Shown here: positions 1 through 53,766 of the stretch, in pieces
Position numbering within the stretch: position 1 is the stretch's first letter
Layout of the letters: every line of letters starts with the position of its first letter
Source: a virus
Virus record (IMG/VR): IMGVR_UViG_3300045125_000094
Location: 1 to 53,766 of that record
Length of the DNA stretch: 53,766 nt
Reading direction: 5' to 3' (one strand)
Notes under the pieces: generated by a model
Database searches by the model: none
What the model saw: the letters and a program-made list of their open reading frames with translations, nothing else
What the model was told of the DNA's origin: nothing
Made by a program: the position numbers and the translations under genes

Positions 1-24
1 GACAAGATCCGCGAAAAGCTTCTC

Positions 25-795
25 GTTTCAAAGGCATCTCCTTTGAACATCTATTGCTACACGGGCGCATGGCATTGTCACCGCTGCGACGAGTCAGGGT
101 TTCAAAAGCATCTCCTTTGAACATCTATTGCTACATCGATCATCGCCGGTGGTACTCGTCGCGGTCGTGCCGTTTCAAAAGTATCTCCTTTGAACATCTA
201 TTGCTACATTACAATTGAAAGCGAGTTTCGCGTACTGTTCCATCTGGTTTCAAAGGCATCTCCTTTGAACATCTATTGCTACTTGCCATCGCATCGCGTC
301 AAAAGTGAAAGATGAGTTTCTAAGGCATCTCCTTTGAACATCTATTGCTACGATTCAAGTCTCGGCTTTTGTTGAGCGGGGTCTGTAGTTTCAAAGGCAT
401 CTCCTTTGAACATCTATTGCTACGCTGATCGCCGGAACCGGGGCGCTGCTGCTCGACAATTGTTTCAAAGGCATTTCCTTTGAACATCTATTGCTACACG
501 AACAGCGCCGATGTGATGCCATCGGATTGGACCTCCGTTTCAAAAGCATTTCCTTTGAACATCTATTGCTACCTGGTGGAGCGCTTCGGACCAGATATCC
601 GCTACATGCCCGTTTCAAAAGCATTTCCTTTGAACATCTATTGCTACTTTACCCCGGACAAGCCGACGCTCGAAGCCAACCGCCAGGTTTCAAAGGCATT
701 TCCTTTGAACATCTATTGCTACTGTGCGGATCCGCCTGGAACCGCAGACCGACCGCCCGGTTTCAAAGGCATTTCCTTTGAACATCTATTGCTAC
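25..795 (-). CRISPR. Type V CRISPR array, 11 repeats of 36 bp
   Basis: Repeats start at 25, 99, 172, 247, 316, 388, 462, 537, 612, 687 and 760, separated by ten different spacers of 33-39 bp. On the minus strand each repeat begins GTAGCAATAG and ends with a hairpin (TTCAAAGG, 5-nt loop, CCTTTGAA) plus AC, directly before the spacer, where tracrRNA-free Cas12 guides carry their handle. The minus strand is chosen because the effector gene ends 21 bp before the repeat at 760, on the same strand, and because the degenerate terminal repeat is at the opposite end (53717-53752). The five repeats nearest the effector have loop CATTT (plus strand), the others CATCT or TATCT. Bases 1-24 are part of a further spacer that appears to continue from the right end of the window. 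Confidence 0.97.
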
Positions 796-816
796 GGCTC
801 CTTTTATTGCTGACAA

Positions 817-2345
817 TTAAGCACTTAGCGGTCGAATATGTCGCGAAACCTGCGAACGGTCTACCGATATGTCATCTCCCGGCACCGCTCGCAATTCGTC
901 AGCAAGTCTGCCGTATAAAATGCGCGCTGCGTTCAAGTCCTGATCTTGTCGATGCCCATTCTCGCAAGTCAAAACAATGGCGGCTCCTGGTTCTACGTGA
1001 CCACCGCACACATGGCACTCCTGAGTCGAGTAACTGCCTGAGATTTTGGGAATGCGGTTAAGCATCTTTTCGCGGATATATCCTCGCAATATGGACAATC
1101 CGGCAAACTGGCGATACTTCTGCGCGTTTTCAATAGCATGACTGCCGCTTTCGTCTTCCGCCAGATTCTTCAATGAGAGATCGTCTTCCCATGCCAGCAC
1201 TGCGACTTGTCGCGACAAAAGCGCTGCAATGTTTCGATATATGTGATTACGAGTCGCAAAGATTCGCTGCTGCGCGCGTCGAATGCGTTTGGCAAGCTCA
1301 GCGTGACGCTCCGACCATGCGTCAAGTACCGGACAATCAACCCCGGCAGCTCGCAGCGCTCGATGAATGCGACGTAGTCCCCCGCCTCGCATTTTGACCA
1401 GACCGGACATTGAATTGCGTGCCTCTTCCGGCCATGCGGCGCGCGGTATTTCGCGAAGAGCCGCTTTACTATGCTTCCAGATGCGCATCCTGCACTGACT
1501 GCAACTCCCAGACGCCGCGAATATCTCGCACAACTTCCGTGTCCGAATATCGCTGAATTTGCTTGCGCTCCGATCTGTTGGCCAGATCAAACGGTAAAAA
1601 CAACTCCATGCGCTTTGCGCTCGGTATAAATCACACCAAGACGAAGTCCGTCTTCGCGTCGCCGCCAGCCGAGATCCATCGCTGCAATGGTATTGCCATG
1701 CATAACCTCTCGCGGCGGACGTTCCATCAGCATAACGATCTTCCATTGCCAGTTGCGAAATGCCGGCTCATAAGTGCCACAAAGCGAGTATCGTTTTAAA
1801 ATGCAATCTTCTTCTAATGGGCGATGCATCACCGTCTCAAAATGCACTCTTTCTGTATTAATTTTGAAGTATCCGCGCACTAAACCATTTTGACGACGCA
1901 GATGAAACGGTTTGAGGTTGCTGTCCCTGAATATCCATGACACGGGAGCTCCCTTTTTCGTGTCCGTTCTGTTCTCAATTTGAATGCGACGCAGGCCATG
2001 CTTAACCGATGGCGCACCTGCGCGCCTGCCAGCCCATGCCTGCTGACTGCGTGTGAAGTTGTCCCAAATCTGCCATTTAGCCCAACATGGTATTTGCAAT
2101 GCGGTACCCTGATCGCGCACATAAGCTTTAGCCCGTTGCTCAAACTGCTTGTAGGCTTCTTTCTTTTGATCCTTGCTGGCTTCAGCCAGCGACTCGACCA
2201 TTGTTTGATGTTCGACAGCCAGCCAGTTCCACAGCGTCTGCTGATTCTTGGCGGTAGTAAACACGATCTCCGGCATCTTCTCGGTCAGAATGTCGTATGC
2301 GTACACATAAGGTGTATTTTCGGGTCGTTTTTTCTGTCGTGCCAT
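817..2345 (-). CDS. cas12: Compact Cas12-like (type V) RuvC effector, phage-encoded
   Basis: This is probably an RNA-guided DNA-binding or DNA-cutting effector of about 510 residues. ATG at 2345 follows AAAGGAG. Three RuvC motifs are visible: AAMDLGWRRR (catalytic Asp, about residue 235), VLAWEDDLSL (Glu) and DQDLNAARIL (Asp, near the C-terminus). A zinc-finger-like segment (CHVCGG, then CENGH) lies before the last motif. The MHRPLEEDCILKR segment and small size resemble type V-U1/Cas12m proteins, but the subtype is not settled; reported Cas12m proteins bind without cutting, while here all three acidic residues are present. The reading frame shifts twice: near 1590-1605, where LPFDLANRSERKQIQRYSD continues in a third frame, and near 1465-1475. 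Like breaks elsewhere, these look like assembly errors. The gene lies 20 bp after a nuclease gene and 21 bp before the array; no cas1 or cas2 is seen. Confidence 0.85.
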
Positions 2346-2365
2346 ATGCCCTTTCTCCTTTTTTC

Positions 2366-2695
2366 CTATTCCCTGCCCCACGCCCGCAAGACCCACGTGA
2401 GCGCCGCTCCGCTGTTGACCGTCTCCGCTGTCACGATGATCAGCTTCCAGCCGAGGATCGACGCTTCCGTGAACTTTTCGTAATCGCGCGTGATGCCTGC
2501 TATTGATGAATGCGACGCCTGCCGATAGAAGACGCCGCCCTGATACTCGATCGCGATCTGCTGCTCTGCCCATGCCGCGTCGAATCGCCAGCGCCGGGTC
2601 GGATGGAACGAGACCTCCCGCTCCGGCGCTGGCAACCCCACGAGATGCACCTGCTGCAATAACTGTTCGAGGTAGCTGTTTTGACGTTTCTTCAT
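2366..2695 (-). CDS. Small PD-(D/E)XK / VSR-like endonuclease
   Basis: A 109-residue protein with the pattern WRFDAAWAEQQIAIEYQGG, then H, then RDYEKFTEASILGWK. This is the layout of small phage nucleases of the VSR/DUF559-like PD-(D/E)XK fold: acidic residues in FD and in IAIEYQGG, and a later D-Y-E-K helix. Such proteins usually act on branched or mismatched DNA during phage replication. It ends 20 bp before the cas12-like start, so the two are probably co-transcribed. A role in the CRISPR system (Cas4-like) cannot be excluded, but the Cas4 cysteine cluster is absent. Confidence 0.7.
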   Translation of the reverse strand: MKKRQNSYLEQLLQQVHLVGLPAPEREVSFHPTRRWRFDAAWAEQQIAIEYQGGVFYRQASHSSIAGITRDYEKFTEASILGWKLIIVTAETVNSGAALTWVLRAWGRE

Positions 2696-2708
2696 GCTTG
2701 TCTACCGG

Positions 2709-3017
2709 CTACAGATTGCGCGCGATGCATTCCTTCCACGTCGATGTCGCCAGCCGCCGCTGCTGCTCGATCGTTGCGTCCGCTTCGAGTCCCTGTTCCG
2801 CGGCGTCGAGGGCGGCTCGCGTCCCGATCGCTGTCCACGCTCCCGCTTTCATTCGTCGCACGACCCATGTCACGTCGTTGACGACGACCTCTCCGTAGAT
2901 CGAGTCGTGCCCGTAGTCCTCAATGTTGCGGACAATTCGCTGATACGTGCTGCCGTCACCCAGCCGGATCAGCTGGTTGGTCAGGCTTTCATTGAGAATG
3001 ATTTTATCTTCGACCAA
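2709..3017 (-). CDS. Hypothetical protein
   Basis: 102 residues, not recognised. It begins with TTG after GGTGAGCA and overlaps the end of the preceding gene by 14 bp, as in a tight operon. The middle (VVVNDVTWVVRRMKAGAWTAIG) resembles the next protein upstream (ATINGVVWICRRNNDGTWKAV), so the two may be diverged relatives sharing a small beta-rich domain. Role unknown. Confidence 0.6.
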   Translation of the reverse strand: MVEDKIILNESLTNQLIRLGDGSTYQRIVRNIEDYGHDSIYGEVVVNDVTWVVRRMKAGAWTAIGTRAALDAAEQGLEADATIEQQRRLATSTWKECIARNL

Positions 3018-3186
3018 TGCTCACCGCCTTTCTCGCTACGGCCTTCCAGGTGCCGTCGTTATTGCGGCGGCAGATCCACACCACGCCATTGATCGTCGCC
3101 TCACCGAGAGTGACGCCGATTGGATAGCGCTGCTCATCCCGGATCTCCGCTGTGTGCTGTTTGCCCGCACAGGTAATCGTCGCCAT
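3004..3186 (-). CDS. Small hypothetical protein
   Basis: 60 residues; ATG follows a good ribosome site (AGGAGG). It contains GEATINGVVWICRRNNDGTW, similar in pattern to the protein encoded next downstream, which suggests an old tandem duplication in this leftward operon. Function unknown. Confidence 0.6.
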   Translation of the reverse strand: MATITCAGKQHTAEIRDEQRYPIGVTLGEATINGVVWICRRNNDGTWKAVARKAVSIGRR

Positions 3187-3202
3187 AGTTCCTCCTATAT
3201 GC

Positions 3203-3654
3203 TCAGGCTGCGGTTTCGGTCGGCTGAAGCTGCGCGATCTGTTGCCACGCGCGGGCGTCGCTGAGTGTCATTGCGATGATCCCGTTGACCAGATTCAGAA
3301 TGTCGCTGGCTCCCTTTTGCTTTGCGAGAACCTGAATCTCGAATAGCGCGAACGGCACGTGATGCATCGCTGTCACCGGGCCGAACGGCTCCCGAATTGG
3401 CATCGAACTGGGCGACAAGATTTGTTTTGAACGACTCATATGTCTCCTTGTTGGCGGTGATGGCCTGCCACACGTCGTCTGTGACGCGGGAGGCGTACTG
3501 GATAGGGCGACCCGGCCGACTGTTCCAGCGCAGCCGGAAAGCCGGTATGGCGACTCTGCTTGACGGTCTCGACGCGAGGCGGGGCTGAGTGCTTCCGCTC
3601 GCGTTTCTCTGCGGTTTTGGTGGCAGCTGTGCGCATCGTCGCGCGAGGCCTCAC
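3203..3654 (-). CDS. Hypothetical protein, frame-broken
   Basis: Segments in different frames line up into one plausible protein of about 150 residues: a basic N-terminus (TAEKRERKHS), then GRPIQYASRVTDDVWQAI and KETYESFKTNLVAQFD, then LAKQKGASDILNLVNGIIA and SDARAWQQIAQLQP. The frame changes are near 3520-3530 and 3395-3405. Start is uncertain: GTG at 3654, overlapping the previous small gene, or ATG at 3636. No family recognised. Confidence 0.4.
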
Positions 3655-3743
3655 ATTCGAGACATCAGCAGAAGCGCCAGCGCCAGTGCCAGCGCTCCTG
3701 CGATGAACATCTCGATGATCGGTCGAAGCATCGACGATCGCAT
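3651..3743 (-). CDS. Single-span membrane peptide, 30 aa
   Basis: ATG at 3743 just after GGGGTGA opens a 30-residue peptide: a short charged start, one hydrophobic helix (FIAGALALALALLLM), and a stop overlapping the GTG of the next gene. Phages often carry such membrane peptides in early operons. The role is unknown and the short length keeps confidence low. Confidence 0.35.
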   Translation of the reverse strand: MRSSMLRPIIEMFIAGALALALALLLMSRM

Positions 3744-3827
3744 CAGTCACCCCATGGTGATCTGCGATGGCGCAACTTCACCCATCGCCATGTAGCTCCG
3801 CTCCGCTCGGCGTATCTGCGGCGCAGG

Positions 3828-4666
3828 CTATGATTTTGGGCTGCCGTCGTCGGTAGTGGTGGTGGCGGCCGCTGGTAGCGGTGAGATCCGCTTTGGCTGC
3901 GGCTCCTCGACCACGCGCCCCATCAGCGCCATCAGCTCGCGCTTTGTCTCCGGATCAGTAATTGCCGCCAGAGCGCGCTGCCCCTGCTGCTTGATCTGTG
4001 CAAACTGACCAATCGCTGCGACGTAGTCCTGTTCGAGCAGCATTCGCTCGCGAAAGTGTTCCAGTCGCTGCTTCTCCAGCTCGGCCTGATCTTTCAGTCG
4101 GACAGACTCCGTCAGCAGCTCGGCGCGACTGCGCTGGGTCTCCAGCTGCGCGTTCGCCCGGGCCTCGCTGATCCGGGTCGACCAGTGCAGATAATGAAGG
4201 ACGCACACCGCCAGCACCATCAGCCCGAAGAGCAGCGGGAAGGCGATATATTTGCTGTAGTTGTAGATGGGCTCCTGGAGTGACGGACCGACTCCGGAGA
4301 GCTGGTAGAGCGCCGCGCAGCCGTGAAGGAAGCTGGTCGCGGTAAAAGGACGGCGAACCCCTGAAGCGCGGTCTTGTGCGCGCCGGCTGAGCGGTTCTGC
4401 TTGTTCCAGAAGTAGACCGCGCACGCCTCGAAGAGAAGCGCGACGCAGCCGAGGCCGACGCCCCAGATGCCCGGGACGTGGGTGTAGAAGAGATGGAAGT
4501 TCAGGCTCGCGAGGATCGCGAAGACCAGATACTTCACTGCTGACAAAAATCCGCCAGTGCCCGCCAGATCGAACCGTTCGACCTCTGCGCGCATCTCTGC
4601 GGCTGACTGCTCTGTCTTTGCGCCGTTTTCAATGGCGCGACCAAATTCAAAAAGTGACTTTGCCAC
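3828..4666 (-). CDS. Membrane protein with coiled coil
   Basis: GTG at 4666 follows AGGAGG. The N-terminal frame gives about 110 residues with two hydrophobic segments (AVKYLVFAILASLNFHLFY and GVGLGCVALLFEACAVYFW). A frame change near 4340-4360 joins it to a frame with another hydrophobic segment (YIAFPLLFGLMVLAVCVLHYL) and a long charged coiled coil (LETQRSRAELLTESVRLKDQ onward), about 275 residues in all. Function unknown; a membrane-anchored exclusion or structural protein is possible but unsupported. Confidence 0.6.
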
Positions 4667-4793
4667 ATCGCCTCCTGTAGGAAGCGATATGCGATCACCG
4701 AGGGAGCACTGGAATCCTAGCGCAAACGGTTAAATTGTGTCAACGAGGAAATGAAAATCGGCGCAAAGAAAATTCTGGCGAGAGACGAGCCGG

Positions 4794-4831
4794 GTGAGTG
4801 AAAATAGTGAGTGGTGAGTGAGTGGTGAGTG
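4794..4831. repeat. GTGAGTG repeats, left arm of attP
   Basis: GTGAGTG occurs at 4794, 4807, 4814, 4818 and 4825, with 11-bp phasing between members (4807/4818 and 4814/4825). Together with the right-hand set they bracket the tRNA-derived core, as arm-type integrase sites do in lambda-like attP regions. Confidence 0.6.
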
Positions 4832-4836
4832 GCAAG

Positions 4837-4860
4837 AAAAAAGGCGATCCGAAGATCGCC
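4837..4860 (-). terminator. Rho-independent terminator, leftward
   Basis: Read on the minus strand: GGCGATC, tetraloop TTCG, GATCGCC, then six T. The 7-bp stem and UUCG loop are textbook. It lies between the attachment core and the next leftward gene and may have come with the host tRNA 3' flank. Confidence 0.8.
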
Positions 4861-4880
4861 TAAGTTGTTGATTTTATTGA

Positions 4881-4924
4881 TCGGGGCGAGAGGATTCGAA
4901 CCTCCGGCCTCCCGGTCCCAAACC
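4881..4924 (-). other. attP core: 3' part of tRNA-Pro(UGG)
   Basis: On the minus strand this 44-bp stretch runs from the anticodon loop (TTTGGGA, anticodon TGG) through the T arm (GGAGG TTCGAAT CCTCT) to the acceptor end CGCCCCGA. The 5' half of the tRNA is missing: upstream bases do not fold as D arm or acceptor. A tRNA 3' end near a tyrosine integrase gene is the classical attP, which restores the host tRNA on integration. No CCA follows, so the host gene probably lacks it too. Confidence 0.8.
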
Positions 4925-4978
4925 AACTGCACATCACTTGTTACTGGTGAGCGATTCCCTGCTCCGTGGAATAACCCT

Positions 4979-5248
4979 TTAAAAACGGCTATTTTCGGCC
5001 GCACCACACGGTGCCGCCTCTGCCGCCTCTGCCGCGTCAGGGGCAATTTCACCATCAAATGGTGAGTTTGTGGTGAGTGATTGTGAGTCGCGGCGCGGTC
5101 GCCTTCCGCCGGCAGGCATTAGCGGAAGACCGGCCGCTCGCCGAAACCACTGAGAGATTGTCAGTCCGGCGGCGCGCGCTTTGGCCTCGACCTCGGCGCG
5201 CTCCGCCTCTGACTCGGCGTGGACTGAGTAGGCGGTGAGTCGTCTCAC
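4979..5248 (-). CDS. MobC/ribbon-helix-helix-like small DNA-binding protein
   Basis: 89 residues. The N-terminal half (AERAEVEAKARAAGLTISQWFRRAAGLP) has the pattern of MobC- and CopG-type ribbon-helix-helix proteins, which bind short direct repeats. The C-terminal half is Ala/Glu-rich and low complexity. The gene sits beside the attP core and contains part of the right-arm repeats, so a directionality (excisionase) role or autoregulation is plausible but inferred from position only. Confidence 0.55.
   Translation of the reverse strand: MRRLTAYSVHAESEAERAEVEAKARAAGLTISQWFRRAAGLPLMPAGGRRPRRDSQSLTTNSPFDGEIAPDAAEAAEAAPCGAAENSRF
5062..5089. repeat. GTGAGT repeats, right arm of attP
   Basis: GTGAGTT at 5062, GTGAGTG at 5073 and GTGAGTC at 5083 are spaced 10-11 bp apart; single related copies sit at 4947 (GTGAGCG) and 5235 (GTGAGTC). 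They lie within the gene at 4979-5248 and mirror the repeats left of the core. Confidence 0.55.
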
Positions 5249-5305
5249 TTTGTGTTGCCTCCTTATATAGAGGGCCGGCCATCCGGCCCGTGTCCGTGAG
5301 TGCTT

Positions 5306-5513
5306 CTACTCGTTATCGTCCTCGTCATCGTCCTCGTCGTCATAGTACTCTTCTTCGCACTCTTCCTCTTCCTCCTCCTCCGGCGGCCAGATCTCGCGGC
5401 TGAGGTGCGCGCCGGTCGGCAGATGACGTCGCGGTCACAGTGACGCCGCCTTCCTCGCCGTTGTGGTCATAGGTCTCGGCGAAGTCTTCAATCGCGGCAT
5501 CAAGGTCAATCAC
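5306..5513 (-). CDS. Small protein with extreme acidic tail
   Basis: GTG at 5513 overlaps the stop of the preceding small gene. The first 28 residues (VIDLDAAIEDFAETYDHNGE onward) are followed, after one apparent frame change near 5420-5430, by SREIWPPEEEEEEECEEEYY and DDEDDDEDDNE to a TAG at 5306. The Asp/Glu tail recalls DNA-mimic or anti-restriction proteins in composition only. Function unknown. Confidence 0.45.
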
Positions 5514-5619
5514 GTGTCATTTCGATGACGTCCGTAAGGTCATTCCACTCGGCGAAATAAGTCATCTCGCCGTCATTGATTGACACGTTGTCCTCGTCCC
5601 TGCGCGTAACTCGTCCCAT
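5506..5619 (-). CDS. Small hypothetical protein, 37 aa
   Basis: ATG at 5619 opens an acidic 37-residue frame (MGRVTRRDEDNVSIN, then GEMTYFAEWNDLTDVIEMTR) whose TGA overlaps the GTG of the next gene, as in coupled translation. An upstream leftward promoter (TTGACA, 17 bp, GAGTAT) lies near 5688-5716. Function unknown. Confidence 0.4.
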   Translation of the reverse strand: MGRVTRRDEDNVSINDGEMTYFAEWNDLTDVIEMTRD

Positions 5620-5710
5620 CGGTTGATAATCATTTGTGTTGCCTCCTGTGTTGTTGATCGACGGCGTCATTGCCGCCCGACGATCGTGATACTCTCACAA
5701 GTGCGCGCAC

Positions 5711-5739
5711 CTGTCAACAACAAAATGATCGCATACGAT
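5711..5739 (+). promoter_or_regulatory. Operator-covered promoter at 3' end of int
   Basis: CTGTCA (5711), 17 bp, TACGAT (5734) forms a rightward sigma70-like promoter whose -10 lies inside the palindrome ATCGCATACGAT (5728-5739). The same arrangement occurs at 50651-50679. It points into the integrase gene from its 3' end, so a transcript would be antisense to int. A leftward promoter (TTGACA, 17 bp, GAGTAT) overlaps, with palindrome GTGCGCGCAC in its spacer, and could serve the genes at 5619-4979. Confidence 0.55.
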
Positions 5740-5744
5740 ATTTT

Positions 5745-6853
5745 TTATTGTCGGCTTTGATGCAGTCGGGTGAGCGCGTCGGCGGCTTCTCTGGCGAGGC
5801 GCTCATCGACGTTGGTGTAGATGTCGTGCACCTCGGCCGTGGTATGCCCTGCCAGCTTCATGGCGAAGTGCTGCGGCAGGCCGGCCTCCATCAGGTCCGT
5901 CGCGTACCCGTGGCGCAGATCGTTCAGTCTGAGCCCTTCGACCTCGGCGAGGCGGCAGGCAGTGTTCCATGCGCGTTTGACGCTGGCTACTGGCGGCAGC
6001 AGCGGCGTCTTCGGGCCCGGCGCTGATCCCTGGTGCCACTCGCGCAAGGCGTCTCGCAGGCGCGCCGTCAGTCCCAGTAGTCGCGGCCGGCGCTTCAATC
6101 GATTGCCGGTCGGCACTTGCAGGATCTCCCGCTGCCAGTCGACGCAATCCCAGGTCAGAGATCGCAGTGCCGACATTCGGAGTCCGGTGTCTCGTGTCGC
6201 CAGAATATAGACGCGCAGGTGTCGCCGCTTCGGGTCGTCGCACGCCGCCAGAATGCGCCGCTCCTCCTCGGGCGACGGTATCCGGTCACGTCGCGTCTCG
6301 TTTGACTTGACGATCAGCGGGGGCCCGGCCGCGAATGGATTGCGCAACAGCCAGCCGTGTCGCATCGCGTACAGCAGGACGCCGCGCAGCAGCTCAAGCT
6401 CACGGTGAATAGTTGCTGTTTTGCGCTGCTTCTGATGACCGGACGATCGGAGACTTTCTTTCCGGCATTGGTCATGCGCGCTTTTCTGGCTTCGTGAGCG
6501 ATCCACGCGCGATTCGGCACCTGCTTTCGATGCTGCGCGAACATGACCAGATCCGCATAGCTGATCGATCGAGCCCGGCGACCCCGAAAGTAGTCCAGCG
6601 GCTCGAACAGATAATCAGCCATATCCGGCTTCGCTCGCCGATATTCCACCACCATCTGGTCGAATGTCATTCGCTCAGAGTCGTAAGCGTCGACGCCAAA
6701 TTGCGCCAGCTCCGCCTTCATCTCGGCCAGCACCGACACGGCCTCGCGCGCGTTGGCGACCTGACGCTCCTTCGCTTTCCACTTTCCGTCAGCGAAGTAG
6801 CGCAAACGCACGTAGAGCTTTCCGTCACGTGTGACGGTATAAGGTTGCGCCAT
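5745..6853 (-). CDS. int: Tyrosine recombinase integrase
   Basis: Site-specific integrase of about 368 residues. The N-terminus (KLYVRLRYFADGKWKAKERQ) is an AP2-like arm-binding domain; a core-binding domain follows; the catalytic domain has Arg in DTGLRMSALRSL, LNDLRHGYAT (Arg and His; Asn replaces the first His of the HxLR box), LAGHTT (His) and the Tyr nucleophile in HDIYTNV. One frame change near 6410-6430 splits it, probably an assembly error. It reads toward the tRNA-Pro attP core about 0.8 kb away, so insertion into the host tRNA-Pro gene is the expected outcome. Confidence 0.92.
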
Positions 6854-6865
6854 GTTGTCACCTCG

Positions 6866-7084
6866 CTATCCGGCTTTTCGTTTGCGCGATACCGATTTGG
6901 CTGCCTGACTGAGCTTTTCTTCGTTTAGTTCAATATCGGCTACCAGGTCATAATATCTGACCAAAATTGCCTCGATTTGACGCACGGCGCTTCGCCGACA
7001 TCTCGCGGCGTCCACGTCCAGCGCCTCCCATACGAACTGCGGCAATCTAATAGATCTCGGCTGAACGCTCCAGATCCTCTTCAT
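6866..7084 (-). CDS. Ribbon-helix-helix regulator
   Basis: 72 residues from ATG at 7084. RSIRLPQFVWEALDVDAARC, then RRSAVRQIEAILVRYY, matches the Arc/CopG fold: a beta strand with alternating polar residues, two helices, and Ser at the second helix. It lies 12 bp upstream of int on the same strand, divergent from another RHH gene at 7319 across a repeat-rich control region. It may regulate that region. A longer start at 7174 is possible but would place the coding start inside leader sequence. Confidence 0.65.
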   Translation of the reverse strand: MKRIWSVQPRSIRLPQFVWEALDVDAARCRRSAVRQIEAILVRYYDLVADIELNEEKLSQAAKSVSRKRKAG

Positions 7085-7184
7085 CCCTTTCCATCTTGTT
7101 CGACTCCTGAATGGGAGAACTTTCACGATAATCCCTCCGTTAGTGTGCCATCTCCGTAAAATCTTCTCCCGCACAATTGATTAA

Positions 7185-7318
7185 TCTGAGTGTAGGAAAT
7201 TCAAAACGGTATTGCAAAGAGTATTTTTGGTATATTTTTGCACCACTGGTGCATTTTTTTTGCTTTTGCACCAAAACGGTATTGACGAGTTTGATACCAT
7301 TTTGATACCATTCTTTTC
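7185..7318. promoter_or_regulatory. Divergent early promoters with shared operators
   Basis: The leftward promoter TTGCAA-17 bp-TACACT covers roughly 7190-7217. The rightward promoter starts with TTGACG (7282) and has a weak -10 in the following TGATACCA copies. Repeated words: the 13-mer CAAAACGGTATTG at 7202 and 7272, one per promoter; TTGATACCA at 7291 and 7302, exactly 11 bp apart; palindrome TGCACCA-C-TGGTGCA at 7239-7253 with an extra TGCACCA half at 7267. Phased short repeats are typical RHH operators. This is probably the main lysogeny switch. Confidence 0.7.
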
Positions 7319-7528
7319 GTGATGAGACGGAAGACTTTCACAATCAGGCTTTCAGAAAATTTGATTCGCGACCTCGACCGCGAGGCGAAAAGCACTTTCG
7401 CGCGCGGCAACAGCCGGACGCTGATGCTTCAGCGGATTCTGACGGAAAGGTATGAGGCGAATCAGCAGGTGTCTTCGGGTGAGGAGGCCCGGAGAAAGCG
7501 GAGGGTCGGTATTCCCGACCCTCGATAA
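7319..7528 (+). CDS. Ribbon-helix-helix repressor-like protein
   Basis: 69 residues (GTG at 7319 or ATG at 7322). KTFTIRLSENLIRDLDREAK, then ARGNSRTLMLQRILTERYEA, is a CopG/Arc-type RHH domain, followed by a basic tail. It is the first gene of the rightward operon, directly downstream of the tandem TTGATACCA repeats, and may bind them. The 3' end (7501-7525) forms a 9-bp stem-loop (GAGGGTCGG, loop, CCGACCCTC) without a T tract. Confidence 0.65.
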   Translation: MMRRKTFTIRLSENLIRDLDREAKSTFARGNSRTLMLQRILTERYEANQQVSSGEEARRKRRVGIPDPR

Positions 7529-7624
7529 AACCGCGATGTGCGGTCAACCGGGGAGCCCGGCGGGGAGTCCATCTCCGCCGGCCCTGTTGAACACACGATG
7601 GCTACACGAAGGATGATACCACAT

Positions 7625-7966
7625 ATGTACCAGATTAGTGACATCAGATTCGACGCCGGGTCGCTCAGGGCCGAGAAGGCTCGCCGCTATGCTACTGTCG
7701 AATCACTTGCCGCTCACCTCAAGCACTCGCCAACCACGATCATCAACGCGCTGCACGGCCGCGATAATGTCCGGCTCGGCACGCTGCGCAGGATCGCCGC
7801 GCGCCTCGGCCTTCGCGTTGAGGTCACGTTTAGCCCGATCGGCGCTGGCTGTGCGCGCTGCGACGGCACCGGCATTGTCAGCGACGGTTACGCTGATCAC
7901 TCGTTTCCGACAGAGTGCGTCTGCGTTGATGGATCTCCCGTCACTGAAGAGGAGATACCGCTGTGA
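7625..7966 (+). CDS. Cro/XRE-like HTH protein with cysteine motif
   Basis: About 113 residues from ATG at 7625 (AAGG 12 bp upstream); ATG 7598 and GTG 7538 are in-frame alternatives without better ribosome sites. A helix-turn-helix (VESLAAHLKHSPTTIINAL, then VRLGTLRRIAARLGLRVEV) resembles lambda-type repressors. It is followed by CARCDGTG, one half of a DnaJ-like zinc motif, and a later C-x-C. A GC-rich 10-bp stem-loop (about 7558-7582) lies before it. Probably a second switch regulator. Confidence 0.65.
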   Translation: MYQISDIRFDAGSLRAEKARRYATVESLAAHLKHSPTTIINALHGRDNVRLGTLRRIAARLGLRVEVTFSPIGAGCARCDGTGIVSDGYADHSFPTECVCVDGSPVTEEEIPL

Positions 7967-8286
7967 ACCAGACCTTGCTTGACCTGCGCGAGGAGATAAA
8001 TCGATATCGCATTGCTGCCAGCTGCGCCGCCAACATTCAGGCGCGCATCGAGGCAGCGTATGACAGCGGCGATTTGCGTCAGATCGCCGAAGTGCGCGAG
8101 CACCTTGCTGCCCGCTGGCGACACTTGGTGGTTGAGCGCGACGATGCGCAGCTCGCCATTCGGGGGCTGTGCGCCAAGGTATTACACGAGACCCATCAAC
8201 GCGGCGTCGCCGGCGACGCAGGGAGCGAAAGCCACCCCGAACGCGTGCTGGAGTGGCCTGCGACTACAGGCCCGGGGAGGCAGTGA
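7963..8286 (+). CDS. Hypothetical helical protein
   Basis: GTG at 7963 overlaps the previous stop by 4 bp. Up to 107 residues, helical and charged (LLDLREEINRYRIAASCAAN, then LRQIAEVREHLAARWRHLVV). The last 30 residues are low in secondary-structure potential and overlap stem-loops of the next region, so the true end may be earlier or a frame change may hide it. Function unknown. Confidence 0.5.
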   Translation: MNQTLLDLREEINRYRIAASCAANIQARIEAAYDSGDLRQIAEVREHLAARWRHLVVERDDAQLAIRGLCAKVLHETHQRGVAGDAGSESHPERVLEWPATTGPGRQ

Positions 8287-8618
8287 CCACGCCTTCCCCG
8301 CTCTTCTGAGATTCGCCACGCGGCGAACAGGGGCGATGCGGCTCAGGAAGGCAAGGCTCGCGTCGCTCCTTCACCAGTTATGCCCGGTATGTTCTTTTTA
8401 TGCGCGTGCAGAGTTGTCCTCACATCTGAGCGATTCGGCTGAGGGGCTCAGCCGGGAGGGTTCAGGTGACACGCGCGTTTATTCCGGCCGGATCCCGGGA
8501 CCGGGCACCCACATTGCGCAAGCGCGCAATCATTCACGTTTTCTTGTGTGGGCGTGAGTGAACCTTGTCACATGTCAACTGCTGGCGGTTTGGCTACCTC
8601 ACGCCAGCAGTCTTTTTT
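8201..8618 (+). ncRNA. Candidate structured RNA ending in a terminator
   Basis: Between the coding frames is a dense series of stems: GCGTCGC/GCGACGC (about 8204-8219), GGCCTG/CAGGCC (about 8256-8273), a GGGGAGGC/GCCTTCCCC-type stem just after it, GGCTGAG/CTCAGCC (8437-8453), ATTGCGC/GCGCAAT (8513-8530), CATTCACG/CGTGAGTG (8531-8560), then a terminator. I see no convincing protein in 8287-8630. No known RNA family recognised; a regulatory leader for the genes from 8631 is the alternative. Confidence 0.4.
8578..8618 (+). terminator. Rho-independent terminator
   Basis: A perfect 10-bp stem (ACTGCTGGCG at 8578-8587, CGCCAGCAGT at 8602-8611) is followed by C and six T. It lies 13 bp before the next gene at 8631, so it would block the replication operon unless transcription is antiterminated or the stem acts as an attenuator. 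Confidence 0.85.
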
Positions 8619-8630
8619 CGGGAGAAGCGA

Positions 8631-8884
8631 TGAAGCTCAAAGAAATTACTATCACCTACGGAGGTAAGCTCAACCTGGGCGACTACAACAGTGCCCATGT
8701 CGAGATGACGCTCAGCGCTCTGCCGGAGGACGGCGAGACGGCTGAGCAGGTCGCGGCCGCTCTGATGGCGACGGCCAAAGCCAAGGTGCGCGAGGAAACA
8801 CGCGCTCTGTACGCAAAGCGCGGCGCTCGTGTCGACCAAATCTTCGCCGGCTTGCCCGTCGAAGTTCAAAAGCAAATGCAGTAA
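8631..8884 (+). CDS. Hypothetical early protein
   Basis: 84 residues from ATG at 8631, after GGGAGAAG. MKLKEITITYGGKLNLGDYN and SAHVEMTLSALPEDGET begin it, with a C-terminal helical half. This beta-then-helix pattern occurs in phage replication and recombination modules, but I cannot name the family. It is the first gene after the terminator at 8578-8618. Confidence 0.6.
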
Positions 8885-8900
8885 CTACAGGAGTCCAAAT

Positions 8901-9611
8901 ATGATAAAAGGTCTGACAGATAAGCCCTCCGCGTTTCCGCAGATCGGCGTATTGCGCAAGGGCGCAGCGAAGCCTGACCGCGGGCCCGGAAAGGATCTCA
9001 ATCACTTTCGTTTTGACAGCGACGATCCTGACGCCGTCAAGGCGTTCAACGACGCTTACGGCACCGAGCCGCGCTCGATCTTTGCCTACGTTCCGTTTGA
9101 GACAACGGACGAGAACTTTGAGGCGTGGAAGGAAGAGTGGGACGCGTCGTCTTTGCGGCATCGCTGCGACGGCGAGACGATGGTCCGCTGGCTGACGCCG
9201 CAGGGCACCTACTCGACCGCGCCGAAGTCCTGCACTGGCGGCTGCAAGCAGGTCGGACGGCTTCGGATTATCATTCCGGAGCTGAAGCGAATGGCGTATG
9301 TCATGGTGCAGACTACGTCGATTCACGACATCATTGAGATTCATCAGAACTTGCTGGCTCTGGAATCAGCACGAGGCAGTCTGCGCGGCATTCCGCTTGT
9401 CATCCGTCGCACTCCTCGCGAGATCTCGACGCCCGGCCCGGACGGCAAGCGCGTGCGCCGCGAGAAGTGGCTGATCGCTGTCGAGGCGCAGCCCGCGTGG
9501 GTTGAGCAGCAGCTGCGCGTCACTGCCGCCGCCGCGATGCCTTCACTGCCCGGTGCTCCCGCGCTCGCTCTCCCTCCTGGGACGGCGATGACGATGACGC
9601 CGATGACGTGA
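8901..9611 (+). CDS. Gp3-like (putative recombination directionality factor family)
   Basis: 236 residues from ATG at 8901. It shows the signature of the phage Gp3-like family (phiBT1/phiC31 gp3 relatives): IKGLTDKPSAFPQIGVLRKG, PGKDLNHFRF, ENFEAWKEEWDA, HRCDGETMVRWLTP, CTGGCKQVGRLRIIIPEL, RRTPREISTPGPDGKRVRR. In phiC31-type phages gp3 switches a serine integrase to excision; this phage has a tyrosine integrase, so its job here may differ. Two cysteines in CTGGC may bind metal. It is in the replication operon, overlapping the next gene by 4 bp. Confidence 0.7.
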   Translation: MIKGLTDKPSAFPQIGVLRKGAAKPDRGPGKDLNHFRFDSDDPDAVKAFNDAYGTEPRSIFAYVPFETTDENFEAWKEEWDASSLRHRCDGETMVRWLTPQGTYSTAPKSCTGGCKQVGRLRIIIPELKRMAYVMVQTTSIHDIIEIHQNLLALESARGSLRGIPLVIRRTPREISTPGPDGKRVRREKWLIAVEAQPAWVEQQLRVTAAAAMPSLPGAPALALPPGTAMTMTPMT

Positions 9612-9997
9612 CGCCAGCCATTGCCGAAGCTCAGCCTGTCGCGGTTGACCCGGCCGCTGCCGCCAGCGTCGAGAAAGCGCTCAAGCTCGTCGCGATGCAT
9701 CAAGCGAACGACAATGCTGGCACGGCGAAGATTATCTTCGATCGCGACTATGCCAGGCTGAGCTTTGACGCCCGTCAGCAGGTGCTGATCGAGATCAAGC
9801 CGACCCTGATCAGCGCCGTTGACGCTGTCTGCGCAGAGCTTGATGCGCGAATCGGCGCGGAGGCGCTTAACCAGCTGCTGGTTGTGAATGCCGGCACCAT
9901 GGCGTTTGACGACATGGACTCGATCGCTCTGGTGAGTCTGCTGTCCGCGCTCAAGCGTGAACGGCAAAAGGCTCCCGCAAAGGCGGTGAGCGCATGA
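9608..9997 (+). CDS. Hypothetical early protein
   Basis: 129 residues; GTG at 9608 overlaps the previous stop. Ala-rich N-terminus, then a helical protein (LIEIKPTLISAVDAVCAELD, ALNQLLVVNAGTMAF). It ends with ATGA overlap to a short membrane peptide. No family recognised. Confidence 0.6.
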   Translation: MTPAIAEAQPVAVDPAAAASVEKALKLVAMHQANDNAGTAKIIFDRDYARLSFDARQQVLIEIKPTLISAVDAVCAELDARIGAEALNQLLVVNAGTMAFDDMDSIALVSLLSALKRERQKAPAKAVSA

Positions 9998-10077
9998 AGT
10001 CATTCATTGGTGAGACCCTGCTGCTGTGGCTCGGCGTCATTCTCGTGTGTGCATGGGCGATCTGGTACATGGGATAA
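9994..10077 (+). CDS. Single-span membrane peptide, 27 aa
   Basis: ATG at 9994 overlaps the previous stop (ATGA) and its TAA overlaps the helicase ATG (TAATG). The peptide is almost entirely one transmembrane helix (LLLWLGVILVCAWAIWYMG). The two tight overlaps support a real, translationally coupled gene. Function unknown. Confidence 0.55.
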   Translation: MKSFIGETLLLWLGVILVCAWAIWYMG

Positions 10078-11689
10078 TGCAACTGCGACCCTATCAACAA
10101 GAGGCGTTGACAGCGATCGACGAGGCACTGGCTCGTGGCGTTCGCCGTCAACTGCTCGCGCTCCCGACCGGCGGCGGCAAGACTGTTGTCTTCTCCGAGC
10201 TTGTCCGTCGTCGGCCCGGACGCGCACTCATACTCGCTCACCGCGATCGCCTTATTCAGCAGGCGCACGACAAGCTCGCCACCGTCATCGAGCCGGCGAG
10301 ACTTGGTATCGTTAAAGCTGATCAGAATCACTTTGCAGCGCAAACGATTGTCGCCTCTGTGCAGACTCTTGCGCGGCCGCGACGTCGCCAGTCGCTGCCA
10401 AAATTTGACACTATTATTATCGACGAGGCGCACAGATCCGCTGCTCGTGTCTATCGCGAGATCATTGACGAACTGGCCGGCCCCGACTGCCTGCTGCTCG
10501 GTGTTACCGCTACACCTGAGCGCTCCGACGGCGTCGGCCTCGACACGGTCTACGACGAGATCGTTTACCAGGTTGGCATCCTCGATCTGATTGAGGCCGG
10601 CTACCTGATCCCGCTGCGCGGTCGCAAGGTTGTTATCAACGCCGACTTCTCGCACGTCCATACTTGCCGCAATACTGACGGAGTCAGCGATTACAAAACG
10701 GACGAGATCGAGCAGCTGATGCAGGCTGCCAACTGGTGCGAACATATCGGCAAGGCATGGCTCGAAGACGCCAGAGATCGACGCACCATCGCCTTTGTTC
10801 CTCGCGTCAGAATGGCCTATCAGCTCGCCGAGTGGCTGACCGGGAACGGCATTGCCGCGGCGGCGCTTGACGGCTCCAGTCATATCAGCGACCAGCGGCG
10901 CGTTGTTCGCGACTTTGAGGCTGGCCGGATTCAGTTTCTCGCCAACTGCGACCTGTTTGTCGAGGGCGCGGATATCCCCTCGATTAACTGCGTTGTCTTC
11001 GCTCGGCCAACCAAGTCGCGGATCGTCTATAGTCAGGCCATTGGCCGCGGCACCCGGCTGTCACCTGAGACCGGCAAGACCGACTGTCTTGTCCTTGATG
11101 TTGCCGGCGCGACAAACCGATTCGATCTGTGTCACCTCGGCACGCTGGCCGGCGTCAACCGAGTGCGCGACGACGAGACGCTGGCGGAGGCCGTGGAGCG
11201 CGAGGAGAAGGAGGCTCAAGCTAAAGCCGAGGCCGTACCTCCGCCAGCGATGCACGGAGACCTTCGGCTTGTTGATGCGGATCTCTTCGTCGATACCCGC
11301 CACCGCAGCCGGCACAGCAGTTCAAGTGGAACATTGACAAGATCACCCGTGAGGCTGAAATGCGCGCCGGTTCGCATCTGTATCGCATCTGCCGGCCTGA
11401 TCCGAACGGTGACTACATCTACTCGTATCAGGATGTTCGCACCTCTGAGACCGCAACGTACTACCGGGCGGACACTTACCTGCAAGCGCTACAGGAATGC
11501 AACCAGCACGCCAACACCGTGACGTTTGGCGGACCGGAAGCAGCATGGCGCAAAAAGCCTGCCAGTGAGAAGCAGGCGCAAATACTCCGCAAATTTCGCA
11601 TAGCAAACGCTGAATCGTTGACCAGCGGGGAGGCGGCCGATCTGATCACCGCCTGCTTCGACCGATCACGAAGGCGGGGTCGAAGGTGA
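10077..11689 (+). CDS. SF2 DEAH-box helicase
   Basis: About 537 residues. Motifs in order: RPYQQEAL (Q-type motif), PTGGGKT (Walker A, about residue 32), IIIDEAH (Walker B), TATPERSDG (motif III), VEGADIPSINCV (motif V) and QAIGRGTR (motif VI). This is the RecQ/RecG/UvsW-like superfamily 2 layout, probably unwinding or remodelling phage DNA during replication or recombination. A frame change near 11310-11330 joins QFKWNIDKITREAEMRAG to a C-terminal domain ending at 11689. ATG at 10077 overlaps the previous stop. Confidence 0.88.
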
Positions 11690-11695
11690 GCACAT

Positions 11696-13996
11696 ATGAC
11701 ACTACAGGACTTCCTTGGCAGATTCGAGACTCACAAGCGCTCGGGCGGCGGCTACCAGGTGCGCTGCCCCGCTCACGAGGACAACAAAGCTTCGCTCAAC
11801 ATCAAACAAGGCGACAAGGGTATTCTTGTCAAGTGTCACGCAAATTGTTCAACCGATCGCGTGCTCGAAGTCATGGGGCTCACGCTGCGCGATCTCTTCG
11901 ATACTCCGTCAGATCCGCAGTGGCGAGCGCGTCCGGCATCTCAGCCAGCTCGTTCTCAACAGTCGCGTTCGCAGCCAGCCGCTCAGCCAGCGGCACGTCA
12001 GCAGGATCGCCGCGACCCTGTCGCTGTCTACAAGTACCGCGATGAGGCCGGCGACCTGCTTTTTGAGGTGCTGCGATTCGAGCCGAAAGACTTTCGTCAG
12101 CGCCGGCCTGACGGCAGGGGCGGGTATATCTGGAAGCTCGACGACACTCGCCGCGTTCTGTACCGACTACCGGAGCTGCTCAATAGTCACCCGGACTCTA
12201 CCGTCTGGATTGTCGAGGGCGAGAAGGATGTGGACGCGCTGCGCGGCCTTGGCTTCACCGCCACCTGCTCTGTCGGCGGGGCTGGCAAATGGAGATCCGA
12301 TGACTACAATCAGCACCTCGCCGACCGCGATGTGATCGTCATTCCGGACAACGATCAGCCCGGCATCGATCACGCTCACGCCATCGAGCTGGCTCTGCTT
12401 GGCGTCGCTCGCTCGGTCAGGATCCTTACGCTGCCCGGTCTGCCGCCCAAAGGTGACGTCTTCGACTGGCTGGCGATCGACGGCAACGACGCGGATCGTC
12501 TCGTCGCTCTCGCCGACCAGCTCGACGAGCAGCCGCCTGTCAGCGCGCAGGTGTCGCCTGTCGCTGCCGTCTTCGAGGTTTCCGAGACTGGCCTGACACC
12601 GGACAAATGGCGGCGCACTCACGAAGGACTCGCGCTGGAGTTGCTCGCTCGCGCCAATGGCGATATTTGCTATATCTCGGATCTGACCGCGGATCTCAAG
12701 GCGGATACTTTCGCCACCTGGTCCGGCTCGCGCTGGTTCTTCCGCAATCCGGCTCTCGCCGCTCTCACCGAACGCCAGCGCCTGATGACGGCTGAGTTTC
12801 GCGCCTGGGTGCAGTCTTTTCTCGATCTGGTGGAGAATGACGTCGAGTCGCTCAGCAAGTTTGAGTCGGCGGCGCTCCGCTTCTCAAAGGAGATGGAATC
12901 GAGCGCCTTCAAAAAGGCGTGGCGCGAGGAGATCAAGGCCTACGGGCCCATTCACGCCAAAATCGGCGATTTTGATCAGGATCACTATGTCCTCAATTGC
13001 CAGAATGGCACGCTTGACCTCAGGAGGGGCATCCTGCGCGATTTTGACCGCCGTGACTACCTTACCCGCCAGCTCGACTTTGCGTTCGATCCTGAGGCAT
13101 CCTGCCCGCAATGGCTGCGCTTTCTTGATACAGTCTTCGCCGGCAATCGCGAACTCATCGACTACATGCAGCGCGCCATCGGCTACACGCTGACCGGTGA
13201 CACCTCCGAACAGTGCCTCTTCCTCTGTCACGGGCCGGGCGCGAACGGGAAGTCGGTAATGCTCGAAGTCATCACGGCGCTGCTCGGCGAGTTCGCCCAG
13301 GCGTCGCCAATGACCACTTTTACCGCCAAACCGAACGACAACGGCGCGTCAAACGATCTTGCCCGAATGCGCGGCGCTCGCCTGATCACCGCCTCCGAAA
13401 CCAACGAAGGAATTCGTCTCAACGAGGCGCTTGTCAAAAAGATCACCGGGCAGGACACCGTCACCGCTCGATTCCTCTACAGCGAATACTTCGACTTCCG
13501 TCCGTCGTTCAAGCTGTGGATCGCCATGAACCACCTGCCGACCATTCGCGGCACGGATGACGGGATCTGGCGTCGCCTTCGCCTGATCCCGTTCAGCGTA
13601 ATCATCCCCGAAGAGCAGCGCGACAAACACCTGACCACGAAACTCAAGTCAGAGCTGCCCGGGATTCTTGCATGGGCGCTCGCCGGCTGTCTCGACTGGC
13701 AGCGCAACGGTATGCGCACGCCAGAAGCCGTCAATGCCGCAACTCAGGGTTATCGCTCCGAGCAGGACGTCCTCGGCGCGTTTATCCAGGAGCGCTGCAT
13801 CGTCGGCAACGCATACGACGCACCAACCAACGATCTCTACCGTGCCTATTCTGAATGGGCGCAGCAGTCAGGCGAATATGTGATCTCGAAGAACGCTTTT
13901 GGTCGTCGAATGACCGATCGCGGCTTCAAGCTCGAACATGCTCGCAGCGGTGATCGTCGAATCGGCGTCGGTCTGCTCGCGGATCAGTCGAAATAG
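11696..13996 (+). CDS. P4-type primase-helicase
   Basis: 766 residues in one intact frame. N-terminal CHC2-like zinc segment (CPAHEDNKASL and CHANC), TOPRIM-like primase core (WIVEGEKDVDALRGLG, VIPDNDQPGIDHA), a D5-type middle domain (QNGTLDLRRGILRDF), and an SF3 helicase (CHGPGANGKSVMLEVITALL Walker A; MRGARLITASETNEG Walker B region; WIAMNHLPTIRGTDDGIWRR sensor/Arg). This is the architecture of phage/plasmid replication initiators such as P4 alpha. Iterons begin just downstream, fitting an initiator that binds its own origin. Confidence 0.93.
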   Translation: MTLQDFLGRFETHKRSGGGYQVRCPAHEDNKASLNIKQGDKGILVKCHANCSTDRVLEVMGLTLRDLFDTPSDPQWRARPASQPARSQQSRSQPAAQPAARQQDRRDPVAVYKYRDEAGDLLFEVLRFEPKDFRQRRPDGRGGYIWKLDDTRRVLYRLPELLNSHPDSTVWIVEGEKDVDALRGLGFTATCSVGGAGKWRSDDYNQHLADRDVIVIPDNDQPGIDHAHAIELALLGVARSVRILTLPGLPPKGDVFDWLAIDGNDADRLVALADQLDEQPPVSAQVSPVAAVFEVSETGLTPDKWRRTHEGLALELLARANGDICYISDLTADLKADTFATWSGSRWFFRNPALAALTERQRLMTAEFRAWVQSFLDLVENDVESLSKFESAALRFSKEMESSAFKKAWREEIKAYGPIHAKIGDFDQDHYVLNCQNGTLDLRRGILRDFDRRDYLTRQLDFAFDPEASCPQWLRFLDTVFAGNRELIDYMQRAIGYTLTGDTSEQCLFLCHGPGANGKSVMLEVITALLGEFAQASPMTTFTAKPNDNGASNDLARMRGARLITASETNEGIRLNEALVKKITGQDTVTARFLYSEYFDFRPSFKLWIAMNHLPTIRGTDDGIWRRLRLIPFSVIIPEEQRDKHLTTKLKSELPGILAWALAGCLDWQRNGMRTPEAVNAATQGYRSEQDVLGAFIQERCIVGNAYDAPTNDLYRAYSEWAQQSGEYVISKNAFGRRMTDRGFKLEHARSGDRRIGVGLLADQSK

Positions 13997-14008
13997 GCGA
14001 TTGAGGCC

Positions 14009-14446
14009 GTGAAGTAATTTTTGAGAATTTTGGCTTAATTCGGAACACTTCAGCGTGGCGTCCAAACGGCGTCACGCTTTTTGTATATATATGCAAATAA
14101 ATTACTTAGCAGCCATCAAACCGCACAATAAGCCCCGATTAAGCCATTTTACGTGGCGCAAAACGCGCGGGTTTTTGGCGCAATGGTGAAGTAATTGTGA
14201 AGTAATCGTGAAGTAATTTTAGGTAATACTTCACGCTTAACTCTTTGTTTTTAACTATTTACCTATTATGTGAAGTATGTGAAGTAATTTTCTATACACG
14301 TATATAAGAAAAAAGGGGAAAGAGGGGGTAATTATTCCCATGCGTATCTACAATGCAACAAATACTTCACATTCATCACGCCTACGGCTAAAGCATTGCT
14401 ACGTATGAGTTTAAGCCCGTGATGTAATTGTGAAGCAATACTTCAC
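14009..14446. repeat. Iteron-rich AT-rich region, probable replication origin
   Basis: GTGAAGTAAT occurs at 14009, 14187, 14198, 14209 and 14280, with variants at 14271 (GTGAAGTAT), 14420 (GTGATGTAAT) and 14430 (GTGAAGCAAT). The inverse ATACTTCAC occurs near 14227, 14363 and 14438. Copies at 14187-14218 are exactly 11 bp apart. The region is AT-rich, non-coding and directly after the primase-helicase gene, as P4 ori/crr iterons relate to the alpha protein. Confidence 0.8.
14052..14083 (+). terminator. Rho-independent terminator after primase gene
   Basis: An 11-bp stem with two G-U pairs (AGCGTGGCGTC, loop CAAAC, GGCGTCACGCT) is followed by a T run. It lies 55 bp after the primase-helicase stop and would separate the replication operon from the origin. 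Confidence 0.8.
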
Positions 14447-14464
14447 ACAATCACCAAATCGCTT

Positions 14465-14704
14465 ATGAAAGACCTGACCGCGAACGCAAAACTCAATCCG
14501 TGGGCCGAACTCGACGCCAGAGGTCGTCGCCTGGACGACCTTTCCGCCCTGATCCGTCTTTGGTCTGCCGCCAAAGACGACCTCGACGAAGCTCTCGCGA
14601 ACCCACTCAACACCGAAGCCGATATGCAGCGTCATCGTCGTCGCTTCGCCGAAGCCTGTCACCAGCTGCAACAGACTACGCGCACGCTGCTGACGCAGGA
14701 ATGA
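14465..14704 (+). CDS. Hypothetical protein
   Basis: 79 residues, helical and charged (ELDARGRRLDDLSALIRLWS, DDLDEALANPLNTEADMQRH). No clear ribosome site at the ATG, 19 bp after the last iteron. Its stop overlaps a possible 24-residue frame. Function unknown. Confidence 0.5.
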   Translation: MKDLTANAKLNPWAELDARGRRLDDLSALIRLWSAAKDDLDEALANPLNTEADMQRHRRRFAEACHQLQQTTRTLLTQE

Positions 14705-14775
14705 ACACACAGACAAGCGTCGTCCCTGCCCCGATCGACGTGAAACGCACGAGAACCGTAGTGACAGTCACATAG
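14701..14775 (+). CDS. Possible small peptide, 24 aa
   Basis: ATG at 14701 overlaps the previous stop (ATGA). It encodes MNTQTSVVPAPIDVKRTRTV and a few more residues. The only support is the start/stop overlap and its place between two genes. Confidence 0.25.
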   Translation: MNTQTSVVPAPIDVKRTRTVVTVT

Positions 14776-14791
14776 CGAAAAAGGAAGGTCC

Positions 14792-15211
14792 ATGGGATTT
14801 CGAGCAGTACAGATCGCGAATCTATCGCAACCAACTCGACGCAAGTTTGCGCGAGCACTGCATCTTTTAGGCAAGGGCTCGCAATCGGCCTGGCTGAGCG
14901 TGCAGGTGCGACGGGTAATCCGCGAGGCGGCCATCCAGTTCGGTGAAGGCTTTGAGCAGACGCACCTGACGGAGGAGGAGCAGTTTGTTTGCGAGGTCAT
15001 TGCTGACGGCGCGGCCGAGATCGGTGAGATCGCCAGAGAGTCAATGATTCACGAACAACGGGTCCGAGCGATCCTGAAGCGATTACTGGAGTATGGCTGG
15101 ATCGAAGAGCGGCGCAAGGGCGGGAAGACCGACGCTGCGCGAGGTGCAACGATAAAGCTCTACTTCCCAAAACGGCCAATCTCGGCTGCGATAGACGGCT
15201 CGTCAAAATAA
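14792..15211 (+). CDS. Winged-helix regulator
   Basis: 139 residues; ATG follows AAGGAAGG. The C-terminal half has a winged helix: EEEQFVCEVIADGAAEIGEI, RVRAILKRLLEYGWIEERRK, then a wing and KLYFP. It is the last gene before the lysis and structural block, which is where late-gene activators or antiterminators often lie. That role is inferred from position. Confidence 0.6.
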   Translation: MGFRAVQIANLSQPTRRKFARALHLLGKGSQSAWLSVQVRRVIREAAIQFGEGFEQTHLTEEEQFVCEVIADGAAEIGEIARESMIHEQRVRAILKRLLEYGWIEERRKGGKTDAARGATIKLYFPKRPISAAIDGSSK

Positions 15212-15239
15212 ATCTCGCGATCGGGGTAGTCTGTGACCT

Positions 15240-15827
15240 GTGAGAGCGAAGGAATCCATCACGGTCGAAGAGATTGCCGCCATCGCGGCGGAGATCGCTG
15301 TGCCTGTTGCGGCGCTACGGGCTGTGCTGGATGTCGAGACGCGAGGCGTCGGCTTTCTGGCTGACGGCCGGCCAATCGTGCTGTTTGAGCGGCATTGGTT
15401 TCACCGGCTGACAAAGGGGCAGCACGCAGGCGCGACCGACGTGTCATCGAGACAGCCGGGTGGATACGCGATCGGACCAACACCGGAAGCGAGAGGGCAG
15501 CGGGAATGGGAGCGGCTGGCGAGAGCGGCGCAGCTTGACTGGGACGCTGCGATGATGAGCGCCTCGTGGGGACTGCCGCAGATCCTTGGTGTCAATTACC
15601 GGCAATGCCTGTGCGCGACGATCGAAGAGTTTGTGACGGCAATGCAGGAGAGCGAGCGGCGCCAGGTGGAGCTGCTGGCGGAATTTCTGCGATCGCGTCG
15701 ACTGCTTGACGAATTGCGGCGACAGGACTGGGCAGGATTCGCGAGACAGTACAACGGACCTCTTTATCGGCAAAATCGATATGACGAAAAACTGGCAGAG
15801 GCGTTTGCCAGATTCAACAAGGAGTAG
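15240..15827 (+). CDS. Endolysin, N-acetylmuramidase domain
   Basis: 195 residues from GTG at 15240. VLDVETRGVGFLADGRPIVL, FERHWFHRL, then MSASWGLPQILGVNY and ARQYNGPLYRQNRYDEKLAEAF match the N-acetylmuramidase (DUF3380-type) domain of phage lysins. The Glu in DVETRG is the likely catalytic acid. No cell-wall-binding domain or signal peptide, so export would need the holin-like gene that follows 3 bp later. Confidence 0.88.
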   Translation: MRAKESITVEEIAAIAAEIAVPVAALRAVLDVETRGVGFLADGRPIVLFERHWFHRLTKGQHAGATDVSSRQPGGYAIGPTPEARGQREWERLARAAQLDWDAAMMSASWGLPQILGVNYRQCLCATIEEFVTAMQESERRQVELLAEFLRSRRLLDELRRQDWAGFARQYNGPLYRQNRYDEKLAEAFARFNKE

Positions 15828-15830
15828 CGA

Positions 15831-16640
15831 ATGGAGAAAGTGATTTCTGGTTTGGGTGTAGTGGCCGCGGTGACGTTCGCCGTCGCGCCACAGTTTGGCG
15901 CGGTGCAGCCGAAGACGGCGGCGTGGCTGGTGCTGATCGGAACAGCGGTCTCGGCGGCCTCAGGCGCGCTGACAAAATATGGCGAGAGCAACAAGACGCT
16001 GACCGGGATCGGCGTCGTGGTGGCCGTGGCGGCCGTGATCGCCGGGGCGACTGATCTGATCCCGTCGAACGTGACGATGATCTTCTCGGTGATAGGGACA
16101 GCGGTGGCGGCTGTTGGCAAGTCGCTGTTCAACATCGAGCCAGATGAGCCCGGCAGCGGCGGATCCGCCGGAACGACGCTACTGCTGATTGGCGTGCTTG
16201 GACTGGCAGCCGGCGCAAGCGGTTGCGACAAGTCAAAGCAGCTGGCCGCGACGACTGACCGGGTGGCGGGTTACGTGGCCGCCGGGCTGACGATCGTCGA
16301 GAGGCAGACGACGACAGGCGAGATGTCGACCGAGACCGGAGCAGTGATCGTCAACGCGCTTGACAAGGTCAACACGCTCAACAAAGAGCTGATCGCCGAG
16401 GCGCGCAACTATCAGACACCGGACGGAGGGCTGGCACTGACGGAGAGTGGCAAAGCAAAGCTGCTGACGCTGCTTGGCAGTGGTAAGGCGATCGCGACCA
16501 ATCTGGTCAACGACCCGACTTTCCTGAAGCTGCCCGTGGCGAAGCGACAGGAGGTGGCGCTGCTGATTCAGGATCTGACGAATACGATCACTGCGGCCGT
16601 GTCACTGGTTGAGGCGATTCAGACAAAGGGAGGTAAGTGA
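15831..16640 (+). CDS. Holin-like membrane domain joined to lipoprotein domain
   Basis: 269 residues in one frame. Residues 1-100 carry three to four hydrophobic helices (holin-like: WLVLIGTAVSAASGAL, IGVVVAVAAVIAGATDLI, FSVIGTAVAAVGKSLF). A linker (EPDEPGSGGSAG) leads to a second signal-like helix ending in a lipobox (LLLIGVLGLAAGASGC), then a soluble helical domain. The two parts look like a holin and a lipoprotein (Rz1/spanin-like?) fused. A lost stop by sequencing error is the alternative, as no internal ATG precedes the lipobox. Directly after the endolysin. Confidence 0.6.
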   Translation: MEKVISGLGVVAAVTFAVAPQFGAVQPKTAAWLVLIGTAVSAASGALTKYGESNKTLTGIGVVVAVAAVIAGATDLIPSNVTMIFSVIGTAVAAVGKSLFNIEPDEPGSGGSAGTTLLLIGVLGLAAGASGCDKSKQLAATTDRVAGYVAAGLTIVERQTTTGEMSTETGAVIVNALDKVNTLNKELIAEARNYQTPDGGLALTESGKAKLLTLLGSGKAIATNLVNDPTFLKLPVAKRQEVALLIQDLTNTITAAVSLVEAIQTKGGK

Positions 16641-16822
16641 TGGTCACATCATTTTTGCAGACAACGACGGCGATGATTTTGTTGCTGCTGGAGCAGCTAT
16701 TGAAAGAGTCGGAGCGCGGGAAGATGACGGCAGCGCAGCTGCTGGAGGCAGCCTGGAAGCAGACCGGACTCAACGAGCAGAAGATCAAAGAGCTTCGAGC
16801 GCAGTTCGGGGCCGTGAAGTAG
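16640..16822 (+). CDS. Small lysis-module protein
   Basis: 60 residues; ATG overlaps the previous stop (TGATG). A hydrophobic N-terminal helix (FLQTTTAMILLLLEQLL) is followed by a soluble helical part. Position between lysis genes suggests a lysis accessory; function not known. Confidence 0.55.
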   Translation: MVTSFLQTTTAMILLLLEQLLKESERGKMTAAQLLEAAWKQTGLNEQKIKELRAQFGAVK

Positions 16823-16934
16823 GGGCAATTGCTCATAAACGGGCAGGAACGAAGCCGGCGGCGTCAGCCTATGACTTCCCTGCCCTGCCCCTTAAAAACG
16901 CAACAGCGGTTCAATCTGACGAAATGGCGACCCC

Positions 16935-17255
16935 GTGACAGAGAGAGTGGAGAAGATGCCAGACCTCACAGACATCCTGACATCGATGATACCGGTGGCG
17001 GCGGGCGCGCTTGGCGGCTGGCTGTTGAATTCATTGCGTAAGGCAAGCAAGGCAGACCTGACCGCAGCTGTGGCGACGATCGAGCGGCGACTGGACGAGA
17101 TCGAAATCGAGCAGCGAGGCTTTATCACTCGATCCGAGTTCCGGGACGCACTCAAAGAGCTGAAAGACGACCTCGGCCGACAGCACGAGGCGGTTCACGG
17201 GCAGCTACAGGAGCTAAATCGGGTACTGCTCAACCGGAGACCGACAAACCCATAG
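16935..17255 (+). CDS. Membrane-anchored coiled-coil protein (spanin/holin-like)
   Basis: 106 residues from GTG at 16935, or 99 from ATG at 16956. One transmembrane helix (MIPVAAGALGGWLLNSL) then a charged coiled coil (LTAAVATIERRLDEIEIEQR, LGRQHEAVHGQLQELNRVLL). This is the layout of i-spanins and of DUF2730-type phage proteins. Last gene before the fibre block. Confidence 0.55.
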   Translation: MTERVEKMPDLTDILTSMIPVAAGALGGWLLNSLRKASKADLTAAVATIERRLDEIEIEQRGFITRSEFRDALKELKDDLGRQHEAVHGQLQELNRVLLNRRPTNP

Positions 17256-17266
17256 CGGGGGCATAA

Positions 17267-19397
17267 ATGGCCGTAGGGACAACAAATTTTCCAACATCGC
17301 TGGATACGGTGGTCGAGCTGGTTGAGGTTGCGAACAAGGCAACAACCTCAATCAGCGGCGGCACGCTGAGCAATAGCAATACAACCGTAACGGTGGTCAG
17401 CACGGCCAGCTTTCCGTCATCGGGAATTATTGGCGTTGACGACGAGCTGATTGCCTACACCGGCAAAACGTCGACGACGTTCACGGGTTGCACAAGGGGC
17501 TTCGAGTCAACGACAGCAGCTACACATGCCGACGGCGCAGCTGTAAAGCTCTACATTACCGCGGCGAGCCACAAGGTGCAGTCAGCTGCAATTATCGCGG
17601 TTGAGACGAAGATCGGCACGGGCAGCTCAACGGCAACGGCCAATACCGTTTTGACGGGCAGCGGAACCGGCACAAGCTCTTGGGGAACAGTCACCAACGC
17701 GATGCTGGCCGGGTCGATTGCTGCCTCGAAGCTCGTCGGCACGGACATTGCGACCCTCGGCACAGTCACCAGCGGTACACTCTCGACAGGCGCGGTGCTG
17801 GGCGGCGTGACGGTGACGCTCGGATCAGACGCCACGGGAGACATTTATTATCGCAACAGCGGCGGCGTGCTGACACGGCTGGGGATTGGTACGACCGGGC
17901 AGGTGCTGACGGTGTCGGGGGCTTACCGTCGTGGGCTACGGCATCGGGCGGGGGCGGTAGTCCGGTCGGGAATACTGGAGATTATCAGATAAACGCCGGA
18001 GGCGGAGCATTCGGGGCCGGTGTGATTGCTCAGAGCAGCGGTCGGGTGACGGCTACGCCAACCTTGGATCACGTCAGGCAGCACCAGTTATTTCCGGATC
18101 ATCACTCCGGCAGACACCGCACTGACGGCAAGCACCGAATCCGTTGGTCTTCAGTTTGGCGGGAACACGTCAGCAGCGACGGTGACATCGGCAGTTTGCG
18201 ACAGGCGCACTCACAACTCAGCGTGAGAACGTCTTCGTCGCGCCAACTTATGGCTTTGTTGGCGCGTCAACGATTACGACAGCGCACAGTGGTGATTACA
18301 CGGGACGCCGACTCAGCACCAATGCGACGATCACAAAGCCGGTGGCGCTGAGAATCGAACAGGGGGCGCTTGGCAAGCGGCGGCGCGAGTTGATCGATCA
18401 CAGCTGCAGCGATGCTGCAGTGGTTCAATCGCGCGTGCAACGACGGCAGTAATCCGACGTACAATATTCTTGCGGTACTGCGCCGGCGACGTGGTATGAG
18501 CGGGAATCAGATCTTTGCTGCCTCCACTATATGCGGTTTGTCTGCCCGGGGTCTGCTTCAGGTCCATCGCGGGTCGGTACTATCGGCTCGCCAGTCTGGA
18601 ATAGGCACTGACGATAACGCAAATCGGCATTTACTCCCATGCAGTGCACCGCTTTGCTGGGGCAACGGGCAAATGGCAATTTTGTTTTCAATCAGAGCTC
18701 ATCAGGTCGTTTTCGGGTCTAATGTCTCGACGTTTGATGCGGCATTCGTCGCCAGCTGCAAATATTGTGCGCGTAACAGACGGCAGCACGGGCGCGCGGG
18801 CAACTGCTGGTTGGCGCTAATGTCCGCGACTGCCGGCAGCTGCAGTGCGTGATCCTCAGGTTCTGCTTCCATGTCAGCTTGCGCGTTGACAGCGCGGCCA
18901 GTCCGTCGGCCGATATCGTGCAATTTACAAATAACGGCTCCACTCGGTGGGCGCTAAACAGCACATCTACAGCCACGACGAAGACTATTACAGCACCTAA
19001 TGGAGCCACGTCTGTCACAGGAGTACTGACTGAAAACGTGACTTTGTCGACGACCGGCGCAACCACGGATACTACGATTCAGATTCCCGCAAGCAGCATC
19101 GTGCTTGGGGTTACGGTTCGGGTGACTACCACAATCGCGGGGATCGACGGTAATGCGCTACAGTTTGGCGATTCAACGACGGCGCGCGCTTCGGATCTAT
19201 CGGGTCACTTACGGCAGGCACAACAGGCGTTGGGCTCGCGCAACTCAAGGTGGCGTCTCCACGGATGCGGCAGGGCCGATCGTTACATCAGCCACGGCAG
19301 TCCGGCTTACGCTTACGGGTGGCGCGGACAATACCCCTCAGCAGGCGCGGTGCGGGTCACGATTCACTACATTCTACTTTCAGCAGCAACCAGTTAA
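17267..19397 (+). CDS. Tail fibre protein, heavily frame-broken
   Basis: The 5' frame encodes a Ser/Thr/Gly-rich beta-structured protein (AVGTTNFPTSLDTVVELVEV, DDELIAYTGKTSTTFTGCTR). The same protein style continues in other frames: ITSGSTSYFRIITPADTALT, ATGALTTQRENVFVAPTYGF (a common fibre segment), RVDSAASPSADIVQFTNNGS, TLSTTGATTDTTIQIPASSI, ending near 19397. I read this as one fibre of about 700 residues with many single-base errors between 17920 and 19390, the densest such stretch in the window. Individual junctions are not resolved. Confidence 0.7.
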
Positions 19398-19409
19398 TAG
19401 CGAGGTTTT

Positions 19410-19747
19410 ATGCCAGCCCCGACATAAACTATTCAGAATTGACAACGGCAACGGCGCGACGATTGGCGGTGAGACCGCTGCTCGTGCGACGCTGATCTGG
19501 TTCCGCGACCTGCCAGCAAAGCAGAAGATCATCGACCGGCTTCTGTGCGGCCTACGGCTGGACGGCAACCGTTCCCGACCCTGCTCGCCCGGGTCAGACG
19601 ATTGCCAATCCTGTCACGGCGCAGGAGTTTTTCAACAATCAGCTGACAAAATATATCCGAGAGGTCATCCGCGCTCAGGCCGTGCAGAATGCGGCGAGTT
19701 CAGCAGGCGCGGCGGCTGGTGCGACGGAAGACACGGATTTACCTTAA
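19410..19747 (+). CDS. Small tail-associated protein, frame-broken
   Basis: ATG at 19410 (MPAPT) with later frames giving NGATIGGETAARATLIWFRD, LPAKQKIIDRL, then FCAAYGWTATVPDPARPGQT and AQEFFNNQLTKYIREVIRAQ to TAA at 19745. About 112 residues. Two or more frame changes are needed. Family not recognised. Confidence 0.5.
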
Positions 19748-19758
19748 GGAGTAGTGCA

Positions 19759-19925
19759 ATGTATACCTATTTGACGTTTCTCACCCTCAGCGCAACAGCG
19801 AGACCGTCTGTCTGTACGGGGCGACCACCGGACAGCGCTACGTGTTTACGACCTCACAACCTACTCTTCGAGTCGACAGCCGAGACGCTGCGGCGATGAT
19901 TCGCACCGGACTGGTGCAGGCCTAA
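19759..19925 (+). CDS. Small structural-module protein, 55 aa
   Basis: ATG at 19759 after AAGGAG. With one frame change near 19775-19785 the protein reads on as SHPQRNSETVCLYGATTGQR, YVFTTSQPTLRVDSRDAAAM, IRTGLVQA. Similar small basic proteins lie in head-tail modules, but I cannot name it. Confidence 0.45.
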
Positions 19926-19946
19926 AATAGAAAGGCACAGAGGCTC

Positions 19947-20312
19947 ATGAAAGTCACCCTCAGGCAGATCTTTACAAGCTGGCAGGCGATCAACGAAGCG
20001 GCAAAGCTCACGCTTCCGATCAAGCTGGCATACGGGCTTGGTCGTTTCGTCAAAGACGCGTCTGAGCGCTACGACGAAATCGAAAAACAGCGTGTCGCTC
20101 TTGTTGAGCGACTAAGCGAGGCGGACGATAACGGCAATCGCGCCGTGCCGCCGGAACAAATGTCCGATTTTATGCGCGAGTTCGGCGAGCTGCTGGACGT
20201 GGACGTCGAAGTGTACGATCCAAAATTGACGCTCGAAGCGCTCGACGCCGCGAAAGTGGAGATCAGTGTGACGACGGTGGCGTCGCTCGACTGGTTGATC
20301 AAAGAGGCCTAA
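19947..20312 (+). CDS. Hypothetical structural-module protein
   Basis: 121 residues, intact frame, helical (IKLAYGLGRFVKDASERYDE, IEKQRVALVERLSEADDNGN) with an acidic middle and a beta-rich end (EALDAAKVEISVTTVASLDW). Not recognised; its place between fibre genes suggests a tail assembly or accessory role. Confidence 0.6.
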   Translation: MKVTLRQIFTSWQAINEAAKLTLPIKLAYGLGRFVKDASERYDEIEKQRVALVERLSEADDNGNRAVPPEQMSDFMREFGELLDVDVEVYDPKLTLEALDAAKVEISVTTVASLDWLIKEA

Positions 20313-20315
20313 ACA

Positions 20316-21588
20316 ATGCCGGCGGTATGGGGACAAACCGGGTGGGCGGAGTCGACATGGGCGGAAGCCGATGGCGGCTCGGCGTACGCGCAGACCTTGA
20401 CCGGGTCGCTATCGTCTGCCGGCTCGATCGTGCGCAACACAGCGGCGGTCGAGGTGGGCGCGATTGCCACCGGTGGCACGCTGAGCCGTATAGCCTCTTT
20501 CGCGCGATCCCTGGCTGGCTCTGTTACACCCTCCGCGACAATTGCCAGAGTAGCGTCGTTTGCGCGATCGCTGGCCGGAGCTGTCACGCCTGCCGGCGCT
20601 CTGACCAGCGTCAAGACTTTTATTCTGGCGCTGGCTGGCGCTATCACGCCATCCGCGACAATTGCCCGAGTCGCGTCATTTGTTCGATCGCTGACCGGAG
20701 CTGTGACGCCTTCCGCGACAATTATTCGAGTTGCGTCGTTTGCTCGATCGCTGACCGGAGCTGTCACTCCTGCCGGCGCTCTCACCAGCGTCAAGACTTT
20801 TATCCTCGCGCTGGCTGGCAGTCTGGCTTCAGCCGGGACGGCGATTCGGAACGCGGCAAAGACTCTTGGTGGCAATGCGACGACGACCGGCGTTATCACT
20901 CGCACGCTATCTCTGGCGCGATCGGTGACTGGTGCGATTGCCACCGGTGGCACGATTGTCAGACTCGCGAGTCGTCAGCTGACTGGCGCGATCGCCTCAG
21001 CCGGGACTCTTAATCGCATCAAAGCCGTGCTTGTGTCCGTGACCGGCGCGATTGCCACAGGTGGCACGTTAAATCGTTCAGCCGCCAAGACGTTAGCCGG
21101 CGTTGTAACACATTCCGGCGTTGCGATTCGTGCCACCGCGAGACAGCTTGCCGGCGCGATTTCCAGCAGCGCCATCGTCAATCTGCTGCAAACCGGGTTG
21201 TCGATCTACATCACGGCAAGCATCGCAACAGCCGGCGCGCTGACCAGGAATGCAGCACGATCGCTGACAGGAGCGATTGCCTCAGCCGGCACTGCGGCTC
21301 GTCAGATCAGTTCGTCGGGTGGCAGGTTTGATTGCCACCAGTGCGACTCTGACGGCGATTAGAGTTTACTTATTAACAATTACGGGAACAGTGGCGACAT
21401 CGGGATTGATGGCGCGACTGACAGGCAAAGCGATCGTTGGCGCGGTGACTGCGGTCGGATCAGTGGCGAAACTGATCGGCAAGGCGATCGCTGGAATAGC
21501 AGGAACTGTCGGAGCGCTGATCACGTCGGTGATCGGACCGACCGGCAAAATCAATGTGACTTTGACTGATCGGGCGGTGACGAAGTGA
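20316..21588 (+). CDS. Repetitive adhesin-like tail protein
   Basis: About 424 residues built almost wholly from repeats of the form LAGAVTPSATIARVASFARS, about 20 residues each, diverging toward the C-terminus (GAIATGGTLNR, GAIASAGTL). A frame change near 21310 separates the main frame from the final 90 residues (TSGLMARLTGKAIVGAVTAV). No enzyme motif. The Gly-Ala/Thr repeats suggest a fibrous or multimerising surface protein. It begins 4 bp after the previous stop. Confidence 0.6.
20499..20818 (+). repeat. 60-bp tandem repeats within coding sequence
   Basis: Units start at 20499, 20559, 20619, 20679 and 20739, with a partial one after 20799. Two unit types alternate: LAGAVTPSATIARVAS and LAGAVTPAGALTSVKT. 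The pair starting at 20559 (ALTSVKTFILALAGA) recurs at 20739, which points to block duplication. Confidence 0.85.
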
Positions 21589-21616
21589 CCGTAACCGACG
21601 AGATTGGAGGATAGCA

Positions 21617-22333
21617 ATGATCAACGGATCAAACCTTGGAGCGAGCGGCTCGCTGAGCCTGCGCGTGCTGCCGGGTGGCAGTTGGACGGAGACGCCGGCG
21701 GAGTCGCTCACAATCTGGCAGGCGCTGAAGTACGGCCTGCCGCGGTACGGACAGCCGGCGGAGGTCGTAACCTACAAGTTGCGCAATCTGCCGAATCTGT
21801 GGCGCGGACTGTGGCGAATGGCGGTGGCGCGAGTGGCAGGGACGCCGGCGTTCTTCGGACAGGTCTCGGCCTCGAAGATCCTCGCTGATGGCCGGGTGAT
21901 TGACTACGGGCTGGTCAGTCTGCGCGTCGTGACGACGGCCGGCGTCAACGCCATTGTCACAAACTTCAACACGGCGTCACCCTCAGTCACGGTCTTCTCG
22001 TTCAAGTTTCACGGCTTCGGCACGGGAACGGGATCAGAGGCTATCGGTGACACGGCGCTTGGGACCGAGCTGACCACCGAGTACGCGTCGGACAACGTCA
22101 GGCCGACCGGAACGCAGACGACCGGCGCGACGAACAACGTCTACCGAACGGTGGCAACGCTGTCGCCTGACGGATCCGGCAGTCTGGCCATCACAGAGCA
22201 CGGGATCTTCTCACAAGCTGCCACCGGTGGCGGAACGCTGCTTGATCGCACGGTCTTTTCGGCGGTCAACCTGACTCGCGGTTCGGATTCGCTTCAGGTG
22301 ACGTACGATCTGACGTTCACCGCCGGAGGCTGA
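21617..22333 (+). CDS. Structural beta-rich tail protein
   Basis: 238 residues, intact. Ser/Thr/Gly-rich with recurring beta patterns (SLSLRVLPGGSWTETPAESL, YGLVSLRVVTTAGVNAIVTN, LTRGSDSLQVTYDLTFTAGG). The pattern recalls tail fibre or head-decoration proteins of siphoviruses. No catalytic motif. The stop is one base before the next start. Confidence 0.55.
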   Translation: MINGSNLGASGSLSLRVLPGGSWTETPAESLTIWQALKYGLPRYGQPAEVVTYKLRNLPNLWRGLWRMAVARVAGTPAFFGQVSASKILADGRVIDYGLVSLRVVTTAGVNAIVTNFNTASPSVTVFSFKFHGFGTGTGSEAIGDTALGTELTTEYASDNVRPTGTQTTGATNNVYRTVATLSPDGSGSLAITEHGIFSQAATGGGTLLDRTVFSAVNLTRGSDSLQVTYDLTFTAGG

Positions 22334-22334
22334 T

Positions 22335-22631
22335 GTGGCGGTCAATACCTATGACATTGGCGACGTGGTTCGCCTCAGCGCCAATTTCAACGACACGACT
22401 CAGGATGTCGACCCGGCGGGCGTGACTTTCAAGATCAAAACGCCCGTCGGGACAGTTGTCACTCTGGTCTACGGTGTCGACGGTGCCGTCGTCAAAGACT
22501 CGACTGGTGACTATCACGTCGACTACGAGCCGCCTGTCGAAGGCACATACTACTATCGCGCAGTCGGCACTACGACAAACAAGGGCGCGGCCGAGAGTCG
22601 ATTCGTAGTGCGCGAGAGCCGATTCAACTAA
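22335..22631 (+). CDS. Ig-like structural protein
   Basis: 98 residues from GTG at 22335. YDIGDVVRLSANFNDTTQDV, then GVTFKIKTPVGTVVTLVYGV and GTYYYRAVGTTTNKGAAESR, is an immunoglobulin-like beta sandwich pattern found in phage surface and baseplate proteins. No signal peptide. Confidence 0.6.
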   Translation: MAVNTYDIGDVVRLSANFNDTTQDVDPAGVTFKIKTPVGTVVTLVYGVDGAVVKDSTGDYHVDYEPPVEGTYYYRAVGTTTNKGAAESRFVVRESRFN

Positions 22632-22634
22632 TGA

Positions 22635-24447
22635 ATGGCAGAGATCTACGATCAGGCCGAGCAGTTCAAAGCGGATCTCGTGAGACGGGAGCGGATCGCA
22701 GCGTCGCAGCTCGTTCGTCAGTACGGCCGATCGTGGAAGCGTCTGCGCGCACTGCTGACTGATGTCACGGATCGAATCGAAACAGCGCGCCGGCAGGGAA
22801 TAGAGGTCTCGCCGGCGTGGCTGTATCAGCAGCAGCGATACCAGGCACTGATCGCACAGGTTGAGCGCGAGGTTCTTCGCTACGTCGAGGCTGTGGATAG
22901 CAGCGTCCGGCGAGAACAGGCGGCAGCGATCCGGGCAGCGACGCGCCATGCGGCGACGGCGATCAGGACAGCAGCGGCGTCAACTCCTTTCGCGTCAGTG
23001 ACAGTCACGGCGCTTCCGGTTGAAGCGATTACGTCAATGGTCGGATTCCTGGCCGACGGATCGCCGCTCTCTTCCCTGCTGGCGAAGTTGCCGCCGGGAA
23101 TGTCGCGCGAAGTCGGCGACGCGCTGACCGAGGCTGTAACGCTCGGCTATAATCCGCGCAAGACCGCAGCGATCATCCGGCATCGGGCAGGAATGACGCT
23201 GTCAAGGTCGCTGACGATCGCGCGGACGGAGACGCTTCGAGCATACCGCGAAGCAACGCACCAGACCTACAAAGCCAACAGCAATATTGTCGCGGGGTGG
23301 TACTGGGTGGCATCGCTCAGTCGTCGCACCTGCGCGGCCTGCATCGCTCTTCACGGGACGTTTCACACAATGGAAGAGCGAATGTCCACGCACGTCCGCT
23401 GCCGCTGTACCTCGATTCCGGGCATCAAGGGCGATCCGTCGCCATTCACGGAGAACGGCGAGGAGTGGTTCGCGAAACAGTCAGCGGAAGTGCAGCGGGC
23501 TGTCTTTTCAAACAACGCGGCGTATCAGGCCTATCGCGATGGACAGGCGAAGCTGACGGACTTTGTCGGCAAGCAGGTAAATCCGGTTTGGGGCGACTCG
23601 TATGTGCAGCTCGGCGCGAAGCGGGCGCTGGCTGGCGAGGGACGTTTCCGGGATATGATCGACCGCAGCCTGGCTCGACACTGCCGGCAGCCGTGACTGC
23701 GCCACAGCCAGCGGGTTATCGATCAGCAGCGACGACAATCGAAGCGCAAAATATCGCGCGCGAGCTGGGGATCGGCAGCCGAGTTGATTACAGTCGACTC
23801 CTGCTTGCTGACGCCAATAAAATCAACAAAGAACTTGGGGCGATTTTTGCGGAGTGGAGACTTAAACCTATTGGCGATCTCGCTTATGGAGCCAAAGGCG
23901 ACACGAACGCTTTGGCCAATGGCAGCAAAATCATATACAACGGCGAACGGTTCAGCAGCAGGGCGGATATGGCGCAATCCTATGCGGATAGCGTGACTAA
24001 TTTCAAAGCGGTATCGTTGCGCCGTTTGAGCAATCTGACATTGACACCGGATGCGCCGGTAAAAAGCTCGTCAAGGCCGCGCAGGAGGCTGTGAAATACG
24101 AAGCTATGGTCGGTAAAACGCAGCGTTGAAGATTTCGCAGTGGACACGCTTATTCACGAGGCAGGCCATGTGATCGAAGATCAGGTGCTTGGGCTTCTCA
24201 ACCCGCATTTGATCAACGATCCCGCGCGCAATCGCGCTGACGGAGGCGCTGAAAAGTTTCGACAGGAGATGGAAGCGAATTTACAAGAATCGGAAAAAGG
24301 ATCGTTATAAAATCAGCATGTATGGTAGCAAAAACCTGCATGAGGTATTTTGCCGAAAGTTTTCTGATGTACTATCGGCGACCGCAGGACTTGCCATCTA
24401 ACATTCGCGATTACTTTGACCGATTGAAGGCGTTTAGTAATAAATAG
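22635..24447 (+). CDS. MuF-like head protein with C-terminal metallopeptidase domain
   Basis: The first 353 residues are a Mu gpF-type minor head protein: SRSLTIARTETLRAYREATH, TCAACIALHGTFHTME, HVRCRCTSIP. After a frame change near 23660-23700 a second domain follows in other frames: IARELGIGSRVDYSRLLLAD, KIIYNGERFSSRADMAQSY, DTLIHEAGHVIEDQVLG (HExxH zinc motif), then YFAESFLMYYRRPQDLP (third ligand Glu in YFAE) and RDYFDRLKAFSNK. This is a gluzincin-like metallopeptidase or lethal-factor-like fold, a known type of C-terminal cargo in MuF polymorphic proteins. Total about 600 residues with at least three frame changes. Confidence 0.75.
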
Positions 24448-24456
24448 GAGTCCAAA

Positions 24457-24675
24457 ATGCAAAAAGATTTATGTTACAAGTGCAAGTGGTTTGCGGGTTT
24501 GGATGTGTGCTTCGCTTACCCTGACGGCATACCTGACCGCATCTATACGGGAGACAACAATCATACGGAGCGGCAGCCGGATCAGACTGGCGATTTTGTA
24601 TTTACCGCACAAGACCTTACTACAACCGAGAATTTGATAGACCCCGGTCGGTTTCCGGCGCAGGGCAGCTTATGA
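24457..24675 (+). CDS. Small Cys-containing protein downstream of MuF
   Basis: 72 residues; ATG after AGGAG. CYKCKWFAGLDVCFAYPDGI, PDRIYTGDNNHTERQPDQTG, DFVF is a pattern (C-x2-C, later C, FP-GIP, H, GD, F) that I recall from small proteins encoded beside phage head or MuF genes. It may bind zinc. Coming directly after the metallopeptidase domain, it could be its inhibitor or immunity partner; this is inference from position. Confidence 0.6.
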   Translation: MQKDLCYKCKWFAGLDVCFAYPDGIPDRIYTGDNNHTERQPDQTGDFVFTAQDLTTTENLIDPGRFPAQGSL

Positions 24676-25112
24676 CGAAAAAGAAAGAGTCAGCCAAAAC
24701 CGCAGAATCGAGACTGACCGACAAGCAGCTGGCGTTCGTGCGTGCCTATACTGGCGAGGCAGGCTTGAATGGTTATCGCGCGGCAGAGGCGGCTGGCTAC
24801 GGAGGCGACCGGGTAGTCCTCAACAACATCGCGCAGCAGAATCTCCGCAATCCGCACATTCGCAAGATGATCAGCGAGTATCTGGAGACAAACGCGATGA
24901 CGGCCGGCGAGGTACTGGCCGAGCTGTCGAAGGTGGCGAAGGCTCCGATGGACGATCTGAGCGACCCTCGCCTCGTCAAGAATAAGGTGACGGCGCTGAC
25001 GGTGCTGGCGAAGCATCACGGGCTACTGACGGACCGGCTTGACGTAACGACCGGCGGCGCGCCGCTGACCTTTGCGGATCTGGCGAAACTGGCAAATGAG
25101 CACAAGAGCTGA
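24672..25112 (+). CDS. terS: Terminase small subunit
   Basis: 146 residues; ATG overlaps the previous stop. LTDKQLAFVRAYTGEAGLNG, YRAAEAAGYGG and NPHIRKMISEYLETNAMT match the Terminase_2 small-subunit family: an N-terminal HTH recognising the packaging site and a central helical oligomerisation region. It overlaps the large-subunit gene by 17 bp. Confidence 0.9.
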   Translation: MTKKKESAKTAESRLTDKQLAFVRAYTGEAGLNGYRAAEAAGYGGDRVVLNNIAQQNLRNPHIRKMISEYLETNAMTAGEVLAELSKVAKAPMDDLSDPRLVKNKVTALTVLAKHHGLLTDRLDVTTGGAPLTFADLAKLANEHKS

Positions 25113-26472
25113 AGCGGTAAACATCCTGACAAAGTCGCGGACAGAGCCGGCGTGGTTTCTGACCGAAGTCCTTGGCGTGCCGTACATCACACCGCAGCAA
25201 CAGGAAGTAATCGACAGCGTCGCGCGGAATCGTCGAACAGCGGTCACGGCGGGCAACGGCGTCGGCAAGACGTGGCTGGCGGCGAGGCTGGCGCTCTGGT
25301 TCCTCTACACGAACCCGGGGGCGAAGGTGGTGACGACCGCGCCGACGTGGTTCCAGTGTCGAGAACCTGCTGTGGCGGGAACTAAGGATCGCGCACAAGA
25401 ACGCGAGGTTCCAGCTTGGCGGCACTCCAAATCTGACATCGCTCAATCTCTCGGAAGAGTGGTTCGCGGTAGGACTGTCGACGAACGATCCGACACGGTT
25501 TCAAGGGACGCACGCTCCGCGGGTAATGGTCGTCTTTGACGAGGCGACAGGGGTGGCGCCTGGGATCTGGCAGGCGGCCGAAGGTTTGGCGGTCGGGCCT
25601 GACGACCGGTTCTTCGCGGTCGGAAATCCGACAGATCCGACGAGCGAGTTCAAGCGAAAAGACGACAGCGGACTCTGGCCGGTGATCCGGCTGTCCTGCG
25701 AGCAGCACCCGAATGTCACCGAGGGGCGGGTAATCGTGCCGGGCGCGGTGACGCGTGAATGGTGCGAAGAGCGATTGCAGGAGTACGGCGGCAGGGATAC
25801 CGCGCTTTATCGCGCCCGGGTGCTCGGACTGTGGCCGGAGGAGGGGACGACGTTCTGATTCCGCTGCGCGTCGTCGAAACAGCGCAGGCGCGCTGGTCAG
25901 AGCAGATCGGCCGGGTAATCGCCATTGGCTGCGACGTCGCGAGATATGGCGCTGACGAGACTGTCATCTTCTCAATTGGCGAAAGCGGCAACGTAAGTCG
26001 GCCAACTGTGCGACACGGTCAGAACCTGATGGAGACGGCCGGGCAACTGATGGCGACCGGAGCGCCAACAATCGGCGTGGACGACAGCGGTCTGGGAGGC
26101 GGTGTCACGGATCGATTGCGAGAGCTCAATGCGCCAGTCGTGCCGTGCATTGCCGGATCAGCGGCGCGCGAAGATCGCAAGTTCGTCAACTCACGAGCGG
26201 AAATGTGGTGGGCGCTGCGTGAGGCGCTGACAGCTGGCGACATTGCGCTGCCTGACGATCGGCGACTCGCGGCGGATCTGACGAATGTGAAGTTTAGCTA
26301 TGACAGCAGGGGGAGAATCAAACTTGAAAGCAAGGACGAGATCAAGAAGCGCCTCGGGCGATCACCGGATAGGGGTGACGCGCTCGCCATAGCCAATTGG
26401 GTGCGAACCCCGCGCATCGAGTATCAGCAGGGAAGCTCCTGCGGTAAGGGAGACGATGGCACAGCTCAATGA
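25096..26472 (+). CDS. terL: Terminase large subunit
   Basis: Packaging ATPase-nuclease of about 458 residues. TAGNGVGKTW is Walker A, VMVVFDEATG Walker B, VGNPTDP coupling motif; the RNase H-like nuclease domain has CDVARYGADETV, VDDSGLGGGVTDRL and SPDRGDALAIA (acidic catalytic residues). Frame changes near 25360 (one extra base after TTCCAG restores VENLLWRELRIAHKN) and near 25855 split it. Both are best read as assembly errors because packaging needs an intact protein. Confidence 0.92.
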
Positions 26473-27729
26473 CGAACAGATCAAACAAATCCTCACTTGT
26501 TACCTGGTCGGCGGCCGGAGCATCAATTCCACAGCGAGGGCGACCGGCTTCTCGCAGCATACAGTTCAGGCGATACGTCCAGCTCTATCAGAGCGGCCAG
26601 CTGGAGCGCCTTGGTATCAGCGATCCGGGGCGCGATCCTCTCCCGGTCGAAGACAACGAAACCAATCGAGTTCTGCAACTGCGGCGAGAGCTGGCTGCTG
26701 TTCGACAGGAACGCAGCGATCTGCTGAAAGAGAAGGAGCTTCGCGACGCACTGCTGCGAATGTTTCGTTTTATTGGCGAGGCCGAAGTGTCGCCGCCGGC
26801 GTGGGTTATGCGCACGCCTCGGGCAGGGAGCCGGGCGGCCATCCCAACAGCATTTCTGAGTGATGTCCATCTGGACGAAGTGGTCTATCCGGCGCAGGTC
26901 AACTACGTGAACGCCTTCAATCGACCAAATCGCTGAAGCCCGACTGCGACGCTTCTTCGAGGGCACGATCGAGCTGGCGCAAAGCTACCTGCAAGGGCTC
27001 ACCTACGAAGGCATCGTCATGCCGCTTGGCGGTGACATCTTCAGCGGAATCATTCACGAGGAGCTGGTTGAGACAAACGCCGCGACAATCTTTGACTCTC
27101 TGCTCTACTGGTGCGAGCCAATCGCGGCCGGCATTCGCCTGCTGCGGGACGCTTTCGGGCGAGTCTTCCTGCCCTGCGTGGTCGGGAATCACGGCCGACG
27201 TCAGCGCAAGCCTCATGCCAAAAATCGCGCGCAGGACAACTTCGACTATTTCTTCTATCACCTGCTGCGAAAGACGCTGCCTGATAAGACGATCGAGTTC
27301 AAGATCAGCGACAGCGCCGATCAGTCGTACACGGTTTTCAACACGCGCTACCTGCTGACGCACGGCGACCAGTTTCGCGGTGGTAGCGGGATCGCGGGCA
27401 TGCTCTCGCCGCTGCTGATCGGCGACGCGCGCAAACGCGAACGGGAGAACGCCGTCCAGCGACCTTACGACTACCTGGTAATGGGACACTGGCATCAGCT
27501 GGCGTTCCTGCGCGGGTTGATCGTCAACGGCAGCCTGAAAGGCTACGATGAATACGCTTTTGTGAGCAACTTTCGCTTTGAGCCTCCGCGTCAGGCATTT
27601 TGGATCACTGACGCGCACCACGGCGTGACGATCACGGCTCCGATCCACGTCGCGGCCGAGGACGAGCAATATTCGGCCAACACCGGAGCACAGGCCGTAG
27701 CGGCGGGAATGGGAGCGAGCGCGCGATGA
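26456..27729 (+). CDS. HTH-calcineurin-like metallophosphoesterase
   Basis: About 420 residues with two to three frame changes (26560-26600, 26920-26940). N-terminus: HTH (LVGGRSINSTARATGFSQHT); middle: coiled coil (RRELAAVRQERSDLLKEKEL); C-terminus: calcineurin-type phosphoesterase with FLSDVHLDEVV, GGDIFSG, VGNHGR, THGDQFRGG and MGHWHQ, the full set of metal ligands. Such HTH-phosphoesterases often sit beside terminase genes in siphophages; the substrate is unknown, perhaps nucleic acid ends. Confidence 0.8.
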
Positions 27730-28133
27730 GCGAGCTGCGATTTCGCGTCTACCCTGAAGGCCGGGGATTGCACCTTGACGTGATTATCTGGCCAACGCTG
27801 ACGTCGATGAGGCGACACCTGGTCGCGAGCTATCCGCGCCGCGGAATGTCGAAGGTGCTGGCGGTGGTGCTGTGGCCGACGGATCCGGCGGATCGGCCTC
27901 GGCGCGGACACATAGCGGAAATGCACTTCAACCGGCGATACCTGGCTAGTGATATCATCGCCCACGAGGCAACCCATGCGGCTCTGGCGTGGGCACGAAG
28001 AGCAGGGATCAGTATCAGCGAGAGCGACGGCACAATCGACGCATCGCCTGACGAGGAGCGATTCTGCTACGCGCTCGGCTCGATCACTTTGCAGATCTCG
28101 GAGAAGGCGTTTGCGCCGCTTCGGCCAACTTGA
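27726..28133 (+). CDS. Small zincin-like peptidase
   Basis: 135 residues; ATG overlaps the previous stop. IIAHEATHAALAWARRAG contains HExxH, followed by an acidic segment with DEERFCYALG that could give the third ligand. Small phage proteins with this motif occur in head modules. Activity is unproven; the second zincin-like protein of the virion block. Confidence 0.65.
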   Translation: MSELRFRVYPEGRGLHLDVIIWPTLTSMRRHLVASYPRRGMSKVLAVVLWPTDPADRPRRGHIAEMHFNRRYLASDIIAHEATHAALAWARRAGISISESDGTIDASPDEERFCYALGSITLQISEKAFAPLRPT

Positions 28134-28263
28134 CGCGATTCCATTCCGCGGCGAGCAGCCGGTCGAGTACCTCGTACTGACGCTCACCCGTATGCGCTGC
28201 GATTTTGCGCAGCCGGGATAACGCTTGCTGGTTAATTTTGGTTGTGATTCGCTTATTCGTCAT
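28084..28263 (-). CDS. Antisense ribbon-helix-helix protein (moron)
   Basis: 59 residues from ATG at 28263. KRITTKINQQALSRLRKIAA, HTGERQYEVLDRLLAAEW is an RHH pattern. It opposes the surrounding structural genes and overlaps the end of the peptidase gene by 50 bp. ATG overlaps the stop of another small minus-strand frame, so the two form a pair, as in toxin-antitoxin or moron cassettes. Confidence 0.55.
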   Translation of the reverse strand: MTNKRITTKINQQALSRLRKIAAHTGERQYEVLDRLLAAEWNRVKLAEAAQTPSPRSAK

Positions 28264-28402
28264 TTTTCTCCCACTCCACTTCCCATGCTTCAGAAAATTC
28301 AGACTCAGCGAACATGTCGGCAAGCCCCTGAATGCCGCTGATCTGCGTCAGTCGTAAAACCTCGTCAGGCTCCATGCCCAGCTCAACAACACACTCTCTC
28401 AA
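28253..28402 (-). CDS. Small acidic partner of the antisense RHH gene
   Basis: A minus-strand frame encodes ECVVELGMEPDEVLRLTQIS, GIQGLADMFAESEFSEAWEV, EWEKNDE. Start is uncertain (TTG 28402 or ATG 28375; no strong ribosome site). It overlaps the RHH start by 11 bp. Acidic, helical, no known family. Confidence 0.35.
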   Translation of the reverse strand: MRECVVELGMEPDEVLRLTQISGIQGLADMFAESEFSEAWEVEWEKNDE

Positions 28403-28461
28403 AATAAAATTCGCGTTCGCGCTATCGTTACATCGTGCATGAGGAATCCTTTCAATGGGCT

Positions 28462-28485
28462 GGGAGCCGGCGCTCCCCGATTTTT
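28462..28485 (+). terminator. Possible terminator before portal gene
   Basis: GGGAGC, loop CGGC, GCTCCC then CGA and five T, only 9 bp before the portal ATG. A weak 6-bp stem; it may limit read-through into the portal gene or simply be a stem near its ribosome site. Confidence 0.4.
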
Positions 28486-28493
28486 GAGAGACG

Positions 28494-29915
28494 ATGAGCG
28501 AAAGCGATAAGAACAGTCCGGCATATCACAACGGCGCGCACGATGCGATGGAAGGCGCGTGGGATCTGATGGAGCATGTTTGCGCTGGCACAATCGCGGT
28601 GCGACAGCAGGGCCGCGTTTACCTGCCAATGGAGCCAGCCGAGGACGTGCGCGAGTATGAGCAGCGACTGCGACGCGCTCTTTTCTTCAACGCGACAGAG
28701 CGTACGCTCAACGCACTGGTCGGCATGGTCTTTCGCAAAGAGCCAAAGCTGTCAGCCGATGTTTTGCCGCCGGTAGTGGCACTCTGGGAGAATATCGATA
28801 ACGCGGGAACCCACGGCGCGGTCTTCGCCAAAGAAGCGTTCGCCAGCGCAATGAAGTACGGTCACGGGCTGATCTATGTTGACATGCCGCCGCCGCTGCC
28901 GCCCGGCTCAACTCTGGCGGACGAGCGTGCGGTTAATCGTCGACCGTACTGGGTCTTCTACGAGGCGGACCAGATCATCAACTGGCGCTACGAGACTGTC
29001 AACGGACAGTCAGTGCTGACGCTACTGGTACTCGAAGAGGAGACAACCGAGCCGGACGGCGAGTATGGCGGGTCGGAGGTCTGCCGGTATCGAGTGCTGC
29101 GGCCGGGATCGTGGCAGATCTATCGCGAGTACAAGTCAATCAGCGGCAAGATCGAGTACCTGCTCGAAGCCGAAGGGACGACGATACTGCCCATGATTCC
29201 TGTCGCACCGATCTACACGCGCCGCACGGGTAATCTGACGAGCAAGCCGTTTCTTCTGGATCTCGCGCTGCTCAACCTGACGCACTATCAGAAATATTCC
29301 GACTACTCGACCTATCTGCATATCGCGTCTCGGCCGGTCCTGTGGTTTCGCGGGCGGAATCAGGCGAAAGCGCTGGAGCCGATCGGGCCTTACACGTTCT
29401 TCGACGTGGATCAGGAAGGCGGCCACGTTGCCTTCGCGGAGACGACAGGCGCGGCGCTGGGCGCGGCGCGTACCGACCTCGAAGACCTGAAGACGCAAAT
29501 GGCGATCCTTGGCCTGTCGTTGCTGGCAGGGCCGTCACCTCAGCCCACGACCGCGACGGAGCAGATGATCTCTCGCGTGCAGTCGGACAGCGATCTGGCG
29601 ACAGCGGCGCGCTCGCTCAAGGACGCGCTGGAGCAGTGTTTTTATTTGACAGCGCTCTACCTGGGACTTGATAGCGGAGGATCGATCGAGCTGGAGTCAA
29701 TGTCTGACGGACTCTTTCTTCAGCCGGCGGATCTGCAAGCCTACAGCGCGATGGTCGCCAACGGTCAGCTGTCGCTGGAGACAATGTGGGCCGTGCTGGA
29801 GCGCGCCGGGCGACTGCCGGAGGACTTCGACGCCGAGATCGAGGCGCAGCGCATCTCGGAGCGTCAAACGAACCTCGGAGACGCGCTGCTGACGGCGTTC
29901 GACAAGGGGCAGTGA
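28494..29915 (+). CDS. Portal protein, DUF4055 type
   Basis: 473 residues, intact. NALVGMVFRKEP, KYGHGLIYVDMPP, RRPYWVFYEADQIINWRYE, LDLALLNLTHYQKYSDYSTY, then FDVDQEGGHVAFAETTGAAL and a C-terminal helical region follow the DUF4055 portal family. The portal is the dodecameric DNA channel at the capsid vertex. Next genes are scaffold and coat, the usual order. Confidence 0.88.
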   Translation: MSESDKNSPAYHNGAHDAMEGAWDLMEHVCAGTIAVRQQGRVYLPMEPAEDVREYEQRLRRALFFNATERTLNALVGMVFRKEPKLSADVLPPVVALWENIDNAGTHGAVFAKEAFASAMKYGHGLIYVDMPPPLPPGSTLADERAVNRRPYWVFYEADQIINWRYETVNGQSVLTLLVLEEETTEPDGEYGGSEVCRYRVLRPGSWQIYREYKSISGKIEYLLEAEGTTILPMIPVAPIYTRRTGNLTSKPFLLDLALLNLTHYQKYSDYSTYLHIASRPVLWFRGRNQAKALEPIGPYTFFDVDQEGGHVAFAETTGAALGAARTDLEDLKTQMAILGLSLLAGPSPQPTTATEQMISRVQSDSDLATAARSLKDALEQCFYLTALYLGLDSGGSIELESMSDGLFLQPADLQAYSAMVANGQLSLETMWAVLERAGRLPEDFDAEIEAQRISERQTNLGDALLTAFDKGQ

Positions 29916-29985
29916 AAATAAAATCGTGATATCGCCTATTCTGCATACGTACCGGGGGAACCGGGAATAACAACATCCGGGAGGG

Positions 29986-30795
29986 ATGATGCCAATAGAA
30001 CAGATCTTTGAGACGAGAGACGACGCGCCGGAGTTTCTGAGAGCCGCGCTGCTGGAGAAAGACGGGAAGTTTGTCTTTGCAGCCGAGACGGCACAGGAGA
30101 TCGGCGGACTCAAGAAAGCGCTCGACACTGAGCGTAAGCAGCGAGCGGAGGCCGAGAAGACGCTGAAGCAGTTTGAAGGCGTCGACCCTGAGAAGTACGC
30201 GGAGCTGATGAAGTCCCAGGAAGACGCGGCGGCACAGAAGCTGCGAGACTCGGGCGACTGGACGGCACGCGAGGCACAGCTGAGAGCGCAGCTTGAAGCG
30301 GATCTCAGGAAGCGCGAGACGCACTACACGGCCGAAGTGAACAGTCGCGATGCCCGGCTGGCGTTGATGCAGACGGCGCTCAACGGCGCGCTCATCAACT
30401 CGGAGGCGGTGGCCGCGATCACAGCCGCGAAGGGCGAGCCGGCGCTGCTGCTGCCGCACGTATTGCGGCAGACACGGATTACGGAGGAGGACGGGCAGTT
30501 TCGGGTGGAGGTGGTTGACGCGCAGGGACAGCCGCGCATCGCCGACATCAAGGGAACGCCTTTCTCGATCAAAAACCTGATCGAGGAGATGAAAGCCGAT
30601 CCGATTTACGGACGAGCATTTGAGGCGACTGGCGCGGGAGGCTCCGGGGCGCAAAACGGCAACAAGGCTGCCGGTAACGGCAAGAGCATTTCACGCGCCG
30701 CTTTTGATGCAATGGACCCTGCTGCGAGAGATGCAGCACATCAGGAGTGGCGGCAAAATTCACGATTAGGAGATGAATTATGGCCAATACTCTGA
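29986..30795 (+). CDS. Scaffolding protein
   Basis: About 269 residues from ATG 29986, after GGGAGGGATG. Helical and highly charged (IGGLKKALDTERKQRAEAEK, LRAQLEADLRKRETHYTAEV), with a flexible C-terminus rich in Gly/Asn/Ala. Position between portal and coat and the coiled-coil composition fit a capsid assembly scaffold. It overlaps the coat start by 16 bp. Confidence 0.8.
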   Translation: MMPIEQIFETRDDAPEFLRAALLEKDGKFVFAAETAQEIGGLKKALDTERKQRAEAEKTLKQFEGVDPEKYAELMKSQEDAAAQKLRDSGDWTAREAQLRAQLEADLRKRETHYTAEVNSRDARLALMQTALNGALINSEAVAAITAAKGEPALLLPHVLRQTRITEEDGQFRVEVVDAQGQPRIADIKGTPFSIKNLIEEMKADPIYGRAFEATGAGGSGAQNGNKAAGNGKSISRAAFDAMDPAARDAAHQEWRQNSRLGDELWPIL

Positions 30796-31946
30796 CCTCA
30801 GTCATCCCGGTAATCTACGAGGCGGCGGATATCGTCTCCCGTGAGCTTACCGGATTTATTCCCGCGGTATTCCGCAACTCGACCGCCGAGCGTGCGGCTC
30901 TCAATCAGACCGTCACCTACCCGATCGTTCCGACGATGGCGGCGGCGGACATCACTCCGGCGGCTACGTCTTCGGCCGGCACCGACATTACTGTCGGCAG
31001 CGGCTCGATGACGATCAGCAAGTCGCGCAAGGTCTCGTTCAACTGGACGGGTGAGGAGCAGACGGCGCTTGGCAATGGCGACCGTCCGCAAATTGCCAAC
31101 ATTCTGCGCGACCAGTTCGCTCAGGCGATGCGCACTCTCGTCAACGAGATCGAGGCAGATCTCTGGCGCGAGGCCTATCGCGGCTCTTCGCGTGCCTACG
31201 GTACGGCCGGAACCGCGCCATTCGGGACAGCGGCCGATCTCAGCGACTTCGCCGGCGTGCGTCAGATCCTCGACGACAACGGCGCTCCGCAGACCGATCT
31301 GCACCTTGTGATTGGGCTCGGCGGCGATGGCCAACCTGCGCGGCAAGCAGAGCGTGCTCTTCAAGGTCAACGAGGCCGGCACGGCTGACTTCCTGCGGAT
31401 GGGTACTGATCGGCGAGGTGATGGGTCTCGCGATTCACAACAGCTACCCGATCGCCGTTCACACGAAGGGCGGGGGCACGAGCTACCAGCTCAACCTCGG
31501 TGCAGGCTACGCCGTCGGCTCCACCTCGTTCGCGCTCGATACCGGAAGCGGAACGATCCTCGCTGGTGACATCCTGACCAACTCACAGGCTAGGTCGTGA
31601 CGCCAATAAGTATGTCGTCAACACGGCGCTTACTGGCGGGTCGGTTGTGATTGGCGCGCCGGGCAATCGAGTCGCGTGGGTCGACAACGACACCGTGGCG
31701 GTCGGCAACAGCTACACGCCGAACGTCGCCTTTCACCGTAACGCTGTCCACCTGATCACTCGCGCTCCGGCGATGCCGGCGGGCGGTGACAGCGCGGTCG
31801 ACGTGACTGAGATTACCGATCCGACGAGCAACCTCACCTTCCAGGTGGCGGTGTACCGTCAGTATCGGCAGATCAGCTACGAGGTCGGCGCTGCGTGGGG
31901 CGTCAAGGCGGTCAAGTCGGCGCACATCGCAACTCTCATCGGATAA
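30780..31946 (+). CDS. Major capsid protein, P22-coat-like
   Basis: About 388 residues assembled from frames broken near 31310, 31400 and 31595. ANTLTSVIPVIYEAADIVSR, VFRNSTAERAALNQTVTYPI, SKSRKVSFNWTGEEQTALGN, then AAMANLRGKQSVLFKVNE, GEVMGLAIHNSYPIAVHTKG, VAFHRNAVHLITRAPAMPAG and YEVGAAWGVKAVKSAHIATL. The pattern is that of P22 coat/HK97-fold coat proteins. At 31310 removing one G from GGGCTC restores the frame. Confidence 0.88.
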
Positions 31947-31949
31947 TCA

Positions 31950-32162
31950 ATGAAGCTGATCACGATCTTCAGGGAAGAGCCCGTCCACCCGGGCGGGCCT
32001 TCCACGATGGACATTCAGGAGCAGGATCTGGACGAGTTTCTCGCTCTCGGCTGGCGGGTGCAATCGACACCCGACGGCTGGGAGACTGAGATGTCGCCGG
32101 ACGAAACAGGAGACGATATGGGCATGAAGCCAAAACCGAAGCCGCGCAAACCGAAGTACTGA
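31950..32162 (+). CDS. Small head-module protein
   Basis: 70 residues (MKLITIFREEPVHPGG, EQDLDEFLALGWRVQS) with an acidic middle and a Lys/Pro tail (KPKPKPRKPKY). Small proteins of this type often follow coat genes. Function unknown. Confidence 0.6.
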   Translation: MKLITIFREEPVHPGGPSTMDIQEQDLDEFLALGWRVQSTPDGWETEMSPDETGDDMGMKPKPKPRKPKY

Positions 32163-32176
32163 CGCGAGGAGGCTAA

Positions 32177-32719
32177 ATGGCGATCGACGCGAGCAGCCTG
32201 ATCACGACCGTTGGCGGCGCTACCAGCAACAGCTATGTGACGTTGCAGGAGTTTGTCGACTACGCCGATCTGCGCCTGCACGTCGAAGAGTATCGCGTCG
32301 CCAATGCTGACGATCGAATCCGGGCTCTGGTGATGGCGGCGAAGCGCCTCAATCGCGAGAACTGGCTCGGGACACCGGTGTCGACGACGCAGGCTCTGGC
32401 GTGGCCTCGCTACGAGGTGCGCAAGCCTGATTACGTCCGCACCTACGGCTCGATCACAACCAGCGCGAATTACCAGTACTTCAACGACTTTTACCCGACA
32501 GACGAGATTCCTGTGATCATCAAAGAGGCGCAGTACGAGCTTGCTCTGGCGTATCTCAATGGCTTTGGGGCGGACAACGAACGAGGCATCGACCAGTTTC
32601 AGGCTGACGGGGTCTCGGTGAAGTTCAGTCCCAGGAGCGCGCAGAACGACCTGCTGCCGTCTCAGGTATCGCAGCTTATTGCGCCGCTGGTGCGAGGAAA
32701 CAGGCTGGTGCGCGGATGA
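32177..32719 (+). CDS. Head-tail connector (DnaT-like/gp6-type)
   Basis: 180 residues. YVTLQEFVDYADLRL, IRALVMAAKRLNRENWLGTP, ALAWPRYEV, EIPVIIKEAQYELALAYLNG, VSVKFSPR match the DnaT-like connector proteins placed after phage coat genes, which form the adaptor ring below the portal. Overlaps the next gene by 4 bp. Confidence 0.78.
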   Translation: MAIDASSLITTVGGATSNSYVTLQEFVDYADLRLHVEEYRVANADDRIRALVMAAKRLNRENWLGTPVSTTQALAWPRYEVRKPDYVRTYGSITTSANYQYFNDFYPTDEIPVIIKEAQYELALAYLNGFGADNERGIDQFQADGVSVKFSPRSAQNDLLPSQVSQLIAPLVRGNRLVRG

Positions 32720-33093
32720 GATCCTTGCTTGATGTGCGTACGCTGAATCAAATGCGTCGGACATTGTACGGACAATCAGCCTCGCTGACGTTCTACAAAA
32801 TGACTCCGGCGACAGGCGAAACGCCGGTGCTGGAGTTGACGAGCGGCTGGCACGCGCAGCGCAATGACCGCAAGTCGAGCGCGGCACGGGCGCTCACGAT
32901 CTGGGTAGCGTCAGCGGCGACCGAGGCGGATCTGGACTCGGATCTGCACACCGGAGCAAAGGTGACGATCATCTGCGGCGGACGCACGCAGTCTTATCGC
33001 ATCAACGGCATTCTGCCAATGGCGCAAATCGGCGCAGGGTGGGTGCTCGAATGCGACCCGGCGGAGACCAGTACGGATCCTGACAATGGCTGA
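32716..33093 (+). CDS. Head-closure/stopper candidate
   Basis: 125 residues, beta-rich (ASLTFYKMTPATGETPVLEL, AKVTIICGGRTQSYRINGIL). Position between the adaptor and the gp10-like neck protein suggests the head-closure protein. Sequence alone does not decide. Confidence 0.5.
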   Translation: MRSLLDVRTLNQMRRTLYGQSASLTFYKMTPATGETPVLELTSGWHAQRNDRKSSAARALTIWVASAATEADLDSDLHTGAKVTIICGGRTQSYRINGILPMAQIGAGWVLECDPAETSTDPDNG

Positions 33094-33496
33094 CAATACT
33101 CTGACAATCGACGTTGAAGTGGATCCCGGGCTGGTCGAGACAGTCACAGGGCAGGTGTCACCGATTCTGCAACGGCTGGTGATCGGCATTGTGCAGCATG
33201 CGAAGCTGGCAATGGCGCAGCCTAAAACAGGGCGCGCATACAGAGTAGGGCGCAATCGGATCCATATAGCGTCAGCCCCGGGAGAGGCGCCGGCAGTGGA
33301 TACAGGCTTTCTCACCAACTCGATCAATTGGCAGATCGTTGACCCGCTCAATGCGCAGGTGACGATCGCGGCCGAGTACGCGCCATATCTGGAGTTCGGG
33401 ACAAGGCGAATGTTGCGCCGGCCTTACGTTGAGCCGGCGATCAACGACTCGCTGAGACGCAATGGCATTCTGGCGAACGTGAGGGTGACGCGATGA
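33086..33496 (+). CDS. Neck protein, HK97 gp10-like
   Basis: 136 residues. Helix (LQRLVIGIVQHAKLAMAQPK), then APGEAPAVDTGFLTNSINWQ and EYAPYLEFGTRRMLRRPYVE: the VDTG-L and E-YAPYLE-GT-R--RP-- signature of HK97-gp10/tail-completion proteins. Overlaps both neighbours. Confidence 0.82.
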   Translation: MADNTLTIDVEVDPGLVETVTGQVSPILQRLVIGIVQHAKLAMAQPKTGRAYRVGRNRIHIASAPGEAPAVDTGFLTNSINWQIVDPLNAQVTIAAEYAPYLEFGTRRMLRRPYVEPAINDSLRRNGILANVRVTR

Positions 33497-33948
33497 CCTA
33501 CACCGACGCGCAGGTGCGCACGGCCATCGAGACAGTCATACAGACGGCGGCTCCGCTGGCGGTGGTCTATCCGTGGTGGGTGCTTGGCGCGAAACAGGAC
33601 ATCTGGCCGGGCCTCGTCAGATCCGCCTCGGACGGCAATCGCGCTCACGGCTATGTCTTCACCCGGTCGCGAGACGAGGGTATCGAGAAGGCTATGCGCT
33701 GTGTCGATCATTTGTGGACGTACGATCTGATGGGCTTCCACTACTACTCGACCGGCACGAAGGCAGCCAACACGGACCTGACGTTCAATGCCGAGCTGGA
33801 CGCGATCGCTGCCGCTTTTGACGATGTCGCATCACTGCCGGCCGCGCTCAAACGACGCCAGCCGCTGCAATGGAACGTCGATCTTAATGTTTACGGGGGC
33901 GAACTACTGCATTTCGCCGTCGGCTCACTCACGATTGAAGCGTGTTAG
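33493..33948 (+). CDS. Tail terminator candidate
   Basis: 151 residues; overlaps the previous gene by 4 bp. Alpha/beta pattern (VRTAIETVIQTAAPLAVVYP, TFNAELDAIAAAFDDVASLP, HFAVGSLTIEAC) and position before the tube protein fit a lambda gpU-type tail terminator. Confidence 0.6.
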   Translation: MTYTDAQVRTAIETVIQTAAPLAVVYPWWVLGAKQDIWPGLVRSASDGNRAHGYVFTRSRDEGIEKAMRCVDHLWTYDLMGFHYYSTGTKAANTDLTFNAELDAIAAAFDDVASLPAALKRRQPLQWNVDLNVYGGELLHFAVGSLTIEAC

Positions 33949-33958
33949 GAGGTGATCA

Positions 33959-35035
33959 ATGCCGCAGTATCTGATAAATGACGTCGCCCTCTACGTCAGC
34001 AAAACCAAAGAGGAAGCTACAACGCCGCCATCACGGGCGGCTCGAACTACGCGAAGATTCGCACGCAGCAGCCGGCCTACGTGTTGCCACAAATCGAGTT
34101 TATCAACGACGCCGGAGTGCCGGGCAACGGTCACGAGTTCGCGACTACCTGGTGCGAGACATATCTGTCGCAACCGGCGTTCAGCTTCAGCGATGATATT
34201 AACTTCGGCATTGCGGGCCGACTGGCGCTGCGAGCTCTGGGCGGGTCAGTGACGACGGCGCAGCAGGGTGGCACGACCGCCTACAAACACTCGTGCAATA
34301 TGCTCCCCGTTGCCAGTGGTCGCCAGCTGCCATCGTTCGCGATGGCTGCCGAGCTGGGCGGGGCGAGCTACCTGATGAACGGTATGGTGGTCGAGCGGTT
34401 CCGCATCAGTCAGAATCGCGCGGATCGGCCTCAGTACTCCGCCGACATTGTCGGCTCAGGCAAGTTCACGACACCGCACGGGCTGACCTCGCTGCCGTCG
34501 TCAATGGATCTCGCCAGCTGCCTCAACGGCAACGCGAGCGAGGTCTACTGGACGAGACTCCAGCGGGACGACGACCTTTTCCGGCGCGAGCTGCACGCTT
34601 CGGTCGTGGTTTGTCGAGGTCTCGAACAACCTGCGACTCAACGACCGCTGTCCGGGTGACAGCACTCAGGCGCTGACCTACAACTCGACAACGACCAACC
34701 CTGCCTACGTCGGCAAGATCCTGCGCGGCAATCGCGTCGTGACAGCGCAGATTCAGATTCTGCTCGACTCGACCGTGGTGCCGTGGGAGCGCTACGTCAC
34801 CGGACAGGAGTTGACGAGCGTGACATTCAAGGCGCAGAGCAGCGCCGAGGCCGGCACGGCCTACAAGTACACTGTCAACTACATCATCCCGAAGGCGCGG
34901 ATTCAGTCGGTCGAGCCGGCGGAGAACGACGGCGACGCGGCGCTGACGATTAATCTCGTGGGAATGTACGACAGCGTCAGTGGCGGCGCTCTCAAGGCCG
35001 AGGTCATCAATCAGGAGACGACGGCTTATGCCTAA
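33959..35035 (+). CDS. Major tail (tube) protein
   Basis: About 355 residues in three frame pieces (breaks near 34015-34035 and 34560-34600). PQYLINDVALYVSKTKEEA, PAYVLPQIEFINDAGVPGNG, FGIAGRLALRALGGSVTTAQ, AYKHSCNMLPVASGRQLPSF, then VTAQIQILLDSTVVPWERYV and VGMYDSVSGGALKAEVINQE. Beta-rich, located between tail terminator and tail chaperones, as tube proteins are. Confidence 0.75.
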
Positions 35036-35234
35036 ACGTGATTTCACCGAGGAGCCAACAGTCGAGGTCACGCCGGGCGCGAAGCCCGACTTCGACTTCA
35101 CGATCGAGGTTGAGGTGATGGACTCGCTGACACGTGAGGCCTATTACCGGGTGCAGCGGATCGCGATCCTGCGCGGCGACGCGTCGCTTCTTCCTGACGG
35201 CAAAACGATGAGTCGTGAGGAGGTCGGGCGATGA
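35028..35234 (+). CDS. Small tail-module protein
   Basis: 68 residues from ATG at 35028, overlapping the tube stop by 8 bp. Acidic, beta then helix (FDFTIEVEVMDSLTREAYYR, VQRIAILRGDASLLPDGKT). Function unknown. Confidence 0.6.
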   Translation: MPKRDFTEEPTVEVTPGAKPDFDFTIEVEVMDSLTREAYYRVQRIAILRGDASLLPDGKTMSREEVGR

Positions 35235-35504
35235 TCGGCAGCGAGATTGGCGACATGAAGGTGGCGCGTGCGTGTTGTTCATAAACTGCGGCTGTTTGCG
35301 AGGGCGCTTTGGTCGCTGAGACTTGGCGACACGACGCTCAACGTGCAGCGAGCGCGAATGACGGTCTGCGAGTCGTGCGTGTTTATGCAGCGAACGGCTC
35401 GCAATTACTTTTGCACTGAATGCGGATGCCCGGAGTCAATGCTCTCGGATCTGCGAACCAAGACACGAATGCGGGGCACATCGTGCCCTCGCGGCAAGTG
35501 GTGA
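35231..35504 (+). CDS. Cysteine-rich zinc-binding-like protein, probably frame-broken
   Basis: ATG at 35231 overlaps the previous stop (MIGSEIGDMKVARA); one frame change near 35265-35275 joins it to VVHKLRLFARALWSLRLGDT, VCESCVFMQRTARNYFCTEC, GCPES, SCPRGKW. Six cysteines in CxxC-like pairs suggest zinc or metal binding. Without the change the second part starts from GTG at 35268. Role unknown. Confidence 0.5.
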
Positions 35505-35513
35505 GGAGGACCA

Positions 35514-36259
35514 TGAGCGAACTTTACCCATTCGACCCTGAATTTATCGAGGTCAGTTTTAATGCGATGCCTGGGGCGGACGAGCCTGTCATCGTCGCGC
35601 ACAAGCTGCGAAAGCCGACAGTGGCGCAGCTGCTGGAGCGCGAAAAAGGCGTACAGGTGACGATCCGCGAGCTGACGCCGCGCGAGGAGCACATCGAGGT
35701 CACTGAGGAGGCGGCGAACATCGCCCTCTGGAACGACATCATTGTCGCCGTCAAGGGTTATCGCGACAAACCGGAATGGACGCCTCTCGATGACAGCGAA
35801 AAGCAGATGATGCGCGCGGCGCACAAGGTCGCGGCGATCCGGGCGATGTACACGGGCGCGGTCTCGGTGGTTGGCGGGGAGAGCGAGGTCAGTATTGGCG
35901 GCGACGAGTGGACGATCCGCCAGACGATCGGGCCCGATCCGGACAGTCCGCGCTTTACGATCGATCATATTCTGCGAGAACCGAGCGAGTCAGAGCGCGC
36001 CGCGTTTCGCAAACGCGCGTCGAAGGTCAGCTTCGTGCGAGGGTCACGGCGACCGCAGACGCGAATCTCGGTGGATCTCGGTGCCTACATTCAGTTGTAT
36101 GACTCGCTGATCATCGACGTGCAGGGCGCGACGGTGGGCGGTGAGCCGTTCTTCCCGGAGGGCGCGCGCGCGGCATTTATCGCGGCGATCGATCCAACAT
36201 GGAAGCGGCAGGTGGTGCAGAAGCTGATGGACGCGATTGAGGCCGCACTGCTGGACTGA
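35514..36259 (+). CDS. Tail assembly chaperone candidate (G-like)
   Basis: 248 residues. AHKLRKPTVAQLLEREKGVQ, ALWNDIIVAVKGYRDKPEWT, then an all-helical C-terminus. Position between tube and tape-measure genes is that of the G/GT chaperones. The following frame (36268) is open upstream through the end of this gene, so a fused product by frameshift is possible, but I find no clear slippery heptamer. Confidence 0.6.
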
Positions 36260-36267
36260 TCAACGGC

Positions 36268-36657
36268 TTGGAACGGTATTTCGATGCGCAGATCCAAGCC
36301 GCAAGACGAGTCGGATCTCAGCCCTGCCCGGGCGAGGAGATATGTCAACAGATCGGCCCGCTGGCGCAGTATGCGAATCAGCCAGTCGAAGAGGTGTGCG
36401 GCGGCTGCTCGAAGCGTGACACGAAGCCCGGGCAGCAGCCGCGCGCAATCTCAGACGCGATCGCGGAGGCGCTGACGCTCGACGAACTGAGAGGCGTTGG
36501 CGCGACCTTTGCTTATCCTGACGGGCTGTCGGTCTATCAGTGGACCTGCCTGAAGGCGCTGGAGAGATCAAGGCATCGCGAAAAGGAGAAGCAGGCGGCA
36601 CAGCAGCAGGCGTCAGCAGAGCAGGCACGGTTGCAGGCGCGAATGGGCGGGAGGTAG
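36268..36657 (+). CDS. Tail assembly chaperone candidate (T-like)
   Basis: 129 residues with TTG as the only near start (36268), 9 bp after the previous stop. Two Cys pairs (PCPGEEIC, CGGC) in the first half, TFAYPDGLSVYQWTC in the middle, a Gln/Ala/Arg helical tail. A weak start and its place just before the tape measure suggest expression by ribosomal slippage or coupling. Confidence 0.5.
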   Translation: MERYFDAQIQAARRVGSQPCPGEEICQQIGPLAQYANQPVEEVCGGCSKRDTKPGQQPRAISDAIAEALTLDELRGVGATFAYPDGLSVYQWTCLKALERSRHREKEKQAAQQQASAEQARLQARMGGR

Positions 36658-36660
36658 TCA

Positions 36661-39600
36661 ATGGCAAGCGGCAGCGGCATCACACTCAACTTGCAGCTCA
36701 ATACTTCTCAAATCCGCAGCGCTGCTAACAGTGCGGCACGGGACATCGAAGGGGCGCTTGATGGAGCGGGAAATGCGGCAGAGCGCACGGGCCGACGCAT
36801 TCGTAACGGGCTCACCGGACCGCTCATCGATGCCGCGCGTCAGGCGGCCAGCGCCTTCAGCAGCGCTGGACAGAAACTGACGATCGGTCTCAGTCTTCCG
36901 CTCGCCGGTCTCGGCGCGGCTGCGCTCAAGGCAGCGGCGGATATCGACAAATCGCGACAGACGCTCGCGGCGCTGACAGGTTCGGTGGATGCTGCGAATC
37001 GCAAGCTGACCGAGCTGCGACAGCTGGCGCAGACGAGCCCGGGTGTCACTACAGCATTCGCCGCGGATCTCTTTGCTCAATTTAAGGCGGTTGGCGGCAT
37101 TGCCGATCAGACGATCAATCGCGTTATTCAATCAATCGGGCGGCTCAACTCGGTCTTTACACTGCAAGATCCAAAGCAGTTTGCGCGAAATATTCAACAG
37201 ATCTTTACGCAGGGCTTTGAGCGTGCCGACATTAAAGAGGCGCTCGGGCAGGTGCCGATCTTCGAGCAGCTGCTGGAGCAGGCATTCGGGACGAAGGACG
37301 CAGCCAAACTGCGAGCGCTCAAGGAGGCCGGCAAGCTGACGATCAATCAGTTTGTGGACGGGCTGAGCACGGCGATAACGACGGATCCGCGATTCGCGAA
37401 CGTGCAGGAGTCAATCCTGTCGCGATTCCAGAAGACAAAGGACGAGATCCTTGTCGCGCTCGCGCCGCTCGGTGAGTCGATCCTGCGAACACTGACGCCA
37501 GTACTGGAGCGAGTCATCCCCAAGGTGCTGGAGATGCTCGACGCCTTCGTCGAAGCTGCCGCCGGGCGTGCAGGAGGCGATTGTTATGTTTGGATTACTG
37601 GCTCTCGCACTAGGCCCTGTATTGTCAGGCGTTGGCAACCTGATCGAGCTGTTCGCGCTCGCTCGCTGGTTTGATTAGTGGCGCTCGCGGTTTAGCGCCA
37701 GCGCTGAGCTGGCCTTGGTCCCGTTCTTGGCGGTATTGGTCTGGCTGCTCGTCGGTGGCGCGATTCTCTGGTACGAGTACGGGCAAGCAGTCGACAAGGT
37801 AACGGCGCAAGCCGATTTAGCGCTGCGTCGGCAGCGTGAGGCGACAGGCGAATTTCGCGACCTGCAAGGGAATCGTGTCACAAGGTTCGGAGGGCGATTC
37901 ATCGACGCGCAGGAAGTGCAGACTCGTCAATTCTTGGGACGCAATAACGCGCTGTCGGTGAATTTTAATCAGATCGACCCTCTCACAGGTCAGACAAAAG
38001 GCGCAGCGGTCAAAAATCTTGTTGTCTCCGGCAATGAATCCAAGTCAACCACGCAAACGATTACCGAAGTCGACCGGTTGCGCGAGCGGCTGAAAGAACT
38101 CAATCGCGAAATCAAAGTTCTGGGCGACGCGAATAGTCAGGAGTTCAAGCTGCGCATTCAGGTCGACGAAGCCGAGGAGACGCGCAAGATCCTGCAAGAG
38201 CTGATCGATCTGCGGAGAGAGCTGCTGCTGCCACTGGACGCGCCGATCACCAACGCGCGCAGAGAGCTGGAGACGCTTAAGCGCGCACAGGAGGGCTCAA
38301 GCGCACACCACCGGTGGCGGTACTGGCAGGCGGCGATCTGCGAGGGCCGGGGCTCTCCGCGCTCGATACTCCGCCCGCTCCTGTGGCGACAAACGTCGAG
38401 CGACAGGCCGCGGCGACGCTGGAAATCCGGCGACAGCAGGCGGCTGTCGAGAACGCGATAAATCAGGGATTACTGACCCGGGCCGAAGGGCAGCAGCAAC
38501 TCAACGCGCTGTTGCGACAGGAGTCGGAACTGCGAATTGCCGCCCTACAGGCGGAGCGGGAGCGACCGGGGATCACGATCGATCAGATCGCGCAGATTGA
38601 TCTGGAGATCGAGCGACTCAAAACGCTCGGCGTCGAGCTGACGGCGGCGCAGCGATTTATGCGCGGGTTCGGGTCGGAGGTTGAGTCGACGGGAGACGCG
38701 TTTGAGCGACTCGGACAGAATATCAGCCGATCGTTCGCCAACGTCAAAGGACTGCTCGACAACCTCAAGCAGTCGTTCCTGACGTTCTTTCGCGATCTGC
38801 TCGGGCAGGGCTTGCAGCGCGTCTTCGGTCAGCTCTTTGGCGCGATCACGGGCGCGATTGGTGGCGGCGGGCGGGCCTCTGGTGGCATTTTGGGTGGCGG
38901 TGGCGGCGGTGGTATAGGCGGCGCGATCACGGGCGGTCTGGGGGCAATCTTTGGCGGAGGTGGCGGAGGTGGACTTGGCGCGTTCCTGACGCCAGGTTTC
39001 GGCGGAGGTTTTCCTGCGATCGGCGCAGGTCTCGGAGCCGCAGCAACTCTCGGGACGCTCGGCGGATTACCGATCGCCAACACTTCAGCGATAGGGGCGG
39101 CGGGAGCAGCCGGGATCTTTGGCCGGACGGCGACAACAGCAGGCGCGGCTGTTGGTCTCGCCGGACTCTTTCGCGGCATTGGCTTCGGGCGAGCGGCCGG
39201 CACGGGGGCGCGTTCGCCGCTCTCGCCCCGCTGCTCGGCGTTCAGCTCGGCGCGGGCCTCGGTGGTCGGTCGCGTCTCGGTCAGATCCTTGGCGGTGTGG
39301 GCGGCGCGGCTCTTGGCATAGGTCTTACGGCTGCCCCGGCGGCGCTGGCAGCTGGCGGCGCTCTGGCCGGATCGCTCGGTTTTCTCGCACCGCTATTCTC
39401 GAATCCGATCACCGCGGTGGTCGGCGCGGCGCTGCTGGCCGGATCTCTCCTCCTGGGACGAGCCCGGCAGCGCCGCAGTGACGAAGAGCAATCTGGCGTC
39501 TGGTTGCAGGACGCCATCAATCAGGTGATGTCGCTCAAATCGTCAGCCGCCGCGGGACAGGTGACAGTTGATCAGGCACGATCCATCTTCGAGGGACAGA

Positions 39601-40148
39601 TCCTTGCCACGTTCATTGCGCAGATCAATACGCTCAAGACAAAGTCGGTGCGCGAGTCGCGTCTGACAAATCAGGTGCGGGATCTTCGCAATCTCTTCGA
39701 CTCTCAGGTGGTTCCGGCGGCGGCGGGCGCAGCAAAGCGCGGCTCGATCGCGAATCTGATTCCTGAGTTTGCCACAGGTGGCGTCGTGCGGGGCATTGAT
39801 CGCGGCTATGACTCAGTGATGGCCTACGTGCGGCCGGGAGAGATGGTACTGACGCGAGATCAGCAGTCGACCATTCAGCGAACAGCCGGCTACGACGTCT
39901 TCGCCCGGGCGGGAGTGCCTGACGCGCCACAGTCGCAGGTTGGCGGAGCGCCGGCGTTCGCCTCGGGCGGGGTTATGCCAATGCGGGGGATCGCGCCGGA
40001 CGAGCCGATTCAGATCGATCTTGCGGTCAACCTGGCGATCGGTCGACAGGAAGCGGGACAGATTGTCAGCGTCGGCGCTGCCACGGGCACAGGACGCCGC
40101 GTTGTCGTCAACCAGGTGCGCAAAGCGCGTCTTGATCGGGAGCTGTAA
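36661..40148 (+). CDS. Tape measure protein
   Basis: About 1160 residues in five frame pieces (breaks near 37555, 37675-37715, 38300 and 39200). N-terminal helical repeats (LTELRQLAQTSPGVTTAFAA, FADLFAQFKAVGG-like), a long coiled coil (LRERLKELNREIKVLGDANS), then Gly/Ala-rich hydrophobic stretches (GGGRASGGILGGGGGGGIGG; LAALAPLLGVQLGAGLGG) and a C-terminal FATGGVVRGIDRGYDSVMAY, VRPGEMVLTRDQ segment typical of tape measures. It sets tail length and is ejected with DNA. Confidence 0.88.
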
Positions 40149-43100
40149 TGCCACGCACAGTCTATAGCGCCAATTACACCACGCTGGCGGCCAGTACGAC
40201 GCAGATCCCGACCGTGATCGACGCGATCATTCTGACCTCACCGGATGGCGGGACAGTCTACAGGTGGGCGACAGCTTCCACGAGCTACCGCCTGACTTCG
40301 CCGAACACATACTCTTCGCGACTGCGCAGGGTCGGCGCGCTGACAATGTCGCTCAATGGCGGCTTTGGGCGCGTGTCATTCGTGCTGACAAACGCGGATC
40401 TCGACGAGTCGGAGCGCGTAGCGGCGACGCCTGACAAATACATCGGCTACAGCGTCGACTACACAAAGATCCTGCAAGGAACGATTGGCGGTAATCCGGC
40501 TGAAGCGGGAGTGCAGATGCTGGCCGGGATTGTCACGGGCTATAAGCTCGACGAGTCCGGTATTGAGCTTGACGTGGTCACGGAGGCCAGCAGATCACCG
40601 GTGCTCAGCAATCGTCGCGTCGGCAGCAAATGTCCGTGGGTCTTCAAAGGTACAGAGTGCGGCTACTCCGGCGGCCAGACCACGTGCAATAAGCTCTACA
40701 ACGATGCTGGCGGGTGCAGTGGTCGCAGCAATCAGCATCGCTTCGGCGGTTTTCCGAGTCGCGCGGAGATCGCTTCCCTTGGGACGGTTTCGGGCCTTGG
40801 CGCGCCACCTGCCTACCAGGTTATTACCGACGGCGCGTCGACGTTCAAACAGCAGGCGTACCTAAAGTTTCCGGACGCGACGATTCTCAACGATGACGCC
40901 AATTCCGCGACGGTGATTAAGGAGATCAGCGGCGGCGCGGTCAGCAGCGTCTTCAATAGCGTGATCAACGTCAGAGATGACGCCTATGGCGCGGTCGGCG
41001 ACAACGTCACCAATGACACCACCGCGATTCAGGGCGCGATTGACGCAGCGCAGACAGCTGGCGGAGGATATGTCTATCTGCCGCCGGGAACGTATCGGAT
41101 TACCAGCACTCTCGACTTCGGGCCGACTCAGATTGGACTGATCGGGGCGGGACCGGGCGTTACCATCATTCAGATGGCGACCAACAATATCCCGATCATT
41201 GAGATTACCGGCTATTCGGCCAACAACCTGCGCATCGAGAATTTGACGCTTCAGGGGCCGGGCCCGAACAGCGGCTCAAACGGTCACGGGATTTACGTTC
41301 ACGACAACAACTACGAGATCCCGCATTTCTGGCTCGACAATATTCAGGTATTGGACTGCGGCGGTCACGGGATCTACGTCACAGCGCACTTCACCAACGA
41401 GTACAGTCGAGTCCTTGTCTCCAACTGCGGCCGCAACGCCTTCGATCTGGCCGGCAACAATACGATCAAGCTCCGCTCCTGCTATGCCGACGACATCAAC
41501 AACAACGGTGTTGGCTACCGCATTCATGGCGGCCAGCTTTTTATGGACAACTGCAACGGGCTGGACTCGCTCGGCGCGACGACGGACTGGGCAGTCTTTG
41601 GTGACTCAACGTCGGACGGGGACGCGATTGACAGCTACTGTCGCGCGCAGTTGACCAATTGCAACATCGAATCGTTCAAGCGCTACGGCGTCAGAGCCAA
41701 AGTGGGCTCCGTGGTCAGCTTCAACAGCTGCTCCTTCACGACTTCGACCAGCGGCTCACATATCGCGTTCAAGTCTGACTATACAGGCGACGCGCCCGGA
41801 ACGATGACGACGTGTCGCTTCGATCAGCAGGGGACAGGCACCTGGGCGAACGGCTATCCGATCCACGGCTTTGACAGGCCGCTGCTGCTGCTCGGCACGC
41901 GGGCCAATGGCGGCACCTCCTTCACCGCGACAAAGTACTGGAACGATTCAGGCGGTGTCGCTGGTCGATTGCCGGCCGCCAGCGTCGAGCACTTCCTATC
42001 GCAGCCGCTCAACGTCAAGGCTGATTATGGGTGCCTGGGTGACGACACAGACGAGACCTCGAAGATTCAGGCGGCAATTAACGACGCGCAGGCGGCCGGT
42101 GGCGGCGTGGTCTTCTTCCCGAAAGGCACCTATCGTGTCACCGGGCTGACCGTCTCGGGTCGCGTCTATCTCGTCGGAGAGACGACGCATCAGACGACAA
42201 TCAAGAGCGTCAGTAACGCTGTGATCATCAACTGCTCAGCGACGGACAGCTGGATGCCCCGTGTCCGCAATCTCCGGATCTACGGCAGCGGCTCCGGCTC
42301 CTCGCAGATCGGTCTCAAGGTTGACGACGGCGTGTATGGAGCCTTTGCTGAGGTCTCGGACGTGCTGATTGAAAATTGCGGCGCGGCCGGGCTTTACATC
42401 GGCAACGCCTTCTCGTCGCAGTTCGCGCGGATCTACTCGACCAACAACGCCGGCGGCAACTATGTCGTCAACGCACCTGATATGCCAGCGCTAACCCTCG
42501 ATCATTGCGACAGCGGCGTGATTCACAGCTCCTACCGCACCGGGTATCACGTCCGGGCGGGGGACGTAGTGATGCGCGACTGTAACAGTGTGTATGGTGG
42601 CACAAATCCCGAATGGGCGGTCACAATTGGTCGCCGCGTGGGCCGCTACGGTGAGACGGTCGCCAACGGCTCAGCGTCGGTACGCTTCGAGGGTGCAATT
42701 TCGAGTCAACGACCGTAGGCGGTGTCGAGTGCCTGTTCAACAGTCGCGCCTCATTCAGCGGGTGCACGTGGGTCGGCAGCGGGTCCTCCTCCGGCTCGTA
42801 CAAGGCGGTGCTATACGACGTTTGTCAGATCAACCCGACCGAGACAACTGGCAGTATTACAAGCGGAACGGCCTCGCTGGTGGTGGCGAACGCCGCGACC
42901 TGGTCGGCTGGTCAGGGAATTAAGGTTGCAGGCGCTGGCGCGAGTGGCGCGGCGCTGACAACGACGGTGTCGTCGATTGTCGGCACCACGCTGACCCTTG
43001 CGGCCAATGCCGGAACAACAGTCTCCAGCGCGGTGGTCAGTCACACAGACGACATCTTCTACCCGGCGACTCAGGCGCGGCTCGGGCTGGTTGATGACGA

Positions 43101-44541
43101 CTGTCTGTTCTCGCAGTCGCCTGACACCTACTACGCCAACAGCGAGCCGGTGCACATCACCAGCTACCCGACGACACCGGCCAGCGCCAGTATTCCGCCC
43201 CTCGCTGTCAATGGTCGCGGACCAAAGATCGCCGGCGATAAGTTCATCTCGGCGTTCTACAACGATACGACCAGTCAGACTCGCCCTCTGCCACGGATGG
43301 ACGGCTTTCTCCCCGTGCAGACGATTACCGCCAGCACGACCTATGACGGGCCGGGTGTCCGCTATATCGAGTGCAATCACAGCGCGCCGATCACGATCAC
43401 TTTGCCGTGGCCGGGCTGGATGCTCAATACCGCCAACGAACCGATCATCATCAAGGATCGGTCAAGTTCCGGCGCGTCCGCCAACTCGATCACCATCGCA
43501 GCCGGCAGTGGAGCTACGGTCAACGGATCTACCTACACGATCAACACCGACAAGGGCGCGGTGATGCTGATTCCGCGATCCGACAACGACTATCGCGTTG
43601 TTGCTGCCTATACAGGCGCGGCAGGCAATGTTACCGGGCCGGCCTCCGCGACCAGCACGGCCATTGCGAAGTTTGACGGTACGACAGGAAAGATCCTGCA
43701 AAACAGCGGCGTTACGATTGACGGCAGCAATAACCTGACAACCGCCGGCAATATTCAGGCGGCGAGAGTCACGGCGACCAGCGAGCTGGTCTCCGGCGAC
43801 GGCTATTTCAGCGGGTACTTCTCGTCGTCCTCCGGCGCGCCCACGATCGCTTATAGACGCGGACGTGGCAGCAGCAGCAGTCCGTCGGCAGTGCAGAGCA
43901 ACGACGTGCTCTACTACCTGTCGCAGAGTGGCTACAACGGCTCCGGCTGGGTCGTTGGTGCTTATATGTACGCAACAGCGACAGAGAACTGGAGCGGGTC
44001 GGCCAATGGCGCGAATGTCACCCTGACAGCCTGTCCGAACGGCTCCACGGACGGGTTCGCGAAGGGCGTCAGGCTCGACCCGACAAACGCCAGCTTTGAG
44101 CCAATCGCGGACGCTTCGATGGATCTCGGCCGCTCATCGTTTCGTTATCGCGACGGACGGTTTAGCCGCGACATTCATCTGGGTCGTCAGGTGCAATCGG
44201 GCGGATCCGCGCTGTCCTCGTCGACCAGTACGGGCGCGGGGACGTCGCCAACCGTGGTGATTAATGGTAACGGCATCGCCGGATCGATCTCGCTGACAAC
44301 CGGCACATCTCCGGCCACAAGCGCCAGGATCATCGAGTTGACGATGGCGGCCTCGTTCACAACTAATCCGGTGGTGATCATTACGCCAGCCAATGCGGCC
44401 GCGGCTGCGCTCTCCGGCAATAAGCAGGTGTACGTCGACGACGCTGCTGTGCTGGCAAACAAGTGGTCACTCAAGAGCGGATCGACAGCACTCGACGCCA
44501 GTACAGCATATGTCTGGTACTTCCATGTGATCGGCGTATGA
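40148..44541 (+). CDS. Tail-tip protein fused to double beta-helix spike
   Basis: About 1463 residues, one frame change near 42710. Residues 1-210 resemble the lambda gpL/DUF2163 tail-tip protein, including a cysteine cluster (KCPWVFKGTECGYSG, TTCNK, GGCSGR, HRFGGFP) like the Fe-S site of gpL. Two pectate-lyase-type beta-helix entries follow: DDAYGAVGDNVTNDTTAIQG with AGGGYVYLPPGTYRI (about residue 280) and ADYGCLGDDTDETSKIQAAI with AGGGVVFFPKGTYRVTG (about 625). The C-terminus (after 42808) is fibre-like. Probably receptor or capsule binding or depolymerising, held directly in the tail tip. Confidence 0.8.
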
Positions 44542-45942
44542 ACAATTTCGGAGACAGCTCAAATCTCGACTACTCGCCCGACGGTTATGGGCGCGACGGC
44601 AGTGGTGGCGTCCTCGACGGTGGCGGTGGTGGCGTGGACACTGGCGGGGGTGGCAGCGGCGGCGGTGGTGGCGGTGGCGCTGGCGGGCCGGCGAGCGCTC
44701 CGTCAACGGCCGTTATGGCGGATCTCCAGCTGGACGAGGGCGGCAATCTGGTTGTCGCGTATGGGCAGCACCTGGTTGCCGGCCATCTGATCGAGTATGA
44801 CTACACGGTCGGGCCGCCGCCGTCGCTCAAGTTTATCGCAGCGCTCGGAGAGGGTCCGTGGGACAGCGTCGTCAAGGCCTACTACGCAGGTGAGGAGATC
44901 TCCGCGTCGGCAACAGCGCGACGCCGGGTTACAAATTCCACCCAGGCACGTTCTCGACCGGCACGAGCGATGCCAATCAGGGAACGCCACAGTTCTTTGC
45001 CACGTCGCCGACCTACTCCGGCACGGCCTATGCTGAGGTTCTGCTCAGCACGACGCAGTCGGTCGAAGAGCGCCCGGACAAGTTTCGCGGTGTCTTTCAT
45101 TGCCTCAAAGTGGCAAACTACAACAGCTCCGGCAGCGTCACCGATAGCGGCAGCTACAGCGCCAACCCGGCACGAGTCGCGGCGGATCTGCTTAAGAGGG
45201 CAGGGCTGCTCTCGCTGATCGACTGGTCGTCGTGGGTCAGCTGGCGCGACTACTGCGACGCCACAATTTCGTGGGGCACGCGTACGATACCGCGATTCCA
45301 GTGTCACCTCGCGCTGACCAATCCGATCGACCTGATCGGCGCGCTGACGCAGGTGACGCAGGCCAGCTGCACCTTCTGGCAGGACACCGGCACTACGATT
45401 AAGTTTCTGCTGCCAATCGTCTCATCGTCGCTGACCAATGGTAACGAGCAGATCACCTTCACTGAGTCAAATTGTCGCAACGTCACACTGGTCGCCAACG
45501 ATCGACGCGCGCTGCCGACCGGCTACATCGCACGGTTCCGCGATCTTGACGATGAGTATATGGGCGAGGTGACGGTCGAGGTCTTCAGTGATACTCTTGA
45601 AACCAATACCGGCGGACAGAATCGCGTCGAGTTCGGACTGCCGCCAATGACGCGCAGTCAGGCGGAGCGGGTCTGCAACTGGCGACTCCAGCTCGACGGA
45701 GTCTATAACACCGACGTCGAGGTTATTGGCTACGGCAGCGCCTCGGCGATCGTTCCCGGCGACCTGGTGAAGATCGATCACGAGGTTCTGCAAAACAACA
45801 ACTCGCCCGTGTCGTGGCTCTTTGTCACAGAGGCCGAGGATATCCCCTGATGAGAGCGGGCCTTCGCTGCGACGCGTGCGTGGACGCATTTTGACCGCCG
45901 GGCTCTACAGCGACACCGCGCATACTGTGCCGCTGTCATAGG
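44538..45942 (+). CDS. J-like tail hub/baseplate protein
   Basis: About 468 residues with frame changes near 44925 and 45845. Starts with a Gly-rich linker (GGGGSGGGGGGGAGG), then YYAGEEISA, YKFHPGTFSTGTSDANQGTP, FRGVFHCLKVANYNSSGSVT, ARVAADLLKRAG, and a C-terminus with MTRSQAERVCNWRLQLDGVY and LVKIDHEV. After the second break SPDESGPSLRRVRGRILTAG continues to TAG at 45940. The pattern matches the central hub part of lambda J-type proteins; ATG overlaps the previous stop. Confidence 0.75.
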
Positions 45943-45949
45943 AGACGCT

Positions 45950-46288
45950 ATGCCGAATCAGTCACTGCCATATCAACCGAGCTATGTAATCTCGGGCCAG
46001 CAGCTGCAAAATGTTGTGGTCGATTTTGCTGACGACAGGACTCGCTACGGGCGCAAAAAGGGCGGGAGATATTTCGAGTACGATCTGACGTTCCGCAATC
46101 GCCAACTGGCTGAGTTTCAGGCGTTTCAGACGTTCTGGCAGAATCATTACCCGGCGACAGCCTTTGACTGGGTGGAGCCGTATCAGAACGTCACGCACAC
46201 CTGCTACTTTATTTCGCCACTCTCCTACGAGATCAATTTCGAGGGCGCGATTGATTACAGGGTGAGAATACAGTCAACTGCGGCGTGA
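45950..46288 (+). CDS. Minor tail protein
   Basis: 112 residues. LQNVVVDFADDRTRYGRKKG, EYDLTFRNRQLAEFQAFQTF, FDWVEPYQNVTHTCYFISPL, YEINFEGAIDYRVRI is the pattern of small tail-tip proteins related to DUF2460/gpM-like proteins. Last gene of the late rightward operon, 8 bp after the hub gene. Confidence 0.7.
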   Translation: MPNQSLPYQPSYVISGQQLQNVVVDFADDRTRYGRKKGGRYFEYDLTFRNRQLAEFQAFQTFWQNHYPATAFDWVEPYQNVTHTCYFISPLSYEINFEGAIDYRVRIQSTAA

Positions 46289-46336
46289 ATTATGATATAC
46301 TTATTGCGTTGATGCTTTTCATCCTTATCCTGTAGG

Positions 46337-46377
46337 GCAGAACGCCGGCAGAGCTCACAACGCTGCCGGCGTTCTGC
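46337..46377. terminator. Strong convergent stem-loop terminator
   Basis: A perfect 15-bp stem (GCAGAACGCCGGCAG at 46337-46351, CTGCCGGCGTTCTGC at 46363-46377) with an 11-nt loop, between the last late gene and the convergent leftward operon. No T tract follows on either side, so its use as terminator is inferred from position. Confidence 0.65.
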
Positions 46378-46447
46378 TGTTCAAGCCGCTATTCAAGGGC
46401 ATCTTTGTAGCGCGGTAGGATTGCAAGCAAAAAACAGCAACATTGCC
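46378..46447. other. Non-coding gap between convergent operons
   Basis: With its flanking stem-loops, the 46289-46536 gap (about 250 bp) holds only the two terminators described and no gene that I can support. Confidence 0.6.
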
Positions 46448-46480
46448 AAAAAAACGACACGGCGATTGCTCACCGTGTCG
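46448..46480 (-). terminator. Rho-independent terminator, leftward operon
   Basis: On the minus strand: CGACACGG, loop of 10, CCGTGTCG, then seven T. It ends the leftward operon whose last gene stops at 46537. Confidence 0.85.
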
Positions 46481-46536
46481 AAAGTCCCCGCATTGGAGAC
46501 AACACGTCCCAAAGGTAGCCCGTCCCCGTCAGAAAA

Positions 46537-46852
46537 TCAATCTGCGCTGGTAGCGACCAGCTTCGCCCATCGCAGCCCCGCGTCTCCTCCCCAGAGATCC
46601 CACGCGATTCGCCCTGCGGAAGGGAAGCCCTTTTCGCCCTGTTGCGCACCCTCCGCTTTCAGGTCAACCGCGTGTCGCGCAAAATATGAGAGCATTCGCC
46701 GAATCGTCTCGATCGGAATACCCTTGCCATTGCTCAGGTCGCGCGCTCGCCACGCCAACCTCCGTCCCTCCGCGATTGTACTCGCGACGCCACTCCAGCG
46801 CTCGCTTAGCCGTCGCCCGCACATCCTGCGGTGGTGTGTACGAATCCGCCAT
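46537..46852 (-). CDS. Small conserved phage protein, one frame break
   Basis: ATG at 46852 follows AGGAGGTGAC. ADSYTPPQDVRATAKRALEW, RREYNRGGTEVGVARARDLS (frame change near 46740), ETIRRMLSYFARHAVDLKAE, PSAGRIAWDLWGGDAGLRWA. This PP-A--A-RAL-WR…RA--L…VRRM-SYF-RH…WGGDAG--WA pattern recurs in phage genomes beside capsid or accessory genes; biochemical role unknown. About 104 residues. Confidence 0.65.
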
Positions 46853-46862
46853 TGTCACCTCC

Positions 46863-47501
46863 TCAGCCTGTCAGAATCATTGTATCTGAGATTGTTGCCA
46901 TATCCCGAACAGTTGTCGCAGGTTTCGGTAGATCCGCCACCAGCCGCAGGCCAATATCGGCCCGGCAGGATCGCCACATCTGTGCGGTCATTGCCGCAGA
47001 CAGCGCTTTGGCGCTGTAGTAGTGACTGCCGCCAAAGATCGAGGCGACCGGATAGACGTACTTGCCTCCGTACTCGCTTTTCTCTTCAGCGTCGCTACAC
47101 CACGTCCAGACATTGCCCACTACGTCAAAAAGCCCGGCTGGTGACGGTCGCAGACTGCCGACGGAGTGAATCACGCCTCCGCAGTTCTCCCACGCAACCG
47201 CCTCAAGTCTTAACTCGTCCTCGTCCGCTGGCAGCGCCTCGCGGCCAGCCAGTGCGATCGCCTTCGCCTCGGCTGCTGTCGGCAGTCTCCATTGCTCGTC
47301 GAGAGGCGCGTTAAATCGCGCAATCCATGCGTTCGCCTCGTCCCAGGTGATATGCGTCGCCGGAACGGTGTCGGGCAGCCCGGGCTGCCAGAGCGACGCA
47401 GCGGGAATGTCCGGCCAGATCTGCGTCAGCAAATGGCGCGTCACGTGCGTTTTTGCGACACTGAGACTCAAGTGCGGCAGCTTCACAAAATTAAAATCCA
47501 T
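46863..47501 (-). CDS. FGE-sulfatase/C-type-lectin-fold protein
   Basis: 212 residues, intact. VKLPHLSLSVAKTHVTRHLL, HITWDEANAWIARFNAPLDE, QWRLPTAAEAKAIALAG, then DVVGNVWTWCSD, ASIFGGSHYYSAKALSA, IGLRLVADL: the order of motifs of the formylglycine-generating-enzyme family. Both active-site cysteines of true FGE are not evident. In phages this fold is a typical diversity-generating retroelement target, but no reverse transcriptase gene is seen here, so it may be a stable receptor-binding or decoration protein. Confidence 0.75.
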   Translation of the reverse strand: MDFNFVKLPHLSLSVAKTHVTRHLLTQIWPDIPAASLWQPGLPDTVPATHITWDEANAWIARFNAPLDEQWRLPTAAEAKAIALAGREALPADEDELRLEAVAWENCGGVIHSVGSLRPSPAGLFDVVGNVWTWCSDAEEKSEYGGKYVYPVASIFGGSHYYSAKALSAAMTAQMWRSCRADIGLRLVADLPKPATTVRDMATISDTMILTG

Positions 47502-47516
47502 CGCGGCTCCTTTGTC

Positions 47517-48101
47517 TTAGCTTACCCGGGCAGATCTGCGGCTGACCGAGGATCGAACTCGATGCGTGTCAATCATCGCGTACTCCGCAAAAACGTCGTG
47601 CGCGCTCATATCGCAGAGAATTATTCTCCGGAAAACATTCGGCTTCATCTCCAGCATTACGCGATACTGAGCGTCGACGATCAGTTCTTTCGCAGCGCAG
47701 AGCAGGCAGGTGGCTGAGTCAGCGCTGTACAACGCTGTGGTAATGCGATGCACCCGCGGATACCGTTTCTCAATCGTTATAGTCGTCACGGTATAGCCCG
47801 CGTCAATAGCTGCCTGTGCTTCGGCGAAAGAGGGCCAGGTATCGTCTGACCGCTTTCGCCCGACCGCTGTACCGGACTCAATGCGCCAGCCCTCGCTGGT
47901 GCGAACCGGGCGAGGTTTTGGGCTGTACGCTCGCAGCTCGATACGTGGCTTCGGTTTGCCACTTTTTCGCGTGCCTGAAATGACGCGTGGCGGCTCGATC
48001 ACCGGGCCGCCACACGCGCATCTGACGCCATCGCGCCCGGTACGGGCACCGGTGCGCCATTGTACTGACTGACCGCAATCGCGGCAGTTGCCTTGCGCCA
48101 A
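47517..48101 (-). CDS. Zinc-ribbon-containing hypothetical protein
   Basis: 194 residues from TTG at 48101, six bases after AAGGAGGAG, which decides the unusual start. N-terminal zinc ribbon (NCRDCGQ, then VRCACGG), a basic linker (RKSGKPKPRIELRAYSPKPR), a middle domain and CLLCAAKE. Possibly nucleic-acid binding; no family named. Confidence 0.6.
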   Translation of the reverse strand: MAQGNCRDCGQSVQWRTGARTGRDGVRCACGGPVIEPPRVISGTRKSGKPKPRIELRAYSPKPRPVRTSEGWRIESGTAVGRKRSDDTWPSFAEAQAAIDAGYTVTTITIEKRYPRVHRITTALYSADSATCLLCAAKELIVDAQYRVMLEMKPNVFRRIILCDMSAHDVFAEYAMIDTHRVRSSVSRRSARVS

Positions 48102-48113
48102 AACTCCTCCTTA

Positions 48114-48303
48114 TCATGTTGACCCGAGCCGGCCACGACCGGCAAGGCATGCACTGAATCACCCTTGGAGGAGCGTAGTACTTGACCGGCAGTATCGGCC
48201 ACAGAATCTCGCCCTGAGCCTGCTGCGCCCCGCGCGGCCCGCGTCCCGGATCTTCCATCTGACCCGGCACCAACATCATCAGCCAAAAAATAAAATCCAA
48301 CAT
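48114..48303 (-). CDS. Small membrane protein, frame uncertain
   Basis: ATG at 48303 after GGAGACGC. It starts with a hydrophobic helix (MLDFIFWLMMLVPGQ) followed by a soluble Pro/Gly-rich part (EILWPILPVKYYAPPRVIQC). The frame runs on past the next gene's start unless a frame change brings it to TGATAA at 48111-48116, directly before the next ribosome site. That fit suggests a hidden base error. Confidence 0.4.
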
Positions 48304-48457
48304 TGCGTCTCCTTGGTGGTGGTGACGCGGACTGGCAACTCCGACTGCGTGTTGGCGCTGACCAGTCCGGTCAGGGGCTGATACCTGGTCTGCGAGAGCT
48401 GCAACTTTCGCAGACCCTATTATCTGCATTGAGAGAATTTATTCTGCGCGTTGCAGA

Positions 48458-48983
48458 TTATTTGATGCGCAGGTGCGTCCCGCGCTCGCCGAATCCGCAC
48501 CCCTCCACAACGTCTCCCGCGTCGAGGTCGGCGCGAATCGCCGCCGTGTCGAGCGTGATCCGCGTCTTGTGATACGCCTGGCGCAAGCTCCGGATCCTGC
48601 TGCCACGTCTCCGGAATGATCAGCGGCAGTCTGCCGCCATTGGCTGCCACGGTCAGCTTGTGCAGCGGCGTCTCCAGCTTCTTCAGATCGTGCCGCTCCA
48701 TAAACGTCTTCAGCGCTGTCTTGAGGCGCTCCACGGCAAGCTGGTCTGTCGTGGTCAGCGCATCCAGCCGGGAAGCCTCAGCCGCACGAGCATTGGCGCG
48801 CGCTGTGATCGACGTGATCAATCGACAGTAGTTGTCGATCTTATTGTCGCGGTCTTCGATCAGCTGATCGAACCACGCCGCCAGAGCTTCGCCGGCCTCG
48901 TCGTCGGCTATCTCGCCCTCTGACTCGGTCAGCAGCGCTTCGATGTCCAGCAGATCGCTTGAAATATTCCAGAGAGTAGCCAT
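48458..48983 (-). CDS. Siphovirus Gp157-like protein
   Basis: About 174 residues. LWNISSDLLDIEALLTESEG, EALAAWFDQLIEDRDNKIDN, YCRLITSITARANARAAEAS, LAVERLKTALKTFMERHDLK, KLETPLHKLTVAANGG, PLIIPE match the Gp157 family, long helices linked to phage resistance in Streptococcus phages. After a frame change near 48590 ITLDTAAIRADLDAGDVVEG, CGFGERGTHLRIK finishes the family's usual C-terminus. Stop overlaps nothing; the start overlaps the previous stop. Confidence 0.82.
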
Positions 48984-49180
48984 TACCGCACCTCCCTGGG
49001 ATTGAAGCCTTCGGGGTTCTGCGCAGCCGCGTCGGCGTCGGTATAGACGGGCAGGGCCGCGTCGACGAGGGCGAGGGCAGAGCGGAGTGAGGTGCGCGCT
49101 GCTGCGGTCAGCGCTCGCTCCGTCGTGGTATCGATAAGCTCGGTGCGCACAAGGCGCAGGGTGTCGGAAGTGTTGGTCAT
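48983..49180 (-). CDS. Small hypothetical protein
   Basis: 65 residues from ATG at 49180 after GGAGAACCG; its TAATG junction overlaps the Gp157-like start, so the two are translationally coupled. Helical, Ala/Thr-rich. Probably a helper of the Gp157-like protein by linkage only. Confidence 0.6.
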   Translation of the reverse strand: MTNTSDTLRLVRTELIDTTTERALTAAARTSLRSALALVDAALPVYTDADAAAQNPEGFNPREVR

Positions 49181-49190
49181 CGGTTCTCCT

Positions 49191-49399
49191 TCAGGCTATG
49201 GTTGCCAGAGCTCGCACGATGCGAGCGTGGAGCTCTGGCGACATGGTCAGGTTGGTGAGGCGGACGCAGGTCATCGCTTGAATCTCTGTAAGGATGTCCA
49301 CCAGTTCTTGTTGTGTGACGCTTGCAGCTCTGCGATTGCGCGCGCGGATGCCAGCATCACTTCAGCGCGGGAGGGTTCGTCGTCGTAGTGTTCTGCCAT
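49191..49399 (-). CDS. Small hypothetical protein, one frame break
   Basis: ATG at 49399 after GGGAGCG. AEHYDDEPSRAEVMLASARA, IAELQ, then after a frame change near 49320 TQQELVDILTEIQAMTCVRL, TNLTMSPELHARIVRALATI. About 69 residues, helical. Its first codons are duplicated at 49493. Function unknown. Confidence 0.5.
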
Positions 49400-49457
49400 A
49401 GCGCTCCCTTCAAATCATTGCTAACATAGCCTAAGTCAATGCAAAATGTTAGCAGGC

Positions 49458-49493
49458 CTAGCAAACGCTGGCGGCGTCGTAGTGTTCTGTCAT
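49458..49493 (-). pseudogene. Vestigial duplicate of the neighbouring gene start
   Basis: A frame of 11 codons (MTEHYDAASVC) begins at 49493 and repeats the start of the 49399 gene (MAEHYDD). The shared DNA word CGTCGTAGTGTTCTG occurs in both places. It stops at TAG at 49458. Looks like the remnant of a duplicated gene, or a recombination scar. Confidence 0.45.
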
Positions 49494-49711
49494 TCCTCAC
49501 CTCCTTCAATCTTGTCCAGTAGTTGTATAGCCATGCATCTCAGGTCGTATAGCGTGCTAGCTAGGTCGACCGTAGATGCTTCATGGTCGTACGCATCAGA
49601 CAACTTTTGCGCAAGATCAACCAGTTCGTCGCCATATATAATGATTTTTGCGCGCCTTGATTTTGACAGTACTGCAATTGCCGCGCGTCTTTCTTGTTCC
49701 CACTGGCTCAT
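49490..49711 (-). CDS. Small hypothetical protein
   Basis: 73 residues from ATG at 49711 after AAGGAGGG. Helical, charged (ERRAAIAVLSKSRRAKIIIY, GDELVDLAQKLSDAYDHEAS). Not recognised. Confidence 0.6.
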   Translation of the reverse strand: MSQWEQERRAAIAVLSKSRRAKIIIYGDELVDLAQKLSDAYDHEASTVDLASTLYDLRCMAIQLLDKIEGGEE

Positions 49712-49762
49712 CGTACCCTCCTTTGTGTGAGGGCCGGTGGCTGTCCCGGCCCTTGATCCACG

Positions 49763-50119
49763 TTAGACGTCGATGCCGTTGATCCGCAGTCCGCCAGTCG
49801 GCTGCGACTTCACGAGGCAGGCGCGATCGCGAATGTGCTCCGCTTCCAGCCCGGCGATCACCTGGTGCACGATATCACTGGGGACGTTGCCCCAGACGTA
49901 CTGCGCGCGGACGCCGTCGGTGCTGATGCCTTCCGCGAGACAGGCACGAACGTCACGCTTCAGGTTGAGCTGCTGCATTTGCGCCTGCCGGACGTAGCCG
50001 CGCAGCGCCTCAGGGGACTCGCCGCGGCTCTTACCAGCGGCCATATAGCGCTTTGTGGTCAGGTCGCAGCTGATCACGTAGTGCGCAAGGGAGGTGATGG
50101 TGTAATCGTCGGTGTTCAT
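49763..50119 (-). CDS. Hypothetical protein
   Basis: 118 residues from ATG at 50119, after AAGGAGACAAC. ITSLAHYVISCDLTTKRYMA, EALRGYVRQAQMQQLNLKRD, VPSDIVHQVIAGLEAEHIRD. Helical, no clear motif. Early accessory operon. Confidence 0.6.
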   Translation of the reverse strand: MNTDDYTITSLAHYVISCDLTTKRYMAAGKSRGESPEALRGYVRQAQMQQLNLKRDVRACLAEGISTDGVRAQYVWGNVPSDIVHQVIAGLEAEHIRDRACLVKSQPTGGLRINGIDV

Positions 50120-50170
50120 TTGTGTTGTCTCCTTGTGTTGATGGGCCCGGTTACCCGGGCCCGATGCCCG

Positions 50171-50566
50171 TTACTTTCGCTTCGAGGCGGACTTGTTGCC
50201 TACAACCAGCGCGTGAGCCATGTTCGTTGCGTTGATCGCGATCAGAACGCCGAGCGCGATATATGACTCCCAGCCGTGGATAAATACGGTGGTCAGCTCC
50301 AGCAGCACCGTGAACCCGCCTGCCTTGTACCACGACCCGAAGAGCTTCAGGCCCCACGAGTAAACCGATGTACCAGAGAAGACCAGCCCGCCCGCCACGA
50401 TCATCCAGAGCGCGGGCGCTGCTGCGACGTGGTTGTGGGCGATGCGGTAGATGATCACCGGGATCACTGCACCGACAAGGATGCCGATGAATGCGGCGAG
50501 CTTGTTCTTGCGCAGCGAGCGCAGCTGCGTGAGGATTGAGTAGTTCGGGGACGTGGTCTTCTTCAT
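50171..50566 (-). CDS. Multi-span membrane protein
   Basis: 131 residues from ATG at 50566 after AAGGAGATATC. Three to four hydrophobic helices (AAFIGILVGAVIPVIIYRIA, APALWMIVAGGLVFSGTSVY, TVLLELTTVFIHGW, ALGVLIAINATNMAHALV) and basic ends. First gene of the operon reading from a repressible promoter. A superinfection-exclusion or membrane-remodelling role is possible; unknown. Confidence 0.65.
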   Translation of the reverse strand: MKKTTSPNYSILTQLRSLRKNKLAAFIGILVGAVIPVIIYRIAHNHVAAAPALWMIVAGGLVFSGTSVYSWGLKLFGSWYKAGGFTVLLELTTVFIHGWESYIALGVLIAINATNMAHALVVGNKSASKRK

Positions 50567-50713
50567 GATATCTCCTTGTGTTGTGTTGTCTCGTTTGTCG
50601 CCGGTCGCGTTCTTGCCACCGTGAGACAATACTATCGTATGCGATTATATTTGTCAATGGCAATTCTATCGTATACAATATTTTTTGTGAGACGTTCGAC
50701 ACCAGGAGGATCG
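50567..50713. promoter_or_regulatory. Divergent promoters with ATCGTATGCGAT operators
   Basis: Rightward: TTGTCA (50651), 17 bp, TACAAT (50674). Leftward: TTGACA, 17 bp, TAGTAT, reading from about 50656 down to 50629. Palindrome ATCGTATGCGAT (50634-50645) abuts the leftward -10, and the related ATCGTATACAAT (50668-50679) covers the rightward -10. The same operator-over-promoter arrangement is at 5711-5739. Confidence 0.75.
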
Positions 50714-50923
50714 ATGGGCATCATAAACACTCAGGCAGCGGCTAAGCGACTTGGAATCAGCGCGATAACACTGCGGCTCTATATCCGTCAGGGTCGCATC
50801 AAGGCGGTCAGGCTCGGCCGTGACTACGTCATCGAGGAGGCGGATCTGGCTCCGCTGCTCGTTCGACCAAGGGCCGGGCGTCCTCGCAAAGGGAAGGGTA
50901 GCGACGAGACGCCCGGAGGCTGA
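50714..50923 (+). CDS. Excisionase-family HTH (MerR-like) protein
   Basis: 69 residues from ATG at 50714 after GGAGG. INTQAAAKRLGISAITLRLY, IRQGRIKAVRLGRDYVIEEA, DLAPLL is the MerR/excisionase-type winged HTH, with a basic tail (RPRAGRPRKGKG). It is the only rightward gene in this region and ends one base before the clamp stop. It could be the regulator of the adjoining divergent promoters or an excisionase. Confidence 0.78.
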   Translation: MGIINTQAAAKRLGISAITLRLYIRQGRIKAVRLGRDYVIEEADLAPLLVRPRAGRPRKGKGSDETPGG

Positions 50924-52067
50924 TCATGCTCGCATCGGCATGACGATGTATGTGGCGCTGACAGCGCTGGCCGCGATTGGCGCGAAGGCGTGAAATCGCA
51001 GCATATCTCCTTCTGCCTCGCAGGCCAAGAAGCGCGTCGTCCTCGATCAGCGCCAGCCCGTCCAGCAGATACTTTGCGTTGACGCCGACAGGTCATCTCG
51101 ATGTCGCTGTCGACGTCGATGATGCTCGTGCGGCGTCGCCGCTCTCGGTTGACGCCGAGACGCTGATCCGATTCGGTTGCAGCGCCAGCCGTAGTCCGTG
51201 AGACAGATGGTCCGCCATCAGCGCCACCCGCTGAGCCGCTGTCGCCAGCTGGCGCGCCGGGAATCGCAGCAGCCGCGTCGGCTCCTGGTTGAGACAGTCG
51301 CGTCGACGTTCGGGAACTGTCCTGGCGAGCAGTCGTGTCACCAGCACGCGCGAGGTCTTGTTTGTTCTGACGACCAGCCGGCCATCCCGTGTCAGCTGCT
51401 CGATTCTCACCAGATCTGTCGCGGTATCGATCAGGCGCGCAATCTCCGCCAATGCTTTGCGCGGCACCAGCACATCCATTGCGATATCGGGGGCAATCGC
51501 CGGCTGGTCTGGCGTGACAACGGCCTGTGACATTCGATGACCGTCGGTGGCGACCAGTCGCAGGCGTCCGTTCTTCGCTTCGAGCTTCGCGCCGTTGAGC
51601 GTGTAGCGAGACTCTTCCTCGGCTGATGGCGCACTGGACGTGACTGATCATCTCGCGCAGGATCTGCCCGGGCACCTCGACCACGGTCGACTCTGTCTTC
51701 AGATTCGGCATCTCCGGAAACGAATCAGGGTCGGTCGTCGCCAGCACGAATCGCGATTTCTGACAGGTAATCGTGGCGCGCTGCTCCGTGACTTCGATGG
51801 TGATCTCGGCCTCCGGCAGCGCCTTCACGATCTCCAGCAGTCGCTTGACAGGCAGACAGGCGGCGCCTGGTGCCACCACCTCGACTGTCAGCGGCGTCGA
51901 GAGCCAAATATCGAGATCTGTTGCGCGCAGCGTCACGATCTGAGGGCAGGGCACCGCGTCAAGGTGCACGTTGGCCAGTATGGGCAGCGATGGCTTTCTT
52001 CTCGGCCACCGAAGCCAGCGCGTGTCAGCTCGCGCAATAGTCCGGCACGGATCGCGATAATCTTCAT
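50924..52067 (-). CDS. dnaN: DNA polymerase III beta-like sliding clamp
   Basis: About 380 residues from ATG at 52067 (after GAAAGGAC), with frame changes near 52000, 51620, 51095 and 50990. Clamp signatures: LPILANVHLDAV, ATDLDIWLS, CLPVKRLLEIVKALPEAEIT, KSRFVLATTDPDSFPEMP, LRLVATDGHRMS, VPRKALAEIARLI, and the C-terminal ATYIVMPMR typical of DnaN. The ring tethers replicative polymerase. Phage-encoded DnaN is uncommon without a polymerase; host polymerase III may be recruited to it. Confidence 0.88.
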
Positions 52068-52078
52068 TTGCGTCCTTT

Positions 52079-52302
52079 CTATCTGAATGTTGGATTGAAA
52101 TTTGATTGCTGACAAACTCACCGCGCTCGTCGCAGATTCGCCACTGGTTGATGTTGCGCAGGCGTCGTACTCTCAGCGACTGTTCGTTGATTGTAACCTC
52201 AGCGTACGTAACACCATCAATCTCGACCTGATTGTGGACAGGCCGCTCAATGATTGTGCGACGATCAGTCGTCAGATCGATCTGAATTGATTGTTTTGGC
52301 AT
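52079..52302 (-). CDS. Small hypothetical protein, one frame break
   Basis: ATG at 52302. PKQSIQIDLTTDRRTIIERP, QVEIDGVTYAEVTINEQSLR, VRRLRNINQWRICDERGEF; a frame change near 52110 would end it at TAG 52079, just before the clamp's ribosome site. About 74 residues, beta-rich. Function unknown. Confidence 0.5.
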
Positions 52303-52303
52303 C

Positions 52304-53001
52304 TCAGATCCTCGCCGTGACGATTTCTGACTGGTTCTGGTACTTGCCATCCCTGTCAGCGTAGGACGTAATGCAGGGCACCTGTGACGCAAAGAACTGT
52401 ACCTGCGCGATTCCTTCGCCGGCGTACACGCGCATGGGCAGCTCAGTCGCGTTCTTCAGCTCAATCACCAGCCGTCCGCGCCAGCCAGCTTCGAGCGGCG
52501 TCGTGTTGACGATCAGGCCGCACCGGGCATACGTCGATTTGCCGACGCAGACTCCGCAGACATTCACGGGGCAGATCGAACGTCTCGACCGTCAGGCCGA
52601 GAGCGTAGGCGTTCGGGTCAAGGGTGTAATAGGCGGAGCCGTTGGCAGCTCCGGGTCACGTCGAGATGGTGCAGCAGAGCTGACGTCGAACTCGTGCGGG
52701 TCGATCGTCGCGGTCATACTGCCAGACCGGCACTGAGACCATGACCGTCAAAATCACTTGCCCATTTGTGCTCCTGCTGAACAAAGACCCGCAGCCCCTC
52801 GTCGCTGAGCCGCACGTCGTAGCCGTGACTGCTGAGGCCGTAGCTGATCACCGACCGATGGCGGAATGGTGCGTCAGCCGCTGCGAGCTGGCGAATCTGC
52901 CGTGCGACAAACGGCTCGATAATCGGGTGCTGTTCGCGCAGCGAGCAGAGCTGATCGTCGGACAGTATCCCGACAGGGAGGGGTCGTTCATATTGCGGCA
53001 C
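52304..53001 (-). CDS. dcd: dCTP deaminase / dUTPase-family enzyme
   Basis: About 232 residues with frame changes between 52565 and 52720. [30 protein letters not shown], then [71 protein letters not shown] and DRDGKYQNQ are the ordered motifs of dCTP deaminase, converting dCTP to dUTP (or directly to dUMP). Start GTG at 53001 is tentative. It works with tmk in thymidylate supply. Confidence 0.9.
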
Positions 53002-53010
53002 CTTTCTGGT

Positions 53011-53100
53011 TAAATTGCACCAATTTGGTATATCTGGTGCGTCTGATAATAGGTATTATGTTGTTTTGGTATCAATTATACCACTTTGGTATCACTGGTC
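53011..53100 (-). promoter_or_regulatory. Second operator cluster and leftward promoter
   Basis: Contains the same words as 7185-7318: TGGTATCA at 53067 and 53087 (20 bp apart, the reverse complement of TGATACCA), GCACCA at 53017 and TGGTGC at 53035 flanking TTTGGTATA. On the minus strand a consensus -10, TATAAT, lies between two TGATACCA copies, with GCTGAC 17 bp upstream. It overlaps the 3' end of tmk and would drive dcd and later genes. Confidence 0.7.
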
Positions 53101-53675
53101 AGCAGGTGCAGCACGGTCGTCATGATGGTCGCGTGAACCTCTTCGACCGTGCCGTTACCGTCGGCCATCGCCATCGGCTCCGCGGTGTGACCGCTGACGA
53201 AGATCTCCCAGTAGCCCTGATGCACCCGACGCAGGTAATCGAGCTGGTCGTCGCTGACGGTCTCGCCGCGCTGCTCCAGCCGCTGCTTCGCCACCAGCGG
53301 GTCAGCGTACAGCCACACGTGCAGGGAGACCGGCAGATCCGATGTCGCGATCCGATTCAGCCGTCGCACGATTGACAGCTCGACGCCGCCGGCGTAGCCC
53401 TGATAGGCCATTGTTGACAGCGTGTAGCGATCGCACAGCACGATCTTTCCGGCATCGAGGGCCGGCCGAATGACCTTGTTTGTGTGCTCGTAGCGGTTGA
53501 CGGCGATCTTGCACGCGACCACGCCCGGCGGATCGTCCGGGGCGATCTCCATCTCCCAGGGCTCTGCCGTCGTCACTACACGATGACCGGCAGCCGTCAG
53601 CGCCTCCGCAGCCATTCGCAGCTGCGTCGACTTGCCGACGCCGTCGATTCCTTCAAATACGATCAGTTTACTCAA
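53076..53675 (-). CDS. tmk: Thymidylate kinase
   Basis: 199 residues from TTG at 53675 after GAAAGGATCG. FEGIDGVGKSTQ is the P-loop, TTAEPWEM the dTMP-side segment, CDRYTLSTMAYQG the DRY motif, RLEQRGE the LID-type segment. Phosphorylates dTMP to dTDP. It follows the leader-distal end of the CRISPR array on the same strand, so array transcription could read into it. Confidence 0.93.
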   Translation of the reverse strand: MSKLIVFEGIDGVGKSTQLRMAAEALTAAGHRVVTTAEPWEMEIAPDDPPGVVACKIAVNRYEHTNKVIRPALDAGKIVLCDRYTLSTMAYQGYAGGVELSIVRRLNRIATSDLPVSLHVWLYADPLVAKQRLEQRGETVSDDQLDYLRRVHQGYWEIFVSGHTAEPMAMADGNGTVEEVHATIMTTVLHLLTSDTKVV

Positions 53676-53691
53676 GCGATCCTTTCTGGTG

Positions 53692-53720
53692 ATTGAACAT
53701 CAATTGAACACCAATTGAAC
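53692..53720. repeat. Three ATTGAAC repeats, 11-bp phased
   Basis: ATTGAAC starts at 53692, 53703 and 53714, each flanked by CA/CC so that the core CAATTG appears twice. They lie between the tmk ribosome site and the terminal CRISPR repeat and overlap it by 4 bp. Exact 11-bp phasing suggests a protein-binding site on one DNA face. Confidence 0.6.
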
Positions 53721-53766
53721 TTAAGGCATCTCCTTTGTTCATCTATTGCTACTCCGACTTGTTTCA
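53717..53766 (-). CRISPR. Degenerate terminal repeat and start of wrapped spacer
   Basis: Bases 53717-53752 match the CRISPR repeat except in the stem (GAACTTAAGG for GTTTCAAAGG, and TTTGTTC for TTTGAAC). The GAAC and GTTC changes can still pair with each other. A degenerate repeat marks the leader-distal end of an array. Bases 53753-53766 plus 1-24 make a 38-bp spacer if the molecule is circular, which fits the 33-39 bp of the other spacers. The last six bases happen to equal the first six of a repeat; a repeat starting there would leave only an 8-bp spacer. Confidence 0.85.

Follow-up and report, generated by a model that had tools for sequence, protein, structure and literature searches.

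Do the short repeated words that lie between two divergent genes at 7.2 kb of this virus, and that recur at a promoter region near 53.0 kb, serve as operators of a common regulator? The window, that is, the whole stretch of DNA analysed here, is 53,766 bp in length and is the virus record in full. An earlier note on this DNA had claimed a phage regulon that controls both a rightward replication operon and a leftward dNTP/clamp operon, and perhaps also the CRISPR locus between them. Our main reading is that the 7.2-kb region would be a divergent switch of two paralogous ribbon-helix-helix (RHH) proteins with TGGTRY dyads as operators, and that a second operator would be located at the dCTP-deaminase/beta-clamp promoter at 53.0 kb; on the sequence evidence set out below, we give this a probability of about two in three. 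The sites probably mark a genuine phage regulon, of a kind that is known in general terms: they recur at both loci, and in a distant relative the same signal lies between the corresponding divergent repressor genes. The claim of a regulon is upheld as far as shared operator-like sites, their promoter-like positions and a switch kept in relatives are concerned; that the RHH proteins bind these sites, that they repress from them and which of the two acts where is what we infer.

Half-sites and dyads at two loci

The strings listed in the earlier note are present. At 7.2 kb, CAAAACGGTATTG occurs at 7202 and 7272 and TGATACCA at 7292 and 7303, 11 bp apart, and the palindrome GCACCACTGGTGC (7240–7252) has a counterpart, GCACCA-N12-TGGTGC, at 53017–53040. 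At 53.0 kb, TGGTATCA occurs at 53067 and 53087, 20 bp apart, and there is a TATAAT box on the minus strand (53080–53075). What that description overlooks is the underlying unit, which is a 15-bp dyad, RYACCA-N3-YGGTRY, formed by paired half-sites. The half-site TGGTRY (TGGTAT or TGGTGC, in both orientations) is dense at 7.20–7.31 kb and at 53.02–53.09 kb, far above chance. The dyad is exact at 7268, 53017 and 53078 and has one mismatch at 7294, and all four dyads lie on or adjoin promoter-like hexamers.

Both regions have a GC content of around 34% and each contains six TGGTRY half-sites, a number that was reached in 0 of 5,000 local dinucleotide shuffles of either region. Over the whole window, the dyad with up to one mismatch gives 12 strand-wise hits compared with 3.15 expected. 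TGATACCA is present in six copies against 0.47 expected (six were reached in 0 of 100 shuffles), five of which are at 7.29–7.61 or 53.07–53.09 kb. There are 17 copies of TGGTAT/ATACCA in 53.8 kb; the densest 140-bp segments are at 53.03 kb (4 copies) and 7.23 kb (3 copies), and the remaining segments listed hold 1 each. For TGGTGC/GCACCA (38 copies), the 7.24-kb segment is highest with 3, and the 53.02-kb segment, with 2, merely ties with two other places. The whole-genome scan that had been proposed as a check therefore recovers the clusters at 7.2 and 53.0 kb together with stray copies, namely the sixth TGATACCA (26612) and a third CAAAACGGTATTG (17641), both intragenic, and an exact 15-bp dyad at 19903.

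To avoid a motif picked by eye, we compared all 110-bp segments (step of 10 bp) outside 7.05–7.40 kb with 7185–7318 by the number of shared 6-, 7- and 8-mers. The segment at 53.01 kb ranks first for all three lengths (26, 19 and 11, with runners-up at 15, 15 and 7), and the values for 53010–53100 (25, 19 and 11) were each reached in 0 of 5,000 shuffles.

Genes and promoters of the 7.2-kb region

Two RHH proteins flank the 7.2-kb region, as had been claimed, and they are paralogues. RHH-A (86 amino acids, 6866–7126, minus strand) is directly upstream of the integrase; its start was moved from 7174 to 7126 (GTG), guided by an MxVLPF start common to its relatives. RHH-B, an Arc/Mnt-like protein of 68–69 amino acids (7319–7528, plus strand, with an alternative ATG at 7322), heads the rightward operon. 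The tyrosine integrase (5745–6853, minus strand) is split into two frames (5745–6506 and 6314–6853); its C-terminal part matches Phage_integrase (E = 3.6e-20) and its N-terminal part has a weak arm-binding match (Arm-DNA-bind_4, E = 0.012). The rightward operon includes a helicase (10026–11522, plus strand) and a D5-type primase (11696–13996, plus strand). No antirepressor family or domain was found among the scanned neighbour proteins on either side of the switch, and the 7.2-kb DNA had no match in annotated phages. Behind the primase gene, an AT-rich gap (14000–14480) contains many copies of GTGAAGTAAT and inverse copies in an iteron-like arrangement, possibly a replication origin or another operator.

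The leftmost sites of the region (7202–7233, plus strand) are the half-sites CGGTAT, within CAAAACGGTATTG at 7202–7214, and TGGTAT at 7228. The palindrome GCACCACTGGTGC is followed by eight T, and a rightward terminator would also fit. Two candidate operator dyads accompany a promoter-like pair for RHH-B, TTGACG-18-TACCAT (7282–7311, plus strand): GCACCAAAACGGTAT (7268–7282), an exact RYACCANNNYGGTRY, abuts the −35 hexamer, and ATACCATTTTGATAC (7294–7308), which has one mismatch and is built from the TGATACCA pair, overlaps the −10 hexamer. The promoter-like pair is weak on its own, because one was found compared with 0.5 expected; it stops 7 bp before the GTG at 7319, and the RHH-B transcript is possibly leaderless.

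The 53.0-kb promoters and the leftward genes

The two candidate operator dyads at 53.0 kb are exact on both strands: GCACCAATTTGGTAT (53017–53031) has an extra TGGTGC half-site at 53035, and ATACCACTTTGGTAT (53078–53092) has the flanking half-site TGGTATCA at 53067. Two promoter-like pairs, CTGACC-16-TATAAT and TTGATA-18-TATTAT, are present on the minus strand (53046–53102; two found compared with 0.4 expected). One dyad is in the spacer and −10 hexamer of the former, and the other is downstream of the latter. The first gene after these promoters encodes a dCTP deaminase (52304–53001, minus strand) in two frames, of which the C-terminal part (52304–52567) has a family match (E = 2.9e-25) and the N-terminal part (52714–53001) has no family hit and is assigned from its position. 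The frame-broken gene for the DNA polymerase III beta-clamp (50824–52392, minus strand) matches dnaN (E = 2.7e-24), with a C-terminal piece at 51093–51533. The dTMP kinase gene, tmk (53076–53675, minus strand, E = 2e-31), overlaps the candidate operators with its 3′ end; it is upstream of the 53.0-kb promoters and hence not under their control. Of the two operons in the original claim, the rightward replication operon stands as described, and the leftward one is narrowed to dCTP deaminase and clamp. Between the start of the dTMP kinase gene and the CRISPR array, 53688–53716 holds three direct repeats with an 11-bp period (TTGAACATCAA, TTGAACACCAA).

The record has no exact terminal repeat. A CRISPR array of 12 repeats exits at the right end and resumes at the left end (53717–53766 and 1–795), and an ordinary 38-nt spacer spans the join; the record is thus most likely circular, which would place the 53.0-kb region about 8 kb from the 7.2-kb region. 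Several conserved genes (those for the integrase, clamp, dCTP deaminase and Cas12m-like effector) have frame breaks, which suggests indel errors in the contig and calls for caution over single-base details of the operators.

Beside the array is the gene for the Cas12m-like effector (817–2573, minus strand), which is in two frames; both pieces match the solved Cas12m structure 23vw collinearly (E = 1.3e-7 and 0.0097). The extension of the regulon to this locus found no support: no operator cluster was detected at the CRISPR/Cas12m locus, where TGGTAT at 1688 and 2088 are isolated copies within the effector gene. In the accessible portion of one source, Cas12m is reported to bind rather than cut DNA (PMC12607003). 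The end repeat of the array (53717–53752) is degenerate, with seven differences, and the changes in its stem look compensatory by eye, GAAC..GTTC replacing GTTT..GAAC. The repeat had no match in bacterial genomes and the array no near match in annotated phages.

RHH family membership and candidate binders

A profile of RHH-B and two relatives has the Mnt repressor as its best match in the PDB (E = 0.0082). The RHH-B of the window matches a PHROG transcriptional repressor (E = 0.0083) and, searched alone, had no Pfam Arc hit. Its counterpart in a related record, L016, matches Pfam Arc (E = 0.0037, 17.5 bits compared with a cut-off of 20.4), two Arc-like PHROG families (E = 2e-4 and 4e-4) and PHROG 2685, labelled partition protein (E = 4.4e-8). 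The RHH family matches are weak and below Pfam cut-offs. AlphaFold models are of low confidence (means of 66.6 and 58.2); that of RHH-B has, at this confidence, the expected extended N terminus and two helices, and a Foldseek search with it returned one meaningless hit. RHH-B is likely, at this level of similarity no more than that, to be a member of the Arc/Mnt family. The candidate operator binders are RHH-A, RHH-B or both; the HTH regulator discussed below and a NikA-like (MobC-type RHH) protein of the leftward operon (4979–5248, minus strand, E = 1.3e-5, just under the Pfam cut-off) are also candidates.

The gene pair and its candidate operator in relatives

The relatives of the primase of the window are distant (the best is 53% over 169 residues and most are below 47%). 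Two of the records that contain them, L016 and L017, encode an RHH-A that is 47% and 43% identical, respectively, to that of the window. Single-sequence searches of viral contigs found no close relative of RHH-A or RHH-B; a three-sequence RHH-A profile recovered four viral records, L016 and L017 again plus L202 and L205, and none was confirmed among genome contigs. With tblastn (E ≤ 0.01), the L017 RHH-A and the L016 RHH-B had no match in phages and the RHH-A of the window had none in plasmids. L202 is nearly identical to L016 in the switch region, so the divergent RHH-A/RHH-B pair is present in four other viral records that represent three distinct switch regions. In all four, a small, divergent RHH-like gene occupies the place of RHH-B, and an integrase is downstream of RHH-A in all five records, including the window.

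The RHH-B profile gives exactly two hits in each of the five records, RHH-B and the divergent RHH-A. E values for RHH-B range from 3e-25 to 7e-40 for the members of the profile and a near-copy, with 1.9e-20 for the RHH-B of L205, which is outside the profile; those for RHH-A range from 3e-6 to 1e-3 (3.2e-6 in the window). As the profile recovers RHH-A in every record, RHH-A and RHH-B are paralogues. The same profile gave no hit at E ≤ 1e-4 in 33 further records that contain a primase, selected from 80 loci.

The consensus RYACCA-N3-TGGTRY, derived from the window, is matched exactly once in each of L016, L202 and L203 (the L016 record again), inside the gap between RHH-A and RHH-B, and no exact match in 78 control loci (1.08 Mb). 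With up to two mismatches in 20 kb, L202 and L203 have matches at three places, all in this gap, and L016 has two additional matches outside it. Throughout the complete L016 and L202 records (34.3 and 34.9 kb), the gap is the only place with a dyad at up to one mismatch; a reversed control pattern gives 4 and 6 strand-wise hits in these records, so what is informative is where the dyad lies and not how many hits there are. The L016/L202 dyad fills the spacer of the RHH-B promoter TTGACT-16-CATAAT. The finding of such sites in the homologous gap of relatives, as the dyad here and as a different half-site in the two records that follow, is the strongest evidence we have for a function of the sites and for a connection with the RHH pair.

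No dyad is present in L017 and L205. CRGTGY, a related but different half-site, has its densest cluster in their RHH-A/RHH-B gap, with 5 copies in L017 and 3 in L205 (the next-densest clusters hold 2 and 1); the copies are arranged as direct repeats that lie between promoter hexamers or adjoin them. No second dyad cluster was found in the records of the relatives and no second CRGTGY cluster in their 19–21-kb loci, and the extension to 53.0 kb is therefore drawn from the window only. Upstream of RHH-A, L016 (2440–2490), L017 (2790–2840) and L205 (9850–9900) share a near-identical non-coding block, CCCGCGTT..CCCACGACGCC, that is absent from the window and is perhaps an RHH-A promoter or an attachment site. 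By eye, one position in the strand of RHH-A is R or H in proteins that occur with TGGTRY dyads and I in those with CRGTGY, which, with three lineages, is a lead only.

Pairs of TGATACCA in other phages

The arrangement TGATACCA-N3-TGATACCA is common in IMG/VR (at least 119 stretches). Among the 119 pairs listed, 13 are 167–320 bp from a tyrosine-recombinase motif, and 5.0% of random positions are within 2 kb of one; these recombinase-adjacent pairs span four lineages. Pfam was applied to 39 records, and in four of them (L164, L170, L171 and L175) the pair lies 38–59 bp past the integrase domain. Such integrase-adjacent pairs of other phages look like candidate attP arm-type sites. The pair was also tried as a marker of RHH operators and rejected: of 529 open reading frames near the pairs, 1 is RHH-like by a regular expression, compared with 2.9 expected. 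By itself, the pair is not diagnostic of an RHH operator, because elsewhere it occurs beside integrases or in unrelated intergenic regions. L143 (3679–3870) and L184 (3158–3349) each have eight copies of TGATACCA/TGGTATCA in one intergenic region; that of L143 adjoins a leftward primase/helicase-like gene and has no evident RHH protein among its neighbours. Literature searches returned nothing informative on the word TGGTATCA and nothing specific on arm-type sites.

Alternative explanations

The sites could instead be operators of the Cro/CI-type HTH protein (7625–7966, plus strand; Pfam HTH_31, E = 0.0009, below the cut-off; PHROG transcriptional regulator, E = 1.6e-4) in a lambda-like switch, with the RHH proteins having their role elsewhere. 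The HTH gene is next after RHH-B, a copy of TGATACCA at 7614 is immediately ahead of its start, and dyads of about 15 bp, such as those found here, are usual for Cro/CI-type repressors. However, in the examined parts of five related loci where the RHH pair is present, no counterpart of the HTH protein was found (E up to 0.01), and the exact dyad is retained in the L016/L202 lineage, which makes this reading rather unlikely in our view. A second alternative, in which the integrase uses the TGATACCA direct repeats as its arm-type sites in attP, would agree with the recombinase-adjacent and integrase-adjacent pairs described above, which include pairs with the same 3-bp spacer, and with the weak arm-binding match of the integrase in the window. 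No attachment core was identified in the window. Moreover, RHH-A intervenes between the 7.2-kb pair and the integrase, whose start is about 440 bp downstream of the pair, a distance of about 6.4 kb on the circle separates the 53.0-kb copies from the integrase, and the GCACCA dyads and the L016 match are left unexplained; we consider attP sites very unlikely, and for the window we take the dyads and the 53.0-kb copies as pointing to operators.

We give hardly any credence to the reading that an RHH partition protein uses the sites as its centromere. RHH proteins that bind centromeres do so through repeated half-sites, and it is a family labelled partition protein (PHROG 2685) that the L016 RHH-B matches; however, a ParA-type ATPase (PF13614) was found in none of the five records (the control was positive in 14 of 14 genomes), and all five have an integrase. 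Chance combined with promoter bias has an equally slight likelihood: AT-rich promoters with an extended −10 (TGnTATAAT) naturally contain TGGTAT, one such extended −10, TGGTATAAT, is present at 53.08 kb on the minus strand, and both regions share the low GC content given above. Against this, local shuffles that preserve composition never attain the observed counts, neither the GCACCA arms nor TGGTATCA is a promoter element, and the L016/L202 lineage has an independent dyad at the homologous place.

Proposed switch

Under the divergent RHH switch that we favour, the 7.2-kb region would be the central switch of a temperate phage, with RHH-A transcribed leftward with the integrase and RHH-B transcribed rightward at the head of the replication operon. 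One or both proteins would most likely occupy the half-sites as dimers of dimers. The RHH-B promoter would thereby be covered, and early rightward transcription would be repressed together with the proteins' own genes. In the phage of the window, RHH protein on the 53.0-kb dyads would also block the leftward dCTP-deaminase/beta-clamp promoters; with the same candidate operators at both places, lysogeny would silence nucleotide supply and replication together. RHH-A, produced together with the integrase, would favour lysogeny, and RHH-B, as the first product of the early promoter, would limit that promoter by feedback.

A broader proposal, which we put forward only tentatively and think more doubtful than not, is that the RHH pair replaces the CI/Cro immunity switch, that its specificity drifts between lineages (TGGTRY dyads as opposed to CRGTGY direct repeats) and that the regulon reaches the dNTP/clamp genes, in the same leftward block as the Cas12m-like CRISPR locus. 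If the switch is as we propose, a poorly known group of temperate phages would have an operator code that is open to test, and P22 immI would gain a counterpart in which two RHH paralogues face each other with shared operators between them. One could then ask how paralogous repressors split their sites and how operator and repressor co-diverge. A further prediction is that nucleotide supply and the phage clamp are repressed together in lysogeny.

Comparison with known systems

As judged from titles and the opening of abstracts, our literature search returned no paper on a divergent RHH prophage immunity switch, a result that leaves absence from print unproven. In lambda, the CI/Cro operator region is divergent and located between integration and replication functions. 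The candidate switch of the window has the same setting; in contrast, its HTH protein is not kept in relatives, and the conserved regulators are RHH proteins.

The Arc and Mnt genes of P22 are divergent, and Arc limits an early promoter by feedback. The window resembles P22 immI in having two paralogous small RHH proteins, putative repressors, with shared candidate operators; in P22, arc is under autogenous control. Among solved sequences, Mnt is the nearest to RHH-B, and the candidate operators of the window lie, at the level of sequence, between divergent genes and over a promoter. According to the portion of the source available, the P22 immunity I region holds mnt, arc, sar and ant, and mnt and arc control the antirepressor gene (PMC2629481). 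The P22 pair flanks an antirepressor gene, whereas that of the window flanks an integrase/replication switch with no antirepressor among the scanned neighbours, and its candidate operators recur at a nucleotide-metabolism promoter.

AmrZ of Pseudomonas aeruginosa is described, in the accessible part of its report, as an RHH protein of the Arc/Mnt type; it represses its own promoter by way of two short half-sites that an A/T-rich linker separates (PMC3325190). Autorepression through half-sites by an Arc/Mnt-like protein is what we would predict here; AmrZ, however, is a cellular global regulator, and its half-sites are GGC compared with TGGTRY in the window. Reg of plasmid p576 (pLS20 family) is an RHH repressor whose operators, in the available text, flank several promoters of the element, including its own (PMC8708921). 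Both would be RHH repressors of a mobile element with operators at several of its promoters; Reg is a single repressor on a conjugative plasmid, whereas the window encodes a divergent pair in a phage.

Follow-up and report, generated by a model that had tools for sequence, protein, structure and literature searches.

Type V-M CRISPR systems (Cas12m, formerly V-U1) pair a compact effector of about 500 residues with an array beside its gene. Reports of them come mainly from plasmids, with some from prophages (PMC11656645). Characterised Cas12m proteins with a D-E-D, H-D-D or N-D-D triad bind double-stranded DNA and do not cleave it (PMC11013384). In the Cas12m crRNA, bases -22 to -17 pair with bases -8 to -3, and the C at position -1 is recognised (PMC10442227). 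Here we analyse an IMG/VR viral record of 53,766 nucleotides, the window, which has a locus of this kind at its left end and a single degenerate repeat at its right end. The locus is a phage-borne CRISPR-Cas12m system (type V-M-like), a known kind of system. The record itself is very probably the map of a temperate tailed phage, close to complete and closing into a circle, that was opened within the phage's own Cas12m array.

The cas12m-like effector gene lies at 817..2345 on the minus strand, the same strand as the array in its minus reading. The gap between its end and the first repeat is 21 bases. The profile of Cas12u1, the former name of Cas12m, covers residues 214-305 and 371-529 of the 533-residue product. 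For the C-terminal half the Cas12f profile is slightly better than Cas12u1, and a Cas12f1-like TNB domain is present. In the PDB, only a Cas12m chain matches (23vw_A, E 1e-7). The RuvC D, E and D residues are all present by motif (DLGWR, WEDD and QDQDLNAA), giving a canonical D-E-D triad, whereas the best studied Cas12m2 has H-D-D. No Cas1 was found. The compact effector of about 500 residues, the adjoining array, the lack of a detected Cas1, the best matches of the C-terminal half to Cas12u1/Cas12f profiles and, in the PDB, to Cas12m only, and a 36-nt repeat that has a hairpin close to its 3' end and finishes in C all resemble type V-M, and the effector is probably of subtype V-M (Cas12m). 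The system differs from described V-M loci in its carrier, a phage and not a plasmid or chromosome, in its broken reading frame and in being only remotely similar. Searches with peptide patterns recovered no close Cas12m relatives in IMG/VR or in GTDB genomes. The frame is broken twice in this record, at about 1610 and 1450, and conserved capsid genes are broken too; the cas12m breaks are probably sequencing errors. The cas12m region also resembles cargo of lower GC (0.50 in the first 2 kb).

The array occupies 25..795 and is read on the minus strand. It comprises 11 canonical 36-nt repeats, starting at 25, 99, 172, 247, 316, 388, 462, 537, 612, 687 and 760, and 10 complete spacers of 33-39 nt. 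The repeats are regular and the spacers are unique and of similar length, as expected of a CRISPR array. Read on the minus strand, the canonical repeat is GTAGCAATAGATGTTCAAAGGARATGCCTTTGAAAC. It forms an 8-bp hairpin (-8.5 kcal/mol) two bases from its 3' end and finishes in GAAAC after the hairpin, as in type V repeats; the hairpin close to the spacer and the terminal C also resemble the described Cas12m crRNA (PMC10442227). The repeats are not uniform along the array: GGAAATG is found in the five copies closest to cas12m and GGAGATG in the next six, one of which has GGAGATA. Taken by itself, the left-end array lacks a degenerate end.

The repeat had no match in IMG/VR or in GTDB genomes, and a 16-nt part of it gave 32 matches that were all single and chance-like and were rejected. 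No RNA families were found. One spacer aligned to Rhodobacter phage RcTitan (E 0.07), but the alignment was gapped and ran 7 nt into the repeat, and it was rejected. Another match, to TripleJ (E 0.8), was at chance level and was likewise dropped.

The degenerate end missing from the left is found at the other end of the window. A terminal repeat at 53717..53752, on the same strand as the 11 canonical repeats, agrees with the canonical sequence at 29/36 positions. The best 36-mer outside the array anywhere in the window reaches 21/36 on the plus strand and 20/36 on the minus strand; the degenerate repeat is therefore not a chance match. In the minus orientation its 3' end is decayed, with CCTTAAGTTC in place of CCTTTGAAAC. 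Leader-distal CRISPR repeats are usually decayed at the 3' end. In addition, the degenerate copy is of the GGAGATG variant, with G at the R position as in the six nearest repeats, its would-be neighbours in the left-end array. Given the gradient of variants along the array, it therefore belongs beside the left-end copies. Judged from these sequence features, the degenerate repeat provides the missing distal end of the left-end array. The array thus crosses the window ends, as the original prediction had claimed, with all its repeats in one orientation.

Could the degenerate repeat have been kept for a purpose of its own? It lies directly upstream of the thymidylate kinase gene, beside tandem TTCAATTGRTG motifs, and its changes from GTTC to GAAC and from GAAAC to GTTC restore GAAC/GTTC pairing. 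We find it highly doubtful that the copy is retained as an RNA element, for processing or regulation, that couples transcription of the array to the nucleotide-metabolism operon. Between the degenerate repeat and tmk, at 53680-53716, there are tandem ATTGAACAYCA-like motifs that are partly repeat-like and may be an operator.

Beyond the degenerate repeat, 14 nt remain at the right end (53753..53766), and 24 nt precede the first canonical repeat at the left end (1..24), both parts being read on the minus strand. Joined, they form a spacer of 38 nt, within the 33-39 nt of the other ten, as had been proposed, and the predicted count of 12 repeats and 11 spacers holds once the ends are joined, if they abut. 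The array that breaks off at one end resumes at the other, with a joined spacer of 38 nt and with agreement in repeat polarity and variant. The arithmetic by itself is weak evidence for closure. If each end lands in a spacer independently of the other, a sum of 33-39 nt has a probability of about 0.17; by random phase the probability is 0.095. Repeat polarity and the variant pattern are stronger evidence than the spacer-length sum.

A circular map does not oblige the two ends to meet exactly. The last 6 nt of the window, GTTTCA, are identical to the first 6 nt of the repeat, a detail absent from the original prediction, and the chance of such a tail in this genome is 1.9e-4; one or more repeat-spacer units could therefore be missing. 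On this reading, the degenerate repeat would be followed at the right end by a spacer cut short at 8 nt (TCCGACTT) and by the GTTTCA of a further repeat, and one or more units, or a longer stretch, would be absent between the ends. Arrays are common assembly breakpoints, and a 38-nt sum arises by chance in 9-17% of cases. Only about 1.6% of random cuts would land in the array, a figure that leaves room for an assembly break at the repeats. Against missing units, an 8-nt spacer is far outside the 33-39 nt range, the plain join yields a normal 38-nt spacer with no extra assumption, and the GTTTCA coincidence was spotted afterwards, among several that were possible. We regard missing units as possible but rather unlikely; as a sub-case of the circular map, this reading shares its probability with the closed map instead of competing with it. 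Because an 8-nt spacer is unlikely and the GTTTCA match was noticed after the fact, exact abutment is the likely arrangement, by our judgement about twice as probable or better. The proposal of a closed molecule cut inside a spacer is thus well supported as to closure and less secure as to the exact meeting of the ends, where GTTTCA leaves room for further units.

Searches for independent traces of the joined spacer gave negative results. No protospacer across the join was found in GenBank phages, nor, as an exact 18-mer, in IMG/VR. Three wobble-codon matches were rejected, since only 18-20 of 38 nt agree. No contig spanning the join was found, and the two window ends have no direct terminal repeat in common.

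Closure also brings order to the gene map. When the ends are joined, the minus-strand genes form a single block, from 46.5k to 7.2k, and the plus-strand genes form another, from 7.5k to 46.5k. At the right end, the minus genes encode a kinase-like protein, a Gam-like protein, a DNA polymerase processivity factor (beta clamp, 50824..52392, with orthologues in the related contigs G039, G040, G044 and G050), a dCTP deaminase in a broken frame (52304..53001) and thymidylate kinase (tmk, 53076..53675), the last gene before the end. At the left end are cas12m, a small gene (2369-2701) with homologues in other viral contigs, the gene at 3831-4628 and an integrase. Both tmk and cas12m lie on the minus strand, so that gene order does stay on one strand across the join, in line with the original prediction. 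The plus block holds helicase and primase genes and a packaging and structural block (24672..46288) with terminase, portal (28494-29915), scaffold, a P22-type coat protein spread over three frames (30780-31943) and tail genes.

We compared this layout with same-group viral contigs found through the portal protein; relatives found through the primase were too distant for gene-order comparison and were discarded. In G044 (50,050 bases) and G050 (60,420 bases; IMGVR_UViG_3300042549_004702), the structural block shows about 40-94% protein identity to the window. G044 has clamp, dcd, recombinase, tmk and the genes after them in one uninterrupted run (36.8-46.2k of the reversed record). In G050 their orthologues are split between both contig ends (55.3-60.4k and 1.0-5.7k), so that the same gene blocks are permuted between the two relatives. 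The two ends of G050 share a 138-bp overlap with 98.6% identity (L158:1-138 and L161:283-420). G050 is therefore a closed map, and the block in which it was cut is also the one cut in the window. Thus, the group has a circular map, and closure of the window is expected. G050 resembles the window in its structural block, its two-block layout and the position of its contig ends inside the minus block; it differs in keeping the 138-bp end overlap, which the window lacks, and in having no CRISPR locus. An exact-match terminal-repeat test would miss the imperfect overlap of G050. No CRISPR array is present in G044 or G050, and the Cas12m locus is absent from the relatives examined, these two included. 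The window integrase has only 25% identity to the recombinase of the relatives.

These comparisons bear on whether the window is instead a linear fragment with unrelated end breaks, from which a stretch of phage DNA longer than an array is missing. The window has no end overlap, and the group includes other phages of up to 60 kb. However, both ends lie in the same array, the gene set for head, tail, packaging and replication is full, and the minus block is contiguous in relatives, which makes a fragment of this kind quite improbable. The window and G039 both end near tmk, and a fixed genome terminus there was considered. It was set aside because G040 shares most of G039 but has its end elsewhere, and because G050 closes on itself.

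The phage also carries a probable attachment site. A tyrosine integrase region spans 5748..6859 on the minus strand (PF00589, E 5e-20), with the C-terminal part at 5748-6614 and frame changes upstream. Nearby, the 3' half of a tRNA-Pro gene lies at 4881..4924 on the same strand; a whole tRNA was not found there. Within it, the 42-nt stretch at 4881-4922 shows 93% identity to the site in tRNA-Pro(TGG) that is annotated as the attachment site of Paracoccus phage vB_PyeM_Pyei1. By this likeness the half gene is probably attP, with the 42-nt stretch as its core. In both phages a tyrosine integrase lies next to the attachment site, a probable one in the window, and this site is in the 3' part of tRNA-Pro; they differ otherwise in that only the 42-nt stretch matches within the part of the window searched (1-20000). 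The attP-like core suggests that the host has a matching tRNA-Pro.

Half a tRNA-Pro gene is also what would be seen at attR. The left 4.9 kb might then be host chromosome beside attR, and the right-end repeat an unrelated solitary phage unit of the RNA anti-CRISPR type. The lower GC of the first 2 kb (0.50) would fit host DNA, and viral single repeat units exist (PMC11656645). However, the gene at 3831-4628, on the other side of the attP core from the integrase, is a phage gene with 47% identity to its orthologue in G050. Phage genes thus flank the attP core on both sides; the window is therefore neither a prophage cut at att nor a phage with an array-bearing host flank. The homologues of 2369-2701 in other viral contigs also speak against host DNA. 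In polarity and variant the right-end repeat matches the distal end that the array lacks, and the residual stretches sum to a spacer. An RNA anti-CRISPR would be an isolated repeat with no adjacent array, whereas this repeat adjoins the array once the ends are joined. We consider a host flank extremely unlikely.

The record is less secure as a finished sequence than as a map. Terminase, portal, coat, tail, replication and integration genes are all present, in support of a near-complete map. When aligned to relatives, however, the window shows 18 frame-switch sites in 27 kb, several of them in the coat gene, against 1 to 4 in each of four relatives by the same test; a few sites are shadows of overlapping frames, but the excess is still clear. 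The frameshifts at 30780-31943 and at about 15 other sites are not at obvious homopolymers. The excess suggests uncorrected indel errors in a long-read sequence, and "complete" should therefore not be read as "finished". Of the proposed circular complete genome, the circular map is well supported, mostly by evidence beyond that of the original prediction: repeat polarity, variants, the attP core and two relatives; "complete" is too strong for a sequence with over a dozen apparent frameshifts. A circular map need not imply that the DNA in the particle is circular; it can also mean circularly permuted linear virion DNA or an intracellular circle.

In the closed map that we favour, the assembler would have opened the circle inside the last spacer, or within one array unit. 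The minus-strand order would then run from integrase through attP, small genes, cas12m, 11 repeats and the degenerate repeat to tmk, dCTP deaminase and clamp. The array is probably transcribed together with cas12m, and the effector would process the transcript into crRNAs. It would bind matching DNA of competing elements and, as described for Cas12m, block them, likely by preventing their transcription or replication. We infer both this function and the exact abutment of the two ends.

Closure makes the array countable: provided that the ends abut, it has 12 repeats and 11 spacers. Closure also assigns the Cas12m locus to the phage and not to contaminating host DNA. The locus then looks like cargo between the integration genes and the nucleotide-metabolism genes, and the other sampled members of the group are without it. 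Closure itself is biologically ordinary; a well-placed example of a V-M system on a phage is useful.
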